From a virus: a DNA stretch of 38,633 nt. The notes below the pieces were generated by a model. It ran no database searches. It was given only the letters and a program-made list of their open reading frames with translations, and had not been told where the DNA came from. The stretch is from the IMG/VR virus record IMGVR_UViG_3300042328_000453, positions 1 through 38,633 of that record; one strand, written 5' to 3'. Position 1 is the stretch's first letter; the number at the start of each line of letters is the position of its first letter. The translations under genes were made by a program, and so were the position numbers. Shown here piece by piece: positions 1 to 38,633 of the stretch.

Positions 1-3000
1 ATCAGGCAACACATATCCTTTCTCACGAACACCTAATATACCCGTAGAACCAATACTCTTCCAATCAAAAGCTGATTTAGATGGTTTAGCTTTAGTTAAA
101 TAATCTTCAGCTAATCGTCCAAAGAATCTGGTAAAGTCTTTTAAAATAGGTACTTGTTCGCCTAAATGTTCAGACATAATTTTAGCGATAGCTTGGAAAT
201 CTCTGGGTGTAACAACCATGTCATAGCTATGTGTCATTTTCTCTACTAAATCCTTAGTGGCAGGATCAAGGAAATATAATTGTTCCATAATCTCATCACC
301 AGGATCTAATCCTTTGTTGAATACATCTTTAACATCTTCTCTAAGTTGTTTAAGCTGCATAGTAGTTTCAGGATCAAACTTTTCATATCTTGCTGCACGA
401 GCTGATATTTCATTTAGTACTTTATCACGATCACTGGCTTTAACGACTAATGTGCCTTCTTGTTTACCCAGTACCTTTGCAAGTTTACCTTCAACATTAA
501 GAATTCCAGTTCTTTCTCCAGCACCATAAAACGTAACCATATTTTGAGCTTTTGCAGCTTTACGTAAATCTTTTTCATTTAAGCCTAATCTTTCATTTAA
601 TACTTTGAAGCGTGGATCATTAAAAGTTGCTGCTGCAATTTCGTCATATAGGCGTCTTTTCTGATTTGTTGGTACAACATTAGATAATGATGCTAATTGT
701 TTATTCTTAGTAGTTAACGCAATAATCTGAGCACCTGATGATGAAGCATCTTGTTCTAAAGCTAAGGCTGTTTTATATTCATCCATAGAACCACCTGCTT
801 TAAGATAATTATCTATCTTAGCAGATTCCATAGCAAATCTAAAAAACTTACCTAACTCTTCACCTTCAATTTGTTGCACCATATCTGACTCTAATATAGC
901 ACGAATATCTCCGGGTTTACCACGTAACATTTTATTACCAATATCTACCATGTCAGGCCAAAGCTTATCAGCAATCTTTTGACGTCCAGTAAATGATAAT
1001 GAATTATATCTACCTTCAAATACATCATTAAGACCTCCCATAAAGGCACCTATCTGATCTCTAAAGTTTCTATATCCATCTTCGCCAAGAACTTTTTCTA
1101 CTTCAGTATTTAAGAAAGGTCTAAATGATTCCCCCGATTGCGGACTAATAAGGCCACGATCATAGATCCTAGCCCGATGATCGACAAAAGCATGATTACT
1201 GAAAGCGTAATCATTACTTCTAAGCCAATCCATAGATTTAAATCGCTCATATGCATCACCACGAGATGAAATATAGTGTTTGTATTCATTCAGATCATTA
1301 TACTTTTTAGCTGCACCTCTGTCATCTTCAAAGTATAATAGCTTTTGTGTAAAGTCATAAAAATCATTATCAATTTTATACTTAGATTTAGATGCCCAAT
1401 TAAGTGCATCTGCCATATTCTTATCAACAAATTCTTCAGGAAAATCTGCAAAACTATGCGTCGATGTAATAGGTATTCTAGTATCTTCTAAACCAAAGAC
1501 ACCATTATCAATAAAATACGTTTTATAACCTTCGCGAAATACTAACTTATTCTTATCCGTTGTTACGCCAACACGTAGGCCGACATCCACCTTTCTTGTG
1601 AGCTGCGAGTATTTTTGTACACGAGGATCTGTTACACGTATATTATATGATAAGGTGTCATAATAGGGGCCAAATAAAGAACCGCTGAGTCTACTCTTCA
1701 TTCTACGTTTTTGTACACCATATGTCTCAACTTCAAAAAAGTTTTTAACATTCTTGGCTTCCAATAACTTCATACCTGTTTCATACCATTTACGCCTGGT
1801 ACCATTCATATTAGATAGGTTGTAAAGATCACGCCCAAGTGCGATAGCAAATTGATCTCTATCAGGCATATCAGCTAATGATAGTCTATGTGCAAATTTA
1901 AGATAGAATTGTTGACGAGCAGATTCTGTCAATCGCTCTGAACCATCAGGCATTCTTTTAATTACCAAGGGAATTTTATAATCAAACGTATTACGTAATT
2001 CTCTTGCTAATTTAGGTGCAACTGTATCTTCCCAATTATTCTTTTCACGAATATTAGAAATGAAATTATCATGCAGGTCTTGTAATTGAGTTGGTCCAAG
2101 TACTGGATCAAGATAATTATCCTGCTTTAATTTCTTTAACACATTAGTGTCACTGCGTATCTGTGTTTCGATAGCATCAGAAACGTTCATTACATCAAAT
2201 TTAATTTGCCCTTGTACTACAGCCTTAAAGTTATTCCACTGTTCTCCGTTATTTCTAAAACGTGTAAACAGTATACGAAGATTATCTACTACAACAGCTC
2301 TTTCATTAGCACCCATTTTCTCACTAAGAGAGTCATTAAATGCCTTAATAAATTCTTTGTCTTTATCCTTTAAGACTTCACTTTGTTCTGTTAATCTTAA
2401 ATTGTTATTGAGTACGGATGGATTAGGTTGATATAATCTTGTATCTTCGTACCTACCTGTAACGGGGTTAAAGACGAGTTGATCCTCCGTTGGAAGATTG
2501 TTAAGCACTCTTGCCTTGGTAGCTTTCTTTGTATGAATAAGTGCGCCTCGATAGTTGGTAAGTGACAACGTACCATCTAACTCTCCTGACTGTAATAAAT
2601 AATAATCTTTAAGTGTTTGTACTAGTTTAGGATCACCTATTAGATCATCTGGTGTCATAATAGGCAATTGCATAGCATCTAGTTTAGCTTTAGCATTTGC
2701 AAATTTCTGTGTATCGTTTGGTAATGTATAAGTAGGATCAGTCATACGTCTTAACTCCTTAATTCCAATAGTGTTACCTTCGGGATTAGTGAATTGATCA
2801 ACAGTAAGTTGTCCTGATTGAAACATATTAACTTTTTTATAATCTCCAAGATGTCTTAATTGCACATCTTGTGATTGACGCTTTAGCCAATCATTGTATG
2901 ATTCTCTAAGTGGCGTGTTACCGTCATAAAAAGCTTTTTGAGCATCAGTTAAATTTTCAATATTTCTACGTCTTACTTGCGCTACACTCTCTAAATCTGC

Positions 3001-3780
3001 TATATCTTTCCATGATTTAAATACAGGGACTGTTGTAGACCTGCAATGCCAATGCGCTGGTGGAAGATGTGTCGTATCGCTTATTGGATATATTTCGCCA
3101 TCTCTATGCGCACATAGCGGAGTTGTTCGTGCGTCAAGGACAGCAACATATTGCCATCCTTGTAACGCTTTTTCATTTGCCTTATAAATAGCATGATCAG
3201 CCTGTGAGGATACGGATGTGATAGCCGTTATTACCAGACCTCTGGACTGCATGCGAGTTATATTATGTACATTTCCTGCACGTACTTGTAGAGCTATTTC
3301 ATCTACGCTTTTTCCGTCAGCTATACCCTTGCGTATAACTGCTTCTAATCTAATTTTTTCATTCTTAGCAATACCTGACCATCCTTGTTCCATTGTACCA
3401 TTTTCGCTTAATGGATTCTTTAAAACAATTTCTTCAGAGATTCTATTCTTAGGTCTTTCGGTACGCCATATCTTACCCATTGCCACTTCTACTTTTTGAT
3501 ATGCAAAAGATAACTGATCAGATACCAATGATGATAAATCTTTTTGAACAGAATTATTAATTGACTTATATGTCGTTCTTAATTCTTTATCAACAGCATC
3601 TTTAAACTTATCAAATCCTTGACCTGACAATTGTGATTCTTTTATTAATTTATCTAGTCTAACAACATGGCCATCTATTACCAAATCGACTTTTCCAGAA
3701 ACTCTTCTTTCATATAGACGGGTCATTGCTGCGCGATCTAGTGTTTTATCGTATATTTGCGTATTACTATTAATGGCCAT
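1..3780 (-). CDS. MuF-type minor head protein fused to a T7-like single-subunit RNA polymerase (partial, runs off window)
   Basis: One ORF of 1260 codons is open to position 1; I checked every in-frame triplet and found no stop. The start follows TAGGAATAACAA, close to the upstream stop. Residues about 60-260 look like a Mu gpF/SPP1 gp7 head-morphogenesis domain, ending in a TTPLCAHRDG segment (C223) and PPAHWHCRSTT (H243, H245, C246). The C-terminal part carries single-subunit RNA polymerase motifs: VDHRARIYDRGLISPQ (D867, R869, R871; T7 DxxGR, here with Ala for Gly), LALEQDASSSGAQ (D1011; T7 D537, motif A) and RKAAKAQNMVTFYG (R1073, K1077, Y1085; T7 R627, K631, Y639 with identical spacing). 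The visible end, GYVLPD, resembles the T7 stretch before motif C, so the motif C HDS should lie beyond the window. Residues 260-800 match nothing I recognise. The position after portal and the MuF domain suggest packaging in the virion. N4 vRNAP is the nearest known logic. Confidence 0.92.
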   Translation of the reverse strand, partial: MAINSNTQIYDKTLDRAAMTRLYERRVSGKVDLVIDGHVVRLDKLIKESQLSGQGFDKFKDAVDKELRTTYKSINNSVQKDLSSLVSDQLSFAYQKVEVAMGKIWRTERPKNRISEEIVLKNPLSENGTMEQGWSGIAKNEKIRLEAVIRKGIADGKSVDEIALQVRAGNVHNITRMQSRGLVITAITSVSSQADHAIYKANEKALQGWQYVAVLDARTTPLCAHRDGEIYPISDTTHLPPAHWHCRSTTVPVFKSWKDIADLESVAQVRRRNIENLTDAQKAFYDGNTPLRESYNDWLKRQSQDVQLRHLGDYKKVNMFQSGQLTVDQFTNPEGNTIGIKELRRMTDPTYTLPNDTQKFANAKAKLDAMQLPIMTPDDLIGDPKLVQTLKDYYLLQSGELDGTLSLTNYRGALIHTKKATKARVLNNLPTEDQLVFNPVTGRYEDTRLYQPNPSVLNNNLRLTEQSEVLKDKDKEFIKAFNDSLSEKMGANERAVVVDNLRILFTRFRNNGEQWNNFKAVVQGQIKFDVMNVSDAIETQIRSDTNVLKKLKQDNYLDPVLGPTQLQDLHDNFISNIREKNNWEDTVAPKLARELRNTFDYKIPLVIKRMPDGSERLTESARQQFYLKFAHRLSLADMPDRDQFAIALGRDLYNLSNMNGTRRKWYETGMKLLEAKNVKNFFEVETYGVQKRRMKSRLSGSLFGPYYDTLSYNIRVTDPRVQKYSQLTRKVDVGLRVGVTTDKNKLVFREGYKTYFIDNGVFGLEDTRIPITSTHSFADFPEEFVDKNMADALNWASKSKYKIDNDFYDFTQKLLYFEDDRGAAKKYNDLNEYKHYISSRGDAYERFKSMDWLRSNDYAFSNHAFVDHRARIYDRGLISPQSGESFRPFLNTEVEKVLGEDGYRNFRDQIGAFMGGLNDVFEGRYNSLSFTGRQKIADKLWPDMVDIGNKMLRGKPGDIRAILESDMVQQIEGEELGKFFRFAMESAKIDNYLKAGGSMDEYKTALALEQDASSSGAQIIALTTKNKQLASLSNVVPTNQKRRLYDEIAAATFNDPRFKVLNERLGLNEKDLRKAAKAQNMVTFYGAGERTGILNVEGKLAKVLGKQEGTLVVKASDRDKVLNEISARAARYEKFDPETTMQLKQLREDVKDVFNKGLDPGDEIMEQLYFLDPATKDLVEKMTHSYDMVVTPRDFQAIAKIMSEHLGEQVPILKDFTRFFGRLAEDYLTKAKPSKSAFDWKSIGSTGILGVREKGYVLPD

Positions 3781-3799
3781 TTGTTATTCCTAAACTAAA

Positions 3800-4381
3800 T
3801 TATACACCTTTCAATTTTACAGTTCCAAATGTTGGAAGCGGTTTGCCAGCTTTCATGTGCTTTTGCAATGCCTTAGCGTTAGCCATTGCAGGACTTCTTG
3901 CATGGTATAGCTTAGGCGTATTTGTTTTAGGGCCACCAATGATAGCTGAACCTGCGCGAGACGCTAAATAGTTAGCACCACCACCGATAGCTGCACCTAC
4001 AATAGCACCACCAATACCAGCAACAACGGCACCTTTTGTCATCCCCATGCCAGACGCTAATAATAATGGTGTATATGCTTTAGCACCTAAAACAAATGTT
4101 GCAGGATGTGCAACCAGAGCTGCTTTAGTACCAACTGATAATGCGCCATATGTTGCACCCATTGAAGTAGATGCTTGACGTTGTCTTTTTAAAACACGTT
4201 GGCCCTGCGCTTTGTTAGCTGAACCTAATGTTTTGTTAGCGTGGTTCTGTGCAACCATACCAGCCACTAAGGAACCAGGAGCACCAAATAAACCGCCAAT
4301 AGTACCAACAGTTGCGCCACCACGTGCACCTTTGGCATTTTGATTGCCCTTCAAGGCCATACTTCTTTTTACACTTTTCAT
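3800..4381 (-). CDS. Gly/Ala-rich virion protein with long hydrophobic segments
   Basis: 193 aa, starting 2 nt after the portal stop with a GAAGGAATAGTT ribosome binding site. The N-terminus is basic (KSVKR, then LKGNQNAKGARGG). After that come Gly/Ala-rich hydrophobic stretches at about residues 24-45, 75-110 and 112-150, with glycine-zipper patterns such as GIGGAIVGAAIGGG. The C-terminal 40 residues are basic and hydrophilic. I do not recognise a family. It sits between portal and the MuF-polymerase gene, so a head or ejection component that inserts into membrane during DNA entry is a reasonable inference. It could instead be a scaffold-like or head-tail protein. Confidence 0.7.
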   Translation of the reverse strand: MKSVKRSMALKGNQNAKGARGGATVGTIGGLFGAPGSLVAGMVAQNHANKTLGSANKAQGQRVLKRQRQASTSMGATYGALSVGTKAALVAHPATFVLGAKAYTPLLLASGMGMTKGAVVAGIGGAIVGAAIGGGANYLASRAGSAIIGGPKTNTPKLYHARSPAMANAKALQKHMKAGKPLPTFGTVKLKGV

Positions 4382-4383
4382 AA

Positions 4384-5982
4384 CTATTCCTTCGGAGGAG
4401 TCGGTTTAGAGCCTGATGCCATAGCTTCTGTTTGCATCGCATACTGGTCATTATACTTAGTTGCTGCAGGTATAATCTGAGGATCTGCGTTTACTTCTTG
4501 TAATGCAGCTTCATCATCATATTCAGAATCAAGAATATCATTTGCTTTTAGCATCTGCAGCCACACAGTTCTAGGTAATAACCCTGATTGATACCATTGA
4601 GTGACAAGATTCAACCAATCAGCACCTAAGGGCACTGGATCAAAATCTGCGGATAAATTAAACACAATATCACATGAATCAATTTGCAGGCCATATCTCC
4701 AGTTAACCATTAAGCATATTACTTGCTTTAATGTACTAGAGATTTTTGTACTCAACACACTTAATTGTGCCGTCTGAGCAGCATTACGAATTTCTAATGC
4801 AATACCTGATTGTTCATTTTCAGTTGTAAGCATTCTAATGCCAAGTTTAGCCATTTCATCAATAGATGCTTCAATAGCTTTTTGCATATCTTGTAATGCG
4901 TCTGTGGGTGTTTTTAAGACATCTGCTTTATCATCTTGGCGTAATCTTATCCAAGACCCTAATCCAGCGTCTACAATTTCATCAAATTGTTCATCAGGCA
5001 TATCTGACATAATAACAGGTGTATAAGTAGCTGCACCGTATAGTAAATGATTTCGTCTACTAATTTTATTATATAGGCTAATTTCTTTATCTACGATAGG
5101 CATTAATAATGGCATAATAGGTTCTATATTACCATTAACAGGCCATGCAGGAATATGCTTTAGCGGTTCCCCGTTATTAAGTATATTGTCGAATGTTTCT
5201 ATTAACTCGAAATGGCCTGAAGGTAGTAATTGCTGCGCTTTCTCACCAATACCTCCTATTTTAAGAGTTTGATCGCCATTGTCTTTAGTTGTGCCCATGA
5301 ACTTACGAATTTGGTAATTACCTTCTTCGTTTAACTCATGTACCCAGACCGTAGGGACTCTCATAGCATGGAATTCGTTAATAGTATAATCGTCTGAGTA
5401 ACCTTTAACAATTACATATTTTAAAACTGTTTTACCAAATATATCTACAGCTGTTGCCCAATTAACAATTGTTTCGGCTTTTTGCAAAATAGGATATGGT
5501 TTAATCATATCTCTAGTTTCTTTGTCTAAGTTTTCAACATTATTGACAGATGGATAATCTACAAATACCCATGCACGGGATGTATTAATTTCTTCCCACA
5601 ATAATTCATCAAGAAATGCTACTAGTGTAGAGTCATCACGTCCGATATTATTGATAAGCCAATCTTTAGCTTCTTCAGGAACTTCATCCGGTAATGTTAA
5701 TATAGGAGCTTTTCTTAATAAACCCCCAACAAGCATCTTAGCAAATTGTGCAGTAATGCCTGGTAATTCAGCTTCTGACTTATAAAAGTCATATTGAGCT
5801 TGGCTCATTGTTGTAGAGAAGGGTATCAGCAAATTGCTAAATCTAATTAGATCAATATACTGATCCAGCTCTTTTACAGTACGTTCCCCATTGCATACAG
5901 CACGTGCCTTATTCCACGAAGGTTTAAGATACTCATACGCTTGACAAGGATCCGCAACTGTCTTAGTAGGGCCGTATGTCAT
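4384..5982 (-). CDS. Portal protein
   Basis: 532 aa, typical portal length. It forms the dodecameric DNA entry and exit channel at the capsid vertex and docks terminase. The pattern resembles the DUF4055-type portal family: an N-terminal YDFYKSEAELPGI region, a SRAWVFVDYP stretch near residue 140, and a conserved RRNHLLYGAATYTPVI helix near residue 320 followed by an Asp/Glu-rich clip and crown region. The C-terminus is Pro/Lys rich (SKPTPPKE). The gene follows lysozyme and a 66-aa protein and precedes the 193-aa membrane protein and the MuF-polymerase fusion. Portal followed by MuF protein is the classical order in tailed phages. The family assignment rests on pattern and context; no alignment was run. 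Confidence 0.85.
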   Translation of the reverse strand: MTYGPTKTVADPCQAYEYLKPSWNKARAVCNGERTVKELDQYIDLIRFSNLLIPFSTTMSQAQYDFYKSEAELPGITAQFAKMLVGGLLRKAPILTLPDEVPEEAKDWLINNIGRDDSTLVAFLDELLWEEINTSRAWVFVDYPSVNNVENLDKETRDMIKPYPILQKAETIVNWATAVDIFGKTVLKYVIVKGYSDDYTINEFHAMRVPTVWVHELNEEGNYQIRKFMGTTKDNGDQTLKIGGIGEKAQQLLPSGHFELIETFDNILNNGEPLKHIPAWPVNGNIEPIMPLLMPIVDKEISLYNKISRRNHLLYGAATYTPVIMSDMPDEQFDEIVDAGLGSWIRLRQDDKADVLKTPTDALQDMQKAIEASIDEMAKLGIRMLTTENEQSGIALEIRNAAQTAQLSVLSTKISSTLKQVICLMVNWRYGLQIDSCDIVFNLSADFDPVPLGADWLNLVTQWYQSGLLPRTVWLQMLKANDILDSEYDDEAALQEVNADPQIIPAATKYNDQYAMQTEAMASGSKPTPPKE

Positions 5983-5983
5983 A

Positions 5984-6184
5984 CTAAGCCTCTAATAGTC
6001 TATTAAATTCAACAATAGTGCCTTCAAAATATTCATTTGTCACGCTATTCAAAGCTGTGATTTCTTCTTCAATTTCAGTAGGTGTAATATTCCAGTTAGA
6101 TGTAATTTTATTTACAAATTCTTTTGGTTGTACCTTAGCCATAACTTTAGGTGCTACGGTTAATGTTTCTTGCTGATCTGCCAT
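5984..6184 (-). CDS. Small acidic hypothetical virion-region protein
   Basis: 66 aa, starting one base after the lysozyme stop and ending one base before the portal start, so clearly in the late operon. The N-terminus (MADQQETLTVAPK) is polar. The rest is predicted helical and acidic, with an NITPTEIEEEITALN stretch. There is no signal peptide, TM segment or Cys. I do not recognise it. It may be a small head-assembly or adaptor protein by location only. Confidence 0.65.
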   Translation of the reverse strand: MADQQETLTVAPKVMAKVQPKEFVNKITSNWNITPTEIEEEITALNSVTNEYFEGTIVEFNRLLEA

Positions 6185-6185
6185 T

Positions 6186-6635
6186 TTATTTTCCTAAAAA
6201 TTTAGTTGATTCACGTTTACGTCTATTGGTTAAGCCTGGAACGACTTTACCTTCATCTTTATTCCATCTAAGGAATTGAGCAGCCACTTGATTTTTAGGT
6301 GCCCCTGCATTAAGTAGTTTCAATAATGTAGAACCTTTAAAAGCGTCTACACCTACATTATATGTAAATTCTACTAATGCATCAAATTCGTTTTGTGTTA
6401 ACGGTACAGTTACGTTTTTATCAACTGCACTTGTGTATTGCTTAAGGGTAACTTTGAAGATTTGTAACGCTCGCTCCTTAGTAATGGGAGCGTCCTTTAA
6501 TGTGACTCTAGTACCATTCTCATAGAAAGTACTGCCAAAGCCAATAGTAGGGACGCCCTCACCATCTGGATACGGTTGCGATCTAAACCCTTCAGAACCT
6601 TTTAAGTCTTCTGCGCCTTTATCGCTAAGTTCCAT
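6186..6635 (-). CDS. Phage lysozyme, glycoside hydrolase family 24 (endolysin)
   Basis: 149 aa, the usual length for T4-type lysozymes. It hydrolyses the MurNAc-GlcNAc bond of peptidoglycan for release or local wall opening. The catalytic triad is visible as SEGFRSQPYPDGEGVPTIGFG read in two halves: E15, D24 and T30 have the E-x8-D-x5-T spacing of T4 lysozyme (E11, D20, T26). A central ALVEFTYNVG and a C-terminal GLTNRRKRE are also family hallmarks. There is no signal peptide or SAR segment, so as a lysis enzyme it would need a holin. It lies just upstream of portal and downstream of tiny hydrophobic or acidic proteins. Confidence 0.95.
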   Translation of the reverse strand: MELSDKGAEDLKGSEGFRSQPYPDGEGVPTIGFGSTFYENGTRVTLKDAPITKERALQIFKVTLKQYTSAVDKNVTVPLTQNEFDALVEFTYNVGVDAFKGSTLLKLLNAGAPKNQVAAQFLRWNKDEGKVVPGLTNRRKRESTKFLGK

Positions 6636-6637
6636 AA

Positions 6638-6796
6638 TTATACCGCTGCAACAATAACGCCAATAGCAACTTCTTTTGCTACTTCTTGTACATCAGGATT
6701 AGTCACAACTTTTTCTGCAACATCTGCAGCTTCATGTACAGTGTGATTAATAGCTTTTCCTGCATCTTTAAATGCTTTATCTAAACTGTTTGTCAT
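6638..6796 (-). CDS. Small protein with hydrophobic C-terminus
   Basis: 52 aa. Its ATG overlaps the stop of the upstream 35-aa gene (ATGA), and it ends 3 nt before lysozyme. Residues 1-35 are amphipathic helix (DKAFKDAGKAINHTVHEAAD). The last 15 residues are hydrophobic (VAIGVIVAAV), enough for a short membrane tail. Position directly before lysozyme makes a lysis accessory or pinholin-like role possible, but the hydrophobic segment is short. No family recognised. Confidence 0.55.
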   Translation of the reverse strand: MTNSLDKAFKDAGKAINHTVHEAADVAEKVVTNPDVQEVAKEVAIGVIVAAV

Positions 6797-6900
6797 AATA
6801 GTTCCTCTACGATTGTTTCAACAACTTCTTCAGCCACATCGTCGGGCACTACAAGATCAACGACTTCTTCAATAATATCTTCTAAAATATTTGCGTACAT
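6793..6900 (-). CDS. 35-aa acidic peptide
   Basis: 35 aa, almost entirely Glu, Asp, Val, Ile and Leu in an amphipathic helical pattern (EDIIEEVVDLVVPDDVAEEV). The start follows TAGGAGTTTACA, a good ribosome binding site. Its stop overlaps the next start as ATGA, indicating translational coupling to the 52-aa protein. Function unknown. Confidence 0.5.
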   Translation of the reverse strand: MYANILEDIIEEVVDLVVPDDVAEEVVETIVEELL

Positions 6901-6909
6901 TGTAAACTC

Positions 6910-7161
6910 CTAGGCTGGTTTGTACATTTCTGTATCTTTAGTGTTAGCGGTATTAGCGCCTACGTTATAACCATATTCAAACGCTTCTGACACTAATTTG
7001 TGTAAAGCATCCTCAAAAGCCATTCTATACTCAGCTTGTTTAGCTATTTTCTCTTCAGGTACAAATGCTACGCTTTCTTTAATAGCCCCTGCCTTTTCAG
7101 CAGGACTAAATACCGCATCGCATTCTTCTACTGATAATTTAATTGTATGTACTACTTGCAT
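6910..7161 (-). CDS. Hypothetical protein, 83 aa
   Basis: 83 aa. The start overlaps the end of the upstream gene, with AAGGAATACAA before the ATG. The first part is beta-like (MQVVHTIKLSVEECDAVFS) and the rest helical, ending in a polar tail. No TM segment, Cys or known motif is visible. It belongs to the run of small late genes between the 292-aa protein and lysozyme. Not recognised. Confidence 0.6.
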   Translation of the reverse strand: MQVVHTIKLSVEECDAVFSPAEKAGAIKESVAFVPEEKIAKQAEYRMAFEDALHKLVSEAFEYGYNVGANTANTKDTEMYKPA

Positions 7162-7493
7162 TTGTATTCCTTATACGACATCATAAATCGTCTGGTTATC
7201 GCTTGGCCTTCAGCGGTTCTAAAGAAATCTGTGACCTTATCCTGATTTTCAGGTTGCGATATCCATACTTGTTCTTCTTCCGATAGTGCAGAACCAAGAG
7301 CAGCTAGCATGGGATTCACACTAGCTGCAACATTTTGGTTAAGACTCGTGCTTAGCTTGGACATCTCTTCCTGAAATACTTTTCTCATCTTTTCCTCGAC
7401 GTCGTCCACGCTCTTTGAGACCGTAGTTTTTATCGGTTGGATTTGTGATTGCAGTAATCGGATTCGTTCCTCTAATGATTGAGTCAGATCCAT
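7152..7493 (-). CDS. Coiled-coil hypothetical protein, 113 aa
   Basis: 113 aa, soluble and mostly helical. Residues 1-60 give a heptad-like pattern (QSLEERIRLLQSQIQPI) consistent with a coiled coil. The C-terminus is basic and aromatic (RRFMMSYKEYKCK). It starts 3 nt after the stop of the 292-aa protein and overlaps the 83-aa gene by 10 nt. It could work with the coiled-coil 292-aa protein upstream. Family unknown. Confidence 0.6.
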   Translation of the reverse strand: MDLTQSLEERIRLLQSQIQPIKTTVSKSVDDVEEKMRKVFQEEMSKLSTSLNQNVAASVNPMLAALGSALSEEEQVWISQPENQDKVTDFFRTAEGQAITRRFMMSYKEYKCK

Positions 7494-7496
7494 AGT

Positions 7497-8375
7497 CTAT
7501 CCGTTCACACGATTGTTGGTCGCTGTTTGGGCGTTTCCCGTTAAGGTGCTTCCAATAGCAATTGTTTGTTGTGTGTTACGTTGTAATTCGCCAACTAAAC
7601 CGTTCAATACACCAATAATGCCTTGCATTTGTTGTTGTTGTTGTTGCTGTAAATTATTTTGGTTAACTGTTTGGTTAACTTCAATAGTAGATGCTCTAAT
7701 TGCACCTTGTGTTGTAGAGTTAAATAATTCACCTTGTAATACACCAACTTGACGTTGTAATTCTAATTCACGAGAATTAGGTAATGTATCTTTAAGGTTA
7801 GCAATAGCCGCAAGAACATCTTTAGTGTTGTTGTCAGCATTAGCTGTAATGATTTGTGTATTGCGTAAACCATCAATAACCGCATCTTTAGATGCAAGAG
7901 CGGTAGCTGCAAAGCCAGCTGCAAGTGCCGCATTAGTCGCTGCTTGACCAGCTTCTAATTGCGCAGTGTGGCTATCAATACTATTAATAATATTAGATTG
8001 ACCTTGCATTGAAGCAATTTGAGACTGTAGAACTTGGTTTTGAACAGCGCTTCCAGAAGCTGTTACTGCAGCTTGTAAATCACCTTCAGCTTGCCAAATC
8101 TCTTTTTCTACTTTACCGATTTCACGTCTTGCAGAACCAATGTCTTGCATAGCGGTAATACCGTTAACAATACCTTGCACTTCAGCGACTGTTGCGCCAC
8201 GTTCAACCGCTGCCGCTGCTACAGCAGCTCCGTCATTGTTATTTCCAAACAAACCGCCTCTCCCGCCAAATAATGCCGCGCCTAAGATTAATGGTGTAAT
8301 TGCGCCCATACCCATGTCGTTGTTACCACCAGTTTGTGGCATTGTAAAAATATTTGGTGTTGTCATTTCAGCCAT
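7497..8375 (-). CDS. Late coiled-coil protein with polyglutamine stretch
   Basis: 292 aa with a strong GGAGGATTAC ribosome binding site. The N-terminus is Gly/Asn-rich with a hydrophobic patch (GAITPLILGAALFGGRGG). The middle is a long Ala/Gln-rich helical region (residues about 65-215) with coiled-coil character. Near residue 240 is a run of seven Gln, encoded by a CAA/CAG repeat, and the C-terminus is Thr/Asn rich. It looks structural, perhaps an internal virion or tail-associated protein, and the strong ribosome binding site and preceding stem-loops suggest high expression. I do not recognise the family. Confidence 0.65.
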   Translation of the reverse strand: MAEMTTPNIFTMPQTGGNNDMGMGAITPLILGAALFGGRGGLFGNNNDGAAVAAAAVERGATVAEVQGIVNGITAMQDIGSARREIGKVEKEIWQAEGDLQAAVTASGSAVQNQVLQSQIASMQGQSNIINSIDSHTAQLEAGQAATNAALAAGFAATALASKDAVIDGLRNTQIITANADNNTKDVLAAIANLKDTLPNSRELELQRQVGVLQGELFNSTTQGAIRASTIEVNQTVNQNNLQQQQQQQMQGIIGVLNGLVGELQRNTQQTIAIGSTLTGNAQTATNNRVNG

Positions 8376-8392
8376 GTAATCCTCCGGGTTTT

Positions 8393-8436
8393 GCTAGGTA
8401 AAATCGCCTAGCTCGATTGAAGAGAAAAACTCTCTT
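8393..8436 (-). promoter_or_regulatory. Two tandem stem-loops upstream of the 292-aa late gene
   Basis: Between the 140-aa and 292-aa genes are two perfect 6-bp hairpins: AAGAGA/TCTCTT (8420-8436, 5-nt loop) and GCTAGG/CCTAGC (8393-8412, 8-nt loop). Neither is followed by a T-run on either strand, so they are not simple intrinsic terminators. They may stabilise or mark a processing site in the late mRNA just before the strong ribosome binding site. Confidence 0.45.
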
Positions 8437-8857
8437 AAATTGCAGTAGAAGGTACTTCTGACCAATTCAGAAGTTCTTCATTCCAATAATACGGCTTGCC
8501 ATCTTCTGGAATCGGTACAGGAGCTGCCCAATCTAATGTATCAGGCTTGCCAATCCAAGAAGGGTATGGCTTTCTTGCAAGATGCTCTGTTTCTCTTGCG
8601 GCTTCATATTCTTCTTTTGAAATTTCTCCAAGAAATCCAGATGCTAGAATATCCGCATCATCTTCGCACATCCCATAAAAAATAGGTGCAGTTTCGTAGC
8701 TACCATCTGGGCTTATTGAAATATTTGTTAAATCCTCAGTAATGCCAAAGATTCCACAAAGACCTTTTAAGCTTGGAAAACTTGGGCCATTAGTCATGGG
8801 AGCTTTGGTACAAGGGATTTTTGTTGCGGAATCAACGTAAGTTATCTTTACATACAT
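8435..8857 (-). CDS. Tail-fibre assembly-like accessory protein
   Basis: 140 aa. It lies directly downstream of the FN3/DUF1566 adhesin gene. The C-terminus, with PIPEDGKPYYWNEELLNW, resembles the Pro-rich plus Trp-rich endings of tail-fibre assembly or chaperone-like phage proteins (W[ND]EExLxW pattern). The N-terminal 75 residues are beta-like with no TM segment. Position and ending suggest a chaperone or partner of the upstream adhesin. I am not sure of the family. Confidence 0.5.
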   Translation of the reverse strand: MYVKITYVDSATKIPCTKAPMTNGPSFPSLKGLCGIFGITEDLTNISISPDGSYETAPIFYGMCEDDADILASGFLGEISKEEYEAARETEHLARKPYPSWIGKPDTLDWAAPVPIPEDGKPYYWNEELLNWSEVPSTAI

Positions 8858-8876
8858 ATTTTTTATTTATCCTTTA

Positions 8877-10085
8877 TTAAGTTGTTCTTCTGACCATACG
8901 TGCTTTGTAGCTATTCCAAAATCTACCAGAACCGTATTGATTTAAAATATACATGTCTGTATTATTTCCAGTTTGTGTTGAAGTCCAGGTTGGACCTAAA
9001 AGACCCTCTCCAGAGGGCCAGGGGGAGACAACCTCCAGCAAATCTTTATCAGCTTTACATGGCAAGTACCAATCCGAATATCCGTTCAAATTTGAATTTT
9101 CACAAAATTGCGCGGCAGAAGAATTTTGATTATTAGCTAAATAGCTACTATTAGACGGCCCCGCTGTAAGTGAAAGGGTCCCCCAGTCTGGTCTGTAGGT
9201 GCCGTTGTCAACCATTATCGCTGCTGCAGTAGAATTCATACCACCTGAAAGTGGTGAAGCAATAATCTTATAAGTAGTTCCTGCATCAACAACCGTTCCC
9301 GCATAATAGCCGCCCTGATAGCTGCTGCCAATTGTAACCGGAGTTAAGAAATTATTACTATAAGTTGCGTTGCTTTCTCCAATAGCATTAACAGCTGTCA
9401 CAGTAGCTTGATAATAAGTATTACCAGTAAATGCTGAAGTTGCATAACCGGGATAATTAAGATTATTTGTAGCAAACAGCATATTTGTATAAGCATCATT
9501 AAGGTTGGTATTTATTCCTAATGCTGGTAATCGAAGTCTATATCCTGTAAGGGGACTTCCGCCATTATTTGGAGATGGGCCAAAACTAATTTTCATTGCA
9601 AGCATATTTCCCCAAACAGGATGATTGTAATTTTCTACTGGACCAAGCGTAACATAACTAGGAGGAGAAGGTACGGTTATACCTACTTGATTACTAAGGT
9701 TTGAAAAAGGACCATCTCCTGAATCATTAACAGCTACTACAGTAAACTGATACAAAGTACCATCAGATAGGCCTGTTATAGAAGCGGGACTACTTGCGAC
9801 TGTAGTTTTAAATGAACCATTTGCATATATCTTATATCCCGTAATTGGACTACCACCATCACTTGAAGGAGCACTAAAAGATACAGAGGCATTACCACCT
9901 GATGTATAACTAGCGGTCCCAATAGTAGGAGCGCCAGCCTTTGCCAGAGCTTTTGCCCAAAGACTGCTTTGTTTTTGTTGTAATTGCTTATCTAGACTCC
10001 AAACACCGTCTGCTCTTCCTGTAAAGTCAGTACCACTAGATGATGTTGAAACAGCAATCATATTGCCTTTCCATCTGTTAGCCAT
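8877..10085 (-). CDS. Tail adhesin with fibronectin type III domains and DUF1566-like C-terminus
   Basis: 402 aa. Residues about 50-135 and 140-245 each look like a fibronectin type III domain (GYKIYANGSFKTTV with SLSDGTLYQFTVVAVNDSG-like strands; GYRLRLPALG in the second). The C-terminal 150 residues match the DUF1566/Lcl type, with NLNGYSDWYLPCKADKDLL and a final TWTSTQTG and RMVRR pattern. FN3 plus DUF1566 combinations occur in phage tail and bacterial surface adhesins. It probably sits at the distal tail and contacts the host. It is the last large gene of the fibre cluster, and the downstream 140-aa protein may help assemble it. Confidence 0.8.
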   Translation of the reverse strand: MANRWKGNMIAVSTSSSGTDFTGRADGVWSLDKQLQQKQSSLWAKALAKAGAPTIGTASYTSGGNASVSFSAPSSDGGSPITGYKIYANGSFKTTVASSPASITGLSDGTLYQFTVVAVNDSGDGPFSNLSNQVGITVPSPPSYVTLGPVENYNHPVWGNMLAMKISFGPSPNNGGSPLTGYRLRLPALGINTNLNDAYTNMLFATNNLNYPGYATSAFTGNTYYQATVTAVNAIGESNATYSNNFLTPVTIGSSYQGGYYAGTVVDAGTTYKIIASPLSGGMNSTAAAIMVDNGTYRPDWGTLSLTAGPSNSSYLANNQNSSAAQFCENSNLNGYSDWYLPCKADKDLLEVVSPWPSGEGLLGPTWTSTQTGNNTDMYILNQYGSGRFWNSYKARMVRRTT

Positions 10086-10096
10086 AAAGCCTCCTC

Positions 10097-10492
10097 TTAC
10101 GACAGTTCTTCATAACTAGCAATAAATGTAAATTTACTAGCAGCAGCTGACGTGACAGTAATTGACATACCCTCTTCAACATAAAGCGCAGTTGATTTAT
10201 CTGTAACATTAAGAGTAGCTCCTGCAGGTACTGATATTACAGATACTAATGGATACGCAGTACCACCGCTTGGAGCATTACCTTGTGAAGCGGATCCACT
10301 ATTGTATAGTGCAACTGTAGCACCGTAAGAATTTGTTCCATCAATATTAGCTGCCATAATTGTATTTATCTTCAAAACCTTTCCACTACTAGCTGGATTA
10401 GCTATCAATACAACTGCTGTATTTACACTGGGTGTTAAGTATGCTGTTTTAGCATATATATTTGCAACATTAACTATATTAGGTGCTGCCAT
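10097..10492 (-). CDS. Beta-rich structural protein, 131 aa
   Basis: 131 aa, Ala/Thr/Val/Ser rich with alternating hydrophobic residues, suggesting a small beta-sandwich (NIVNVANIYAKTAYLTPS, later STALYVEEGMSITVTS). No Cys and no TM segment. It starts one base before the end of its upstream neighbour in the tail-fibre cluster. Similar short beta proteins are common beside tail fibres in aquatic phages. Likely a virion decoration or tail accessory protein; function unknown. Confidence 0.6.
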   Translation of the reverse strand: MAAPNIVNVANIYAKTAYLTPSVNTAVVLIANPASSGKVLKINTIMAANIDGTNSYGATVALYNSGSASQGNAPSGGTAYPLVSVISVPAGATLNVTDKSTALYVEEGMSITVTSAAASKFTFIASYEELS

Positions 10493-11209
10493 TTATCCTC
10501 CAAATATCATTGCCATGGCAATAGATTTTCCTGTTGTTACACCACTAACCCCATCAGAGCCTTTTATTAAACTCCACGTATAATCAGAAGCTGTTGTTGA
10601 TTTAGTAGCTGTTGTTTTATTAACTGCAATACCAATATATGTCATTCCGGTAGGGGAATCCGACATACCTGTGCCTGTATCACTTGTTGCATATTTTATC
10701 CACGTATAAAATGGAGCGCTTCTAAGTAAACTCCACTCATAATCCGTAGCAACATCTGATTCAGTTGCTACGGCTTTATTAGATGCTATCCCTATATAAA
10801 GCTTATCTGTTGGCAAATTTGATAAATTTGTACCTATTGCATCATCGGCATATTTTATCCAAGTATACGAAGGATTTCCTTTGAATAAAATCCATTCATA
10901 ATCTGCAGCCACAGTAGATTCCGTTGCAGAACTTTTATTGGTAGCAATACCAATATAAGATTTACCTACAGGTGAATTTGACAACCCTGTGCCTGTTTCG
11001 TCATCAGCGTACTTAATCCAATTATACAAAGACAATCCGTCTGATACAATAAGTGTCCAGTCAGTAGTATTTGTAGGTAACGCGGAAGTTGCCACTTTAG
11101 CTAAATAAGACATATTATTGTATCTTACTAAATCTAAAGGCTTATAGTTTCCGGCAACCCAATCTCCTTTTGGTACAATAGTTATTCTGCCCAAATTACT
11201 TATTGTCAT
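10493..11209 (-). CDS. Repeat-containing tail-fibre protein
   Basis: 238 aa. It begins with a short domain of carbohydrate-binding (CBM5/12-like) flavour: YNNMSYLAKV and TTDWTLI. It then carries three repeats of about 47 residues beginning WIKYADD or WIKYATS, with a GTGLSNSP-like centre, YIGIA and a DYEW or DYTW ending. A related fourth unit overlaps the start (YNWIKYADDETGTG). Such repeats usually build an elongated fibre shaft or receptor-binding stalk. Its start overlaps the stop of the Mtd-N-like protein by one base, so the two are probably coexpressed and may form one fibre. Confidence 0.7.
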   Translation of the reverse strand: MTISNLGRITIVPKGDWVAGNYKPLDLVRYNNMSYLAKVATSALPTNTTDWTLIVSDGLSLYNWIKYADDETGTGLSNSPVGKSYIGIATNKSSATESTVAADYEWILFKGNPSYTWIKYADDAIGTNLSNLPTDKLYIGIASNKAVATESDVATDYEWSLLRSAPFYTWIKYATSDTGTGMSDSPTGMTYIGIAVNKTTATKSTTASDYTWSLIKGSDGVSGVTTGKSIAMAMIFGG

Positions 11210-11664
11210 TATACATACTCCACAATAAATTCGCCATCCACCATTGACAATGTAAAGGAGGAGGAATGATTAATAATAAGCTCTCCATTTACCAATGTAA
11301 AGGTAGCAAATGCTGCAGGATTAGCAGAGCTCCCCCCTACACCAATAACTGTTAGTGTACCATCAGCTTCTGCTGCAATGGTTGTGCCATCAACTTTAAC
11401 ACCGCCTAGGGTTGTATCAGTTGCAACAGGAAGAGTAATTACAATATTACCCTCCCCTAATAAAGACTGAGAGTTTAATGTTTTTAAGGTTTGTCCAGAT
11501 ACTAATTCTTTTTGTAACGGAAATCCGCCAGGTGTTGTGCCATCATGTACAACTACTGTATGTTTGGTGGTATCTATTGTTAATTCTCTTAACAATCCTG
11601 TAAAAGCTTCGTGTTCAGTAGTAGTACCACCTCTGTACTGAACGGCAATAGTAGGTGTTGTCAT
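11209..11664 (-). CDS. Tail-fibre protein with Mtd N-terminal-like domain
   Basis: 151 aa. Residues 1-55 match the N-terminal domain found in Bordetella phage Mtd and phage hyaluronidase-type fibres: QYRGGTTTEHEAFTG, LTIDTTKHTVVVHDG and GGFPL. The middle, with SQSLLGEGNIVI and TTLGGVKVDGTT, is the common fibre-shaft pattern of many tail fibres. The C-terminus is a short beta segment. It probably links a fibre to the tail or forms its shaft. No reverse transcriptase or template repeat is visible, so nothing points to diversity generation despite the Mtd-like start. Confidence 0.75.
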   Translation of the reverse strand: MTTPTIAVQYRGGTTTEHEAFTGLLRELTIDTTKHTVVVHDGTTPGGFPLQKELVSGQTLKTLNSQSLLGEGNIVITLPVATDTTLGGVKVDGTTIAAEADGTLTVIGVGGSSANPAAFATFTLVNGELIINHSSSFTLSMVDGEFIVEYV

Positions 11665-12521
11665 ACCAATCCGCCATAAATTCTTGTTTCAGTGGCACTA
11701 TTACTAACGCTACCGTAGTCTTGTGAGAACGTAGTATCTATAGCTATTGTACCATAATTCAATATACCGCCCTTCTTTTCTAAGGTATATGTAACGATAC
11801 TGCTCGAAATACTGCTGTCTGTATAGCGTGGATATTGACCACGAGAATGTTTTAAATAGTCTAACGTATTTACATATACATACTCATCACCTTGCACAAT
11901 ATCTTTATTAATCTTTTCGACAAGTGTGGCAGGTGTTGAAAGTATAGCATTAATTCTAAATGTTAAAGAATGTGATTTTGAAGATACTTCTTTAAATACT
12001 TTATTTAATTTAGGTATTATAATAGAATTAGTTTTTGAGCGATCCGTCAATAAGAATGGATTCTCTTTATACATATATGTAATATTAATTTGCTGACCGT
12101 TATATTGTGTACCAGCATTAATATAAGATGCAGAATAAACACCCGGCAATAATGGTTGAATAGGGTTACTTAATAATAGCCAACTCCACGTAGCACCGTC
12201 ACGAGGCTTTCTCTTAGGCTTTATTTTACCATCAGAAACTGTTAGTGTTTCTGATGTAAACTTAAGTGTAGTTGCACTACTACCAGATGATCCAGCTATC
12301 GCTATCCATTCATCATTTAAACCTGGAACTGCACTCGTATCAAAATTGTTAATATAGGTAGTATTCTCATATTGTACAATGTTCTTTGCTTTATAAAAAC
12401 CTTCTTGCCAAAATATAGAAGAACCTACACTAACTTTTGAAAAATCTAAATATAATAGATTAGAGTCCATCTCATCATTTGTAAGAGGACTGCCTTTCCC
12501 TACTCTAGTGATGAGTGGCAT
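11661..12521 (-). CDS. Tail-fibre or baseplate-type protein
   Basis: 286 aa from the ATG preceded by AGGTGATGAT. A 10-codon upstream extension would overlap the previous gene. It begins MPLITRVGKGSPLTNDEMD, a start shared by many phage tail-fibre or appendage proteins (RxGKGSPLTxxEvDxNF). Residues 30-75 look like a carbohydrate-binding-like YKAKNIVQYENTTYI strand pair. The rest is beta-rich with no TM segment. It lies between two paralogous small tail proteins and the Mtd-N-like protein. Exact role unknown. Confidence 0.65.
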   Translation of the reverse strand: MPLITRVGKGSPLTNDEMDSNLLYLDFSKVSVGSSIFWQEGFYKAKNIVQYENTTYINNFDTSAVPGLNDEWIAIAGSSGSSATTLKFTSETLTVSDGKIKPKRKPRDGATWSWLLLSNPIQPLLPGVYSASYINAGTQYNGQQINITYMYKENPFLLTDRSKTNSIIIPKLNKVFKEVSSKSHSLTFRINAILSTPATLVEKINKDIVQGDEYVYVNTLDYLKHSRGQYPRYTDSSISSSIVTYTLEKKGGILNYGTIAIDTTFSQDYGSVSNSATETRIYGGLV

Positions 12522-12529
12522 ATCATCAC

Positions 12530-12988
12530 CTATGTTTGTTGAATTTTCCACGTAATAGTAAGAGTATCGTCTGGAGCTTTTGTAATCATTCCAAATACTG
12601 TTCTTGCTATCATAGTATTACCTGTTAAGGATGTAAATAAACCTGCTTCTTGAATAGCTAGTGTTGTTTCACTAATGCCAAATTCTGCTACAAATTGTAT
12701 TGTATCATTAGCAATACTTGTAGTAACAGCTACGGGAGTCTCAGATTCTAATCTGTCACCGAATGCAGTTAACAAATTATTTTGTGTCAGAGCAACAGCT
12801 GTATTGCTACCACCAATGCCAATGTGATATGTGAATACATCACTTGCAGCGGCAAACAATCTAGATGTTAAAAACACTTTTCCGTTATTTACAATACTAT
12901 TATAAACTCTTTCTTCTTTAATCGCACCATCAGCTTTCTTAAGAACTAAAGCAACAGTGCCTTCTGATTTCATTTTATCTTGTAACAT
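12530..12988 (-). CDS. Small tail-associated protein, paralogue of the next gene upstream
   Basis: 152 aa, clearly related to the gene at 12997-13452. Both begin ML..., then EGTVALVL or LGTVSFEL, an N[ST]IVNNG or NLIVNTG turn, a middle LFTSLTGNTMIARTVF or LYNAETAGIMIARTVF, and an end in LTITWKIQ or LAIVWKI. The pattern resembles the small beta proteins often placed near tail fibres. Tandem duplication is the simplest explanation. Function unknown, probably structural. Confidence 0.65.
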   Translation of the reverse strand: MLQDKMKSEGTVALVLKKADGAIKEERVYNSIVNNGKVFLTSRLFAAASDVFTYHIGIGGSNTAVALTQNNLLTAFGDRLESETPVAVTTSIANDTIQFVAEFGISETTLAIQEAGLFTSLTGNTMIARTVFGMITKAPDDTLTITWKIQQT

Positions 12989-12996
12989 ATTTATCC

Positions 12997-13452
12997 TTAG
13001 TAAATTGTTATCTTCCAGACAATCGCTAATACATCTAGCGGCCCTTTATTGATAATAGGAAACACTGTTCTAGCGATCATTATGCCCGCTGTTTCAGCGT
13101 TATATAATGCTGCTTCAGTAATACCACCAGTAGCGACACCAGAAGCAAAAGCACATGTATATTGTACAGAATCGTTTAATACATTAGTAGTCACTTGGCT
13201 AGAATCTGTCAAAGCGGTTCTAGGCCCTAATGGAATTTCTAAACCAGTATTAAGCAATGATGCAGCTGTTGTGCCAGTCCCTAAAGCCATATAGCTAACA
13301 GGTGTGATTATATTATTTAAAATGCGTCCAGTAATATAGCTGAGGCCTGTGTTAACAATTAAGTTATTAGAACCAGAGTCTTTCACATTACCGAATTCAT
13401 CTGTAAGCTCAAAGGACACTGTCCCTAAAGCCTTAATTTCTTCAGTTAACAT
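12997..13452 (-). CDS. Small tail-associated protein (first of a tandem paralogous pair)
   Basis: 151 aa, the partner of the 152-aa protein just downstream, with which it shares its start, the N-x-IVN-x-G turn, the AGIMIARTVF block and the WKI end. It has YMALGTGTTAAS in place of the paralogue's YHIGIGGSNTAVA, a pattern known in phage tail proteins of unknown function. The gene follows the 300-aa protein by 2 nt. Probably a tail or fibre subunit. Confidence 0.65.
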   Translation of the reverse strand: MLTEEIKALGTVSFELTDEFGNVKDSGSNNLIVNTGLSYITGRILNNIITPVSYMALGTGTTAASLLNTGLEIPLGPRTALTDSSQVTTNVLNDSVQYTCAFASGVATGGITEAALYNAETAGIMIARTVFPIINKGPLDVLAIVWKITIY

Positions 13453-13454
13453 TT

Positions 13455-14357
13455 TTATCCTTGAATTGAATAGCCTTCCGCTACGTATCCAAAATCAACG
13501 TAGTCTTCGGCAAAGTAATTTTGTAGGAATATTTGCAATGTATCCCTAATTTGTTTAGTTTCAGTTAGCTTATTAGTATTAGCTGCATCGCCACCCGCTG
13601 CAATGACATTATCAATTACATGTAATGATTCATTGACATTTTTATAAATAGTCTTTAAAAACAGATCAATGCCGTTTTTAGTTTCGTTATAACGTGTTGT
13701 CGGGTACATTGAGACAGCATCAGCAGTTCTCTTGCCATCATGGCCACCACGAGAGTTGCCTGCATAATAGTCAACAAATTCAATAGTACGGACTTCATCA
13801 TTAAAGAACTTTGTCAATGCTTTAATCAATTCTTCAGTAACTAGTTCTGAGACTACTACAACATCTTCTTTATTAGCAATAGGATTTAAAGATATTTCTT
13901 CACGTTTGAAAAACTCATCAAGTGTTTTAGAAGTAAGTTGTAAAGATATTTCTTCAGGTATTTGAAATTCTTCAAACAATTCTCGATTGTATTGTAATAT
14001 CTTTACTAATGATTCAGTTGATGACAGCTTTTCTGGAAAATATTGAAAGGCTCCAATTAGCATAGCAGCATTTTCAGCTAAATTAGATTTATTACCAATA
14101 ATATCTTTATTAGCTAAATTAGCTGTATTTTCATTTATAACTTCTATAGCAGTTATTTCATTAGCGGACACACTAGATACTAATTCTGGAGTAATAACTG
14201 TAGAAAGTAATTCTAAAGTAGCATATAGAGCCTCTAAATCTATTGATGATGTATCTGTAACAATATCTGTCACTACATCATTAGCAGTTATTTCATTTAT
14301 TATAGCATCAGTAACTATTTCACTGAATACTAAATCAGTATCTAGTTGTTCACTCAT
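13455..14357 (-). CDS. Structural protein of the tail-fibre cluster, 300 aa
   Basis: 300 aa. The first 100 residues are rich in Glu, Thr, Val, Ile and Asn with a repetitive feel (EIVTDAIINEITAND), and the centre is helical. The C-terminal third has EFVDYYAGNSRGGHDGKRT and ends AEDYVDFGYVAEGY. That ending type, Y-V-DxGYV, is frequent in structural proteins of aquatic phages. It overlaps the upstream gene by 4 nt (ATGA). No catalytic motif is visible. Likely virion component, role unknown. Confidence 0.65.
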   Translation of the reverse strand: MSEQLDTDLVFSEIVTDAIINEITANDVVTDIVTDTSSIDLEALYATLELLSTVITPELVSSVSANEITAIEVINENTANLANKDIIGNKSNLAENAAMLIGAFQYFPEKLSSTESLVKILQYNRELFEEFQIPEEISLQLTSKTLDEFFKREEISLNPIANKEDVVVVSELVTEELIKALTKFFNDEVRTIEFVDYYAGNSRGGHDGKRTADAVSMYPTTRYNETKNGIDLFLKTIYKNVNESLHVIDNVIAAGGDAANTNKLTETKQIRDTLQIFLQNYFAEDYVDFGYVAEGYSIQG

Positions 14358-14935
14358 GGCACTAGATCTGTTGGACTGAATTGAATTTCAACTAAACCAC
14401 GAACAGGTTTCCATGTACGAGGAAATGTAGCACTGTTCTCAGTAACTCTTAACTCAAAGAATCCATAAGACGACTTAGCAACTGTCGGCTGTGTAACCCA
14501 TGTAGAACCTAATGTACTAGGGAATCTAATGTATATTTTATTTAATTGAGTAGTAACCCACGTAGCATCTAAATCAGGCGTTAATGCGCTAACACGAATT
14601 AAGCCATCATATAATCGATAATATACACCATTGTATAACACCACATCTTCTCTGTTATAAGCTTGTGCTGCATCCCATGTACCACGGTTAGTAGGTACTC
14701 TAGTAGCGATTGTTGTTTGTACACCACTAGTTAATGCTGCTGTAGGCAAACCTTTATTATTAGCATTATCTGCTTCAATTACTACAGCTTCATATGTATA
14801 ACCAGCAGTAGCATCATCTAAAAATTTAAGTGTAATAGGAAATTCTAATTGCTCACCCTTGATAAATGACCATAATACACTACCTGTATCTGTAACTAAA
14901 TCAGTTGTTGGTGCATTAATTTTGCTTCTAGCCAT
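14354..14935 (-). CDS. Tail-region structural protein, 193 aa
   Basis: 193 aa, beta-rich. It opens with LWSFIKGEQLEFPITLKFLD, has a carbohydrate-binding-like NREDVVLYNGVYYRLYDG turn near residue 100 (the Y-x-x-x-D/E-V-V-x-Y pattern of small sugar-binding modules), and ends FELRVTENSATFPRTWKPVRG then EIQFSP. Proteins like this are common in T7-like aquatic phages near the tail. It overlaps its neighbours by 4-8 nt. Function unassigned. Confidence 0.65.
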   Translation of the reverse strand: MARSKINAPTTDLVTDTGSVLWSFIKGEQLEFPITLKFLDDATAGYTYEAVVIEADNANNKGLPTAALTSGVQTTIATRVPTNRGTWDAAQAYNREDVVLYNGVYYRLYDGLIRVSALTPDLDATWVTTQLNKIYIRFPSTLGSTWVTQPTVAKSSYGFFELRVTENSATFPRTWKPVRGLVEIQFSPTDLVP

Positions 14936-15296
14936 TGCCCCTCCAATCTGTCTTATCAGCTTTTCTTTCTAGTTTATCGAGTATTTGATCTAATTTCTTT
15001 CCTAGGCTTTCACCTAGGGTTTTAAGATCTTCTTTACGAGCATATTGCGTAGCCATTTGAGTTTCTAAATCTTCTAACTTATCTAACTTTTTAGAGATAT
15101 CTTGTAGCTGTTGATTAAGTTCGACTTTCTTCACATAATCGTTAGCAATAAGGATTTTAACATCACTAATAGCCTTTGCAACAGAATCGTTATCTGCCTC
15201 TAACTTATTAAACTTAGACATAAGTAGTCCCAATGCGGCTGTGGCAATCGTGCCTCCAGCACTCAATACGACATTTACCCAATCTTGTGCTTCCAT
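14928..15296 (-). CDS. Membrane-anchored coiled-coil protein (holin or spanin candidate)
   Basis: 122 aa from the ATG preceded by TTAAGGATAATAAA; an upstream ATG in frame would run back into TerL and has no better ribosome binding site. Residues 5-25 are a TM-like segment (DWVNVVLSAGGTIATAALGL). After that comes a charged coiled coil to the end (NKLEADNDSVAKAISDVK, later KLDKLEDLE). One N-terminal membrane anchor followed by a long coiled coil fits an inner-membrane spanin-like protein or a regulator of holin. It directly follows TerL, a frequent place for lysis genes. No outer-membrane partner was found. Confidence 0.6.
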   Translation of the reverse strand: MEAQDWVNVVLSAGGTIATAALGLLMSKFNKLEADNDSVAKAISDVKILIANDYVKKVELNQQLQDISKKLDKLEDLETQMATQYARKEDLKTLGESLGKKLDQILDKLERKADKTDWRGNG

Positions 15297-15306
15297 TTTA
15301 TTATCC

Positions 15307-16632
15307 TTAAAAGTTGAAACCACGAGAAACCCGTTTCCCGCCCGTTTGTATTGGATAGAGGTATTCTGTGGCATATCTAATACCATCAGAAAAATGCTCT
15401 ATATTTTCGGACTTATCAATAGTCGCGATATCTAAGTTGCGGTCTGTCCATTTTGTTCTTTCAAGAGATAAAATAGTACCGGAACATCTAGGATGTACAT
15501 ACAGGTCTATTTTACCTGAAGCTGTTAATAGTTTACGATTTACAGCGGCTACACTATCAATAATAGGTGGTGCAGCTTTATGTGCTCTACATATAATGCC
15601 ATAGGTCTCTAATATACTAAAGTCAGTACGACCTACTGGAGCTGAAGTCTTTCTAGCACGACCAGAGGGATCTGGATATGCATATATCTTATGGCCTTTA
15701 TATTTTTCTTTAATAGCAATAGCCAGTGATTCTGTATCAGGATGCCCTTGGAACTCATCAATAAATTGCATTTGATGCCCTCTAAGTGTGAAGACACTAG
15801 AACACTGACGCATGACGTTAAAGTCAATACATATATGAACATCTTCACCTTCCATAAGGTCTTCTAATGTAGCATCAACATGTTTCTTACGATCAAAACA
15901 GTAGAATACACTGTTGCCTGATTCAGCAAATTGTGCTAAGTATTCTGATGCCCATGTTACTGGGTCAATCTTATCTTTAATCTTTTCTATTTCTTGTTGA
16001 TCTAAGAATGGTGATTGTAAATAATCATATTGATAAAATCCCCAATCAGGATCTGTTTCATGATATGTAGATAACGTATGAAAGAAATTATATCCTTTGG
16101 GTGTACTAATAACTAATGAACGCCCAGGACTTCTAGCACCATAACTTAATGCTCTTTTATTAGACCATCTAGTGGCAATAGTAGGCTGTATTACAGACAT
16201 CCATGCGTCTTCAGCACCAAGACCTTTGGTACATGATGAAATCTCATCCCATACGACAAAATAAGAACCTTTGCCACGCATACGTTCTACTGATTCATAT
16301 GATAATAATCTTAATTCAACATTATTAGCGAACCAAAATCGTCCTAAGTCACGGGACATTTTGATAGCATAGTCTTCTATTCCCAAGTCGTATGCTATTA
16401 AAGGAAAATAAATATCCTTTACTTGATCATAAGTAGGAGCAATGATGTACACTGTCTTATTAGGCACCTTAGCTGCTAGCTCGAGTAATTCAAATACAGC
16501 TGTAACTGCACATACAGCAGCCATATATGATTTACCCCAACCCCTAGCGCAACACACTACAGCATATCTTAATTTCTGCTCTACAAATAAATGTTTATAT
16601 ATTTCAGATTGTGCGGGATGAAGGTTAATCAT
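15307..16632 (-). CDS. terL: Terminase large subunit (ATPase and nuclease)
   Basis: 441 aa. The packaging motor pumps DNA into the procapsid through the portal and cuts concatemers. The ATPase domain shows Walker A ARGWGKS at residues 29-35 and a Walker B-type YFVVWDEIS near 125-135, followed by an ST-rich coupling region. The nuclease half shows CIDFNV near residue 270, with the first acidic residue, and AYPDPSGRARKT near 320. The C-terminus has the GIRYATEYLYP pattern. TerS is encoded upstream, separated by three tiny membrane ORFs. The start ATG is 5 nt from the end of the 58-aa ORF. Confidence 0.95.
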   Translation of the reverse strand: MINLHPAQSEIYKHLFVEQKLRYAVVCCARGWGKSYMAAVCAVTAVFELLELAAKVPNKTVYIIAPTYDQVKDIYFPLIAYDLGIEDYAIKMSRDLGRFWFANNVELRLLSYESVERMRGKGSYFVVWDEISSCTKGLGAEDAWMSVIQPTIATRWSNKRALSYGARSPGRSLVISTPKGYNFFHTLSTYHETDPDWGFYQYDYLQSPFLDQQEIEKIKDKIDPVTWASEYLAQFAESGNSVFYCFDRKKHVDATLEDLMEGEDVHICIDFNVMRQCSSVFTLRGHQMQFIDEFQGHPDTESLAIAIKEKYKGHKIYAYPDPSGRARKTSAPVGRTDFSILETYGIICRAHKAAPPIIDSVAAVNRKLLTASGKIDLYVHPRCSGTILSLERTKWTDRNLDIATIDKSENIEHFSDGIRYATEYLYPIQTGGKRVSRGFNF

Positions 16633-16801
16633 ATAGTACTAAGTCAATGAGATCATTTAAAACGCATATACCTAAATACACCAATACAACAATAACCCAT
16701 GTTGATGTCTCTAAAAAGGCATATGATGCAAACATAATTAAATTAGTAAACATTATAATGTAATCCAAATTAATGATAATATCGCTATTGCTGCTTGACA
16801 T
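16625..16801 (-). CDS. 58-aa two-TM protein (holin candidate)
   Basis: 58 aa. Two hydrophobic stretches are visible, about residues 12-28 (YIIMFTNLIMFASYAF) and 33-52 (TWVIVVLVYLGICVLND), separated by a short polar turn, with an acidic C-terminus. The start follows AAGGCCCTATT, and the gene overlaps TerL by 8 nt and the 51-aa ORF by 49 nt. Two TM segments in under 60 residues fits a class II holin or antiholin. Too short for most automatic gene calls. Confidence 0.55.
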   Translation of the reverse strand: MSSSNSDIIINLDYIIMFTNLIMFASYAFLETSTWVIVVLVYLGICVLNDLIDLVLYD

Positions 16802-16908
16802 AATAGGGCCTTAATTGCTAGTTGTTCGTTTTTAGGTATAAGAATAATTATTAGTATTGTAAATACTACTTGCATAGCCACAAATAATAACTGGTGATAT
16901 TCATTCAT
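16753..16908 (-). CDS. 51-aa two-TM protein (holin or antiholin candidate)
   Basis: 51 aa. The start follows TAGGACTCTATT, a good ribosome binding site. Hydrophobic stretches lie at about residues 6-24 (LLFVAMQVVFTILIIILIP) and 31-51 (ALLCQAAIAILSLIWITL), with KNEQ as the turn. It overlaps the downstream 58-aa ORF by 49 nt in another frame and the upstream 41-aa ORF by 8 nt. The small stacked membrane ORFs between TerS and TerL are best read as a holin-type module, an inference from topology. Confidence 0.55.
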   Translation of the reverse strand: MNEYHQLLFVAMQVVFTILIIILIPKNEQLAIKALLCQAAIAILSLIWITL

Positions 16909-17026
16909 AATAGAGTCCTATTAAGTACATTAAAATATTACATAATGATATAAAGAGTAATACATCAATAATTATTTGGGGAACTTTCTTTTTGACTATA
17001 GCTACAATCATTGTCAATGCTAACAT
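16901..17026 (-). CDS. 41-aa hydrophobic peptide
   Basis: 41 aa. A short hydrophobic start (MLALTMIVAIV), a basic turn (KKK) and one long TM-like segment (IIIDVLLFISLCNILMYLIG). No clear ribosome binding site precedes the ATG; it starts 17 nt after the TerS stop and ends by overlapping the next ORF. Probably translated by coupling if real. The weakest of the three small membrane ORFs. Confidence 0.4.
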   Translation of the reverse strand: MLALTMIVAIVKKKVPQIIIDVLLFISLCNILMYLIGLYYE

Positions 17027-17042
17027 GAAATAAGCACATATA

Positions 17043-17483
17043 TTAATCGTAGTCAATATCGTCGTCACTATCATCATTGTATTCTCCTATAATGTGTGTA
17101 TCACCTTCTTTAGTTAAATTAATAACTAATGGGGATCTCATTTTATCTTCTATAATATTAGTCTCTGGAACACGTCCATATTTATAACGCAACAGTTTAT
17201 CTGACACAGCTGTCATCTTATCTATTAGGTTCATATGTGTCTGTTCATTATACCATTTAGTCTTACCTGTAGATGTTAATGGTACTATTTTATTATCACG
17301 CCAGTCATTATAATATTGTAATTGTTCTTCTAAGAATCTATACTGGTGCACTAATGCTTCAATAGGATCAAACCCTAAATCTTTAAGCTTAGCTACACTC
17401 AAACGTCCACCAGCAGTTAAATTACTCAGACGTTGTATCTTGACACCATCTTCTCTCTTCAGTGGCTTTGTCTGTGTGTTCAT
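17043..17483 (-). CDS. terS: Terminase small subunit
   Basis: 146 aa. It recognises viral DNA and regulates TerL. The central region, with DLGFDPIEALVHQYRFLEE, NKIVPLTSTGK and LIDKMTAVSDKLLRYKYGR, matches the helical small-terminase type of T7-like aquatic phages. The N-terminus is basic and the last 20 residues are a DDSDDDIDYD acidic tail. It is the first gene after the two copies of the 21-bp promoter-like element and opens the late packaging-structure operon. Confidence 0.8.
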   Translation of the reverse strand: MNTQTKPLKREDGVKIQRLSNLTAGGRLSVAKLKDLGFDPIEALVHQYRFLEEQLQYYNDWRDNKIVPLTSTGKTKWYNEQTHMNLIDKMTAVSDKLLRYKYGRVPETNIIEDKMRSPLVINLTKEGDTHIIGEYNDDSDDDIDYD

Positions 17484-17572
17484 AGTTTACTCACATTTCA
17501 GTTTGCATTCAATGAGTTACGTCTCCGTAGCCCTCTATTTTAAAAATTAACAATTATTTATTATTATTAATC

Positions 17573-17593
17573 TTAGGGTTAATTTAACGGGGT
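17573..17593 (-). promoter_or_regulatory. Promoter-like 21-bp element, copy 1 (upstream of TerS)
   Basis: Minus-strand sequence ACCCCGTTAA directly followed by ATTAACCCTAA, identical to three other copies in the window. It lies 90 nt before the TerS start in an intergenic region, in the same direction as the late operon. It contains the near-palindrome GTTAA-A-TTAAC, able to form a 4-bp stem with a 3-nt loop. Perfect conservation in front of separate operons is what promoters of phage single-subunit RNA polymerases look like; the promoter role is inferred. Confidence 0.7.
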
Positions 17594-17617
17594 TTTCTAT
17601 ATGTCTCAGCGCTTTGC

Positions 17618-17649
17618 CCTTTAGGAAAAAGTCAGGGATCCCCTAAAGG
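17618..17649 (-). repeat. Inverted repeat upstream of element copy 1
   Basis: Arms CCTTTAGG (17618-17625) and CCTAAAGG (17642-17649) form an 8-bp stem around a 16-nt loop. No T-run follows on the minus strand, apart from short T stretches in the loop. It lies 25 nt upstream of the first promoter-like element. It could block read-through or bind a protein. Confidence 0.45.
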
Positions 17650-17728
17650 ATATATTTATTAGATTAATTATTATTGATTAATAACTAAGAATTAACAACT
17701 AATGGATTATAATTCAGGGGGAGCGGCT

Positions 17729-17749
17729 TTAGGGTTAATTTAACGGGGT
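17729..17749 (-). promoter_or_regulatory. Promoter-like 21-bp element, copy 2
   Basis: Second perfect copy, 136 bp further upstream of TerS than copy 1 and 5 nt past the stop of the 67-aa ORF. A 6-bp inverted repeat (TCTATA at 17754-17759, TATAGA at 17766-17771) sits immediately upstream. The 17486-17754 gap holds the two elements and the CCTTTAGG hairpin; I see no gene there. Two promoters in tandem would give the late packaging and structural operon extra transcription. Confidence 0.7.
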
Positions 17750-17754
17750 TAAGT

Positions 17755-17958
17755 CTATACGACAATATAGAAAGTTGATCGTGAAGATCGACAATATGAA
17801 CCATCACTCATATACCAATTAAATTCTGTTTCTACCCCCATTGGCGGTTGTATCGTAGTATCTTGCCCTGTTATTACTACTGTTGGTGATTTATATGCTA
17901 CCTGTAATGTTCTACCGATAGTATCTGTTATTGTGGAGCCTAATATTATATCGTTCAT
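17755..17958 (-). CDS. Hypothetical protein, 67 aa
   Basis: 67 aa, beta-like (GSTITDTIGRTLQVAYKSP, then EFNWYMSDGSYC). Its ATG is preceded by a run of 13 T after the hairpin terminator and has no Shine-Dalgarno sequence, which is odd in a phage where nearly all genes have one. It may be weakly expressed, or it may belong to a transcript escaping the terminator. The fold hints at the small beta-barrel family that dominates this region, but the match is weak. Confidence 0.4.
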   Translation of the reverse strand: MNDIILGSTITDTIGRTLQVAYKSPTVVITGQDTTIQPPMGVETEFNWYMSDGSYCRSSRSTFYIVV

Positions 17959-17960
17959 AA

Positions 17961-18011
17961 GAAAAAAAAAAAAATAAGGGGCCTCCTACCACCCCGAAGG
18001 GCAGTAGGAGG
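17961..18011 (-). terminator. Strong intrinsic terminator with UUCG loop
   Basis: Minus strand: CCTCCTAC (18011-18004) pairs with GTAGGAGG (17989-17982), with an inner CCC-TTCG-GGG stem-loop. It is followed by CCCCTTA and a run of 13 T. It ends the accessory unit after the 121-aa gene (stop at 18019) and isolates it from the late region and its promoter-like elements. Confidence 0.85.
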
Positions 18012-18018
18012 AAGAAAA

Positions 18019-18384
18019 TTAATTAGAAATTAAATTACGTGGATCATCAGATCCACAGTCACGAAGCATACGCCCATCAATTGTAAAACTTTCACAATAA
18101 GCGTTATGTTTATTTATATTACGAATTCCCAACATAGGGTAATTCATACTACTAGCCTCACAAATACTAGCAATAAAATACTCGGTACCAAAACCATCTT
18201 TTACCATTTCACCTACTTTAAACTTAGGCGGCACCGTTAATTCCTTTTCACTGACCCATTCCGCTCGACTTCGACCATCCTTGTAGGTTACCGTCAAATA
18301 CGGTAAACCAGTGTTAGGATTTTCATCAATATGTACTAATGTGCCTTGTACACCTCGTACTATAACTTTATCGCCAACTCTCAT
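18019..18384 (-). CDS. Two-domain member of the KxYxxRxG small beta-domain family
   Basis: 121 aa. It begins VGDKVIVRGVQGTLVHID and YLTVTYKDGR, an SH3/KOW-like barrel. A second unit starts KFKVGEMVKDGFGTEYFIASI, continues NYPMLGIRNIN and ends SFTIDGRMLRDCG. The second unit matches the domain repeated in several neighbours (K-x-Y/V start, YPVxG, xxDG end). Last gene before the strong terminator; the start overlaps the upstream stop by 4 nt (ATGA). Role unknown; possibly host-directed accessory protein. Confidence 0.65.
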   Translation of the reverse strand: MRVGDKVIVRGVQGTLVHIDENPNTGLPYLTVTYKDGRSRAEWVSEKELTVPPKFKVGEMVKDGFGTEYFIASICEASSMNYPMLGIRNINKHNAYCESFTIDGRMLRDCGSDDPRNLISN

Positions 18385-18740
18385 TGGAATACCTCCTTAA
18401 CTAAATCATGACTTGTTTCTTCGTGTTTATAATATCTCCCATCCTCATAGAACCAAGAACCATTACACGCTTGACCAAGTCTAGCGGCCCAATAATTGCC
18501 ATAACCATCATAGTGTTTAACAATATACCGATCACCGTCTGCGTTACTATATATGTGATCAATTTCTAGTTTCATAGGCATCACTAGAGACTCATTAACA
18601 GATGTACATACACCATTCCCAAAATACCAATCAAGATCTTCATTGAATAAATCAACACCGACAAATTTATCATCTTTTTCATATATTATATAAACACGAT
18701 GATTGTCCCCATTTCTATACTCTTTGCCAACTTCAATCAT
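18381..18740 (-). CDS. KxYxxRxG domain family protein, paralogue of 18931-19290
   Basis: 119 aa. MIEVGKEYRNGDNHRVYIIY and DKFVGVDLFNEDLDWY run nearly parallel to the gene at 18931-19290 (MIEVDKEYKNLNGQRIRIL, FVGENMFNGDLEWY). The second half starts LEIDHIYSNADGDRYIVKHY, another family unit, and ends HDLVKEV like its relatives. Clear gene duplication. No catalytic motif; soluble. Coupled by a 1-bp overlap to the upstream 64-aa gene and a 4-nt overlap to the 121-aa gene. Function unknown. Confidence 0.65.
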   Translation of the reverse strand: MIEVGKEYRNGDNHRVYIIYEKDDKFVGVDLFNEDLDWYFGNGVCTSVNESLVMPMKLEIDHIYSNADGDRYIVKHYDGYGNYWAARLGQACNGSWFYEDGRYYKHEETSHDLVKEVFQ

Positions 18741-18934
18741 TATCTTAACCCCATTGCAATTTCAATTTTAGCTAGATCTTCATCATTTAACAAATAGCTT
18801 GACCAAGCATCAAGTTCATCATATGAAATCCTTACAGAGAAATTCTTTCCAGATTTTGAAATACATACTTCTGAGATTCTATCAAGGTTAATCAATACAT
18901 TAGTCCCTTGATCTGTGACTTTTATAAAGTTCAT
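18740..18934 (-). CDS. Small protein of a FlbD-like type, 64 aa
   Basis: 64 aa. The ribosome binding site AAAGGAGAAAATAAA is strong. The pattern FIKVTDQGTNVLINLDRIS (short strands, INLDRI, then a YxV strand and a C-terminal helix) recalls the fold pattern of FlbD-like small proteins. Two relatives, at 20543-20740 and 20734-20940, share it: MxxIK, IN or VD-x-x-S or T-I, then a final helix. Function unknown, no catalytic residues. Confidence 0.55.
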   Translation of the reverse strand: MNFIKVTDQGTNVLINLDRISEVCISKSGKNFSVRISYDELDAWSSYLLNDEDLAKIEIAMGLR

Positions 18935-19290
18935 TTTATTTTCTCCTTTAAAGGGTAGTGACTAGCGCATTCTGCTTTACCATCTATAGCATAGCGTGCA
19001 GTTGTGTGCCCGATGGTGTTAGGATACATAATGCCAATAACAGGATACCTTCCGCTAGGGCTAATACTAGCGATAAACACGTGGTTATTCCAATGATCTA
19101 ACCAAGTATCCCCTGCTTTAAGATCTAGTGGTTGTTCTAAGACTAAATCAACATATCCGTGACCTTCTTTACTGTACCACTCAAGATCACCGTTAAACAT
19201 GTTCTCGCCTACAAACTGATCGTGTTCTTTAAATAATATCCGAATACGTTGACCATTAAGATTCTTATACTCTTTATCTACTTCAATCAT
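18931..19290 (-). CDS. KxYxxRxG domain family protein, paralogue of 18381-18740
   Basis: 119 aa from the ATG preceded by GAGGCAAACTGTA. An upstream in-frame ATG adds 19 codons but overlaps the previous gene extensively. Unit 1 starts MIEVDKEYKNLNGQRIRIL. Unit 2 starts LKAGDTWLDHWNNHVFIASI and includes RYPVIGIMYPN and AIDGKAEC. Unit 2 is also close to the second unit of the 121-aa protein (VFIASI versus YFIASI). The duplicated modular layout suggests repeated tandem duplication and recombination. Function unknown. Confidence 0.65.
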   Translation of the reverse strand: MIEVDKEYKNLNGQRIRILFKEHDQFVGENMFNGDLEWYSKEGHGYVDLVLEQPLDLKAGDTWLDHWNNHVFIASISPSGRYPVIGIMYPNTIGHTTARYAIDGKAECASHYPLKEKIK

Positions 19291-19450
19291 TACAGTTTGC
19301 CTCATTTTGTTCAATGAAGTGATCCAGAATCTCTTGAGTGACAACAATAGTTGTCATACCTGGAATCGGTTGATTTGAGTACACAGCATTGTCATAGATA
19401 ACATATGGTGTACCGACTAAACTAATAAAATATAATGCACAGTAACTCAT
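19283..19450 (-). CDS. 55-aa hypothetical protein
   Basis: 55 aa with a GAGGAAGTGAA ribosome binding site; it overlaps the next start by 8 nt. The N-terminal half is moderately hydrophobic (YCALYFISLVGTPYVIYD). The pattern YFISLVGTPYVIYDNAVYSN is a strand-turn-strand, so a small beta protein rather than a membrane one. Too short for many gene callers. Not recognised. Confidence 0.55.
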   Translation of the reverse strand: MSYCALYFISLVGTPYVIYDNAVYSNQPIPGMTTIVVTQEILDHFIEQNEANCND

Positions 19451-19469
19451 TTCACTTCCTCAATTAAAT

Positions 19470-20135
19470 TTAATAACGCCATCTCTTCTTCGATTCAAGC
19501 AATGCTGCAATTTTGCTTTCCATAATGTAGGGGTCTTCAATCACTTCGCGCACTTCTAAAAACTTACCATGGCGTCCTACTGAAACTATTTCGAATGTAG
19601 CCATTTTGTACTTTTTATCTAGCGTACTTCCACAGACTTGTCCGATTTTTGAAAAATGATCCTGTCCAAAATAAAGATTTACATCAATTATGCCTGACGC
19701 TCTTTCAAGGAAGCCTGTGTCTCCTACTGCGGCTCGTTTAAAATGTTTAGACTCGTTTAAGATTTTATGGCCAGCACTGCTGTCATTCTCGAAAACATGC
19801 GGTGTACTATCAACGATTCTCTCAATTTCACCGACTGCTAAATAGGGATTTGCTACAACACTGGTGACTACTAATGTTATATTATTACCACTACGCTTTA
19901 TAATTTCGAATGTAGCTACCCTGTATTCATAAGGGAAGGCATTTCCATAAGTCGCGGGTAAATCCCCAATATGGCGTTGTTTGCCTGTTATTGGGTCAAA
20001 GACAATTACTTGCAAAGTGCTAGAGAGTTTTCTTTCACGCTGTAATGCGCCTCTATACCCTGCAGCAATACGTGGATAAAGTGCTTCTTTCTCGAATGCG
20101 CCTTTAGGTTTAAACATAGTAAATTTACAGTTCAT
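19470..20135 (-). CDS. Unknown protein with an internal duplication, 221 aa
   Basis: 221 aa, soluble, mixed alpha-beta, not recognised. Two halves repeat: YRVATFEIIKRSGNN with ANPYLAVGEIERIVDS (about residues 70-110) and YKMATFEIVSVGRHG with EDPYIMESKIAALLES (about 175-216), so it probably arose by domain duplication. Each unit is preceded by a G-x-x-x-TYG- or CGST-like turn. Overlaps the upstream 75-aa gene by 4 nt. No catalytic motif is apparent. Confidence 0.6.
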   Translation of the reverse strand: MNCKFTMFKPKGAFEKEALYPRIAAGYRGALQRERKLSSTLQVIVFDPITGKQRHIGDLPATYGNAFPYEYRVATFEIIKRSGNNITLVVTSVVANPYLAVGEIERIVDSTPHVFENDSSAGHKILNESKHFKRAAVGDTGFLERASGIIDVNLYFGQDHFSKIGQVCGSTLDKKYKMATFEIVSVGRHGKFLEVREVIEDPYIMESKIAALLESKKRWRY

Positions 20136-20359
20136 TGCACTTCCTCAATCAGATCATATTCAGAATAGTCATAGTCAAGCTCCTGATCTTCACAAACGAA
20201 TTTACCATTTAACATATGCGTTTTAGGCTCTATAGCACCATAGTCGTGTGTATACATTGCAACTACAGGGTACATAATCTCCTTATCACTTATGTATATG
20301 ATCTCCCATTCTTGGCCGTTTCGATCTTTGTACTTTTTGCCCATTTCTAATTTTAACAT
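20132..20359 (-). CDS. Single-unit KxYxxRxG domain protein, 75 aa
   Basis: 75 aa from the ATG preceded by GGAGAAGCACA; a longer in-frame start lies inside the preceding ORF. It shows one clean family unit: LEMGKKYKDRNGQEWEII, MYPVVAMYTHD and a C-terminal YDLIEEV. It serves as a reference for the domain: about 65 residues, beta-rich, with YPV in the centre and an acidic D-L-x-E end. Function unknown. Confidence 0.65.
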   Translation of the reverse strand: MLKLEMGKKYKDRNGQEWEIIYISDKEIMYPVVAMYTHDYGAIEPKTHMLNGKFVCEDQELDYDYSEYDLIEEVQ

Positions 20360-20552
20360 TGTGCTTCTCCACTTTTGCAATAAATGTATGAATATGATGT
20401 CCACCAAGTATATCTCCAACCCATGCCATGACAATAGGTTTCTTAGAATACATCATATTGTGTTTGTACTCAAACTTATCACCATCGATGTCAACGCCCG
20501 TGAAGGCGCTGACGTTTGACGATAATATTAAAAATAATATTATTAGAGGCAT
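20286..20552 (-). CDS. Small exported or lipoprotein-like protein with signal peptide
   Basis: 88 aa from the second in-frame ATG (GTGGGAAGA before it). Residues 1-16 are a typical signal sequence: PLIILFLILSSNVSA with cleavage after SA. The mature part is basic (KKPIVMAWVGDILGGHHIHT) and ends HIHK. It overlaps the next gene by 74 nt in another frame, so the C-terminus may be less constrained. Periplasmic or outer-face role possible; family unknown. Confidence 0.5.
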   Translation of the reverse strand: MPLIILFLILSSNVSAFTGVDIDGDKFEYKHNMMYSKKPIVMAWVGDILGGHHIHTFIAKVEKHNVKIRNGQKVQRSKRPRMGDHIHK

Positions 20553-20740
20553 TCTTCCCACTTCTTGAATTGTTCAATTACCTTCATTGAAGTTTCTCTT
20601 GAAACAATATACCGTCTAGTGTGTTCATTTGGCCCTTTATACTTTAGCGCAATTATACGCTTATCAATAGCAATATTACGAACACTATCAGTATCAACAC
20701 AAACGAGACTGCCTCTTTTTGTCATAAACTTAATTAACAT
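20543..20740 (-). CDS. Small FlbD-like protein, 65 aa
   Basis: 65 aa from the ATG preceded by GGAGCAAATT. Layout LIKFMTKRGSLVCVDTDSV, IIALKYKG, YIVSRETSMKVIEQFKKW: short strands then a final helix, parallel to the 64-aa protein at 18740 and the 68-aa protein just upstream. Adjacent paralogues indicate duplication. Function unknown. Confidence 0.55.
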   Translation of the reverse strand: MLIKFMTKRGSLVCVDTDSVRNIAIDKRIIALKYKGPNEHTRRYIVSRETSMKVIEQFKKWEECL

Positions 20741-20940
20741 AATTTGCTCCATTGGAATCTTAATGCACGAGCTATTTCATGCCAAGTTTCATATGTGACA
20801 GTGTGGCATTTATTGTGAGTAGGATATGAAACGCCTACATAGTACTTCTTATCATCTGAATAAAGTGCTATACTCTCTGTTGCATTAAAGTTGATTGTAA
20901 TTAACTCATCTTCTGTACTCTTAATTACTATAATGTTCAT
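20734..20940 (-). CDS. Small FlbD-like protein, 68 aa
   Basis: 68 aa. NIIVIKSTEDELITINFNAT, YYVGVSYPTHN, then TYETWHEIARALRFQW: the same strand-strand-helix plan as its neighbour at 20543 and the 64-aa protein at 18740. It starts 4 nt inside the end of the HNH-like gene (ATGA-type). No catalytic motif; probably a host-directed or regulatory small protein. Confidence 0.55.
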   Translation of the reverse strand: MNIIVIKSTEDELITINFNATESIALYSDDKKYYVGVSYPTHNKCHTVTYETWHEIARALRFQWSKLC

Positions 20941-21398
20941 GCGTCCATCCCAATAAATTTCATACCAAGTTCACTTCGTTTAGCATTTCTATACTCTAGT
21001 GCTTCTGTCAATGTTCTACATCTTTTTGAAATAACTTTACCTTTGTGATTCATAGCGACATCATACACAACTCTCTCAGCTGATACTGTTGGTCTAATAT
21101 TTCTATAAACACTTTTAACGCTTGTGCCATCTTTCAGATATAGATTTTCAATTCTAGTGTTCTGTTTATTGTTATCGACATAACCTATATAATCCAATTG
21201 CGTAAGTTCATCGCCATGATGATATGTCCACACAAGTCGTGCCGCAACATACATCCTGTGGTTTACCTGAATGATTCGATTTCTATCAGGATCGAATCTT
21301 ACAGCATTATGGCTTTGCTTAAATTTTGAATCTCTCCAATATAAGCAACCTGTGATCGCGTCATAATCGAATAATCTTCTAACTTCTTTTTGATTCAT
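20937..21398 (-). CDS. HNH-endonuclease-like protein lacking the catalytic His
   Basis: 153 aa. The layout is that of phage HNH homing-type proteins: LFDYDAITGCLYWRD at the start, YVAARLVWTYHHGD in the place of the usual HR-LVW-x3-HG, then YVDNNKQNTRIENLYL in place of IDHIDxxKxNNRIENLR, and a C-terminal AP2-like domain (VYDVAMNHKGKVIS with RTLTEALEYRNAK). The His before R-LVW and the His of the DH pair are replaced (Ala and Tyr). It may bind DNA without cutting it. Overlaps the next HNH-like gene by 20 nt. Confidence 0.7.
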   Translation of the reverse strand: MNQKEVRRLFDYDAITGCLYWRDSKFKQSHNAVRFDPDRNRIIQVNHRMYVAARLVWTYHHGDELTQLDYIGYVDNNKQNTRIENLYLKDGTSVKSVYRNIRPTVSAERVVYDVAMNHKGKVISKRCRTLTEALEYRNAKRSELGMKFIGMDA

Positions 21399-21723
21399 TT
21401 GAAATACCTTTTAGTAATGTTGAAAATTTTCCGACAGCTGGTAGCTCCCGGTTTGCAATGTATAAGTTACAAATCTTTATGTTGAATGAATTTCCATCTT
21501 TATACTGCAGCCTTTTATCAGGCCATTCACCATAATATAATCGCCATGCAAGACGCCCCATTGTTGTTTGCATTCTCCCTTGACGTGAATTAATTAAATA
21601 TTGTCCACCTCTTTGGCTATTTGCAGTAAAGCCTAAAATCCAACCAAAGATAGACACAACCTTACCTTCTATAGGATCATATTTGTAATAGCCACTCTCT
21701 ATCCACTTATCAAATTCTTTCAT
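21379..21723 (-). CDS. HNH-endonuclease-like protein, degenerate
   Basis: 114 aa. YDPIEGKVVSIFGWILGFT, then TTMGRLAWRLYYGEWPD and LQYKDGNSFNIKICNLYI follow the HNH pattern (xHRLAW-x3-G, xDHKDGNxxNNxixNL). The first His is Gly-like and the DH is QY, so the metal-binding His is missing. Together with its downstream neighbour it gives two adjacent degenerate HNH proteins. Perhaps remnants of homing genes kept as DNA-binding proteins. Confidence 0.6.
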   Translation of the reverse strand: MKEFDKWIESGYYKYDPIEGKVVSIFGWILGFTANSQRGGQYLINSRQGRMQTTMGRLAWRLYYGEWPDKRLQYKDGNSFNIKICNLYIANRELPAVGKFSTLLKGISNESKRS

Positions 21724-21728
21724 AACTG

Positions 21729-22403
21729 TTAACCATTGTTAATAAAACCTAATACATCACGACCTAAGATAATTAAATCGTTTTCACTAATATTGTCTGC
21801 TAAAATCAATATTGAGCCATTCTTAATTTCTACTAAGAATTCATAATCATTTCTAGCAAATTTAATTGTTCTACCTTCCGAACTTATAACACTGAATGCG
21901 CCTGATGTTACGTCAGGTTTGAGGCTAATGCCTGATTGCGTAGAAATAATCTCTTTTAAGCGTTTAAATGCTTCGTCACTTGCTAAAGATACTTTAACTT
22001 CCATCCCATCAATTTTACAAGCAGGATATAAAAGTTTTATTAATTCCAATTCAGCATTAGTAGAGCATTTTAATGTTTTATACTCAAGTGTAACAATTGC
22101 ATTTTTAGGAAAAGTCTGTAAGGCTTTATCTAAAGCCAATCCTAAAAATTCATTGATTAAACCTCTTTTTCTATATGCAGCGTACGGAATATTTGCATAC
22201 ATTTGAGTCTCTTCTGGTAATTCAAATACTACACGCATTTGAGCTTCCCTTGAAGTATTTAAAAGATCTTCTTCAGAAACTAGAGACACACCTGTTAGCG
22301 CTAATTCATTGCATTTTTCAACTAAAGTTTTACCTTCATTACGAGCAATAGTTATAACCTGGTCACGAACTTTATGTGTTGTGTATATGGTAATTGTTTT
22401 CAT
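21729..22403 (-). CDS. Hypothetical protein, 224 aa
   Basis: 224 aa, soluble, mixed alpha-beta. The N-terminus, KTITIYTTHKVRDQVITIA and EGKTLVEKCNELAL, then EAQMRVVFELPEETQ, suggests a small helix-containing domain, and the end is FLVEIKNGSILILADN and NDLIILGRDVLGF. I do not recognise a family. It is the first gene after the strong terminator of the 204-aa unit and has no visible promoter element of its own, so it may depend on read-through or a host-type promoter. Confidence 0.6.
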   Translation of the reverse strand: MKTITIYTTHKVRDQVITIARNEGKTLVEKCNELALTGVSLVSEEDLLNTSREAQMRVVFELPEETQMYANIPYAAYRKRGLINEFLGLALDKALQTFPKNAIVTLEYKTLKCSTNAELELIKLLYPACKIDGMEVKVSLASDEAFKRLKEIISTQSGISLKPDVTSGAFSVISSEGRTIKFARNDYEFLVEIKNGSILILADNISENDLIILGRDVLGFINNG

Positions 22404-22427
22404 TTGGTATTTCCTTTGAATTTGATT

Positions 22428-22457
22428 AAAAACCCCTCAACCATTAAGGTCAAGGGG
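22428..22457 (-). terminator. Intrinsic terminator of the 204-aa gene unit
   Basis: Minus strand: CCCCTTGACC (22457-22448) pairs with GGTTGAGGGG (22442-22433), ten pairs including two G-U, around a TTAAT loop. A TTTTT run follows (22432-22428). It lies 14 nt after the stop of the 204-aa gene and closes a one-gene transcription unit. Confidence 0.85.
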
Positions 22458-22470
22458 TGTTTGTTAAAAA

Positions 22471-23085
22471 TTACTTACCAGCTTTTGCTTCACGTTTTAA
22501 ACGATTAGCTTCACGTTTTGCAGCCAATTCAGCTACAGCTTCTGGGCCTTTAGACTCAGCTTCTGCATCTTCTTCAGCACGTTTCTTAGCTTGGTATTCT
22601 GCTAAACCAGCAGCAGCTTTGGGTGACACTTCGCGTTTTTCAACGCCAGCGCTATAAGCTTCCAAGATAGCAGCAGAGTTACTAACAACATAATCAGCAA
22701 GTTCAGGATTACCTGATGCTTGTAAGATTTCTGTTTTAGCGGCTTCTACTTTTTCTTCAGCAGTTAAACGTTTTACAGCAGGCCATCTGAACGAATCTAA
22801 GACAGCTTTTGCATTGTCAAATAAGAAACCTGAAGTGATTTCCGCAAGTGCTTTTTCCAATTTGTTATAATCAGATTTAGTCACACGACGAATAGTACCA
22901 CTTTCAAAAGCAGATTCAACTGTGTCTTGGTTATCAACTAACCATTCTGCAACGTCTGTTTGATTGCTTACAGCTGTTAACATAGCTGCTAAGATCAATG
23001 GACGTCTAACAAAGTTTAATGCTTCTGCTTTAGTTGCAAATGTTTGACCGTTTACTACGAATGCTTGTTGGATTTGGACTGACAT
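22471..23085 (-). CDS. Unknown 204-aa protein in its own promoter-terminator unit
   Basis: 204 aa. The N-terminal 100 residues are conserved-looking: QQAFVVNGQTFATKAEALNF then RRPLILAAMLTAV and TIRRVTKSDYNKLEKAL. I recall similar proteins of unknown function from other phages but cannot name a family. Residues 140-204 are a charged Lys/Glu/Ala-rich tail (AEYQAKKRAEEDAEAES) that could bind nucleic acid or be disordered. The gene stands alone between promoter-like copy 3 with a 5' stem-loop and a strong terminator. That arrangement suggests a very abundant transcript, as for a DNA-binding or decoy protein. Start at the ATG preceded by TAAGGAATTCATC. Confidence 0.7.
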   Translation of the reverse strand: MSVQIQQAFVVNGQTFATKAEALNFVRRPLILAAMLTAVSNQTDVAEWLVDNQDTVESAFESGTIRRVTKSDYNKLEKALAEITSGFLFDNAKAVLDSFRWPAVKRLTAEEKVEAAKTEILQASGNPELADYVVSNSAAILEAYSAGVEKREVSPKAAAGLAEYQAKKRAEEDAEAESKGPEAVAELAAKREANRLKREAKAGK

Positions 23086-23098
23086 GATGAATTCCTTA

Positions 23099-23125
23099 AG
23101 ATAAATTATTAATTAATATTTATCT
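23099..23125 (-). repeat. 5' stem-loop of the 204-aa gene leader
   Basis: Perfect 8-bp arms AGATAAAT/ATTTATCT around an 11-nt AT-rich spacer, directly upstream of the AAGGAATTC ribosome binding site. No U-run follows, so it is not a terminator. A 5' stem-loop before the ribosome binding site commonly stabilises phage mRNAs or marks an RNase site. Confidence 0.5.
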
Positions 23126-23206
23126 GTGCGGTCCCACTTAGTGCGCTTTTGCCCAATGCTCTTACAGTTCTTAATACGAGATGAGAATCTAACTTCTTAT
23201 TTGAAA

Positions 23207-23227
23207 TTAGGGTTAATTTAACGGGGT
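23207..23227 (-). promoter_or_regulatory. Promoter-like 21-bp element, copy 3 (upstream of 204-aa gene)
   Basis: Third perfect copy of the element, 122 nt before the 204-aa gene start. Upstream of it an inverted partner, CCCGTTAA (23253-23260), pairs with TTAACGGG inside the element (23218-23225). The 23086-23206 stretch is the leader of the 204-aa gene, with no further gene. Confidence 0.7.
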
Positions 23228-23405
23228 TGGCACACTCGCATTACAACCCGAACCCGTTAAGGTACTGCTTTTGCTACGCAGACGGCACGAGGAACCTGTC
23301 CCATGCCTGCAGGGATGCCTCAGACGCGGTTGCCAGCTCTGCCCCCGTTTCTGGCCCAAATTTGGGCACCCTGATGCCAGCGGGTAGCACGGGCTGTGAG
23401 TCACC
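23228..23405. other. GC-rich island of foreign composition
   Basis: About 180 bp with visibly high G+C (runs such as GCCCCCGTTTC, GCCAGCGGGTAGC) inside an AT-rich genome. It carries a perfect 14-bp palindrome GCCCAAATTTGGGC (23354-23367). It spans the end of the 108-aa gene and reaches the edge of promoter-like copy 3. No tRNA or insertion-sequence terminal repeats are seen. Best read as an insertion of foreign, perhaps host, DNA. Confidence 0.6.
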
Positions 23406-23600
23406 AACTTCCACAAGATTGAGGTCATTGAATGGATCATTCTTATTAACTAATCCTTCCATAGTCCATGAAGTATGTTCCCAATCACCCTCATCTAAAT
23501 ACAACCCAAGTACAGGATAGCCATAACGCTCTTCAATAATACCCAAAAGCACAACTTCGCGGCCATCTTGTGTTTCATATGCTTTATCTAAATCAATCAT
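23274..23600 (-). CDS. KxYxxRxG domain protein with foreign C-terminal tail
   Basis: 108 aa. Residues 1-65 are one family unit: IDLDKAYETQDGREVVLLGI, YGYPVLGLYLDEGDWEH, and a DLNLVEV end like the 69-aa and 75-aa relatives, which stop there. Residues 66-108 (SQPVLPAGIRVPKFGPE, ASLQAWDRFLVPSA) are encoded by the GC-rich island and have no counterpart in the relatives. So the natural stop seems to have been lost by insertion and a new tail gained. Confidence 0.6.
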   Translation of the reverse strand: MIDLDKAYETQDGREVVLLGIIEERYGYPVLGLYLDEGDWEHTSWTMEGLVNKNDPFNDLNLVEVGDSQPVLPAGIRVPKFGPETGAELATASEASLQAWDRFLVPSA

Positions 23601-23818
23601 TTTCTTATTACCCCTTGACTTGGATCACTTAATTCAACAAGCTCATAAATGTGCTTGCCTTCAATTACAACACCACCAATATTTGTTTGGTGGACTTGAC
23701 GATAGCCTTCGTACTTAATATTAACTACAACTACCGATACCGCTATTGCCATTATCATTCCGATAATAGCAGATATTAAATCAAATTTGTGTAACATGTT
23801 TTTAACCTCTTGGTTCAT
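23597..23818 (-). CDS. Small single-TM protein, 73 aa
   Basis: 73 aa. One TM segment at about residues 13-34 (DLISAIIGMIMAIAVSVVVV), followed by a polar beta-like tail (YRQVHQTNIGGVVIEGKH). The start overlaps the upstream stop as ATGA and the stop overlaps the downstream ATG by 4 nt. Membrane protein facing the periplasm or cytoplasm; function unknown. Confidence 0.6.
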   Translation of the reverse strand: MNQEVKNMLHKFDLISAIIGMIMAIAVSVVVVNIKYEGYRQVHQTNIGGVVIEGKHIYELVELSDPSQGVIRK

Positions 23819-24024
23819 CTTTCTTCCAAATCTAAATCATTATCTACAATGCTTTCATCGCATCGCCCATCTAACATCCATCTTTCATCAATCCATTCTG
23901 CATAATCGGTGTCATAATAACGCCCTAGCACTGGATAATCAGTCTTAACTGATGTGATGATTTGATGTACTTCCGCTTTGAAGCCACATCGCGTTTTGTA
24001 CTTCTTTTGAATTTCAATTTTCAT
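23815..24024 (-). CDS. KxYxxRxG domain protein, 69 aa
   Basis: 69 aa, a single unit: IEIQKKYKTRCGFKAEVHQI, DYPVLGRYYDTDY, ERWMLDGRCDES and DNDLDLEER. It shows the full length of the domain and is the nearest relative of the 108-aa protein two genes downstream. Function unknown. Confidence 0.65.
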   Translation of the reverse strand: MKIEIQKKYKTRCGFKAEVHQIITSVKTDYPVLGRYYDTDYAEWIDERWMLDGRCDESIVDNDLDLEER

Positions 24025-24027
24025 AAA

Positions 24028-24183
24028 CTACCCCGGTGGATTGCATGAGTAGCACATGCAGTTTCTGTGATAGCCGTGTGGCCCTAGGATACGATCACCA
24101 TCTTCCTCCCAATTTTCTTCTTCTGGTTCTGGATCGTAATCCCATTCCTGAGACTCACTTAATTGACCTCTATAAAATGCCAT
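24028..24183 (-). CDS. 51-aa acidic protein with Cys cluster
   Basis: 51 aa. Its ATG overlaps the upstream stop (TAATG). Acidic middle (YDPEPEEENWEEDGDR), then a Cys/His tail GPHGYHRNCMCYSCNPPG with three Cys and two His that could bind a metal ion. Not in standard gene lists because of its length, but well placed between two real genes. Function unknown. Confidence 0.5.
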   Translation of the reverse strand: MAFYRGQLSESQEWDYDPEPEEENWEEDGDRILGPHGYHRNCMCYSCNPPG

Positions 24184-24311
24184 TATTCATCCTCCTCTTC
24201 CCATTCATCATCAAGTTCTTCTTCATCATCGTCGATCCAAGATTCGTCCTCATCTTCAGCTGCTGCTTTACCCCAATCTACTTCTTCGCCATAATTTTCA
24301 TATAGATCCAT
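24183..24311 (-). CDS. 42-aa highly acidic peptide
   Basis: 42 aa, mostly Asp, Glu and Trp (EDEDESWIDDDEEELDDEW). A GAGGTTTAACA ribosome binding site precedes the ATG. Such DNA-mimic-like acidic peptides are often host inhibitors in phages, but there is no direct evidence. It is coupled to the 51-aa gene by overlapping stop and start. Confidence 0.5.
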   Translation of the reverse strand: MDLYENYGEEVDWGKAAAEDEDESWIDDDEEELDDEWEEEDE

Positions 24312-24313
24312 TG

Positions 24314-25186
24314 TTAAACCTCTTTAATTAAGTCTTCGTAACTGTATGTACCACACTCATTGTAATAACCCTTACACGTGTATATACGCAAAGAGTCGTC
24401 ATTCGCGCCCATTGCAACAACATGTTCATCATCTCTAATGTGTATTATCTCATACTTATCACCACGTTCGTTAACATACATACTACCAACTTCTAAACAG
24501 AGTCCATTGAATTCACTCACAAGACTCACTTCTGCGATAGGAAATTGCTGTCCCTTGAGCAATCCTGTTAATTTAGTTGCAAGCCCTAGTTCAACTCTAT
24601 ACACATGACCTTTGGCACCAATATAGAGCTTCTTATCTTCTGGAGTAAAGACATCAACTATATCAAAATCAGACTGTTCATTTTCAAATATTTCACCATA
24701 TTTACTTACACTAAACTTGGAGCCATTAGTTGTACTATATTCATATCTATAGAACCCTACGTCACTGGTTGTTTTTGCTATACTAACCATTTGACCGCTA
24801 CGTGTTACGTACATGCCACCTACTTTAATTTTAGGAGGTCTGAGCAAATCGCACTCAGACTTTGTATCAATATACAGTTTACCGTCTATTGTATAGTCAT
24901 AGCCATTATCACCACTAAATACATGTCTACCATAATGCTCTATATCTGTTAATGTTACAGGATTTCCCTCTCGTGTAAAATACTGACGACCCGCTTTAAA
25001 CTTAAAATTACGTACACGTTCTACTAAATCCCAATCTGATTCGTCATAATCAAATCTCTTACCATTCTTTGTTACTGTATAATCAGCATTTGTACCAAAC
25101 GGATACACAGGACTCTCTGTCGTCTCAATAATTCTGACAACTTTACCGTGACGTGTTCTATACTTCTTGTTCAGCTTTATTTTCAT
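24314..25186 (-). CDS. Five-unit KxYxxRxG domain protein, 290 aa
   Basis: 290 aa made of about five repeats of the small family domain: LNKKYRTRHGKVVRII; KAGRQYFTREGNPVTL; VGGMYVTRSGQMVSI; KKLYIGAKGHVYRVE; VGSMYVNERGDKYEI. Units tend to end W/EDLxEV or CDLLRP. Each is about 55-65 residues and beta-rich. It appears to be the tandem extreme of a family present as 1-2 units in several neighbours. No TM, signal or catalytic motif. Function unknown; perhaps multivalent binding of a host component. Confidence 0.7.
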   Translation of the reverse strand: MKIKLNKKYRTRHGKVVRIIETTESPVYPFGTNADYTVTKNGKRFDYDESDWDLVERVRNFKFKAGRQYFTREGNPVTLTDIEHYGRHVFSGDNGYDYTIDGKLYIDTKSECDLLRPPKIKVGGMYVTRSGQMVSIAKTTSDVGFYRYEYSTTNGSKFSVSKYGEIFENEQSDFDIVDVFTPEDKKLYIGAKGHVYRVELGLATKLTGLLKGQQFPIAEVSLVSEFNGLCLEVGSMYVNERGDKYEIIHIRDDEHVVAMGANDDSLRIYTCKGYYNECGTYSYEDLIKEV

Positions 25187-25328
25187 TTTCGATTTCCTTC
25201 TGGATTTTAAATAGATTCTTTAACTGTCTGTTTCTCATCAAAAGCTCTTGCTCTAACAACTGAATAGCATGCTTCTTTTCAATTATTAGAATTTCTACCT
25301 GCCTTTCATAAATGTAAAGTGGCGTCAT
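25158..25328 (-). CDS. 56-aa coiled-coil protein
   Basis: 56 aa, charged and helical (EILIIEKKHAIQLLEQELLM then RNRQLKNLFKIQKEIENENK). It overlaps the end of ligase by 23 nt and the start of the 290-aa gene by 29 nt, and an AGGACGGTATAT ribosome binding site precedes it. It fills what would otherwise be a 120-nt gap. Moderate confidence because of its length. Confidence 0.5.
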   Translation of the reverse strand: MTPLYIYERQVEILIIEKKHAIQLLEQELLMRNRQLKNLFKIQKEIENENKAEQEV

Positions 25329-26676
25329 CATATATACCGTCCTGAATATTCAACAAATGTTCTAGAGTATCTGCTTCATCTTTATCGTAGCGTCTTTCAA
25401 TGAACTTAGGCTCAAATAATGAGTAGTTACCCTTCTCATCGCAAATCACCTCTGAGTATGTTACACCTATAATTGCGTATAACCAGTCTCCACTGTTTTT
25501 ACAAATTTCTGCTGTTAATGCGTCTGTTAAATTACCCACACCAACACTTAAATCGCCATCTTCTGTTACACATAATAATGAGCCAAATGTATATTTATTA
25601 GCACCTGTTCCTGGTATAAATTCAATGACTCTTAACTCACACTCAAACTCTTTCTTAAACTTAACACCACTAGTTGTAGTGCCATCTCTCCATAGCATAT
25701 CTTGTTTCTTAAGCATACTACCTTCTTTACCTTGTCTAACAAGTTCTATGAAATGCGCTTCTGCTTCTTGAAGATTATTTACAATTCGAGTATCAATTAT
25801 TCGAGTCCATTTACATGCAATACCTAGATTAACATCAGATAGATGTAGTAAATCAAAGTGTAAGTTATTTAATCTAGAGTAATAAGGCTCATCATCTGCC
25901 CCGTTAGCAATGCCCGACAACTTTACTCGATCCCAAACCATGAATACAGGTTTTTCTTCTGGCTTAAAGCTGCCGCCTAAATTAACCCTGCGTATAATAC
26001 CATTACTAGTTTTACGTTCCAGAATTTCTCCATTTACTTCTACTAATAATTCACCATGATACTGATATCCATCTTTCATATGAGGACTTAATTCAAATAT
26101 CAAATCATAGTACTCATAGACATTCATTGGCTGGTAATTACGTGATAGCATTGAAATATCACCAGCACTCTTAGTGATGTTTACAAACAAGCCATTAGCC
26201 TTTTCTTGGGAGAATGCAGGAAATGGAAACTTATCCATCTTAACATTCTTAGGAAGGCTAAACCGCATATATTTCTTAATAGGCATGAATTCAGATTGCT
26301 TTGCCTTGTTAATAGATTTAACATCAAAGCCAGCATCTAAACTTTTATTAAGAATTTGACAGAATAAAACTTGAGATTTAGATGTTAGTGTTTGCAAGTG
26401 AGCGTTAATGTTTGCCTTTGCATGATTACCTGTTAACCTTCTCTTAGCTAAGTTATCTAACAAAGTAAATGTAGAATCATTAAACACATCCCGACCATTT
26501 TTGAAAGTCTCTTCTACATTTCTAATACCATACATGATGAATGGGTCATATGCATGCCATATAATATCTTCAAACATCTCATCTTCAAGGCCATATGCTA
26601 ACATTATAATCTTTTCATTTTTAGACGGCTGTTGCGCTATTGCTTGTAATAAATCGTATACGTCATCACTTGTCAT
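25306..26676 (-). CDS. ATP-dependent DNA ligase, T4 gp30 type
   Basis: 456 aa. It seals nicks in lagging-strand and repair DNA using ATP. The organisation is like T4 ligase: about 158 residues of helical N-terminal domain, then motif I at FSQEKANGLF with the adenylated lysine at K159, the same number as in T4. The third motif residue is Asn where KxDG ligases have Asp. Later motifs are visible: YQYHGELLVEV (III), PVFMVWDRV, EGSMLKKQ (IV) and GVKFKKEFECELRV (V). It follows a 21-aa coupled ORF and a terminator. Confidence 0.9.
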   Translation of the reverse strand: MTSDDVYDLLQAIAQQPSKNEKIIMLAYGLEDEMFEDIIWHAYDPFIMYGIRNVEETFKNGRDVFNDSTFTLLDNLAKRRLTGNHAKANINAHLQTLTSKSQVLFCQILNKSLDAGFDVKSINKAKQSEFMPIKKYMRFSLPKNVKMDKFPFPAFSQEKANGLFVNITKSAGDISMLSRNYQPMNVYEYYDLIFELSPHMKDGYQYHGELLVEVNGEILERKTSNGIIRRVNLGGSFKPEEKPVFMVWDRVKLSGIANGADDEPYYSRLNNLHFDLLHLSDVNLGIACKWTRIIDTRIVNNLQEAEAHFIELVRQGKEGSMLKKQDMLWRDGTTTSGVKFKKEFECELRVIEFIPGTGANKYTFGSLLCVTEDGDLSVGVGNLTDALTAEICKNSGDWLYAIIGVTYSEVICDEKGNYSLFEPKFIERRYDKDEADTLEHLLNIQDGIYDDATLHL

Positions 26677-26738
26677 TTCTTAATCCTCAATAAGAGTTTA
26701 ATAATATCCCACGCCAGTTCAGCTAATTGTTTATACAT
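26673..26738 (-). CDS. 21-aa ORF coupled to ligase
   Basis: 21 aa: an amphipathic helix (YKQLAELAWDIIKLLLRI) with basic end KK. A strong GGAG ribosome binding site sits 7 nt upstream of the ATG. Its stop overlaps the ligase ATG (ATGA), so it can serve as a translation-coupling leader, or it may be a small amphipathic peptide with its own role. Confidence 0.5.
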   Translation of the reverse strand: MYKQLAELAWDIIKLLLRIKK

Positions 26739-26752
26739 GATTTTCTCCGATT

Positions 26753-26774
26753 AAAAGGGGAACCGAAGTTCCCC
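26753..26774 (-). terminator. Intrinsic terminator with UUCG tetraloop
   Basis: Minus strand GGGGAAC-TTCG-GTTCCCC followed by TTTT: a perfect 7-bp stem with the very stable cUUCGg loop. It closes the replication unit after the 134-aa gene. The ligase unit then needs read-through or a separate start. Confidence 0.9.
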
Positions 26775-26781
26775 AGTAAGA

Positions 26782-27186
26782 TTATTTTAAATAGTTTCTA
26801 AACATGCCAGCATTGTCAAACACCATAATATATGTTTCAGCTTTTTCATAATACAAGTCAATATATCTATCAAGACCCGGAATATTACTTGTTCGGCCAT
26901 GTGATTTTAGTTCAGGTCTACGGCCTGGATAGGGACTTGTAATTACAACAATACGGCCATCTTTACATCTAAATCTATCTAAATGATCTGCATAATATTC
27001 CCATTTTTGATGTAATATAGCAGCTTGGCGCCCAGTTAAAGGCATATGTCTTTGCAAATCAAATTCTTTTGCAAATTTATTCATATTGTCACAAAGAAAG
27101 AAATCATCACTTCGCGAATTACGATCCCACTTTGTATCTTTAAAAATTTTAGGGTAATCTGTTTGTCTGCTTGGTCCAATTGTCAT
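26782..27186 (-). CDS. Hypothetical protein, 134 aa
   Basis: 134 aa from the ATG inside a slightly longer ORF. Soluble. Motifs: PSRQTDYPKIFKDTKWDRNS, MPLTGRQAAILHQKWEYYAD, SYP-like turns GRRPELKSHGR. Last gene of the replication unit before the terminator. I do not recognise it. Confidence 0.6.
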   Translation of the reverse strand: MTIGPSRQTDYPKIFKDTKWDRNSRSDDFFLCDNMNKFAKEFDLQRHMPLTGRQAAILHQKWEYYADHLDRFRCKDGRIVVITSPYPGRRPELKSHGRTSNIPGLDRYIDLYYEKAETYIMVFDNAGMFRNYLK

Positions 27187-27188
27187 AA

Positions 27189-27380
27189 CTAATTCCACGC
27201 TAAATATTCATTAATACGATAACCAGTAGTTCCCCACTGATATGCTTGAACATACTTATACTTACGATACAACGCCCGTAATTGTTTTCTGCGGTCTCTG
27301 CTATTACCCCTTAGCACAAAATGACTTGGGCTAAGCGTGACAAGCGATACATTCTCCTGCTGCGTTTGATTTGATTCCAT
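27189..27380 (-). CDS. 63-aa basic hypothetical protein
   Basis: 63 aa, starting inside the end of the RNR large subunit at an ATG with AGGACTACTA before it; a much longer in-frame ORF is a shadow of RNR. The body is basic and helical (VLRGNSRDRRKQLRALYRKY, then QAYQWGTTGYRINEY). It may bind nucleic acid or a host protein. Not recognised. Confidence 0.5.
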   Translation of the reverse strand: MESNQTQQENVSLVTLSPSHFVLRGNSRDRRKQLRALYRKYKYVQAYQWGTTGYRINEYLAWN

Positions 27381-29031
27381 TAGTAGTCCTGATATAATAT
27401 AATGACTTAATACCCTCATCCTGAAATGCCATTTGATGAATCTGTGAGATATAGGCTTCACTCTCATCGGCACTAAAGAAAAGGTTAATAGATTGAGCCT
27501 GATCAATATATCTTTGACGAGCAGATGCAAGTCTAATAATTGCTTCAGGTGAAATTTCAAATGCTGTTTTAAACACAGCCTTTTCTTCATCAGTTAGATA
27601 ATCTTCATTCTGAACTGAACCATTATCATCTACGATACGCTTCATTGCAGCTGTTACATCTTCACCGTGAGACTTGATAATCTCTCTAAGCTTAGGTGAA
27701 GATCTAAACATTTTGCCACCAGCGGTGTTTTGTACAAATGCATTCTTGTAGATTGGTTCAATGCCTTGTGACATACCTCCTGCAAATAATGCTGATGATA
27801 AGTTAGGTGCAATAGCTATTAAATGTGTATTGCGCATTCCATGACCGCGACACCATTCGGGTTCGCCCCATTCACGAGCCATCCATCTTGATGCATCTCG
27901 CGCTCTGTCATACAAGTGATGGAACATTGATTGACTGAGATTGTGAGCCTCAAATGAATCAAATGGTAGCATCTTTTCTTGTAAGTAACTGTGGAAACCT
28001 AGCATGCCTAACCCTAATGCTCTAGATTTTTCAGAGAACCTTACAATACGCTCCATACCCTTACGCTTCTTACCAATTTCAATTTGATCTTGGTTAACGC
28101 AATCTAAGAACACTGTAGCAATGAATACAGCATCTGTCTTACTCCAATCATCATAGTATAATGCATTCATAGATGATAATACACATGCAAATGTATATTC
28201 TTCTTCTTTATATTTACCACTGAACAATGCTATTTCAGTACATAAGTTTGAAGCTTTAACTTCTAACCCTTTAGCTGCATACATTGGAGGATTAGCACGA
28301 TTTACTTTATCGATAAAGAAGAAGTAACCTTTACCAAGCAGTCTAAGCTTCATTGCACGCTGGTAACGTCTGATAGCATCTGCATCACCGTTGTTAAGAC
28401 GTTCAATAAACGCATCATTGATAATCCAACCTACATTGGCATCATCAGGATGCTTTGTGATATGTGTCACAAGCTCGTCAAAATCAGCATGGTCAATTTC
28501 TAAGTAACCTGCCCATGCACCACGTCTTTGTGACCCCTGGGAGATGTCTTGTGCTACCTTTACAAAGCCTTTAAATACAGGCAATACACCAGAAGCACTA
28601 CCAGCAACACCACTGATAGCGCTACCTCTAGGACGGATATTTCCAAGGTAATTAGACGTTCCGTAACCTTGTTGACTAAGTACTGCAACTTCTTTTTGTT
28701 TTTCATAAAAGTCATATACTTGATCCTCTATTGAGCCACCTGAACAACTGACAGGGCATCCGAAACCTGTACCCATATTTGCCATCACAGGCGTACTAGG
28801 GATTAACCAACCTTTCCACATGATATCAAAAAACTTCTCTTCCCATGTGACTGGATCAGGTGTATAGGATGCTGCATGTCTAGCTATTCGTGTGTATATT
28901 GATAACAAATCAGGATACTTCTCTGATACGTACTTTTCTTTCAATAATTGCCAACTGTTTGTGATAATCCAAGGTGGTAATCTACCCTCCGCTTGTAATC
29001 GTTTACGTTCTAAACTTAACTCTCTATACAT
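27331..29031 (-). CDS. nrdA: Ribonucleotide reductase class I, large (alpha) subunit
   Basis: 566 aa, from the ATG at the junction with the small subunit (8-nt overlap); the longer upstream start overlaps the small subunit by 100 nt. Reduces ribonucleotides to deoxyribonucleotides with the NrdB radical. The radical active site SNLCTEI has the N-x-C-x-E pattern (C264, E266). Other family segments: GCPVSCSGGSIED with the first redox Cys, FACVLSSMNALYYD with the second, and the C-terminal ECIACHA with a Cys pair for re-reduction. The N-terminal ATP-cone is absent, as in many phage enzymes, so allosteric dATP inhibition is probably lost. Confidence 0.93.
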   Translation of the reverse strand: MYRELSLERKRLQAEGRLPPWIITNSWQLLKEKYVSEKYPDLLSIYTRIARHAASYTPDPVTWEEKFFDIMWKGWLIPSTPVMANMGTGFGCPVSCSGGSIEDQVYDFYEKQKEVAVLSQQGYGTSNYLGNIRPRGSAISGVAGSASGVLPVFKGFVKVAQDISQGSQRRGAWAGYLEIDHADFDELVTHITKHPDDANVGWIINDAFIERLNNGDADAIRRYQRAMKLRLLGKGYFFFIDKVNRANPPMYAAKGLEVKASNLCTEIALFSGKYKEEEYTFACVLSSMNALYYDDWSKTDAVFIATVFLDCVNQDQIEIGKKRKGMERIVRFSEKSRALGLGMLGFHSYLQEKMLPFDSFEAHNLSQSMFHHLYDRARDASRWMAREWGEPEWCRGHGMRNTHLIAIAPNLSSALFAGGMSQGIEPIYKNAFVQNTAGGKMFRSSPKLREIIKSHGEDVTAAMKRIVDDNGSVQNEDYLTDEEKAVFKTAFEISPEAIIRLASARQRYIDQAQSINLFFSADESEAYISQIHQMAFQDEGIKSLYYIRTTNGIKSNAAGECIACHA

Positions 29032-30022
29032 TTTTTGGTGTCCATGTAAATTTAGCTTCTGCCCAATCCCTACGATAATCATTGCCTTGCGCAATGAAAG
29101 TGTCATGTAATGTACTTGATTCAATATCTAAATAAAACCAATCAGCAATCGGATTATATTTAGGTTCAAAGATAGCTGGATAACCTAATCTCTCTAGACA
29201 TATATCTAACCTAGATTGTACAAAGTTTTCAAGCATTAATGCATTAATGCCAGGAATATCTCCTTTATCAAAGATTTTCTTAATGATTTGTTTTTCATGT
29301 TCAAACAAAATCCATGCAGTAATCTCTAGTTCATTAGCAAGTCTTTCATGTGCTAAGTATTCCTCAGCCTCTATTGCTTCATGATATAGAGTGTTAAACA
29401 AATAAGCACCAGCTTGACTATGAATGTTCTCGTCAATAGCGGAGAAATTAATTCCTGCATTAATATTTTGAAATTTATTTTTGCCATTATTATTAAAGTG
29501 CTTTAAGAATGCAAAACTAGAATAAAGAATAGCGCCTTCAATCATGCTAAACACACCTACTGATTTTAACTTATCATAGGTTGTTTCTGATTGTGTAGCT
29601 ACTTTCTCTAACCATTCCATTCTATCTTTAAGAATGGGGTCATCTAAGTATGCTAAATAAAACTCAGGGTTATCTAACCCTAGCAATTCATTAATTTTAT
29701 TATAGAATGGTGCATGAATGTTCAGTTCAAACATTGCAAATACTGAAGCCATTCTTTGAACATCTGGACGTGGAAAATGCTTACATATATAATCACGCCA
29801 GTAGTTATTTCCAACATTAACTTCATAGTGTACAAAAAGCAAAAGAACACTGACAATTCCGTGGTACTCTGCTGCTGTACAATTTGTTCGTAATTCATGG
29901 ATATCTTTCTCCACTTCAATTTCATCTGCTGTCCACAATATGGACGTTTGTTCTTCAGCGAAGTTAATTAACGCTGGATAGTCTGTACCGTAGCATTCTC
30001 TTTCTTCAAGAATTTGTGCCAT
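29024..30022 (-). CDS. nrdB: Ribonucleotide reductase class I, small (beta) subunit
   Basis: 332 aa. Holds the di-iron or dimetal-tyrosyl radical for NrdA. Visible ligand regions: LWTADEIEVEKDIHEL near residues 30-45, FELNIHAPFYNKINELL near 100-115 with the H-x3-Y pair for the radical Tyr, SMIEGAILYSSFAF near 160, and SAIDENIHSQAG near 195-205 (DExxH). The HAPFYNKIN block is typical of aquatic phage NrdB. It starts one base after the primase-helicase stop. Likely complements host reductase during replication. Confidence 0.92.
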   Translation of the reverse strand: MAQILEERECYGTDYPALINFAEEQTSILWTADEIEVEKDIHELRTNCTAAEYHGIVSVLLLFVHYEVNVGNNYWRDYICKHFPRPDVQRMASVFAMFELNIHAPFYNKINELLGLDNPEFYLAYLDDPILKDRMEWLEKVATQSETTYDKLKSVGVFSMIEGAILYSSFAFLKHFNNNGKNKFQNINAGINFSAIDENIHSQAGAYLFNTLYHEAIEAEEYLAHERLANELEITAWILFEHEKQIIKKIFDKGDIPGINALMLENFVQSRLDICLERLGYPAIFEPKYNPIADWFYLDIESSTLHDTFIAQGNDYRRDWAEAKFTWTPKNV

Positions 30023-31639
30023 TTAAATCTCCATAAAATCATCTGGTTGTAATAGTATTGAAGCTGATAACCTACCTGTTGGATAGTCATAATCAACACC
30101 TGGTACGTTTCCTGTTAGACCTGTGAATCTACATTTCAGTACTCTCATCTTAATATGATTTCTTATTCTATCATCATCATGTGACATGTCACGTGCGAAT
30201 GCTATGATATCATTTGAAATTTGTTTAATTGAGCCTGAACCCTTAATATCATCTAAAGATGGTAATTGACCTTCTTCAAATGATGTCTTACCTGTAGGTG
30301 TCTTTCTTAAATGTGATACTAAGCCAATCCATACGGGATATCTTTTACATAATCTAAGTAAATCATTCATAGTTTTATCTATGGCTTCATTACCTGTTAA
30401 TCCATCTACACCTTCTGAAACCAGGATTGTAATGTGATCGATGAATAGATATTTACAGCCTGATAATGCCATATACTCTAGCTTTTCAAACAGAGTTGAA
30501 TCTTCCATAGAACCTTGATGATCTAATACCATAATTCTATCATCACCGAACACTGCTCTAAAGCCTGATTCTAATTCATCCTCTGTTAACTCTCTATATG
30601 AAGGATTGATATTCAACGGAATACCTGAGAGTTTACGTGTAGTCTCAGCAGGTGATTCTTCTAATGATACAATACCTACCATTGCAGGGGTGGTATCTAT
30701 AATATGCCACACAATTTCTCTGAGAATAGTTGACTTACCTGAGCCTGTACCAGAAGTAAATAGTACAATCTCATTTTCACGCATACCTTTAGTCTTAGTA
30801 TTTAATGCATCTAAACACATGGGATATGGTACAGATTCAATATCATTGTAAGCCTTTAAAGCTTCCCATAATTCATCTCTACCTAAGATACCTACAGGCG
30901 TGTATTTAGACGCTTCCCAAATAGCAATTAATAACTGTTGGCCGCCTTTCTCAAGTAACATTTGACTTGGATCTTTAACAGGCAATTTAGCTAATCTTAC
31001 TTTATCAGCACCTATATATTTAATAGCTTCTGCTTTAGCTTTTTCACCAGCCTCATCAGTATCAAGGCATAATACTACTGTGTCAAATGATCTTACCCAA
31101 TCTCTATGCGCTAAGAGTGTCTTAACATTAGATGCTGAGGGGATTGAGACTACAGGATAAATTTTTCCATACTTATCTAATGATGCTTGTGCTACTGCCA
31201 TTGCATCTAATTCACCCTCAGTTACAATCAACCTCTTACCGCCTGTGCCAAACTTATCCATACCGAATAAAGTTGTTGGTTTACCTATACATGAAAACAT
31301 CTTAGGTAATTTTCTAACTTTATAAATACCTTCACCGTAAGGATAATAGTGTGTGTCTATTTCGCCATCTTCATTAAATGCTGATTTAACATCAAAGAAT
31401 TCCGCTACTTCCTTAGATATCTTTCTATCTTTAAAGCCAGCAGTTCTTAGTTTTTCTACGTCTAGTACAAAAGGTTTCTTAGGTTTTTCCACGTGAGTGA
31501 ACTCCTTATTTTTGTTAGCGGGAAACCAAGTTTGACAGCTAAAGCATGTAGCTGTGCCGTTCTCATAGATCTGAAGTGCATCTGAAGAACCGCAATCTGG
31601 ATTTGGACATGGTTGATTGTGAATTACTATTTTACCCAT
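30023..31639 (-). CDS. Primase-helicase, T7 gp4 type
   Basis: 538 aa. Couples primer synthesis with unwinding at the fork. N-terminal zinc ribbon: C11, C16, C33, C36 (CPNPDC, CFSC). TOPRIM primase part: RLIVTEGELDAMAV near 135-150 and VVLCLDTDEAGEKA near 195. C-terminal RecA-like hexameric helicase: Walker A TSGTGSGKST with K302, and KYLFIDHITIL as Walker B. The order zinc, TOPRIM, helicase matches T7 gp4. Starts 8 nt inside the GIY-YIG gene end; precedes RNR. Confidence 0.94.
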   Translation of the reverse strand: MGKIVIHNQPCPNPDCGSSDALQIYENGTATCFSCQTWFPANKNKEFTHVEKPKKPFVLDVEKLRTAGFKDRKISKEVAEFFDVKSAFNEDGEIDTHYYPYGEGIYKVRKLPKMFSCIGKPTTLFGMDKFGTGGKRLIVTEGELDAMAVAQASLDKYGKIYPVVSIPSASNVKTLLAHRDWVRSFDTVVLCLDTDEAGEKAKAEAIKYIGADKVRLAKLPVKDPSQMLLEKGGQQLLIAIWEASKYTPVGILGRDELWEALKAYNDIESVPYPMCLDALNTKTKGMRENEIVLFTSGTGSGKSTILREIVWHIIDTTPAMVGIVSLEESPAETTRKLSGIPLNINPSYRELTEDELESGFRAVFGDDRIMVLDHQGSMEDSTLFEKLEYMALSGCKYLFIDHITILVSEGVDGLTGNEAIDKTMNDLLRLCKRYPVWIGLVSHLRKTPTGKTSFEEGQLPSLDDIKGSGSIKQISNDIIAFARDMSHDDDRIRNHIKMRVLKCRFTGLTGNVPGVDYDYPTGRLSASILLQPDDFMEI

Positions 31640-32147
31640 CTTTTGGCCATTGAATTAAACATTCTGGTGACATTTTAGTAATCATAGTTAATCGTACTCT
31701 GTGATCGTGTGATACATTTTCTTTGACATCCCATGATACTTTCTCGATTTGTTTATTATACCACTTGAGTGTTACTGGGGTCTCAACATGACATAATGAC
31801 CATGTCTCTGCCCAAGCTAAGGAGCCTTTGGTAGTGTATTCATCAAGGACAATAAACTTGAACTCTTTCTTCGGTCTGCTAGCGAAATGAGCCGCCAAAC
31901 TGTTAGAGCTAGATTTATATCTACGCCAATCAGATTCTTGTCCATAAGTAGCTTTACCATATGATCTGTAATTCTTCTTGCCAAGATAGAATCTATCCAA
32001 GACCGTATCATATATAATGTAGATGAATCCCACATATTGTTTATTTCCTACGTTCATCTGTCTATTAAAACACCAGTGTCCATTATCAAATTTACTAATA
32101 TCTGAATTGGACACGGTGTGGTTTATTTTACCTTTAAATTCAGCCAT
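31632..32147 (-). CDS. GIY-YIG-family nuclease
   Basis: 171 aa. YVGFIYIIYDTVLDRFYLGKK matches the GIY-YIG start in a phage form (GFIYII...FYLGKK). Then come WRRYKSSSNSLAAHF and an Ala-x-x-Glu helix (LAWAETWSLCHV), where the catalytic Glu sits in family members. The downstream part (HDHRVRLTMITKMS) is basic. Located where T7-like phages often encode a junction-resolving endonuclease, so it may process branched or concatemeric DNA rather than act as a homing enzyme. Function inferred. Confidence 0.75.
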   Translation of the reverse strand: MAEFKGKINHTVSNSDISKFDNGHWCFNRQMNVGNKQYVGFIYIIYDTVLDRFYLGKKNYRSYGKATYGQESDWRRYKSSSNSLAAHFASRPKKEFKFIVLDEYTTKGSLAWAETWSLCHVETPVTLKWYNKQIEKVSWDVKENVSHDHRVRLTMITKMSPECLIQWPKDG

Positions 32148-32931
32148 CTCTAATTTCCTGTGCTAATGGCCAGTTATCAAAACAGAAATAATCATCATAT
32201 GTATTCTGTATGTTGATGAGCTTTGCATTAGCTAATAAATATTCAGGCCATTCATCACCATTAGCTTTTATATATTGTTCAATTACTGCCTCTTGGAATT
32301 CCTCATCTGTTGTGCAATGTGCTAAAGCTTTTGATGCTTTCACTGGCCCCATTTTCCAAATGCCAGGTATATTATCCGTGGCATCACCTTTTAATACTTG
32401 TTCGTAGAAGTTTCTTTTAGCATCAAGCTCTGAGACTTCTGTAATTGTTTTATGCTTTATATTGTAGTGCTTTCCAGGGATCATTAATAGATCCTTATCT
32501 ATTGAGCATATAACATAATCTATATTATGAGACCTACATTCATTTGCCCATATGCGTAATAAATCATCAGCTTCGCGTCCATCTGCAGCTATAGCAATCT
32601 CGTGCATTACTGCTAGCTTTCTTACAAATGGTACAAAAAGATTAGGTGGACCAGCTGTACGATGCTTCTTATAGTCTACAAATATTTCGTCTCTATAGTT
32701 GCCCTCACCCTTAACAGCCATACAGTAATCACTTGCAAATGTCTCCTCCATAATCACTTCTAACATACTTTCAAAGTTACGCCATATTGCTTTACGATAC
32801 TCTGTATCTTCTTCTTTAGTGAATAGTTGAGGTATTACGTTACCCTCATCATCAAGATATGTGACACCATCAGTACGGTTGTAACAGCAATTGTGTGCAA
32901 GTATATCACCATCAATCAGTGCTATCAGCAT
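32140..32931 (-). CDS. 5'-3' exonuclease, FEN/T7 gp6-like
   Basis: 263 aa. Removes RNA primers and processes 5' ends. Metal-site acids are visible: ALIDGDILAHN with D8 and D10, YRDEIFVDYKKHR near 75-90, GREADDLLRIWA near 120, CSIDKDLLMIPG near 145 and KGDATDNIPGI near 185 with the GxxDN helix-hairpin-helix start. Order and length match T7 gp6-type nucleases. GGAGTTTTAG precedes the ATG; it overlaps MazG by 20 nt. Confidence 0.92.
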   Translation of the reverse strand: MLIALIDGDILAHNCCYNRTDGVTYLDDEGNVIPQLFTKEEDTEYRKAIWRNFESMLEVIMEETFASDYCMAVKGEGNYRDEIFVDYKKHRTAGPPNLFVPFVRKLAVMHEIAIAADGREADDLLRIWANECRSHNIDYVICSIDKDLLMIPGKHYNIKHKTITEVSELDAKRNFYEQVLKGDATDNIPGIWKMGPVKASKALAHCTTDEEFQEAVIEQYIKANGDEWPEYLLANAKLINIQNTYDDYFCFDNWPLAQEIRDG

Positions 32932-33220
32932 CTAAAACTCCCATTTCCTGAGACAATTTCATTCTTAGTAATGTGCGATCAATCTTGTCTCTAATGTCAG
33001 GTACTCTTTCACAATTCAATCGAATATTACATTCTGATGAAAGAAGTATTAAGATAGCTTGTACATCAGAAAGTTCTGATTTTAACTTTTCTTTGTTCGT
33101 CTTTTCATACAGCTCGTATCTATGATCAAGTGTAAACCTTAAACATTTAGATGCTTCTTGTGCAGCTTCTGATAGTTCTTCCATTAAACATACAAGTAAA
33201 TATTGCTCTTTATTCATCAT
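32912..33220 (-). CDS. MazG-like nucleotide pyrophosphohydrolase
   Basis: 102 aa. CLMEELSEAAQEASKCLRF and KLKSELSDVQAILILL give the EExxE ... ExxD metal site of all-alpha NTP pyrophosphohydrolases. It may cleave dNTPs such as dUTP or alter host (p)ppGpp and nucleotide pools. It overlaps both neighbours within the replication block. Length fits single-domain phage MazG. Substrate unknown. Confidence 0.8.
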   Translation of the reverse strand: MMNKEQYLLVCLMEELSEAAQEASKCLRFTLDHRYELYEKTNKEKLKSELSDVQAILILLSSECNIRLNCERVPDIRDKIDRTLLRMKLSQEMGVLDADSTD

Positions 33221-33803
33221 TTTCTCTCATAAATTTAACTATTACAATTCTGCCGTTTCTTTGATTGATGCCTTCAGATAACCATGGTTGCCGCCCGTGA
33301 TATAGCTTTGCATCATAGATCAACAATGTATTTGCCTTTGCGTTAAAGAATTCATCTATTGACCATTGTCCATCATCTTCGTCAAATATATAATGCTCTT
33401 TGGCTTTAGCATAGTTGCCATACACAGGATGACTGAAGAAAGCTGTGCCTGTTATATCACTACTGTCTAAGTAAAAGAGAGCGGCTACAGTTGGTGTTTG
33501 ACCAAATATGTCTTGGTCTGCATGTACTCTAAATTCTGTGTCATGTTTGCTAGTATTCAAACGAACAAATGATATGATATCCTTTAAATTTTTTCCTAGT
33601 GTTTCATTAATAATTTTGTTAATATTATCATTAATATCTCTAGGCATGTCAGCATAATAAATAAATGTGCCATTACCCTTAGGCATTCGTTTATAATTTG
33701 ATGCCCTGCAGTATTGTCTTAATCGCAGAAAATCCTGCATTGATAATACATTATCAATACTAGTGAATCTCGTACCAATCGTTACCGATCTTTCCACTTC
33801 CAT
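33210..33803 (-). CDS. 2-oxoglutarate/Fe(II)-dependent oxygenase-like protein
   Basis: 197 aa from the ATG with GGAG 7 nt upstream. The double-stranded beta-helix signature is visible: EFRVHADQDIFGQ gives H-x-D, TVAALFYLDSS and GTAFFSHPVYG are core strands, then LLIYDAKLYHGRQPW with the second His and GRIVIVKFM with Arg for 2-oxoglutarate. Phage enzymes of this type may hydroxylate bases or proteins, or repair alkylation. It lies between DNA polymerase and MazG, overlapping polymerase by 44 nt. The substrate is not inferable. Confidence 0.75.
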   Translation of the reverse strand: MEVERSVTIGTRFTSIDNVLSMQDFLRLRQYCRASNYKRMPKGNGTFIYYADMPRDINDNINKIINETLGKNLKDIISFVRLNTSKHDTEFRVHADQDIFGQTPTVAALFYLDSSDITGTAFFSHPVYGNYAKAKEHYIFDEDDGQWSIDEFFNAKANTLLIYDAKLYHGRQPWLSEGINQRNGRIVIVKFMRENDE

Positions 33804-35628
33804 CCATAATCTCCACACCGAATAGTTTAGGGCCATCTGCAAAAGCTTGTTTACCTATCTCAGCTGCTTGTTCAGCAAACTCTTCAGGTACCATAAAATC
33901 AATCTCATCATGCATCATAATCAAGGGTTGGTACGGAATTCCTGCAGATTCGAGTCGCTCCATTGCAAGCATACATGCTGCTCCGCACGTAATTTTCTCT
34001 GCTGATTGCAGTAGATAGACAAGAAGCTTATGGAAGCTGTCAACATACACACGAGTACCAGCCAAGCTAGGGATATAACCATCTCCCTTTTTCTTTGTGT
34101 TTCCATATATTTTCTCCAACTTTTCACTTAAGTCTTTAAACCCTGGAACAGCTTTAATAAAGCCTGATTTCAATTTTTTACCCTTAACCTCATCATGTGA
34201 GCCAAAGATATATGACCAAAGCTTTCCACCACTGGCTCCGAATAAGAATGCGTATAGAATTCTCTTAGCATTCGCTCTTGGTACTACATAATTCATCTTT
34301 AAATCTTTCTTTAAGATCTCAGTAAGAATATCAGCATTGAATTGATGAATATCACCATTAAGTAATGTATCAATAAATGTAGCATTATTCAAATAATGTG
34401 CTAAGCCTCTAGCTTGATTACCTGATGAATCACAGCCTACAAGCTTCCAGCCAGGCTTACATGAGAACAATTCCCGCATCTCTCTACCCCATGGTGAATC
34501 TCCTGACGGTACGTTAACAATAATAGAGTGTCTAGCACGCATACTTGGTGTACCGATTGTCATACAATCACCGTGCAGATTGCCTTGATCATCTACGTTC
34601 TTTAACCATGTTGTTAAAATGCCTTGCCTAGCCTTTGCAGTTAAGAAATCTTTATAGAGCTTACCATCACCCCCTAAGAATTCTAAACTATCTTCTGTAA
34701 TCTTAGGTGTAGTTTTCGCTTTTCTTCCTGTAATAGGATCAGCTTTATAATTCCAATCATTAGGAACCCAACCATGTCTATATAGAAATATCTTTACATC
34801 TGTTACCGAGTCTAGACTAAGAGGTTCGACTTGAATACGGCAATACTCACCATCGACAATGCGATCATCAGGATCGAACCCACTCCAAGGATCCACATCA
34901 AACCACCGAGCAGTATGCGCATCATAACATCCATCCTTTCTATATTTAGGTTTCTTTACTTCTACAATACCAAGTTTCTTATCTACAGCGACTATCTTTA
35001 AGCCAAGTTTTGAATTTAGTGCAGTATACGTCTTATCCATTTCAACTTGTAATCTGTCATAGAGTATATGTGCTTTATCTAAATCAAATGGCCATCCACC
35101 TAAGTTAGCTGCGGCACACCACTTACTTACTGCATGTTCTACTTTAATATACTCTTTGACTTTAGGATTCTTTTCAGACACTTCAATCAATTCTTGCTTT
35201 AATATCTCTAATACCTTGACATTTAATGAAACGTCGTTATTACAGTATTCACCCATTTGTTCAGAATATCCAGACCAGTCTTCAAACTCTTGTTTAGGAA
35301 ATTCTAAATATTCACCCCAACGTTTTAAACCATGCCCATCATTACCAAATCTTCTATAATCTAATACTTGTGAAAGAATAAGTGTATCTACAGCTTTTAC
35401 GCTCTTAGGTAATTCATAGTTGAATAGCTTCTTTAATACAGCTAAGTCATATCCAATAATATTATGGCCTATAACTTGTCTAGCATTATTGAATAGTTGT
35501 ATCCAATTCATATCTCCTTGCAAAAATTGCATTCGCTTATTAGCACTTACATCATGAACAACCATGATCCACATTTGTGTTACGTCTTTTAATAGTCCAT
35601 CGGTTTCAATGTCGAATACATAATTCAT
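33760..35628 (-). CDS. Family A DNA polymerase with 3'-5' exonuclease
   Basis: 622 aa from MNYVFDIETDG, preceded by GGAAATTATAT; 8 upstream codons have no better site. FDIETDG (Exo I) starts the proofreading domain; NNDVSLNVKVL resembles Exo III. Polymerase motif A: GCDSSGNQARGLAHYL with D400 and Gln405 where E. coli E710/T7 E480 is Glu. Motif B: RANAKRILYAFLFG with K455, Tyr459 (E. coli F762/T7 Y526 position) and Phe463 where the usual YG has Tyr. Motif C: MMHDEIDF with D574. Tyr at the 762 position is associated with lytic phages. Main replicative enzyme. Confidence 0.95.
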   Translation of the reverse strand: MNYVFDIETDGLLKDVTQMWIMVVHDVSANKRMQFLQGDMNWIQLFNNARQVIGHNIIGYDLAVLKKLFNYELPKSVKAVDTLILSQVLDYRRFGNDGHGLKRWGEYLEFPKQEFEDWSGYSEQMGEYCNNDVSLNVKVLEILKQELIEVSEKNPKVKEYIKVEHAVSKWCAAANLGGWPFDLDKAHILYDRLQVEMDKTYTALNSKLGLKIVAVDKKLGIVEVKKPKYRKDGCYDAHTARWFDVDPWSGFDPDDRIVDGEYCRIQVEPLSLDSVTDVKIFLYRHGWVPNDWNYKADPITGRKAKTTPKITEDSLEFLGGDGKLYKDFLTAKARQGILTTWLKNVDDQGNLHGDCMTIGTPSMRARHSIIVNVPSGDSPWGREMRELFSCKPGWKLVGCDSSGNQARGLAHYLNNATFIDTLLNGDIHQFNADILTEILKKDLKMNYVVPRANAKRILYAFLFGASGGKLWSYIFGSHDEVKGKKLKSGFIKAVPGFKDLSEKLEKIYGNTKKKGDGYIPSLAGTRVYVDSFHKLLVYLLQSAEKITCGAACMLAMERLESAGIPYQPLIMMHDEIDFMVPEEFAEQAAEIGKQAFADGPKLFGVEIMDGSGKIGNDWYEIH

Positions 35629-35643
35629 ATATAATTTCCAAAT

Positions 35644-35672
35644 AAAAGGCACCCCAGTATTAGTGAGGTGCC
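35644..35672 (-). terminator. Intrinsic terminator between DUF3310 gene and polymerase
   Basis: Minus strand GGCACC (35672-35667) pairs with GGTGCC (35653-35648) around a 13-nt loop, followed by TTTTATT. It sits directly upstream of the polymerase ATG, so it may only attenuate transcription into the replication block. Confidence 0.7.
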
Positions 35673-35679
35673 GATTTTG

Positions 35680-36378
35680 TTATAGGATGCTTTCTACTTC
35701 TCCAACCTTTATCGGTCTGCCGGCCTTTTTATAGGCGATTAAGTACTTTAAGTACCATAAAGCTTTTTGGAGTTCTTGTAGAGAATCATCCTTTTGACCA
35801 TTACGGTCAAGGTATTTTCTTATTTGTAATTCAACTGCTGCTTCGAATTTCGCTGGATCACGCAGTGTAGGTATTCTACTCATTGTGTCTAACCATTGTA
35901 ACTCATCTACATATCCCTTATAATGCTTAGGGTCTACTGCATTATTTACTTCTTCAGGCTTGCGATAATTCATGAGATAATTATCTAAAGCTTCTTCGTC
36001 ATGGAATACAATTTCGTTTCCATTACTTTCTCTAATTACTGCAGTTAAATGGTCATTATTTAAATTATACTCAGTAACATCACGAATATTCTCAGTTAAA
36101 TATTCATTGATAGTTGCTTTATATACTGTTTGAAGATCATAAAGAAATGAAATTGTACGTTCTTTCTTCCAATGTCTTCGATCTATCTGTGCATACCACG
36201 CATCAAGTTCATCAATATTTCTAATAAAAGAAATTCCTTGAAGTGGCATATTATTTGTTTCTGCTTTTATAAAATATCCGTCTTTAAAATTAGAAATCAT
36301 ACTATCTAATTCACATTCTCTAATAAAAGCTACAAATTGGTGATCTTTATTAAGTATTTTGTATGTATAATTTATCAT
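35680..36378 (-). CDS. DUF3310-containing protein
   Basis: 232 aa from an ATG 4 nt after the SSB stop; a longer in-frame start overlaps SSB by 68 nt. Residues 1-155 are mixed alpha-beta and unrecognised (YKILNKDHQFVAFIRE near the start). The C-terminal 75 residues match DUF3310: DPKHYKGYVDELQWLD, ELQIRKYLDRNGQK, LQKALWYLKYLIAYKK. DUF3310 is frequent next to replication or nucleotide genes in phages; its function is not established. Confidence 0.7.
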   Translation of the reverse strand: MINYTYKILNKDHQFVAFIRECELDSMISNFKDGYFIKAETNNMPLQGISFIRNIDELDAWYAQIDRRHWKKERTISFLYDLQTVYKATINEYLTENIRDVTEYNLNNDHLTAVIRESNGNEIVFHDEEALDNYLMNYRKPEEVNNAVDPKHYKGYVDELQWLDTMSRIPTLRDPAKFEAAVELQIRKYLDRNGQKDDSLQELQKALWYLKYLIAYKKAGRPIKVGEVESIL

Positions 36379-36382
36379 ATAT

Positions 36383-36874
36383 TTAGAATACGTCATCGTC
36401 AGTTTCATTACTGCTGAATTCACGTTCATATTCTGTCTCACCGAAATCATCTTCGCTGATACGTGGAGTATATACTATATGCTTTGTTAATTGTACTGTC
36501 ATAAGGGTAAAGCCTTTCTTTGTAGCCCCCATTGGATCTTTATATTCGTATTCAAATACACGAATATTACCGATAGATCCATTTCCAATCGTGTTGGGAT
36601 CAATAGGTCTTAATTTACCATCAATCAGTTTCACAGGTTCATTTGGTGTACCGTCTGATTTAATAGACTTCTTTTTCAGATTAGCTCTGAAATATGTATC
36701 ACCATCATCTGGAACGATAGCCTTGACAGTCAATCCAATAGCTTCCCATTCTTTCTTTTTCTCTTTGTCGGTAGTCCGAATTTGGAGTTCCCATGTAGGA
36801 TTTTCTTTATTAAACTTGCCATTTGGTTTACCAAGTTTAGCGAAATAAATTTCTACGTCATATAACTTTGCCAT
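36383..36874 (-). CDS. Single-stranded DNA-binding protein (gp2.5-like)
   Basis: 163 aa from MAKLYDVEIYFAK, with AAGAGAGAACAGCA before it; a longer in-frame start would include the promoter-like element. The centre is beta-rich (OB-fold-like): TWELQIRTTDK, TYFRANLKKKS, IGNIRVFEYEYKD, FTLMTVQLTKHIVYTP. The C-terminal tail is acidic and ends ETDDDVF, the T7 gp2.5 and SSB hallmark for recruiting polymerase and helicase. First gene of the replication unit behind copy 4 of the element. Confidence 0.8.
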   Translation of the reverse strand: MAKLYDVEIYFAKLGKPNGKFNKENPTWELQIRTTDKEKKKEWEAIGLTVKAIVPDDGDTYFRANLKKKSIKSDGTPNEPVKLIDGKLRPIDPNTIGNGSIGNIRVFEYEYKDPMGATKKGFTLMTVQLTKHIVYTPRISEDDFGETEYEREFSSNETDDDVF

Positions 36875-36900
36875 TGCTGTTCTCTCTTTTGATTTCTGAA

Positions 36901-36921
36901 TTAGGGTTAATTTAACGGGGT
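36901..36921 (-). promoter_or_regulatory. Promoter-like 21-bp element, copy 4 (upstream of SSB)
   Basis: Fourth perfect copy. It lies only 27 nt before the SSB ATG, so transcription would start close to the ribosome binding site. The first four bases of the element on the minus strand (ACCC) belong to the 3' arm of a 9-bp stem-loop at 36918-36943. Confidence 0.7.
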
Positions 36922-36943
36922 CTCTAAGCATTTATAGAGACCC
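36918..36943 (-). repeat. Stem-loop overlapping element copy 4
   Basis: Arms GGGTCTCTA (36943-36935 read on minus) and TAGAGACCC (36926-36918) pair perfectly over 9 bp with an 8-nt loop. No T-run follows on the minus strand. It could end upstream transcription, present the promoter in a special structure, or bind a protein. Confidence 0.55.
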
Positions 36944-36950
36944 ACATTTA

Positions 36951-37349
36951 TTAGGAAATATTTACTGATTCTTGCACGTTTTCATTTACTTTAGCAAGTT
37001 CTTCTGGAATGAACCAAACTGGACCGCCTGCATTTGTAGTGATGAAATGAAACTCATACCAGTCAGAGTCTTCAATCTTTCTAGCAATATCAAATGAACC
37101 AGGATCTAACGCAAGATTAGTTTCTCTAAATACACCATTATCATCCATGCCCATAAATGTTACATGCAAGAAATCTCCAAAAGATTCTAGAATATGAAGA
37201 TTACCGCCAAATTCATGAATGTAACCTGCAGCATCATGTGTATTTCTTAAGATGTTTGAAAAGTGTTGCCACAGTGGTTTCCAATGCGGATGATCCTCTT
37301 TTCCATAAAAGAAATTACGTACGTCTGAGTTTTGTTTAAATGTAATCAT
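36951..37349 (-). CDS. Hypothetical protein, 132 aa
   Basis: 132 aa from the ATG overlapping the upstream stop (ATGA). MITFKQNSDVRNFFYGKE, HWKPLWQHFSNILRN, FGDFLHVTFMGMDDNG, SDWYEFHFITTNAGGPVW. Aromatic-rich alpha-beta, no TM. Not recognised. Early-type position, last before the SSB promoter element. Confidence 0.6.
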   Translation of the reverse strand: MITFKQNSDVRNFFYGKEDHPHWKPLWQHFSNILRNTHDAAGYIHEFGGNLHILESFGDFLHVTFMGMDDNGVFRETNLALDPGSFDIARKIEDSDWYEFHFITTNAGGPVWFIPEELAKVNENVQESVNIS

Positions 37350-37495
37350 GCTTTTAACCATTCTGAAAATAAATTAATATAACGATCAACTGTTGCTACA
37401 GAATCCTCGTATCCACTTTTGCCTTCACCTAGCATTGCTCTTAATAGCTTAAGCAAACTAAGTACTTCAATTACTTCTTCTTTAAGCACTAGCAT
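37346..37495 (-). CDS. 49-aa hypothetical protein
   Basis: 49 aa from MLVLKEEVIEVLSLLKLLRA, overlapping the DUF1737 gene; a longer in-frame ORF is a shadow of that gene. Short helix-turn-helix of leucine-rich helices, then DRYINLFSEWLKA. Role unknown. Confidence 0.5.
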   Translation of the reverse strand: MLVLKEEVIEVLSLLKLLRAMLGEGKSGYEDSVATVDRYINLFSEWLKA

Positions 37496-37661
37496 TATCT
37501 CGTACCATAGCTTGAACATAAAGTGGAGTAACATCGGGAGGTGCGCATGCTGCAACTCCGCCTAGTGGCATCCAACCTTGGTGCAATAGCTCTACTACCA
37601 TGTTTTCTAAAAGTTTACAGCTTACAGCTTCTAATAATTGATATTGCATTTGACTAATCAT
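37482..37661 (-). CDS. DUF1737-type small protein
   Basis: 59 aa. YQLLEAVSCKLLENMVVELL, then HQGWMPLGGVAACAP, then LYVQAMVRDN: this is the DUF1737 pattern (y-x-l ... GW-x-P-x-GGV ... QAM). The family is common in phage genomes and unassigned. It overlaps the HTH-like gene by 8 nt. Too short for some gene lists. Confidence 0.7.
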   Translation of the reverse strand: MISQMQYQLLEAVSCKLLENMVVELLHQGWMPLGGVAACAPPDVTPLYVQAMVRDNASA

Positions 37662-37848
37662 TTCTTATACCTGTTCTTTCTTTAGCTTTAAGTTGTCTTT
37701 CCCAATTAACCAAATATGGTTCAATGGACTCTTTATCCCATGTGGCATCAGCTGCATGATTAGGTAATCGTCCTGAATACAATGCCATACCTAGTTGCAT
37801 CTGGTTGATACCTAATCTAATCATTACATCTCTAGTGCTTACTCTCAT
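37654..37848 (-). CDS. HTH-like small protein
   Basis: 64 aa from the ATG with TGGAATCAAAA before it; a start 4 codons upstream is possible. VSTRDVMIRLGINQMQLGMA suggests a helix-turn-helix (D-V-x-x-x-L-G-I-x-x-x-x-L), then ATWDKESIEPYLVNWERQL. Possibly a DNA-binding regulator of early genes. Family not certain. Confidence 0.55.
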   Translation of the reverse strand: MRVSTRDVMIRLGINQMQLGMALYSGRLPNHAADATWDKESIEPYLVNWERQLKAKERTGIRND

Positions 37849-38011
37849 TTTTGATTCCATGAATAATTATAATCGTTTCAAGTTCAGCAATCTTATCTTG
37901 AAGTTTTTCATTCAATTCAGATTGTGTACGAGCAACCTTATACCAATGAAGATTCTTATACATTACAAAAAGTAATGAGCACCATAGTGCTATATCACCG
38001 TAAGACATCAT
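37832..38011 (-). CDS. 59-aa membrane-anchored coiled-coil protein
   Basis: 59 aa with GAGGTAAAAATAG before the first of two ATGs. Residues 4-20 are hydrophobic (GDIALWCSLLFVMYKN), then a charged helix with coiled-coil pattern (RTQSELNEKLQDKIAELET). Overlaps both neighbours. Early membrane protein; function unknown. Confidence 0.5.
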   Translation of the reverse strand: MMSYGDIALWCSLLFVMYKNLHWYKVARTQSELNEKLQDKIAELETIIIIHGIKNESKH

Positions 38012-38144
38012 CTATTTTTACCTCTATAATTTTTAATATATCAATTCCAAAGATTCTAAGAGGAATATAAAAAATGAATAGCAATACAAATAATGGTATT
38101 ACCACTGCCAATGAAAACATGGCTTGACAAATATCTTTAAACAT
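37995..38144 (-). CDS. 49-aa single-TM protein
   Basis: 49 aa. Strong hydrophobic segment at residues 9-32 (FSLAVVIPLFVLLFIFYIPL), then a mixed tail ending KIDDVLR. GTGGAAATAATT before the ATG serves as ribosome binding site. Early-region membrane protein, perhaps modifying the host membrane or superinfection; inferred only from topology. Confidence 0.5.
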   Translation of the reverse strand: MFKDICQAMFSLAVVIPLFVLLFIFYIPLRIFGIDILKIIEVKIDDVLR

Positions 38145-38146
38145 AA

Positions 38147-38413
38147 TTATTTCCACATTGCCGATTGTTGTTGTTGATTCAAAGTCAGACTCTTGACTTT
38201 ATTCTCAAATGCTACTAATGTAACATATTCTTCTCCAGCTAAGTAAGCTGTCTTATACATATGATCAATATTACTATCTAGTAATGCTCTATCAAGCATA
38301 TGTTTATTTCGTGGTGTGAATGTTTCATCATTCCACTGGTCACAGACGTATTCCTCAAATGCGTCTATCTCTAAATTTAAAACATAGTTAATCGTACTCA
38401 GAATATTATCCAT
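38147..38413 (-). CDS. Hypothetical protein, 88 aa
   Basis: 88 aa from MDNILSTINYVLNLEIDAFE with the strong TAAGGAGAACCAA site; an 11-codon longer start overlaps the upstream gene. Helical and acidic, with EEYVCDQWNDETFTPRNKHM in the centre and KSLTLNQQQQSAMWK at the end. Not recognised. Confidence 0.6.
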   Translation of the reverse strand: MDNILSTINYVLNLEIDAFEEYVCDQWNDETFTPRNKHMLDRALLDSNIDHMYKTAYLAGEEYVTLVAFENKVKSLTLNQQQQSAMWK

Positions 38414-38423
38414 TTGGTTCTCC

Positions 38424-38624
38424 TTAGAAAAATAATAAATCGCCAATTTTTACCATTTTAACATTTGTTCTGAAGCGCTTGCCTAAAGGCACATTATTAA
38501 AATGCGTATAGCCTTCTGTTAATTTAGTCGTTCTGAGATTTCTGAATAACATTTTTCGCGCCAATTCATATTGCTTATCCAACACATCTCTATCGGCTTT
38601 ACCTTTAGGGTGGGGTGTTTTCAT
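38424..38624 (-). CDS. Basic hypothetical protein, 66 aa
   Basis: 66 aa, strongly basic, especially residues 1-35 (HPKGKADRDVLDKQY, then RKMLFRNLRTTKL), ending KMVKIGDLLFF. No visible Shine-Dalgarno sequence; the upstream sequence runs off the window. First visible gene in transcription order. May bind nucleic acid. Confidence 0.5.
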   Translation of the reverse strand: MKTPHPKGKADRDVLDKQYELARKMLFRNLRTTKLTEGYTHFNNVPLGKRFRTNVKMVKIGDLLFF

Positions 38625-38633
38625 ACCATGTCG

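Follow-up and report, generated by a model that had tools for sequence, protein, structure and literature searches.

The window analyzed here is an entire virus record of 38,633 bp, and at its edge it encodes a protein in which a MuF domain is joined to a predicted T7-fold single-subunit RNA polymerase (MuF-RNAP), a fusion that profile matches and structural models confirm. We propose that MuF-RNAP is probably packaged and injected and would transcribe the early genes, including that of a second RNA polymerase (RNAP2), from a promoter-like element termed here class 2. We also lean toward seeing in it a class of virion RNA polymerase that has not been described before, in which a T7-type enzyme placed at the portal by MuF would use its own 25-bp promoter in a two-polymerase cascade. 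This class would be widespread in long-tailed phages, including roseophages with dU-DNA, which may also depend on a packaged polymerase for reading their uracil-DNA.

The gene occupies a minus-strand frame that starts with an ATG at position 3780, continues for 1260 codons without a stop, and runs off the record at position 1. Because the window is the whole record, its own contig gives no extension past this position. Judging from relatives, the full protein has ~1545 amino acids, of which the window encodes the first 1260 codons. The original prediction that MuF and RNA polymerase motifs share one frame was borne out by profile matches to both parts, and the portal gene and the small protein that it placed before the fusion both sit upstream (Table 1). 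The small protein is Gly/Ala-rich and matched no Pfam or PHROG family; its sequence would be compatible with a possible role as an ejection or membrane protein. MuF-RNAP is located in the late head cluster, between the portal and the major capsid protein, the capsid gene being seen in relatives.

Table 1. Positions of the MuF-RNAP gene, its domains and motifs, neighboring genes, and repeated elements in the window.
Feature	Position	Strand	Basis or remark
MuF–single-subunit RNA polymerase fusion gene, partial	1..3780	-	3' end (motif C, last ~285 codons) off record
MuF / SPP1 gp7-type domain, residues 146-254	3019..3345	-	PF04233, TIGR01641, phrog_241, alignments
Predicted T7-fold RNA polymerase region, from about residue 571	1..2070	-	AlphaFold2 model of L007 and VIA-align
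DxxGR-like motif DHRAR, residues 867-871 (T7 D421-R425)	1168..1182	-	D867, R869, R871 invariant 32/32
Motif A EQDASSSG, catalytic D1011 (T7 D537)	733..756	-	invariant 32/32
Motif B RKAAKAQNMVTFYG, K1077 and Y1085 (T7 K631, Y639)	523..564	-	invariant 32/32
Gly/Ala-rich protein, 193 aa, between portal and MuF-RNAP	3800..4381	-	sequence only
Portal protein	4384..5982	-	phrog_145 E 2.6e-56, DUF4055
Class 1 promoter-like element CCCCGTTAAATTAACCCTAA, proposed RNAP2 promoter	36901..36920	-	repeated element
Class 1 promoter-like element	23207..23226	-	repeated element
Class 1 promoter-like element, first of pair	17729..17748	-	repeated element
Class 1 promoter-like element, second of pair	17573..17592	-	repeated element

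The MuF domain was recognized by PF04233 (E 7.9e-14, 52.8 bits; cut-off 29.6) and by TIGR01641 phageSPP1_gp7 (56.9 bits; NCBIfam cut-off 39.65), and residues 1-362 matched the head morphogenesis family phrog_241 (E 2e-60). Of the three MuF residues initially singled out, C223 and C246 proved invariant in the alignments, while H245 is variable and H243 is the invariant histidine instead. An AlphaFold2 model of residues 1-600 was usable (pLDDT 77.9, pTM 0.56). As this region gave no significant fold match among PDB structures, its MuF membership rests on the sequence profiles.

Residues 864-1092 matched the RNA polymerase family phrog_414 (E 1.5e-14). PF00940 reached 19.8 bits in the partial frame of the window, below the cut-off of 22, and 40.3 and 27.1 bits in the complete proteins of the relative L007 and of the phage DSS3_VP1, respectively. 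The polymerase motif residues were as first assigned (D867/R869/R871, D1011, K1077, and Y1085). Full-length relatives, such as L007 (1545 aa), carry on beyond the window edge with NGNHSND and then STIHDAFFANAADM, ending in FYGIG; these two segments correspond to the T7 H784 region and motif C. Motif C had been expected further on, and it is indeed present in the relatives (H1441-D1442), at a distance of 182 codons past the edge rather than the predicted 10-90. With the motif C residues taken from relatives, ten positions are invariant in all 32 sequences: D867, R869, R871, D1011, K1077, Y1085, G1086, H1416, H1441, and D1442. The glycine of DxxGR is replaced by alanine in 27 of the 32 members.

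The fold was assessed on an AlphaFold2 model of L007 residues 350-1545 built from 32 sequences (mean pLDDT 77.9, pTM 0.73). The best Foldseek match to this model was T7 RNA polymerase (E 1.4e-17), to which VIA-align aligned 520 residues at 3.3 Å with a Z of 29.7, covering protein residues 571-1545. Mitochondrial RNA polymerases scored up to Z 27 against the same model, and the N4 virion RNA polymerase (vRNAP) Z 19.2. The model gives the T7 fold with fingers, palm, and thumb; thus, neither of the two checked outcomes that had been named as counterevidence, a missing motif C and a missing polymerase palm, was seen. A direct phmmer search of the protein against the PDB returned nothing meaningful, a profile search against the PDB reached T7 RNA polymerase (E 1e-4), and profile comparison with T7 RNA polymerase gave E 4e-6.

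For each of the three parts (MuF, middle, and polymerase), comparison of the window with its relatives yielded dN/dS values within 0.06-0.15; those of the polymerase lie at about 0.06-0.11, and synonymous sites are near saturation in the more distant pairs. All parts of MuF-RNAP are under strong purifying selection. Together with the existence of relatives that are 60-95% identical and of three deposited phages that share the fusion, this argues that the fusion is neither a chance product nor an assembly chimera.

One scan of IMG/VR gave 49 relatives of the window protein, and a profile scan gave at least 523 confirmed candidate stretches, some of which may match in the MuF part only. About a hundred contigs in IMG/VR carry the fusion itself, as do three phages in GenBank. 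Among 50,697 GenBank phage records, in which DSS3_VP1 is present under two accessions, the polymerase part occurs only in EBPR siphovirus 1 (62% identical in the polymerase region) and in DSS3_VP1 and DSS3_PM1 (28%; proteins QGH74596/QGH74736). It is annotated in none of the three: DSS3_VP1 lists a head protein only, and in EBPR siphovirus 1 the gene appears in two pieces, gp47 and gp49, with an HNH gene between them. Our results would thus correct the database annotation of the DSS3_VP1 head protein and of gp47/gp49, which are separated by an HNH-bearing insertion. A scan of genomes detected the fusion in one MAG only, probably on a binned phage contig, and therefore we assigned no host from it.

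The gene is interrupted in several relatives. In two of them (L024 and L034), motif B is split by a group I intron (RF00028) that falls between V1082 and T1083, and in some relatives the motif B intron carries an HNH gene. The HNH-containing insertion of EBPR siphovirus 1 lies at the intron site and appears intron-like by eye, scoring below the Rfam threshold. Other relatives carry in-frame domain insertions after residues 993 and 1107. We rejected an intein reading of these inserts, which have no intein ends, match no Pfam family, and look like added domains.

A separate PF00940 RNA polymerase, RNAP2, accompanies MuF-RNAP in all 13 long relatives examined, as compared to 0 of 14 control genomes with such RNA polymerases. 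RNAP2 typically has ~745 amino acids and is interrupted in a few long relatives. The same pair is found in DSS3_VP1 and DSS3_PM1, and the shared gene order is portal, MuF-RNAP, capsid, tape measure, early small genes, RNAP2, DNA polymerase, primase-helicase, and RNR. The possibility that MuF-RNAP is a recent duplicate of RNAP2 was dismissed, as no significant profile link was found between the two (E 0.067).

Two promoter-like elements are present in these genomes. The class 1 element, CCCCGTTAAATTAACCC, has 7 copies in each of three relatives and 4 in the window, all of them on the gene strand. Its analogue in DSS3_VP1, ATAGGkTrCGTTAAAGArGGGG, is present in about a dozen copies and has CGTTAAA in common. 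Class 1 is probably the promoter read by RNAP2.

The class 2 element, GCGGAAAAnnGGTATCTTATATGA, is a conserved 25-bp sequence in the early region, just before gene starts. We collected its sites from 78 IMG/VR stretches using a search pattern that allowed four lengths. The 25-bp spacing was identical in 71 of the 72 unique sites, and the positions that the pattern left unforced were conserved as well, while the flanks were not. All 58 sites lie on the strand of RNAP2, 0.7-5.2 kb upstream of it, and 80% fall within 80 nt of a start codon preceded by a Shine-Dalgarno sequence, compared to 17% for random places. An RNA polymerase gene was found on 45 of 48 other contigs bearing the element, and 16 of the 17 contigs of at least 50 kb with class 2 carry MuF-RNAP. 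The remaining contig (G037), which has class 2 and no fusion, does not count as an exception, as it ends between the capsid gene and the expected MuF-RNAP locus. When the class 2 matrix was run over both strands of the distant phage DSS3_VP1 (75 kb), the top two sites scored 14.4 and 14.1 and the next one 8.3. Both mark the start of the early region, shortly after the tape-measure gene, where early transcription would start at 35.8 and 36.3 kb; they belong to a repeat of two copies that had been spotted before the matrix was built. From its position and its co-occurrence with the fusion within related phages, which share ancestry, we infer that class 2 belongs to MuF-RNAP rather than to RNAP2 or the host enzyme.

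The class 2 element ends in TATGAT or TATGAA, and DSS3_VP1 has TATAAT at that place. The sequence around the presumed class 2 start, TATATGAA, resembles the SP6-type TATAGAA. An N4-type hairpin promoter was considered and rejected: the hairpin is strong in one subset (GGTATCTTAT...ATAAGGTACC) and absent elsewhere and in DSS3_VP1. The class 2 core contains no conserved hairpin and its folding varies by site, which bears on the enzyme only if class 2 is its promoter.

Pelagibacter phage Kolga offers a comparison with a relative that lacks the polymerase. It encodes a related MuF protein of 633 amino acids and an RNAP2 homologue. The C terminus of its MuF protein holds no polymerase and, instead, a weakly recognized zinc metallopeptidase-like domain (HEFAHH) with Pfam matches below the cut-off. 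In the Kolga genome, no class 2 element stands out. As one distant case, Kolga fits with a cargo slot on MuF and with a tie between class 2 and the fusion.

While the head assembles, the MuF part would, by analogy with SPP1 gp7 and Mu F, attach MuF-RNAP to the portal within the capsid. At infection, MuF-RNAP would exit the particle together with the DNA, and the injected T7-fold polymerase would recognize class 2 where the early region begins, transcribing the small early genes and the RNAP2 gene. RNAP2 would then transcribe the replication and late genes, probably from class 1. Because MuF-RNAP is encoded among late head genes, early transcription by it would be possible only if the particle brings the protein. 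We favor this cascade because of the late-gene location, the proposals of MuF effector delivery, and the precedent of phage P23-45. The packaging, injection, and early transcription put forward in the original prediction are thus supported by the head-cluster site, the constant presence of RNAP2, and an early element that co-occurs with the fusion.

It appears unlikely that the fusion is packaged and injected while class 2 represents host sigma-70 early promoters or RNAP2 promoters, with the virion polymerase using other, unrecognized sites or mainly helping to pull the DNA in. The TATGAT/TATGAA end of class 2 (TATAAT in DSS3_VP1) does resemble a sigma-70 -10 box at a -10-like spacing from TTGCGG, and RNAP2 is likewise conserved in all members. 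However, unlike sigma-70 promoters, class 2 has about 20 fixed bases within the family, including the would-be spacer, and can still be made out in a phage with just 30% identity in the fusion protein. Moreover, the early region shows no excess of sigma-70-like sites (20 versus 16.5 +/- 4.5), and Kolga has RNAP2 but not the class 2 element.

Alternatively, MuF-RNAP could be made late and act late in the same cell, whether in transcribing late genes, priming replication, or packaging; MuF would then do no more than place it at the portal, and RNAP2 would start from host promoters. Although this would suit a gene encoded in the structural cluster, with RNAP2 in the early region, we consider it quite improbable: no late role obviously requires a head domain, MuF cargo is generally considered to be delivered, according to a survey of such proteins (PMC5512222), and the early-region elements go together with the fusion, Kolga having neither. 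Last, it is very hard to see the polymerase part as a degenerate cargo of purely structural function, even though characterized RNA polymerases are only distantly similar, the DxxGR glycine is changed, and some members have large insertions, as the catalytic D, K, Y, H, and D are invariant in 32/32 sequences, the dN/dS of this part is low, and the group I intron in motif B lies where introns are typically found, within a conserved active site.

Thus, packaging and early transcription by MuF-RNAP remain our preferred reading. The DNA of DSS3_VP1 has dU in place of dT (PMC12697855), and one may speculate that in this phage the packaged polymerase also solves the recognition of the dU-DNA template, a possible account of how such a phage starts transcription. 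We did not extend dU-DNA to the window family, as no homologue of the DSS3_VP1 dC deaminase was found in the window or in four long relatives.

If correct, our proposal would bring another architecture to the small set of known virion RNA polymerases. The MuF cargo slot, in which toxin-like and modifying enzymes are known, would then also be able to hold transcription machinery belonging to the phage itself. A concrete candidate promoter and the isolated phages DSS3_VP1 and DSS3_PM1 make it open to direct tests, and a new T7-type enzyme/promoter pair could serve as an orthogonal transcription tool. The fusion had been put forward as undescribed, and none between MuF and a T7-type RNA polymerase was found in the literature searched, the 2021 roseophage paper standing outside that search; nor was one found in the available part of Iyer et al. 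2017 (PMC5512222). Comparable systems nevertheless exist, in the P23-45 tape-measure fusion and the packaged N4 enzyme. Thus, the combination of carrier and enzyme appears to be new, while the logic of a packaged RNA polymerase is known from N4 and P23-45.

MuF-RNAP shares with T7 RNA polymerase (Autographiviridae) the predicted fold, motifs A, B, and C, the R627-K631-Y639 spacing, and the specificity-hairpin region. In contrast, the T7 enzyme is a free early protein that has no head-protein fusion and is absent from virions. The MuF effector fusions and polyvalent proteins likewise bear an enzyme C-terminal to a MuF head domain, a cargo that is believed to be injected; in Iyer et al. 2017 (PMC5512222), the cargoes include RelA/SpoT, PBECR, and 2H domains, and N4-like virion RNA polymerase modules are described as confined to N4-like phages. 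The N4 virion RNA polymerase (gp50, Schitoviridae) resembles our proposal in having a packaged single-subunit T7-like core that transcribes early genes first, which yield a second phage RNA polymerase. It differs in its carrier, formed by its own long N- and C-terminal regions unrelated to MuF, in its hairpin promoters, and in belonging to a podovirus. Sequence relation to the N4 enzyme beyond the fold was not found (hhalign E 0.17 over 48 columns; phrog_2166 E 0.03), and the modeled MuF-RNAP fold is the closer to T7, with Z 29.7 as against 19.2 for N4 vRNAP. In the siphovirus P23-45, gp96 is an RNA polymerase fused to the tape-measure protein, and it transcribes the pre-early genes, including that of the second, non-virion RNA polymerase gp64, from an AT-rich promoter whose motif is lost in relatives without the fusion (PMC10770324). 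Both systems join a structural protein to an RNA polymerase, with the early role demonstrated experimentally in P23-45 and proposed from genomic evidence for MuF-RNAP; the P23-45 enzyme, however, is of the two-barrel, cellular type rather than T7-type, and its carrier is the tape-measure protein rather than MuF.

The coding sequence for polymerase motif B in MuF-RNAP, the fusion of a MuF head domain and a T7-like RNA polymerase, is interrupted by group I introns in two relative contigs (L024 and L034), and the exact intron site lies between NMV and TFYG. At this same site, the fusion gene of EBPR siphovirus 1 carries an HNH-bearing insertion, which did not reach the threshold in an Rfam search and which leaves the gene annotated as two parts, gp47 and gp49. 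Other insertions in the polymerase are in-frame, and none of them matched a Pfam family; the 101-aa insertion contains a GHSRGVDRLKYA motif that, by eye, looks SLOG-like.

Coordinates and positions of the features
Feature	Location	Details
Group I intron, motif B	L024:9224-9459	Rfam RF00028
Group I intron, motif B	L034:2390-2691	Rfam RF00028
HNH-bearing insertion, EBPR siphovirus 1	JF412302, about 28912-29761	
In-frame insertion, after residue 1107	L010, L022, L031	about 231 aa, 693 nt in every case
In-frame insertion, after residue 993	L027, L031, L099	101-396 aa
Gly/Ala-rich protein, between portal and MuF-RNAP	window 3800-4381	193 aa; hydrophobic stretches
Class 1 element copies	window 36901, 23207, 17729, 17573	
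Replication module	window 25306-35652	
Kolga MuF protein, whole	L273:45152-47053	C-terminal zincin metallopeptidase-like domain, Pfam score below cut-off

The Gly/Ala-rich protein was assigned to no family and is a candidate ejection protein. In the near-complete relatives (L158-L174), the tape-measure gene spans 11-13 kb and encodes about 3800-4350 aa, which implies very long tails.

The class 1 element, CCCCGTTAAATTAACCC, the proposed promoter of the separate polymerase RNAP2, is strand-specific and was seen in these relatives and the window. Its copies are frequently paired at a spacing of about 85-155 bp, with a CCCCCTnnATTAT stretch often following the first. The replication module encodes DNA polymerase, exonuclease, primase-helicase, DNA ligase, and both the large and small subunits of ribonucleotide reductase.

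In Pelagibacter phage Kolga, the MuF protein is annotated solely as head morphogenesis, and its zincin metallopeptidase-like domain occupies the position of the RNA polymerase in the window family.
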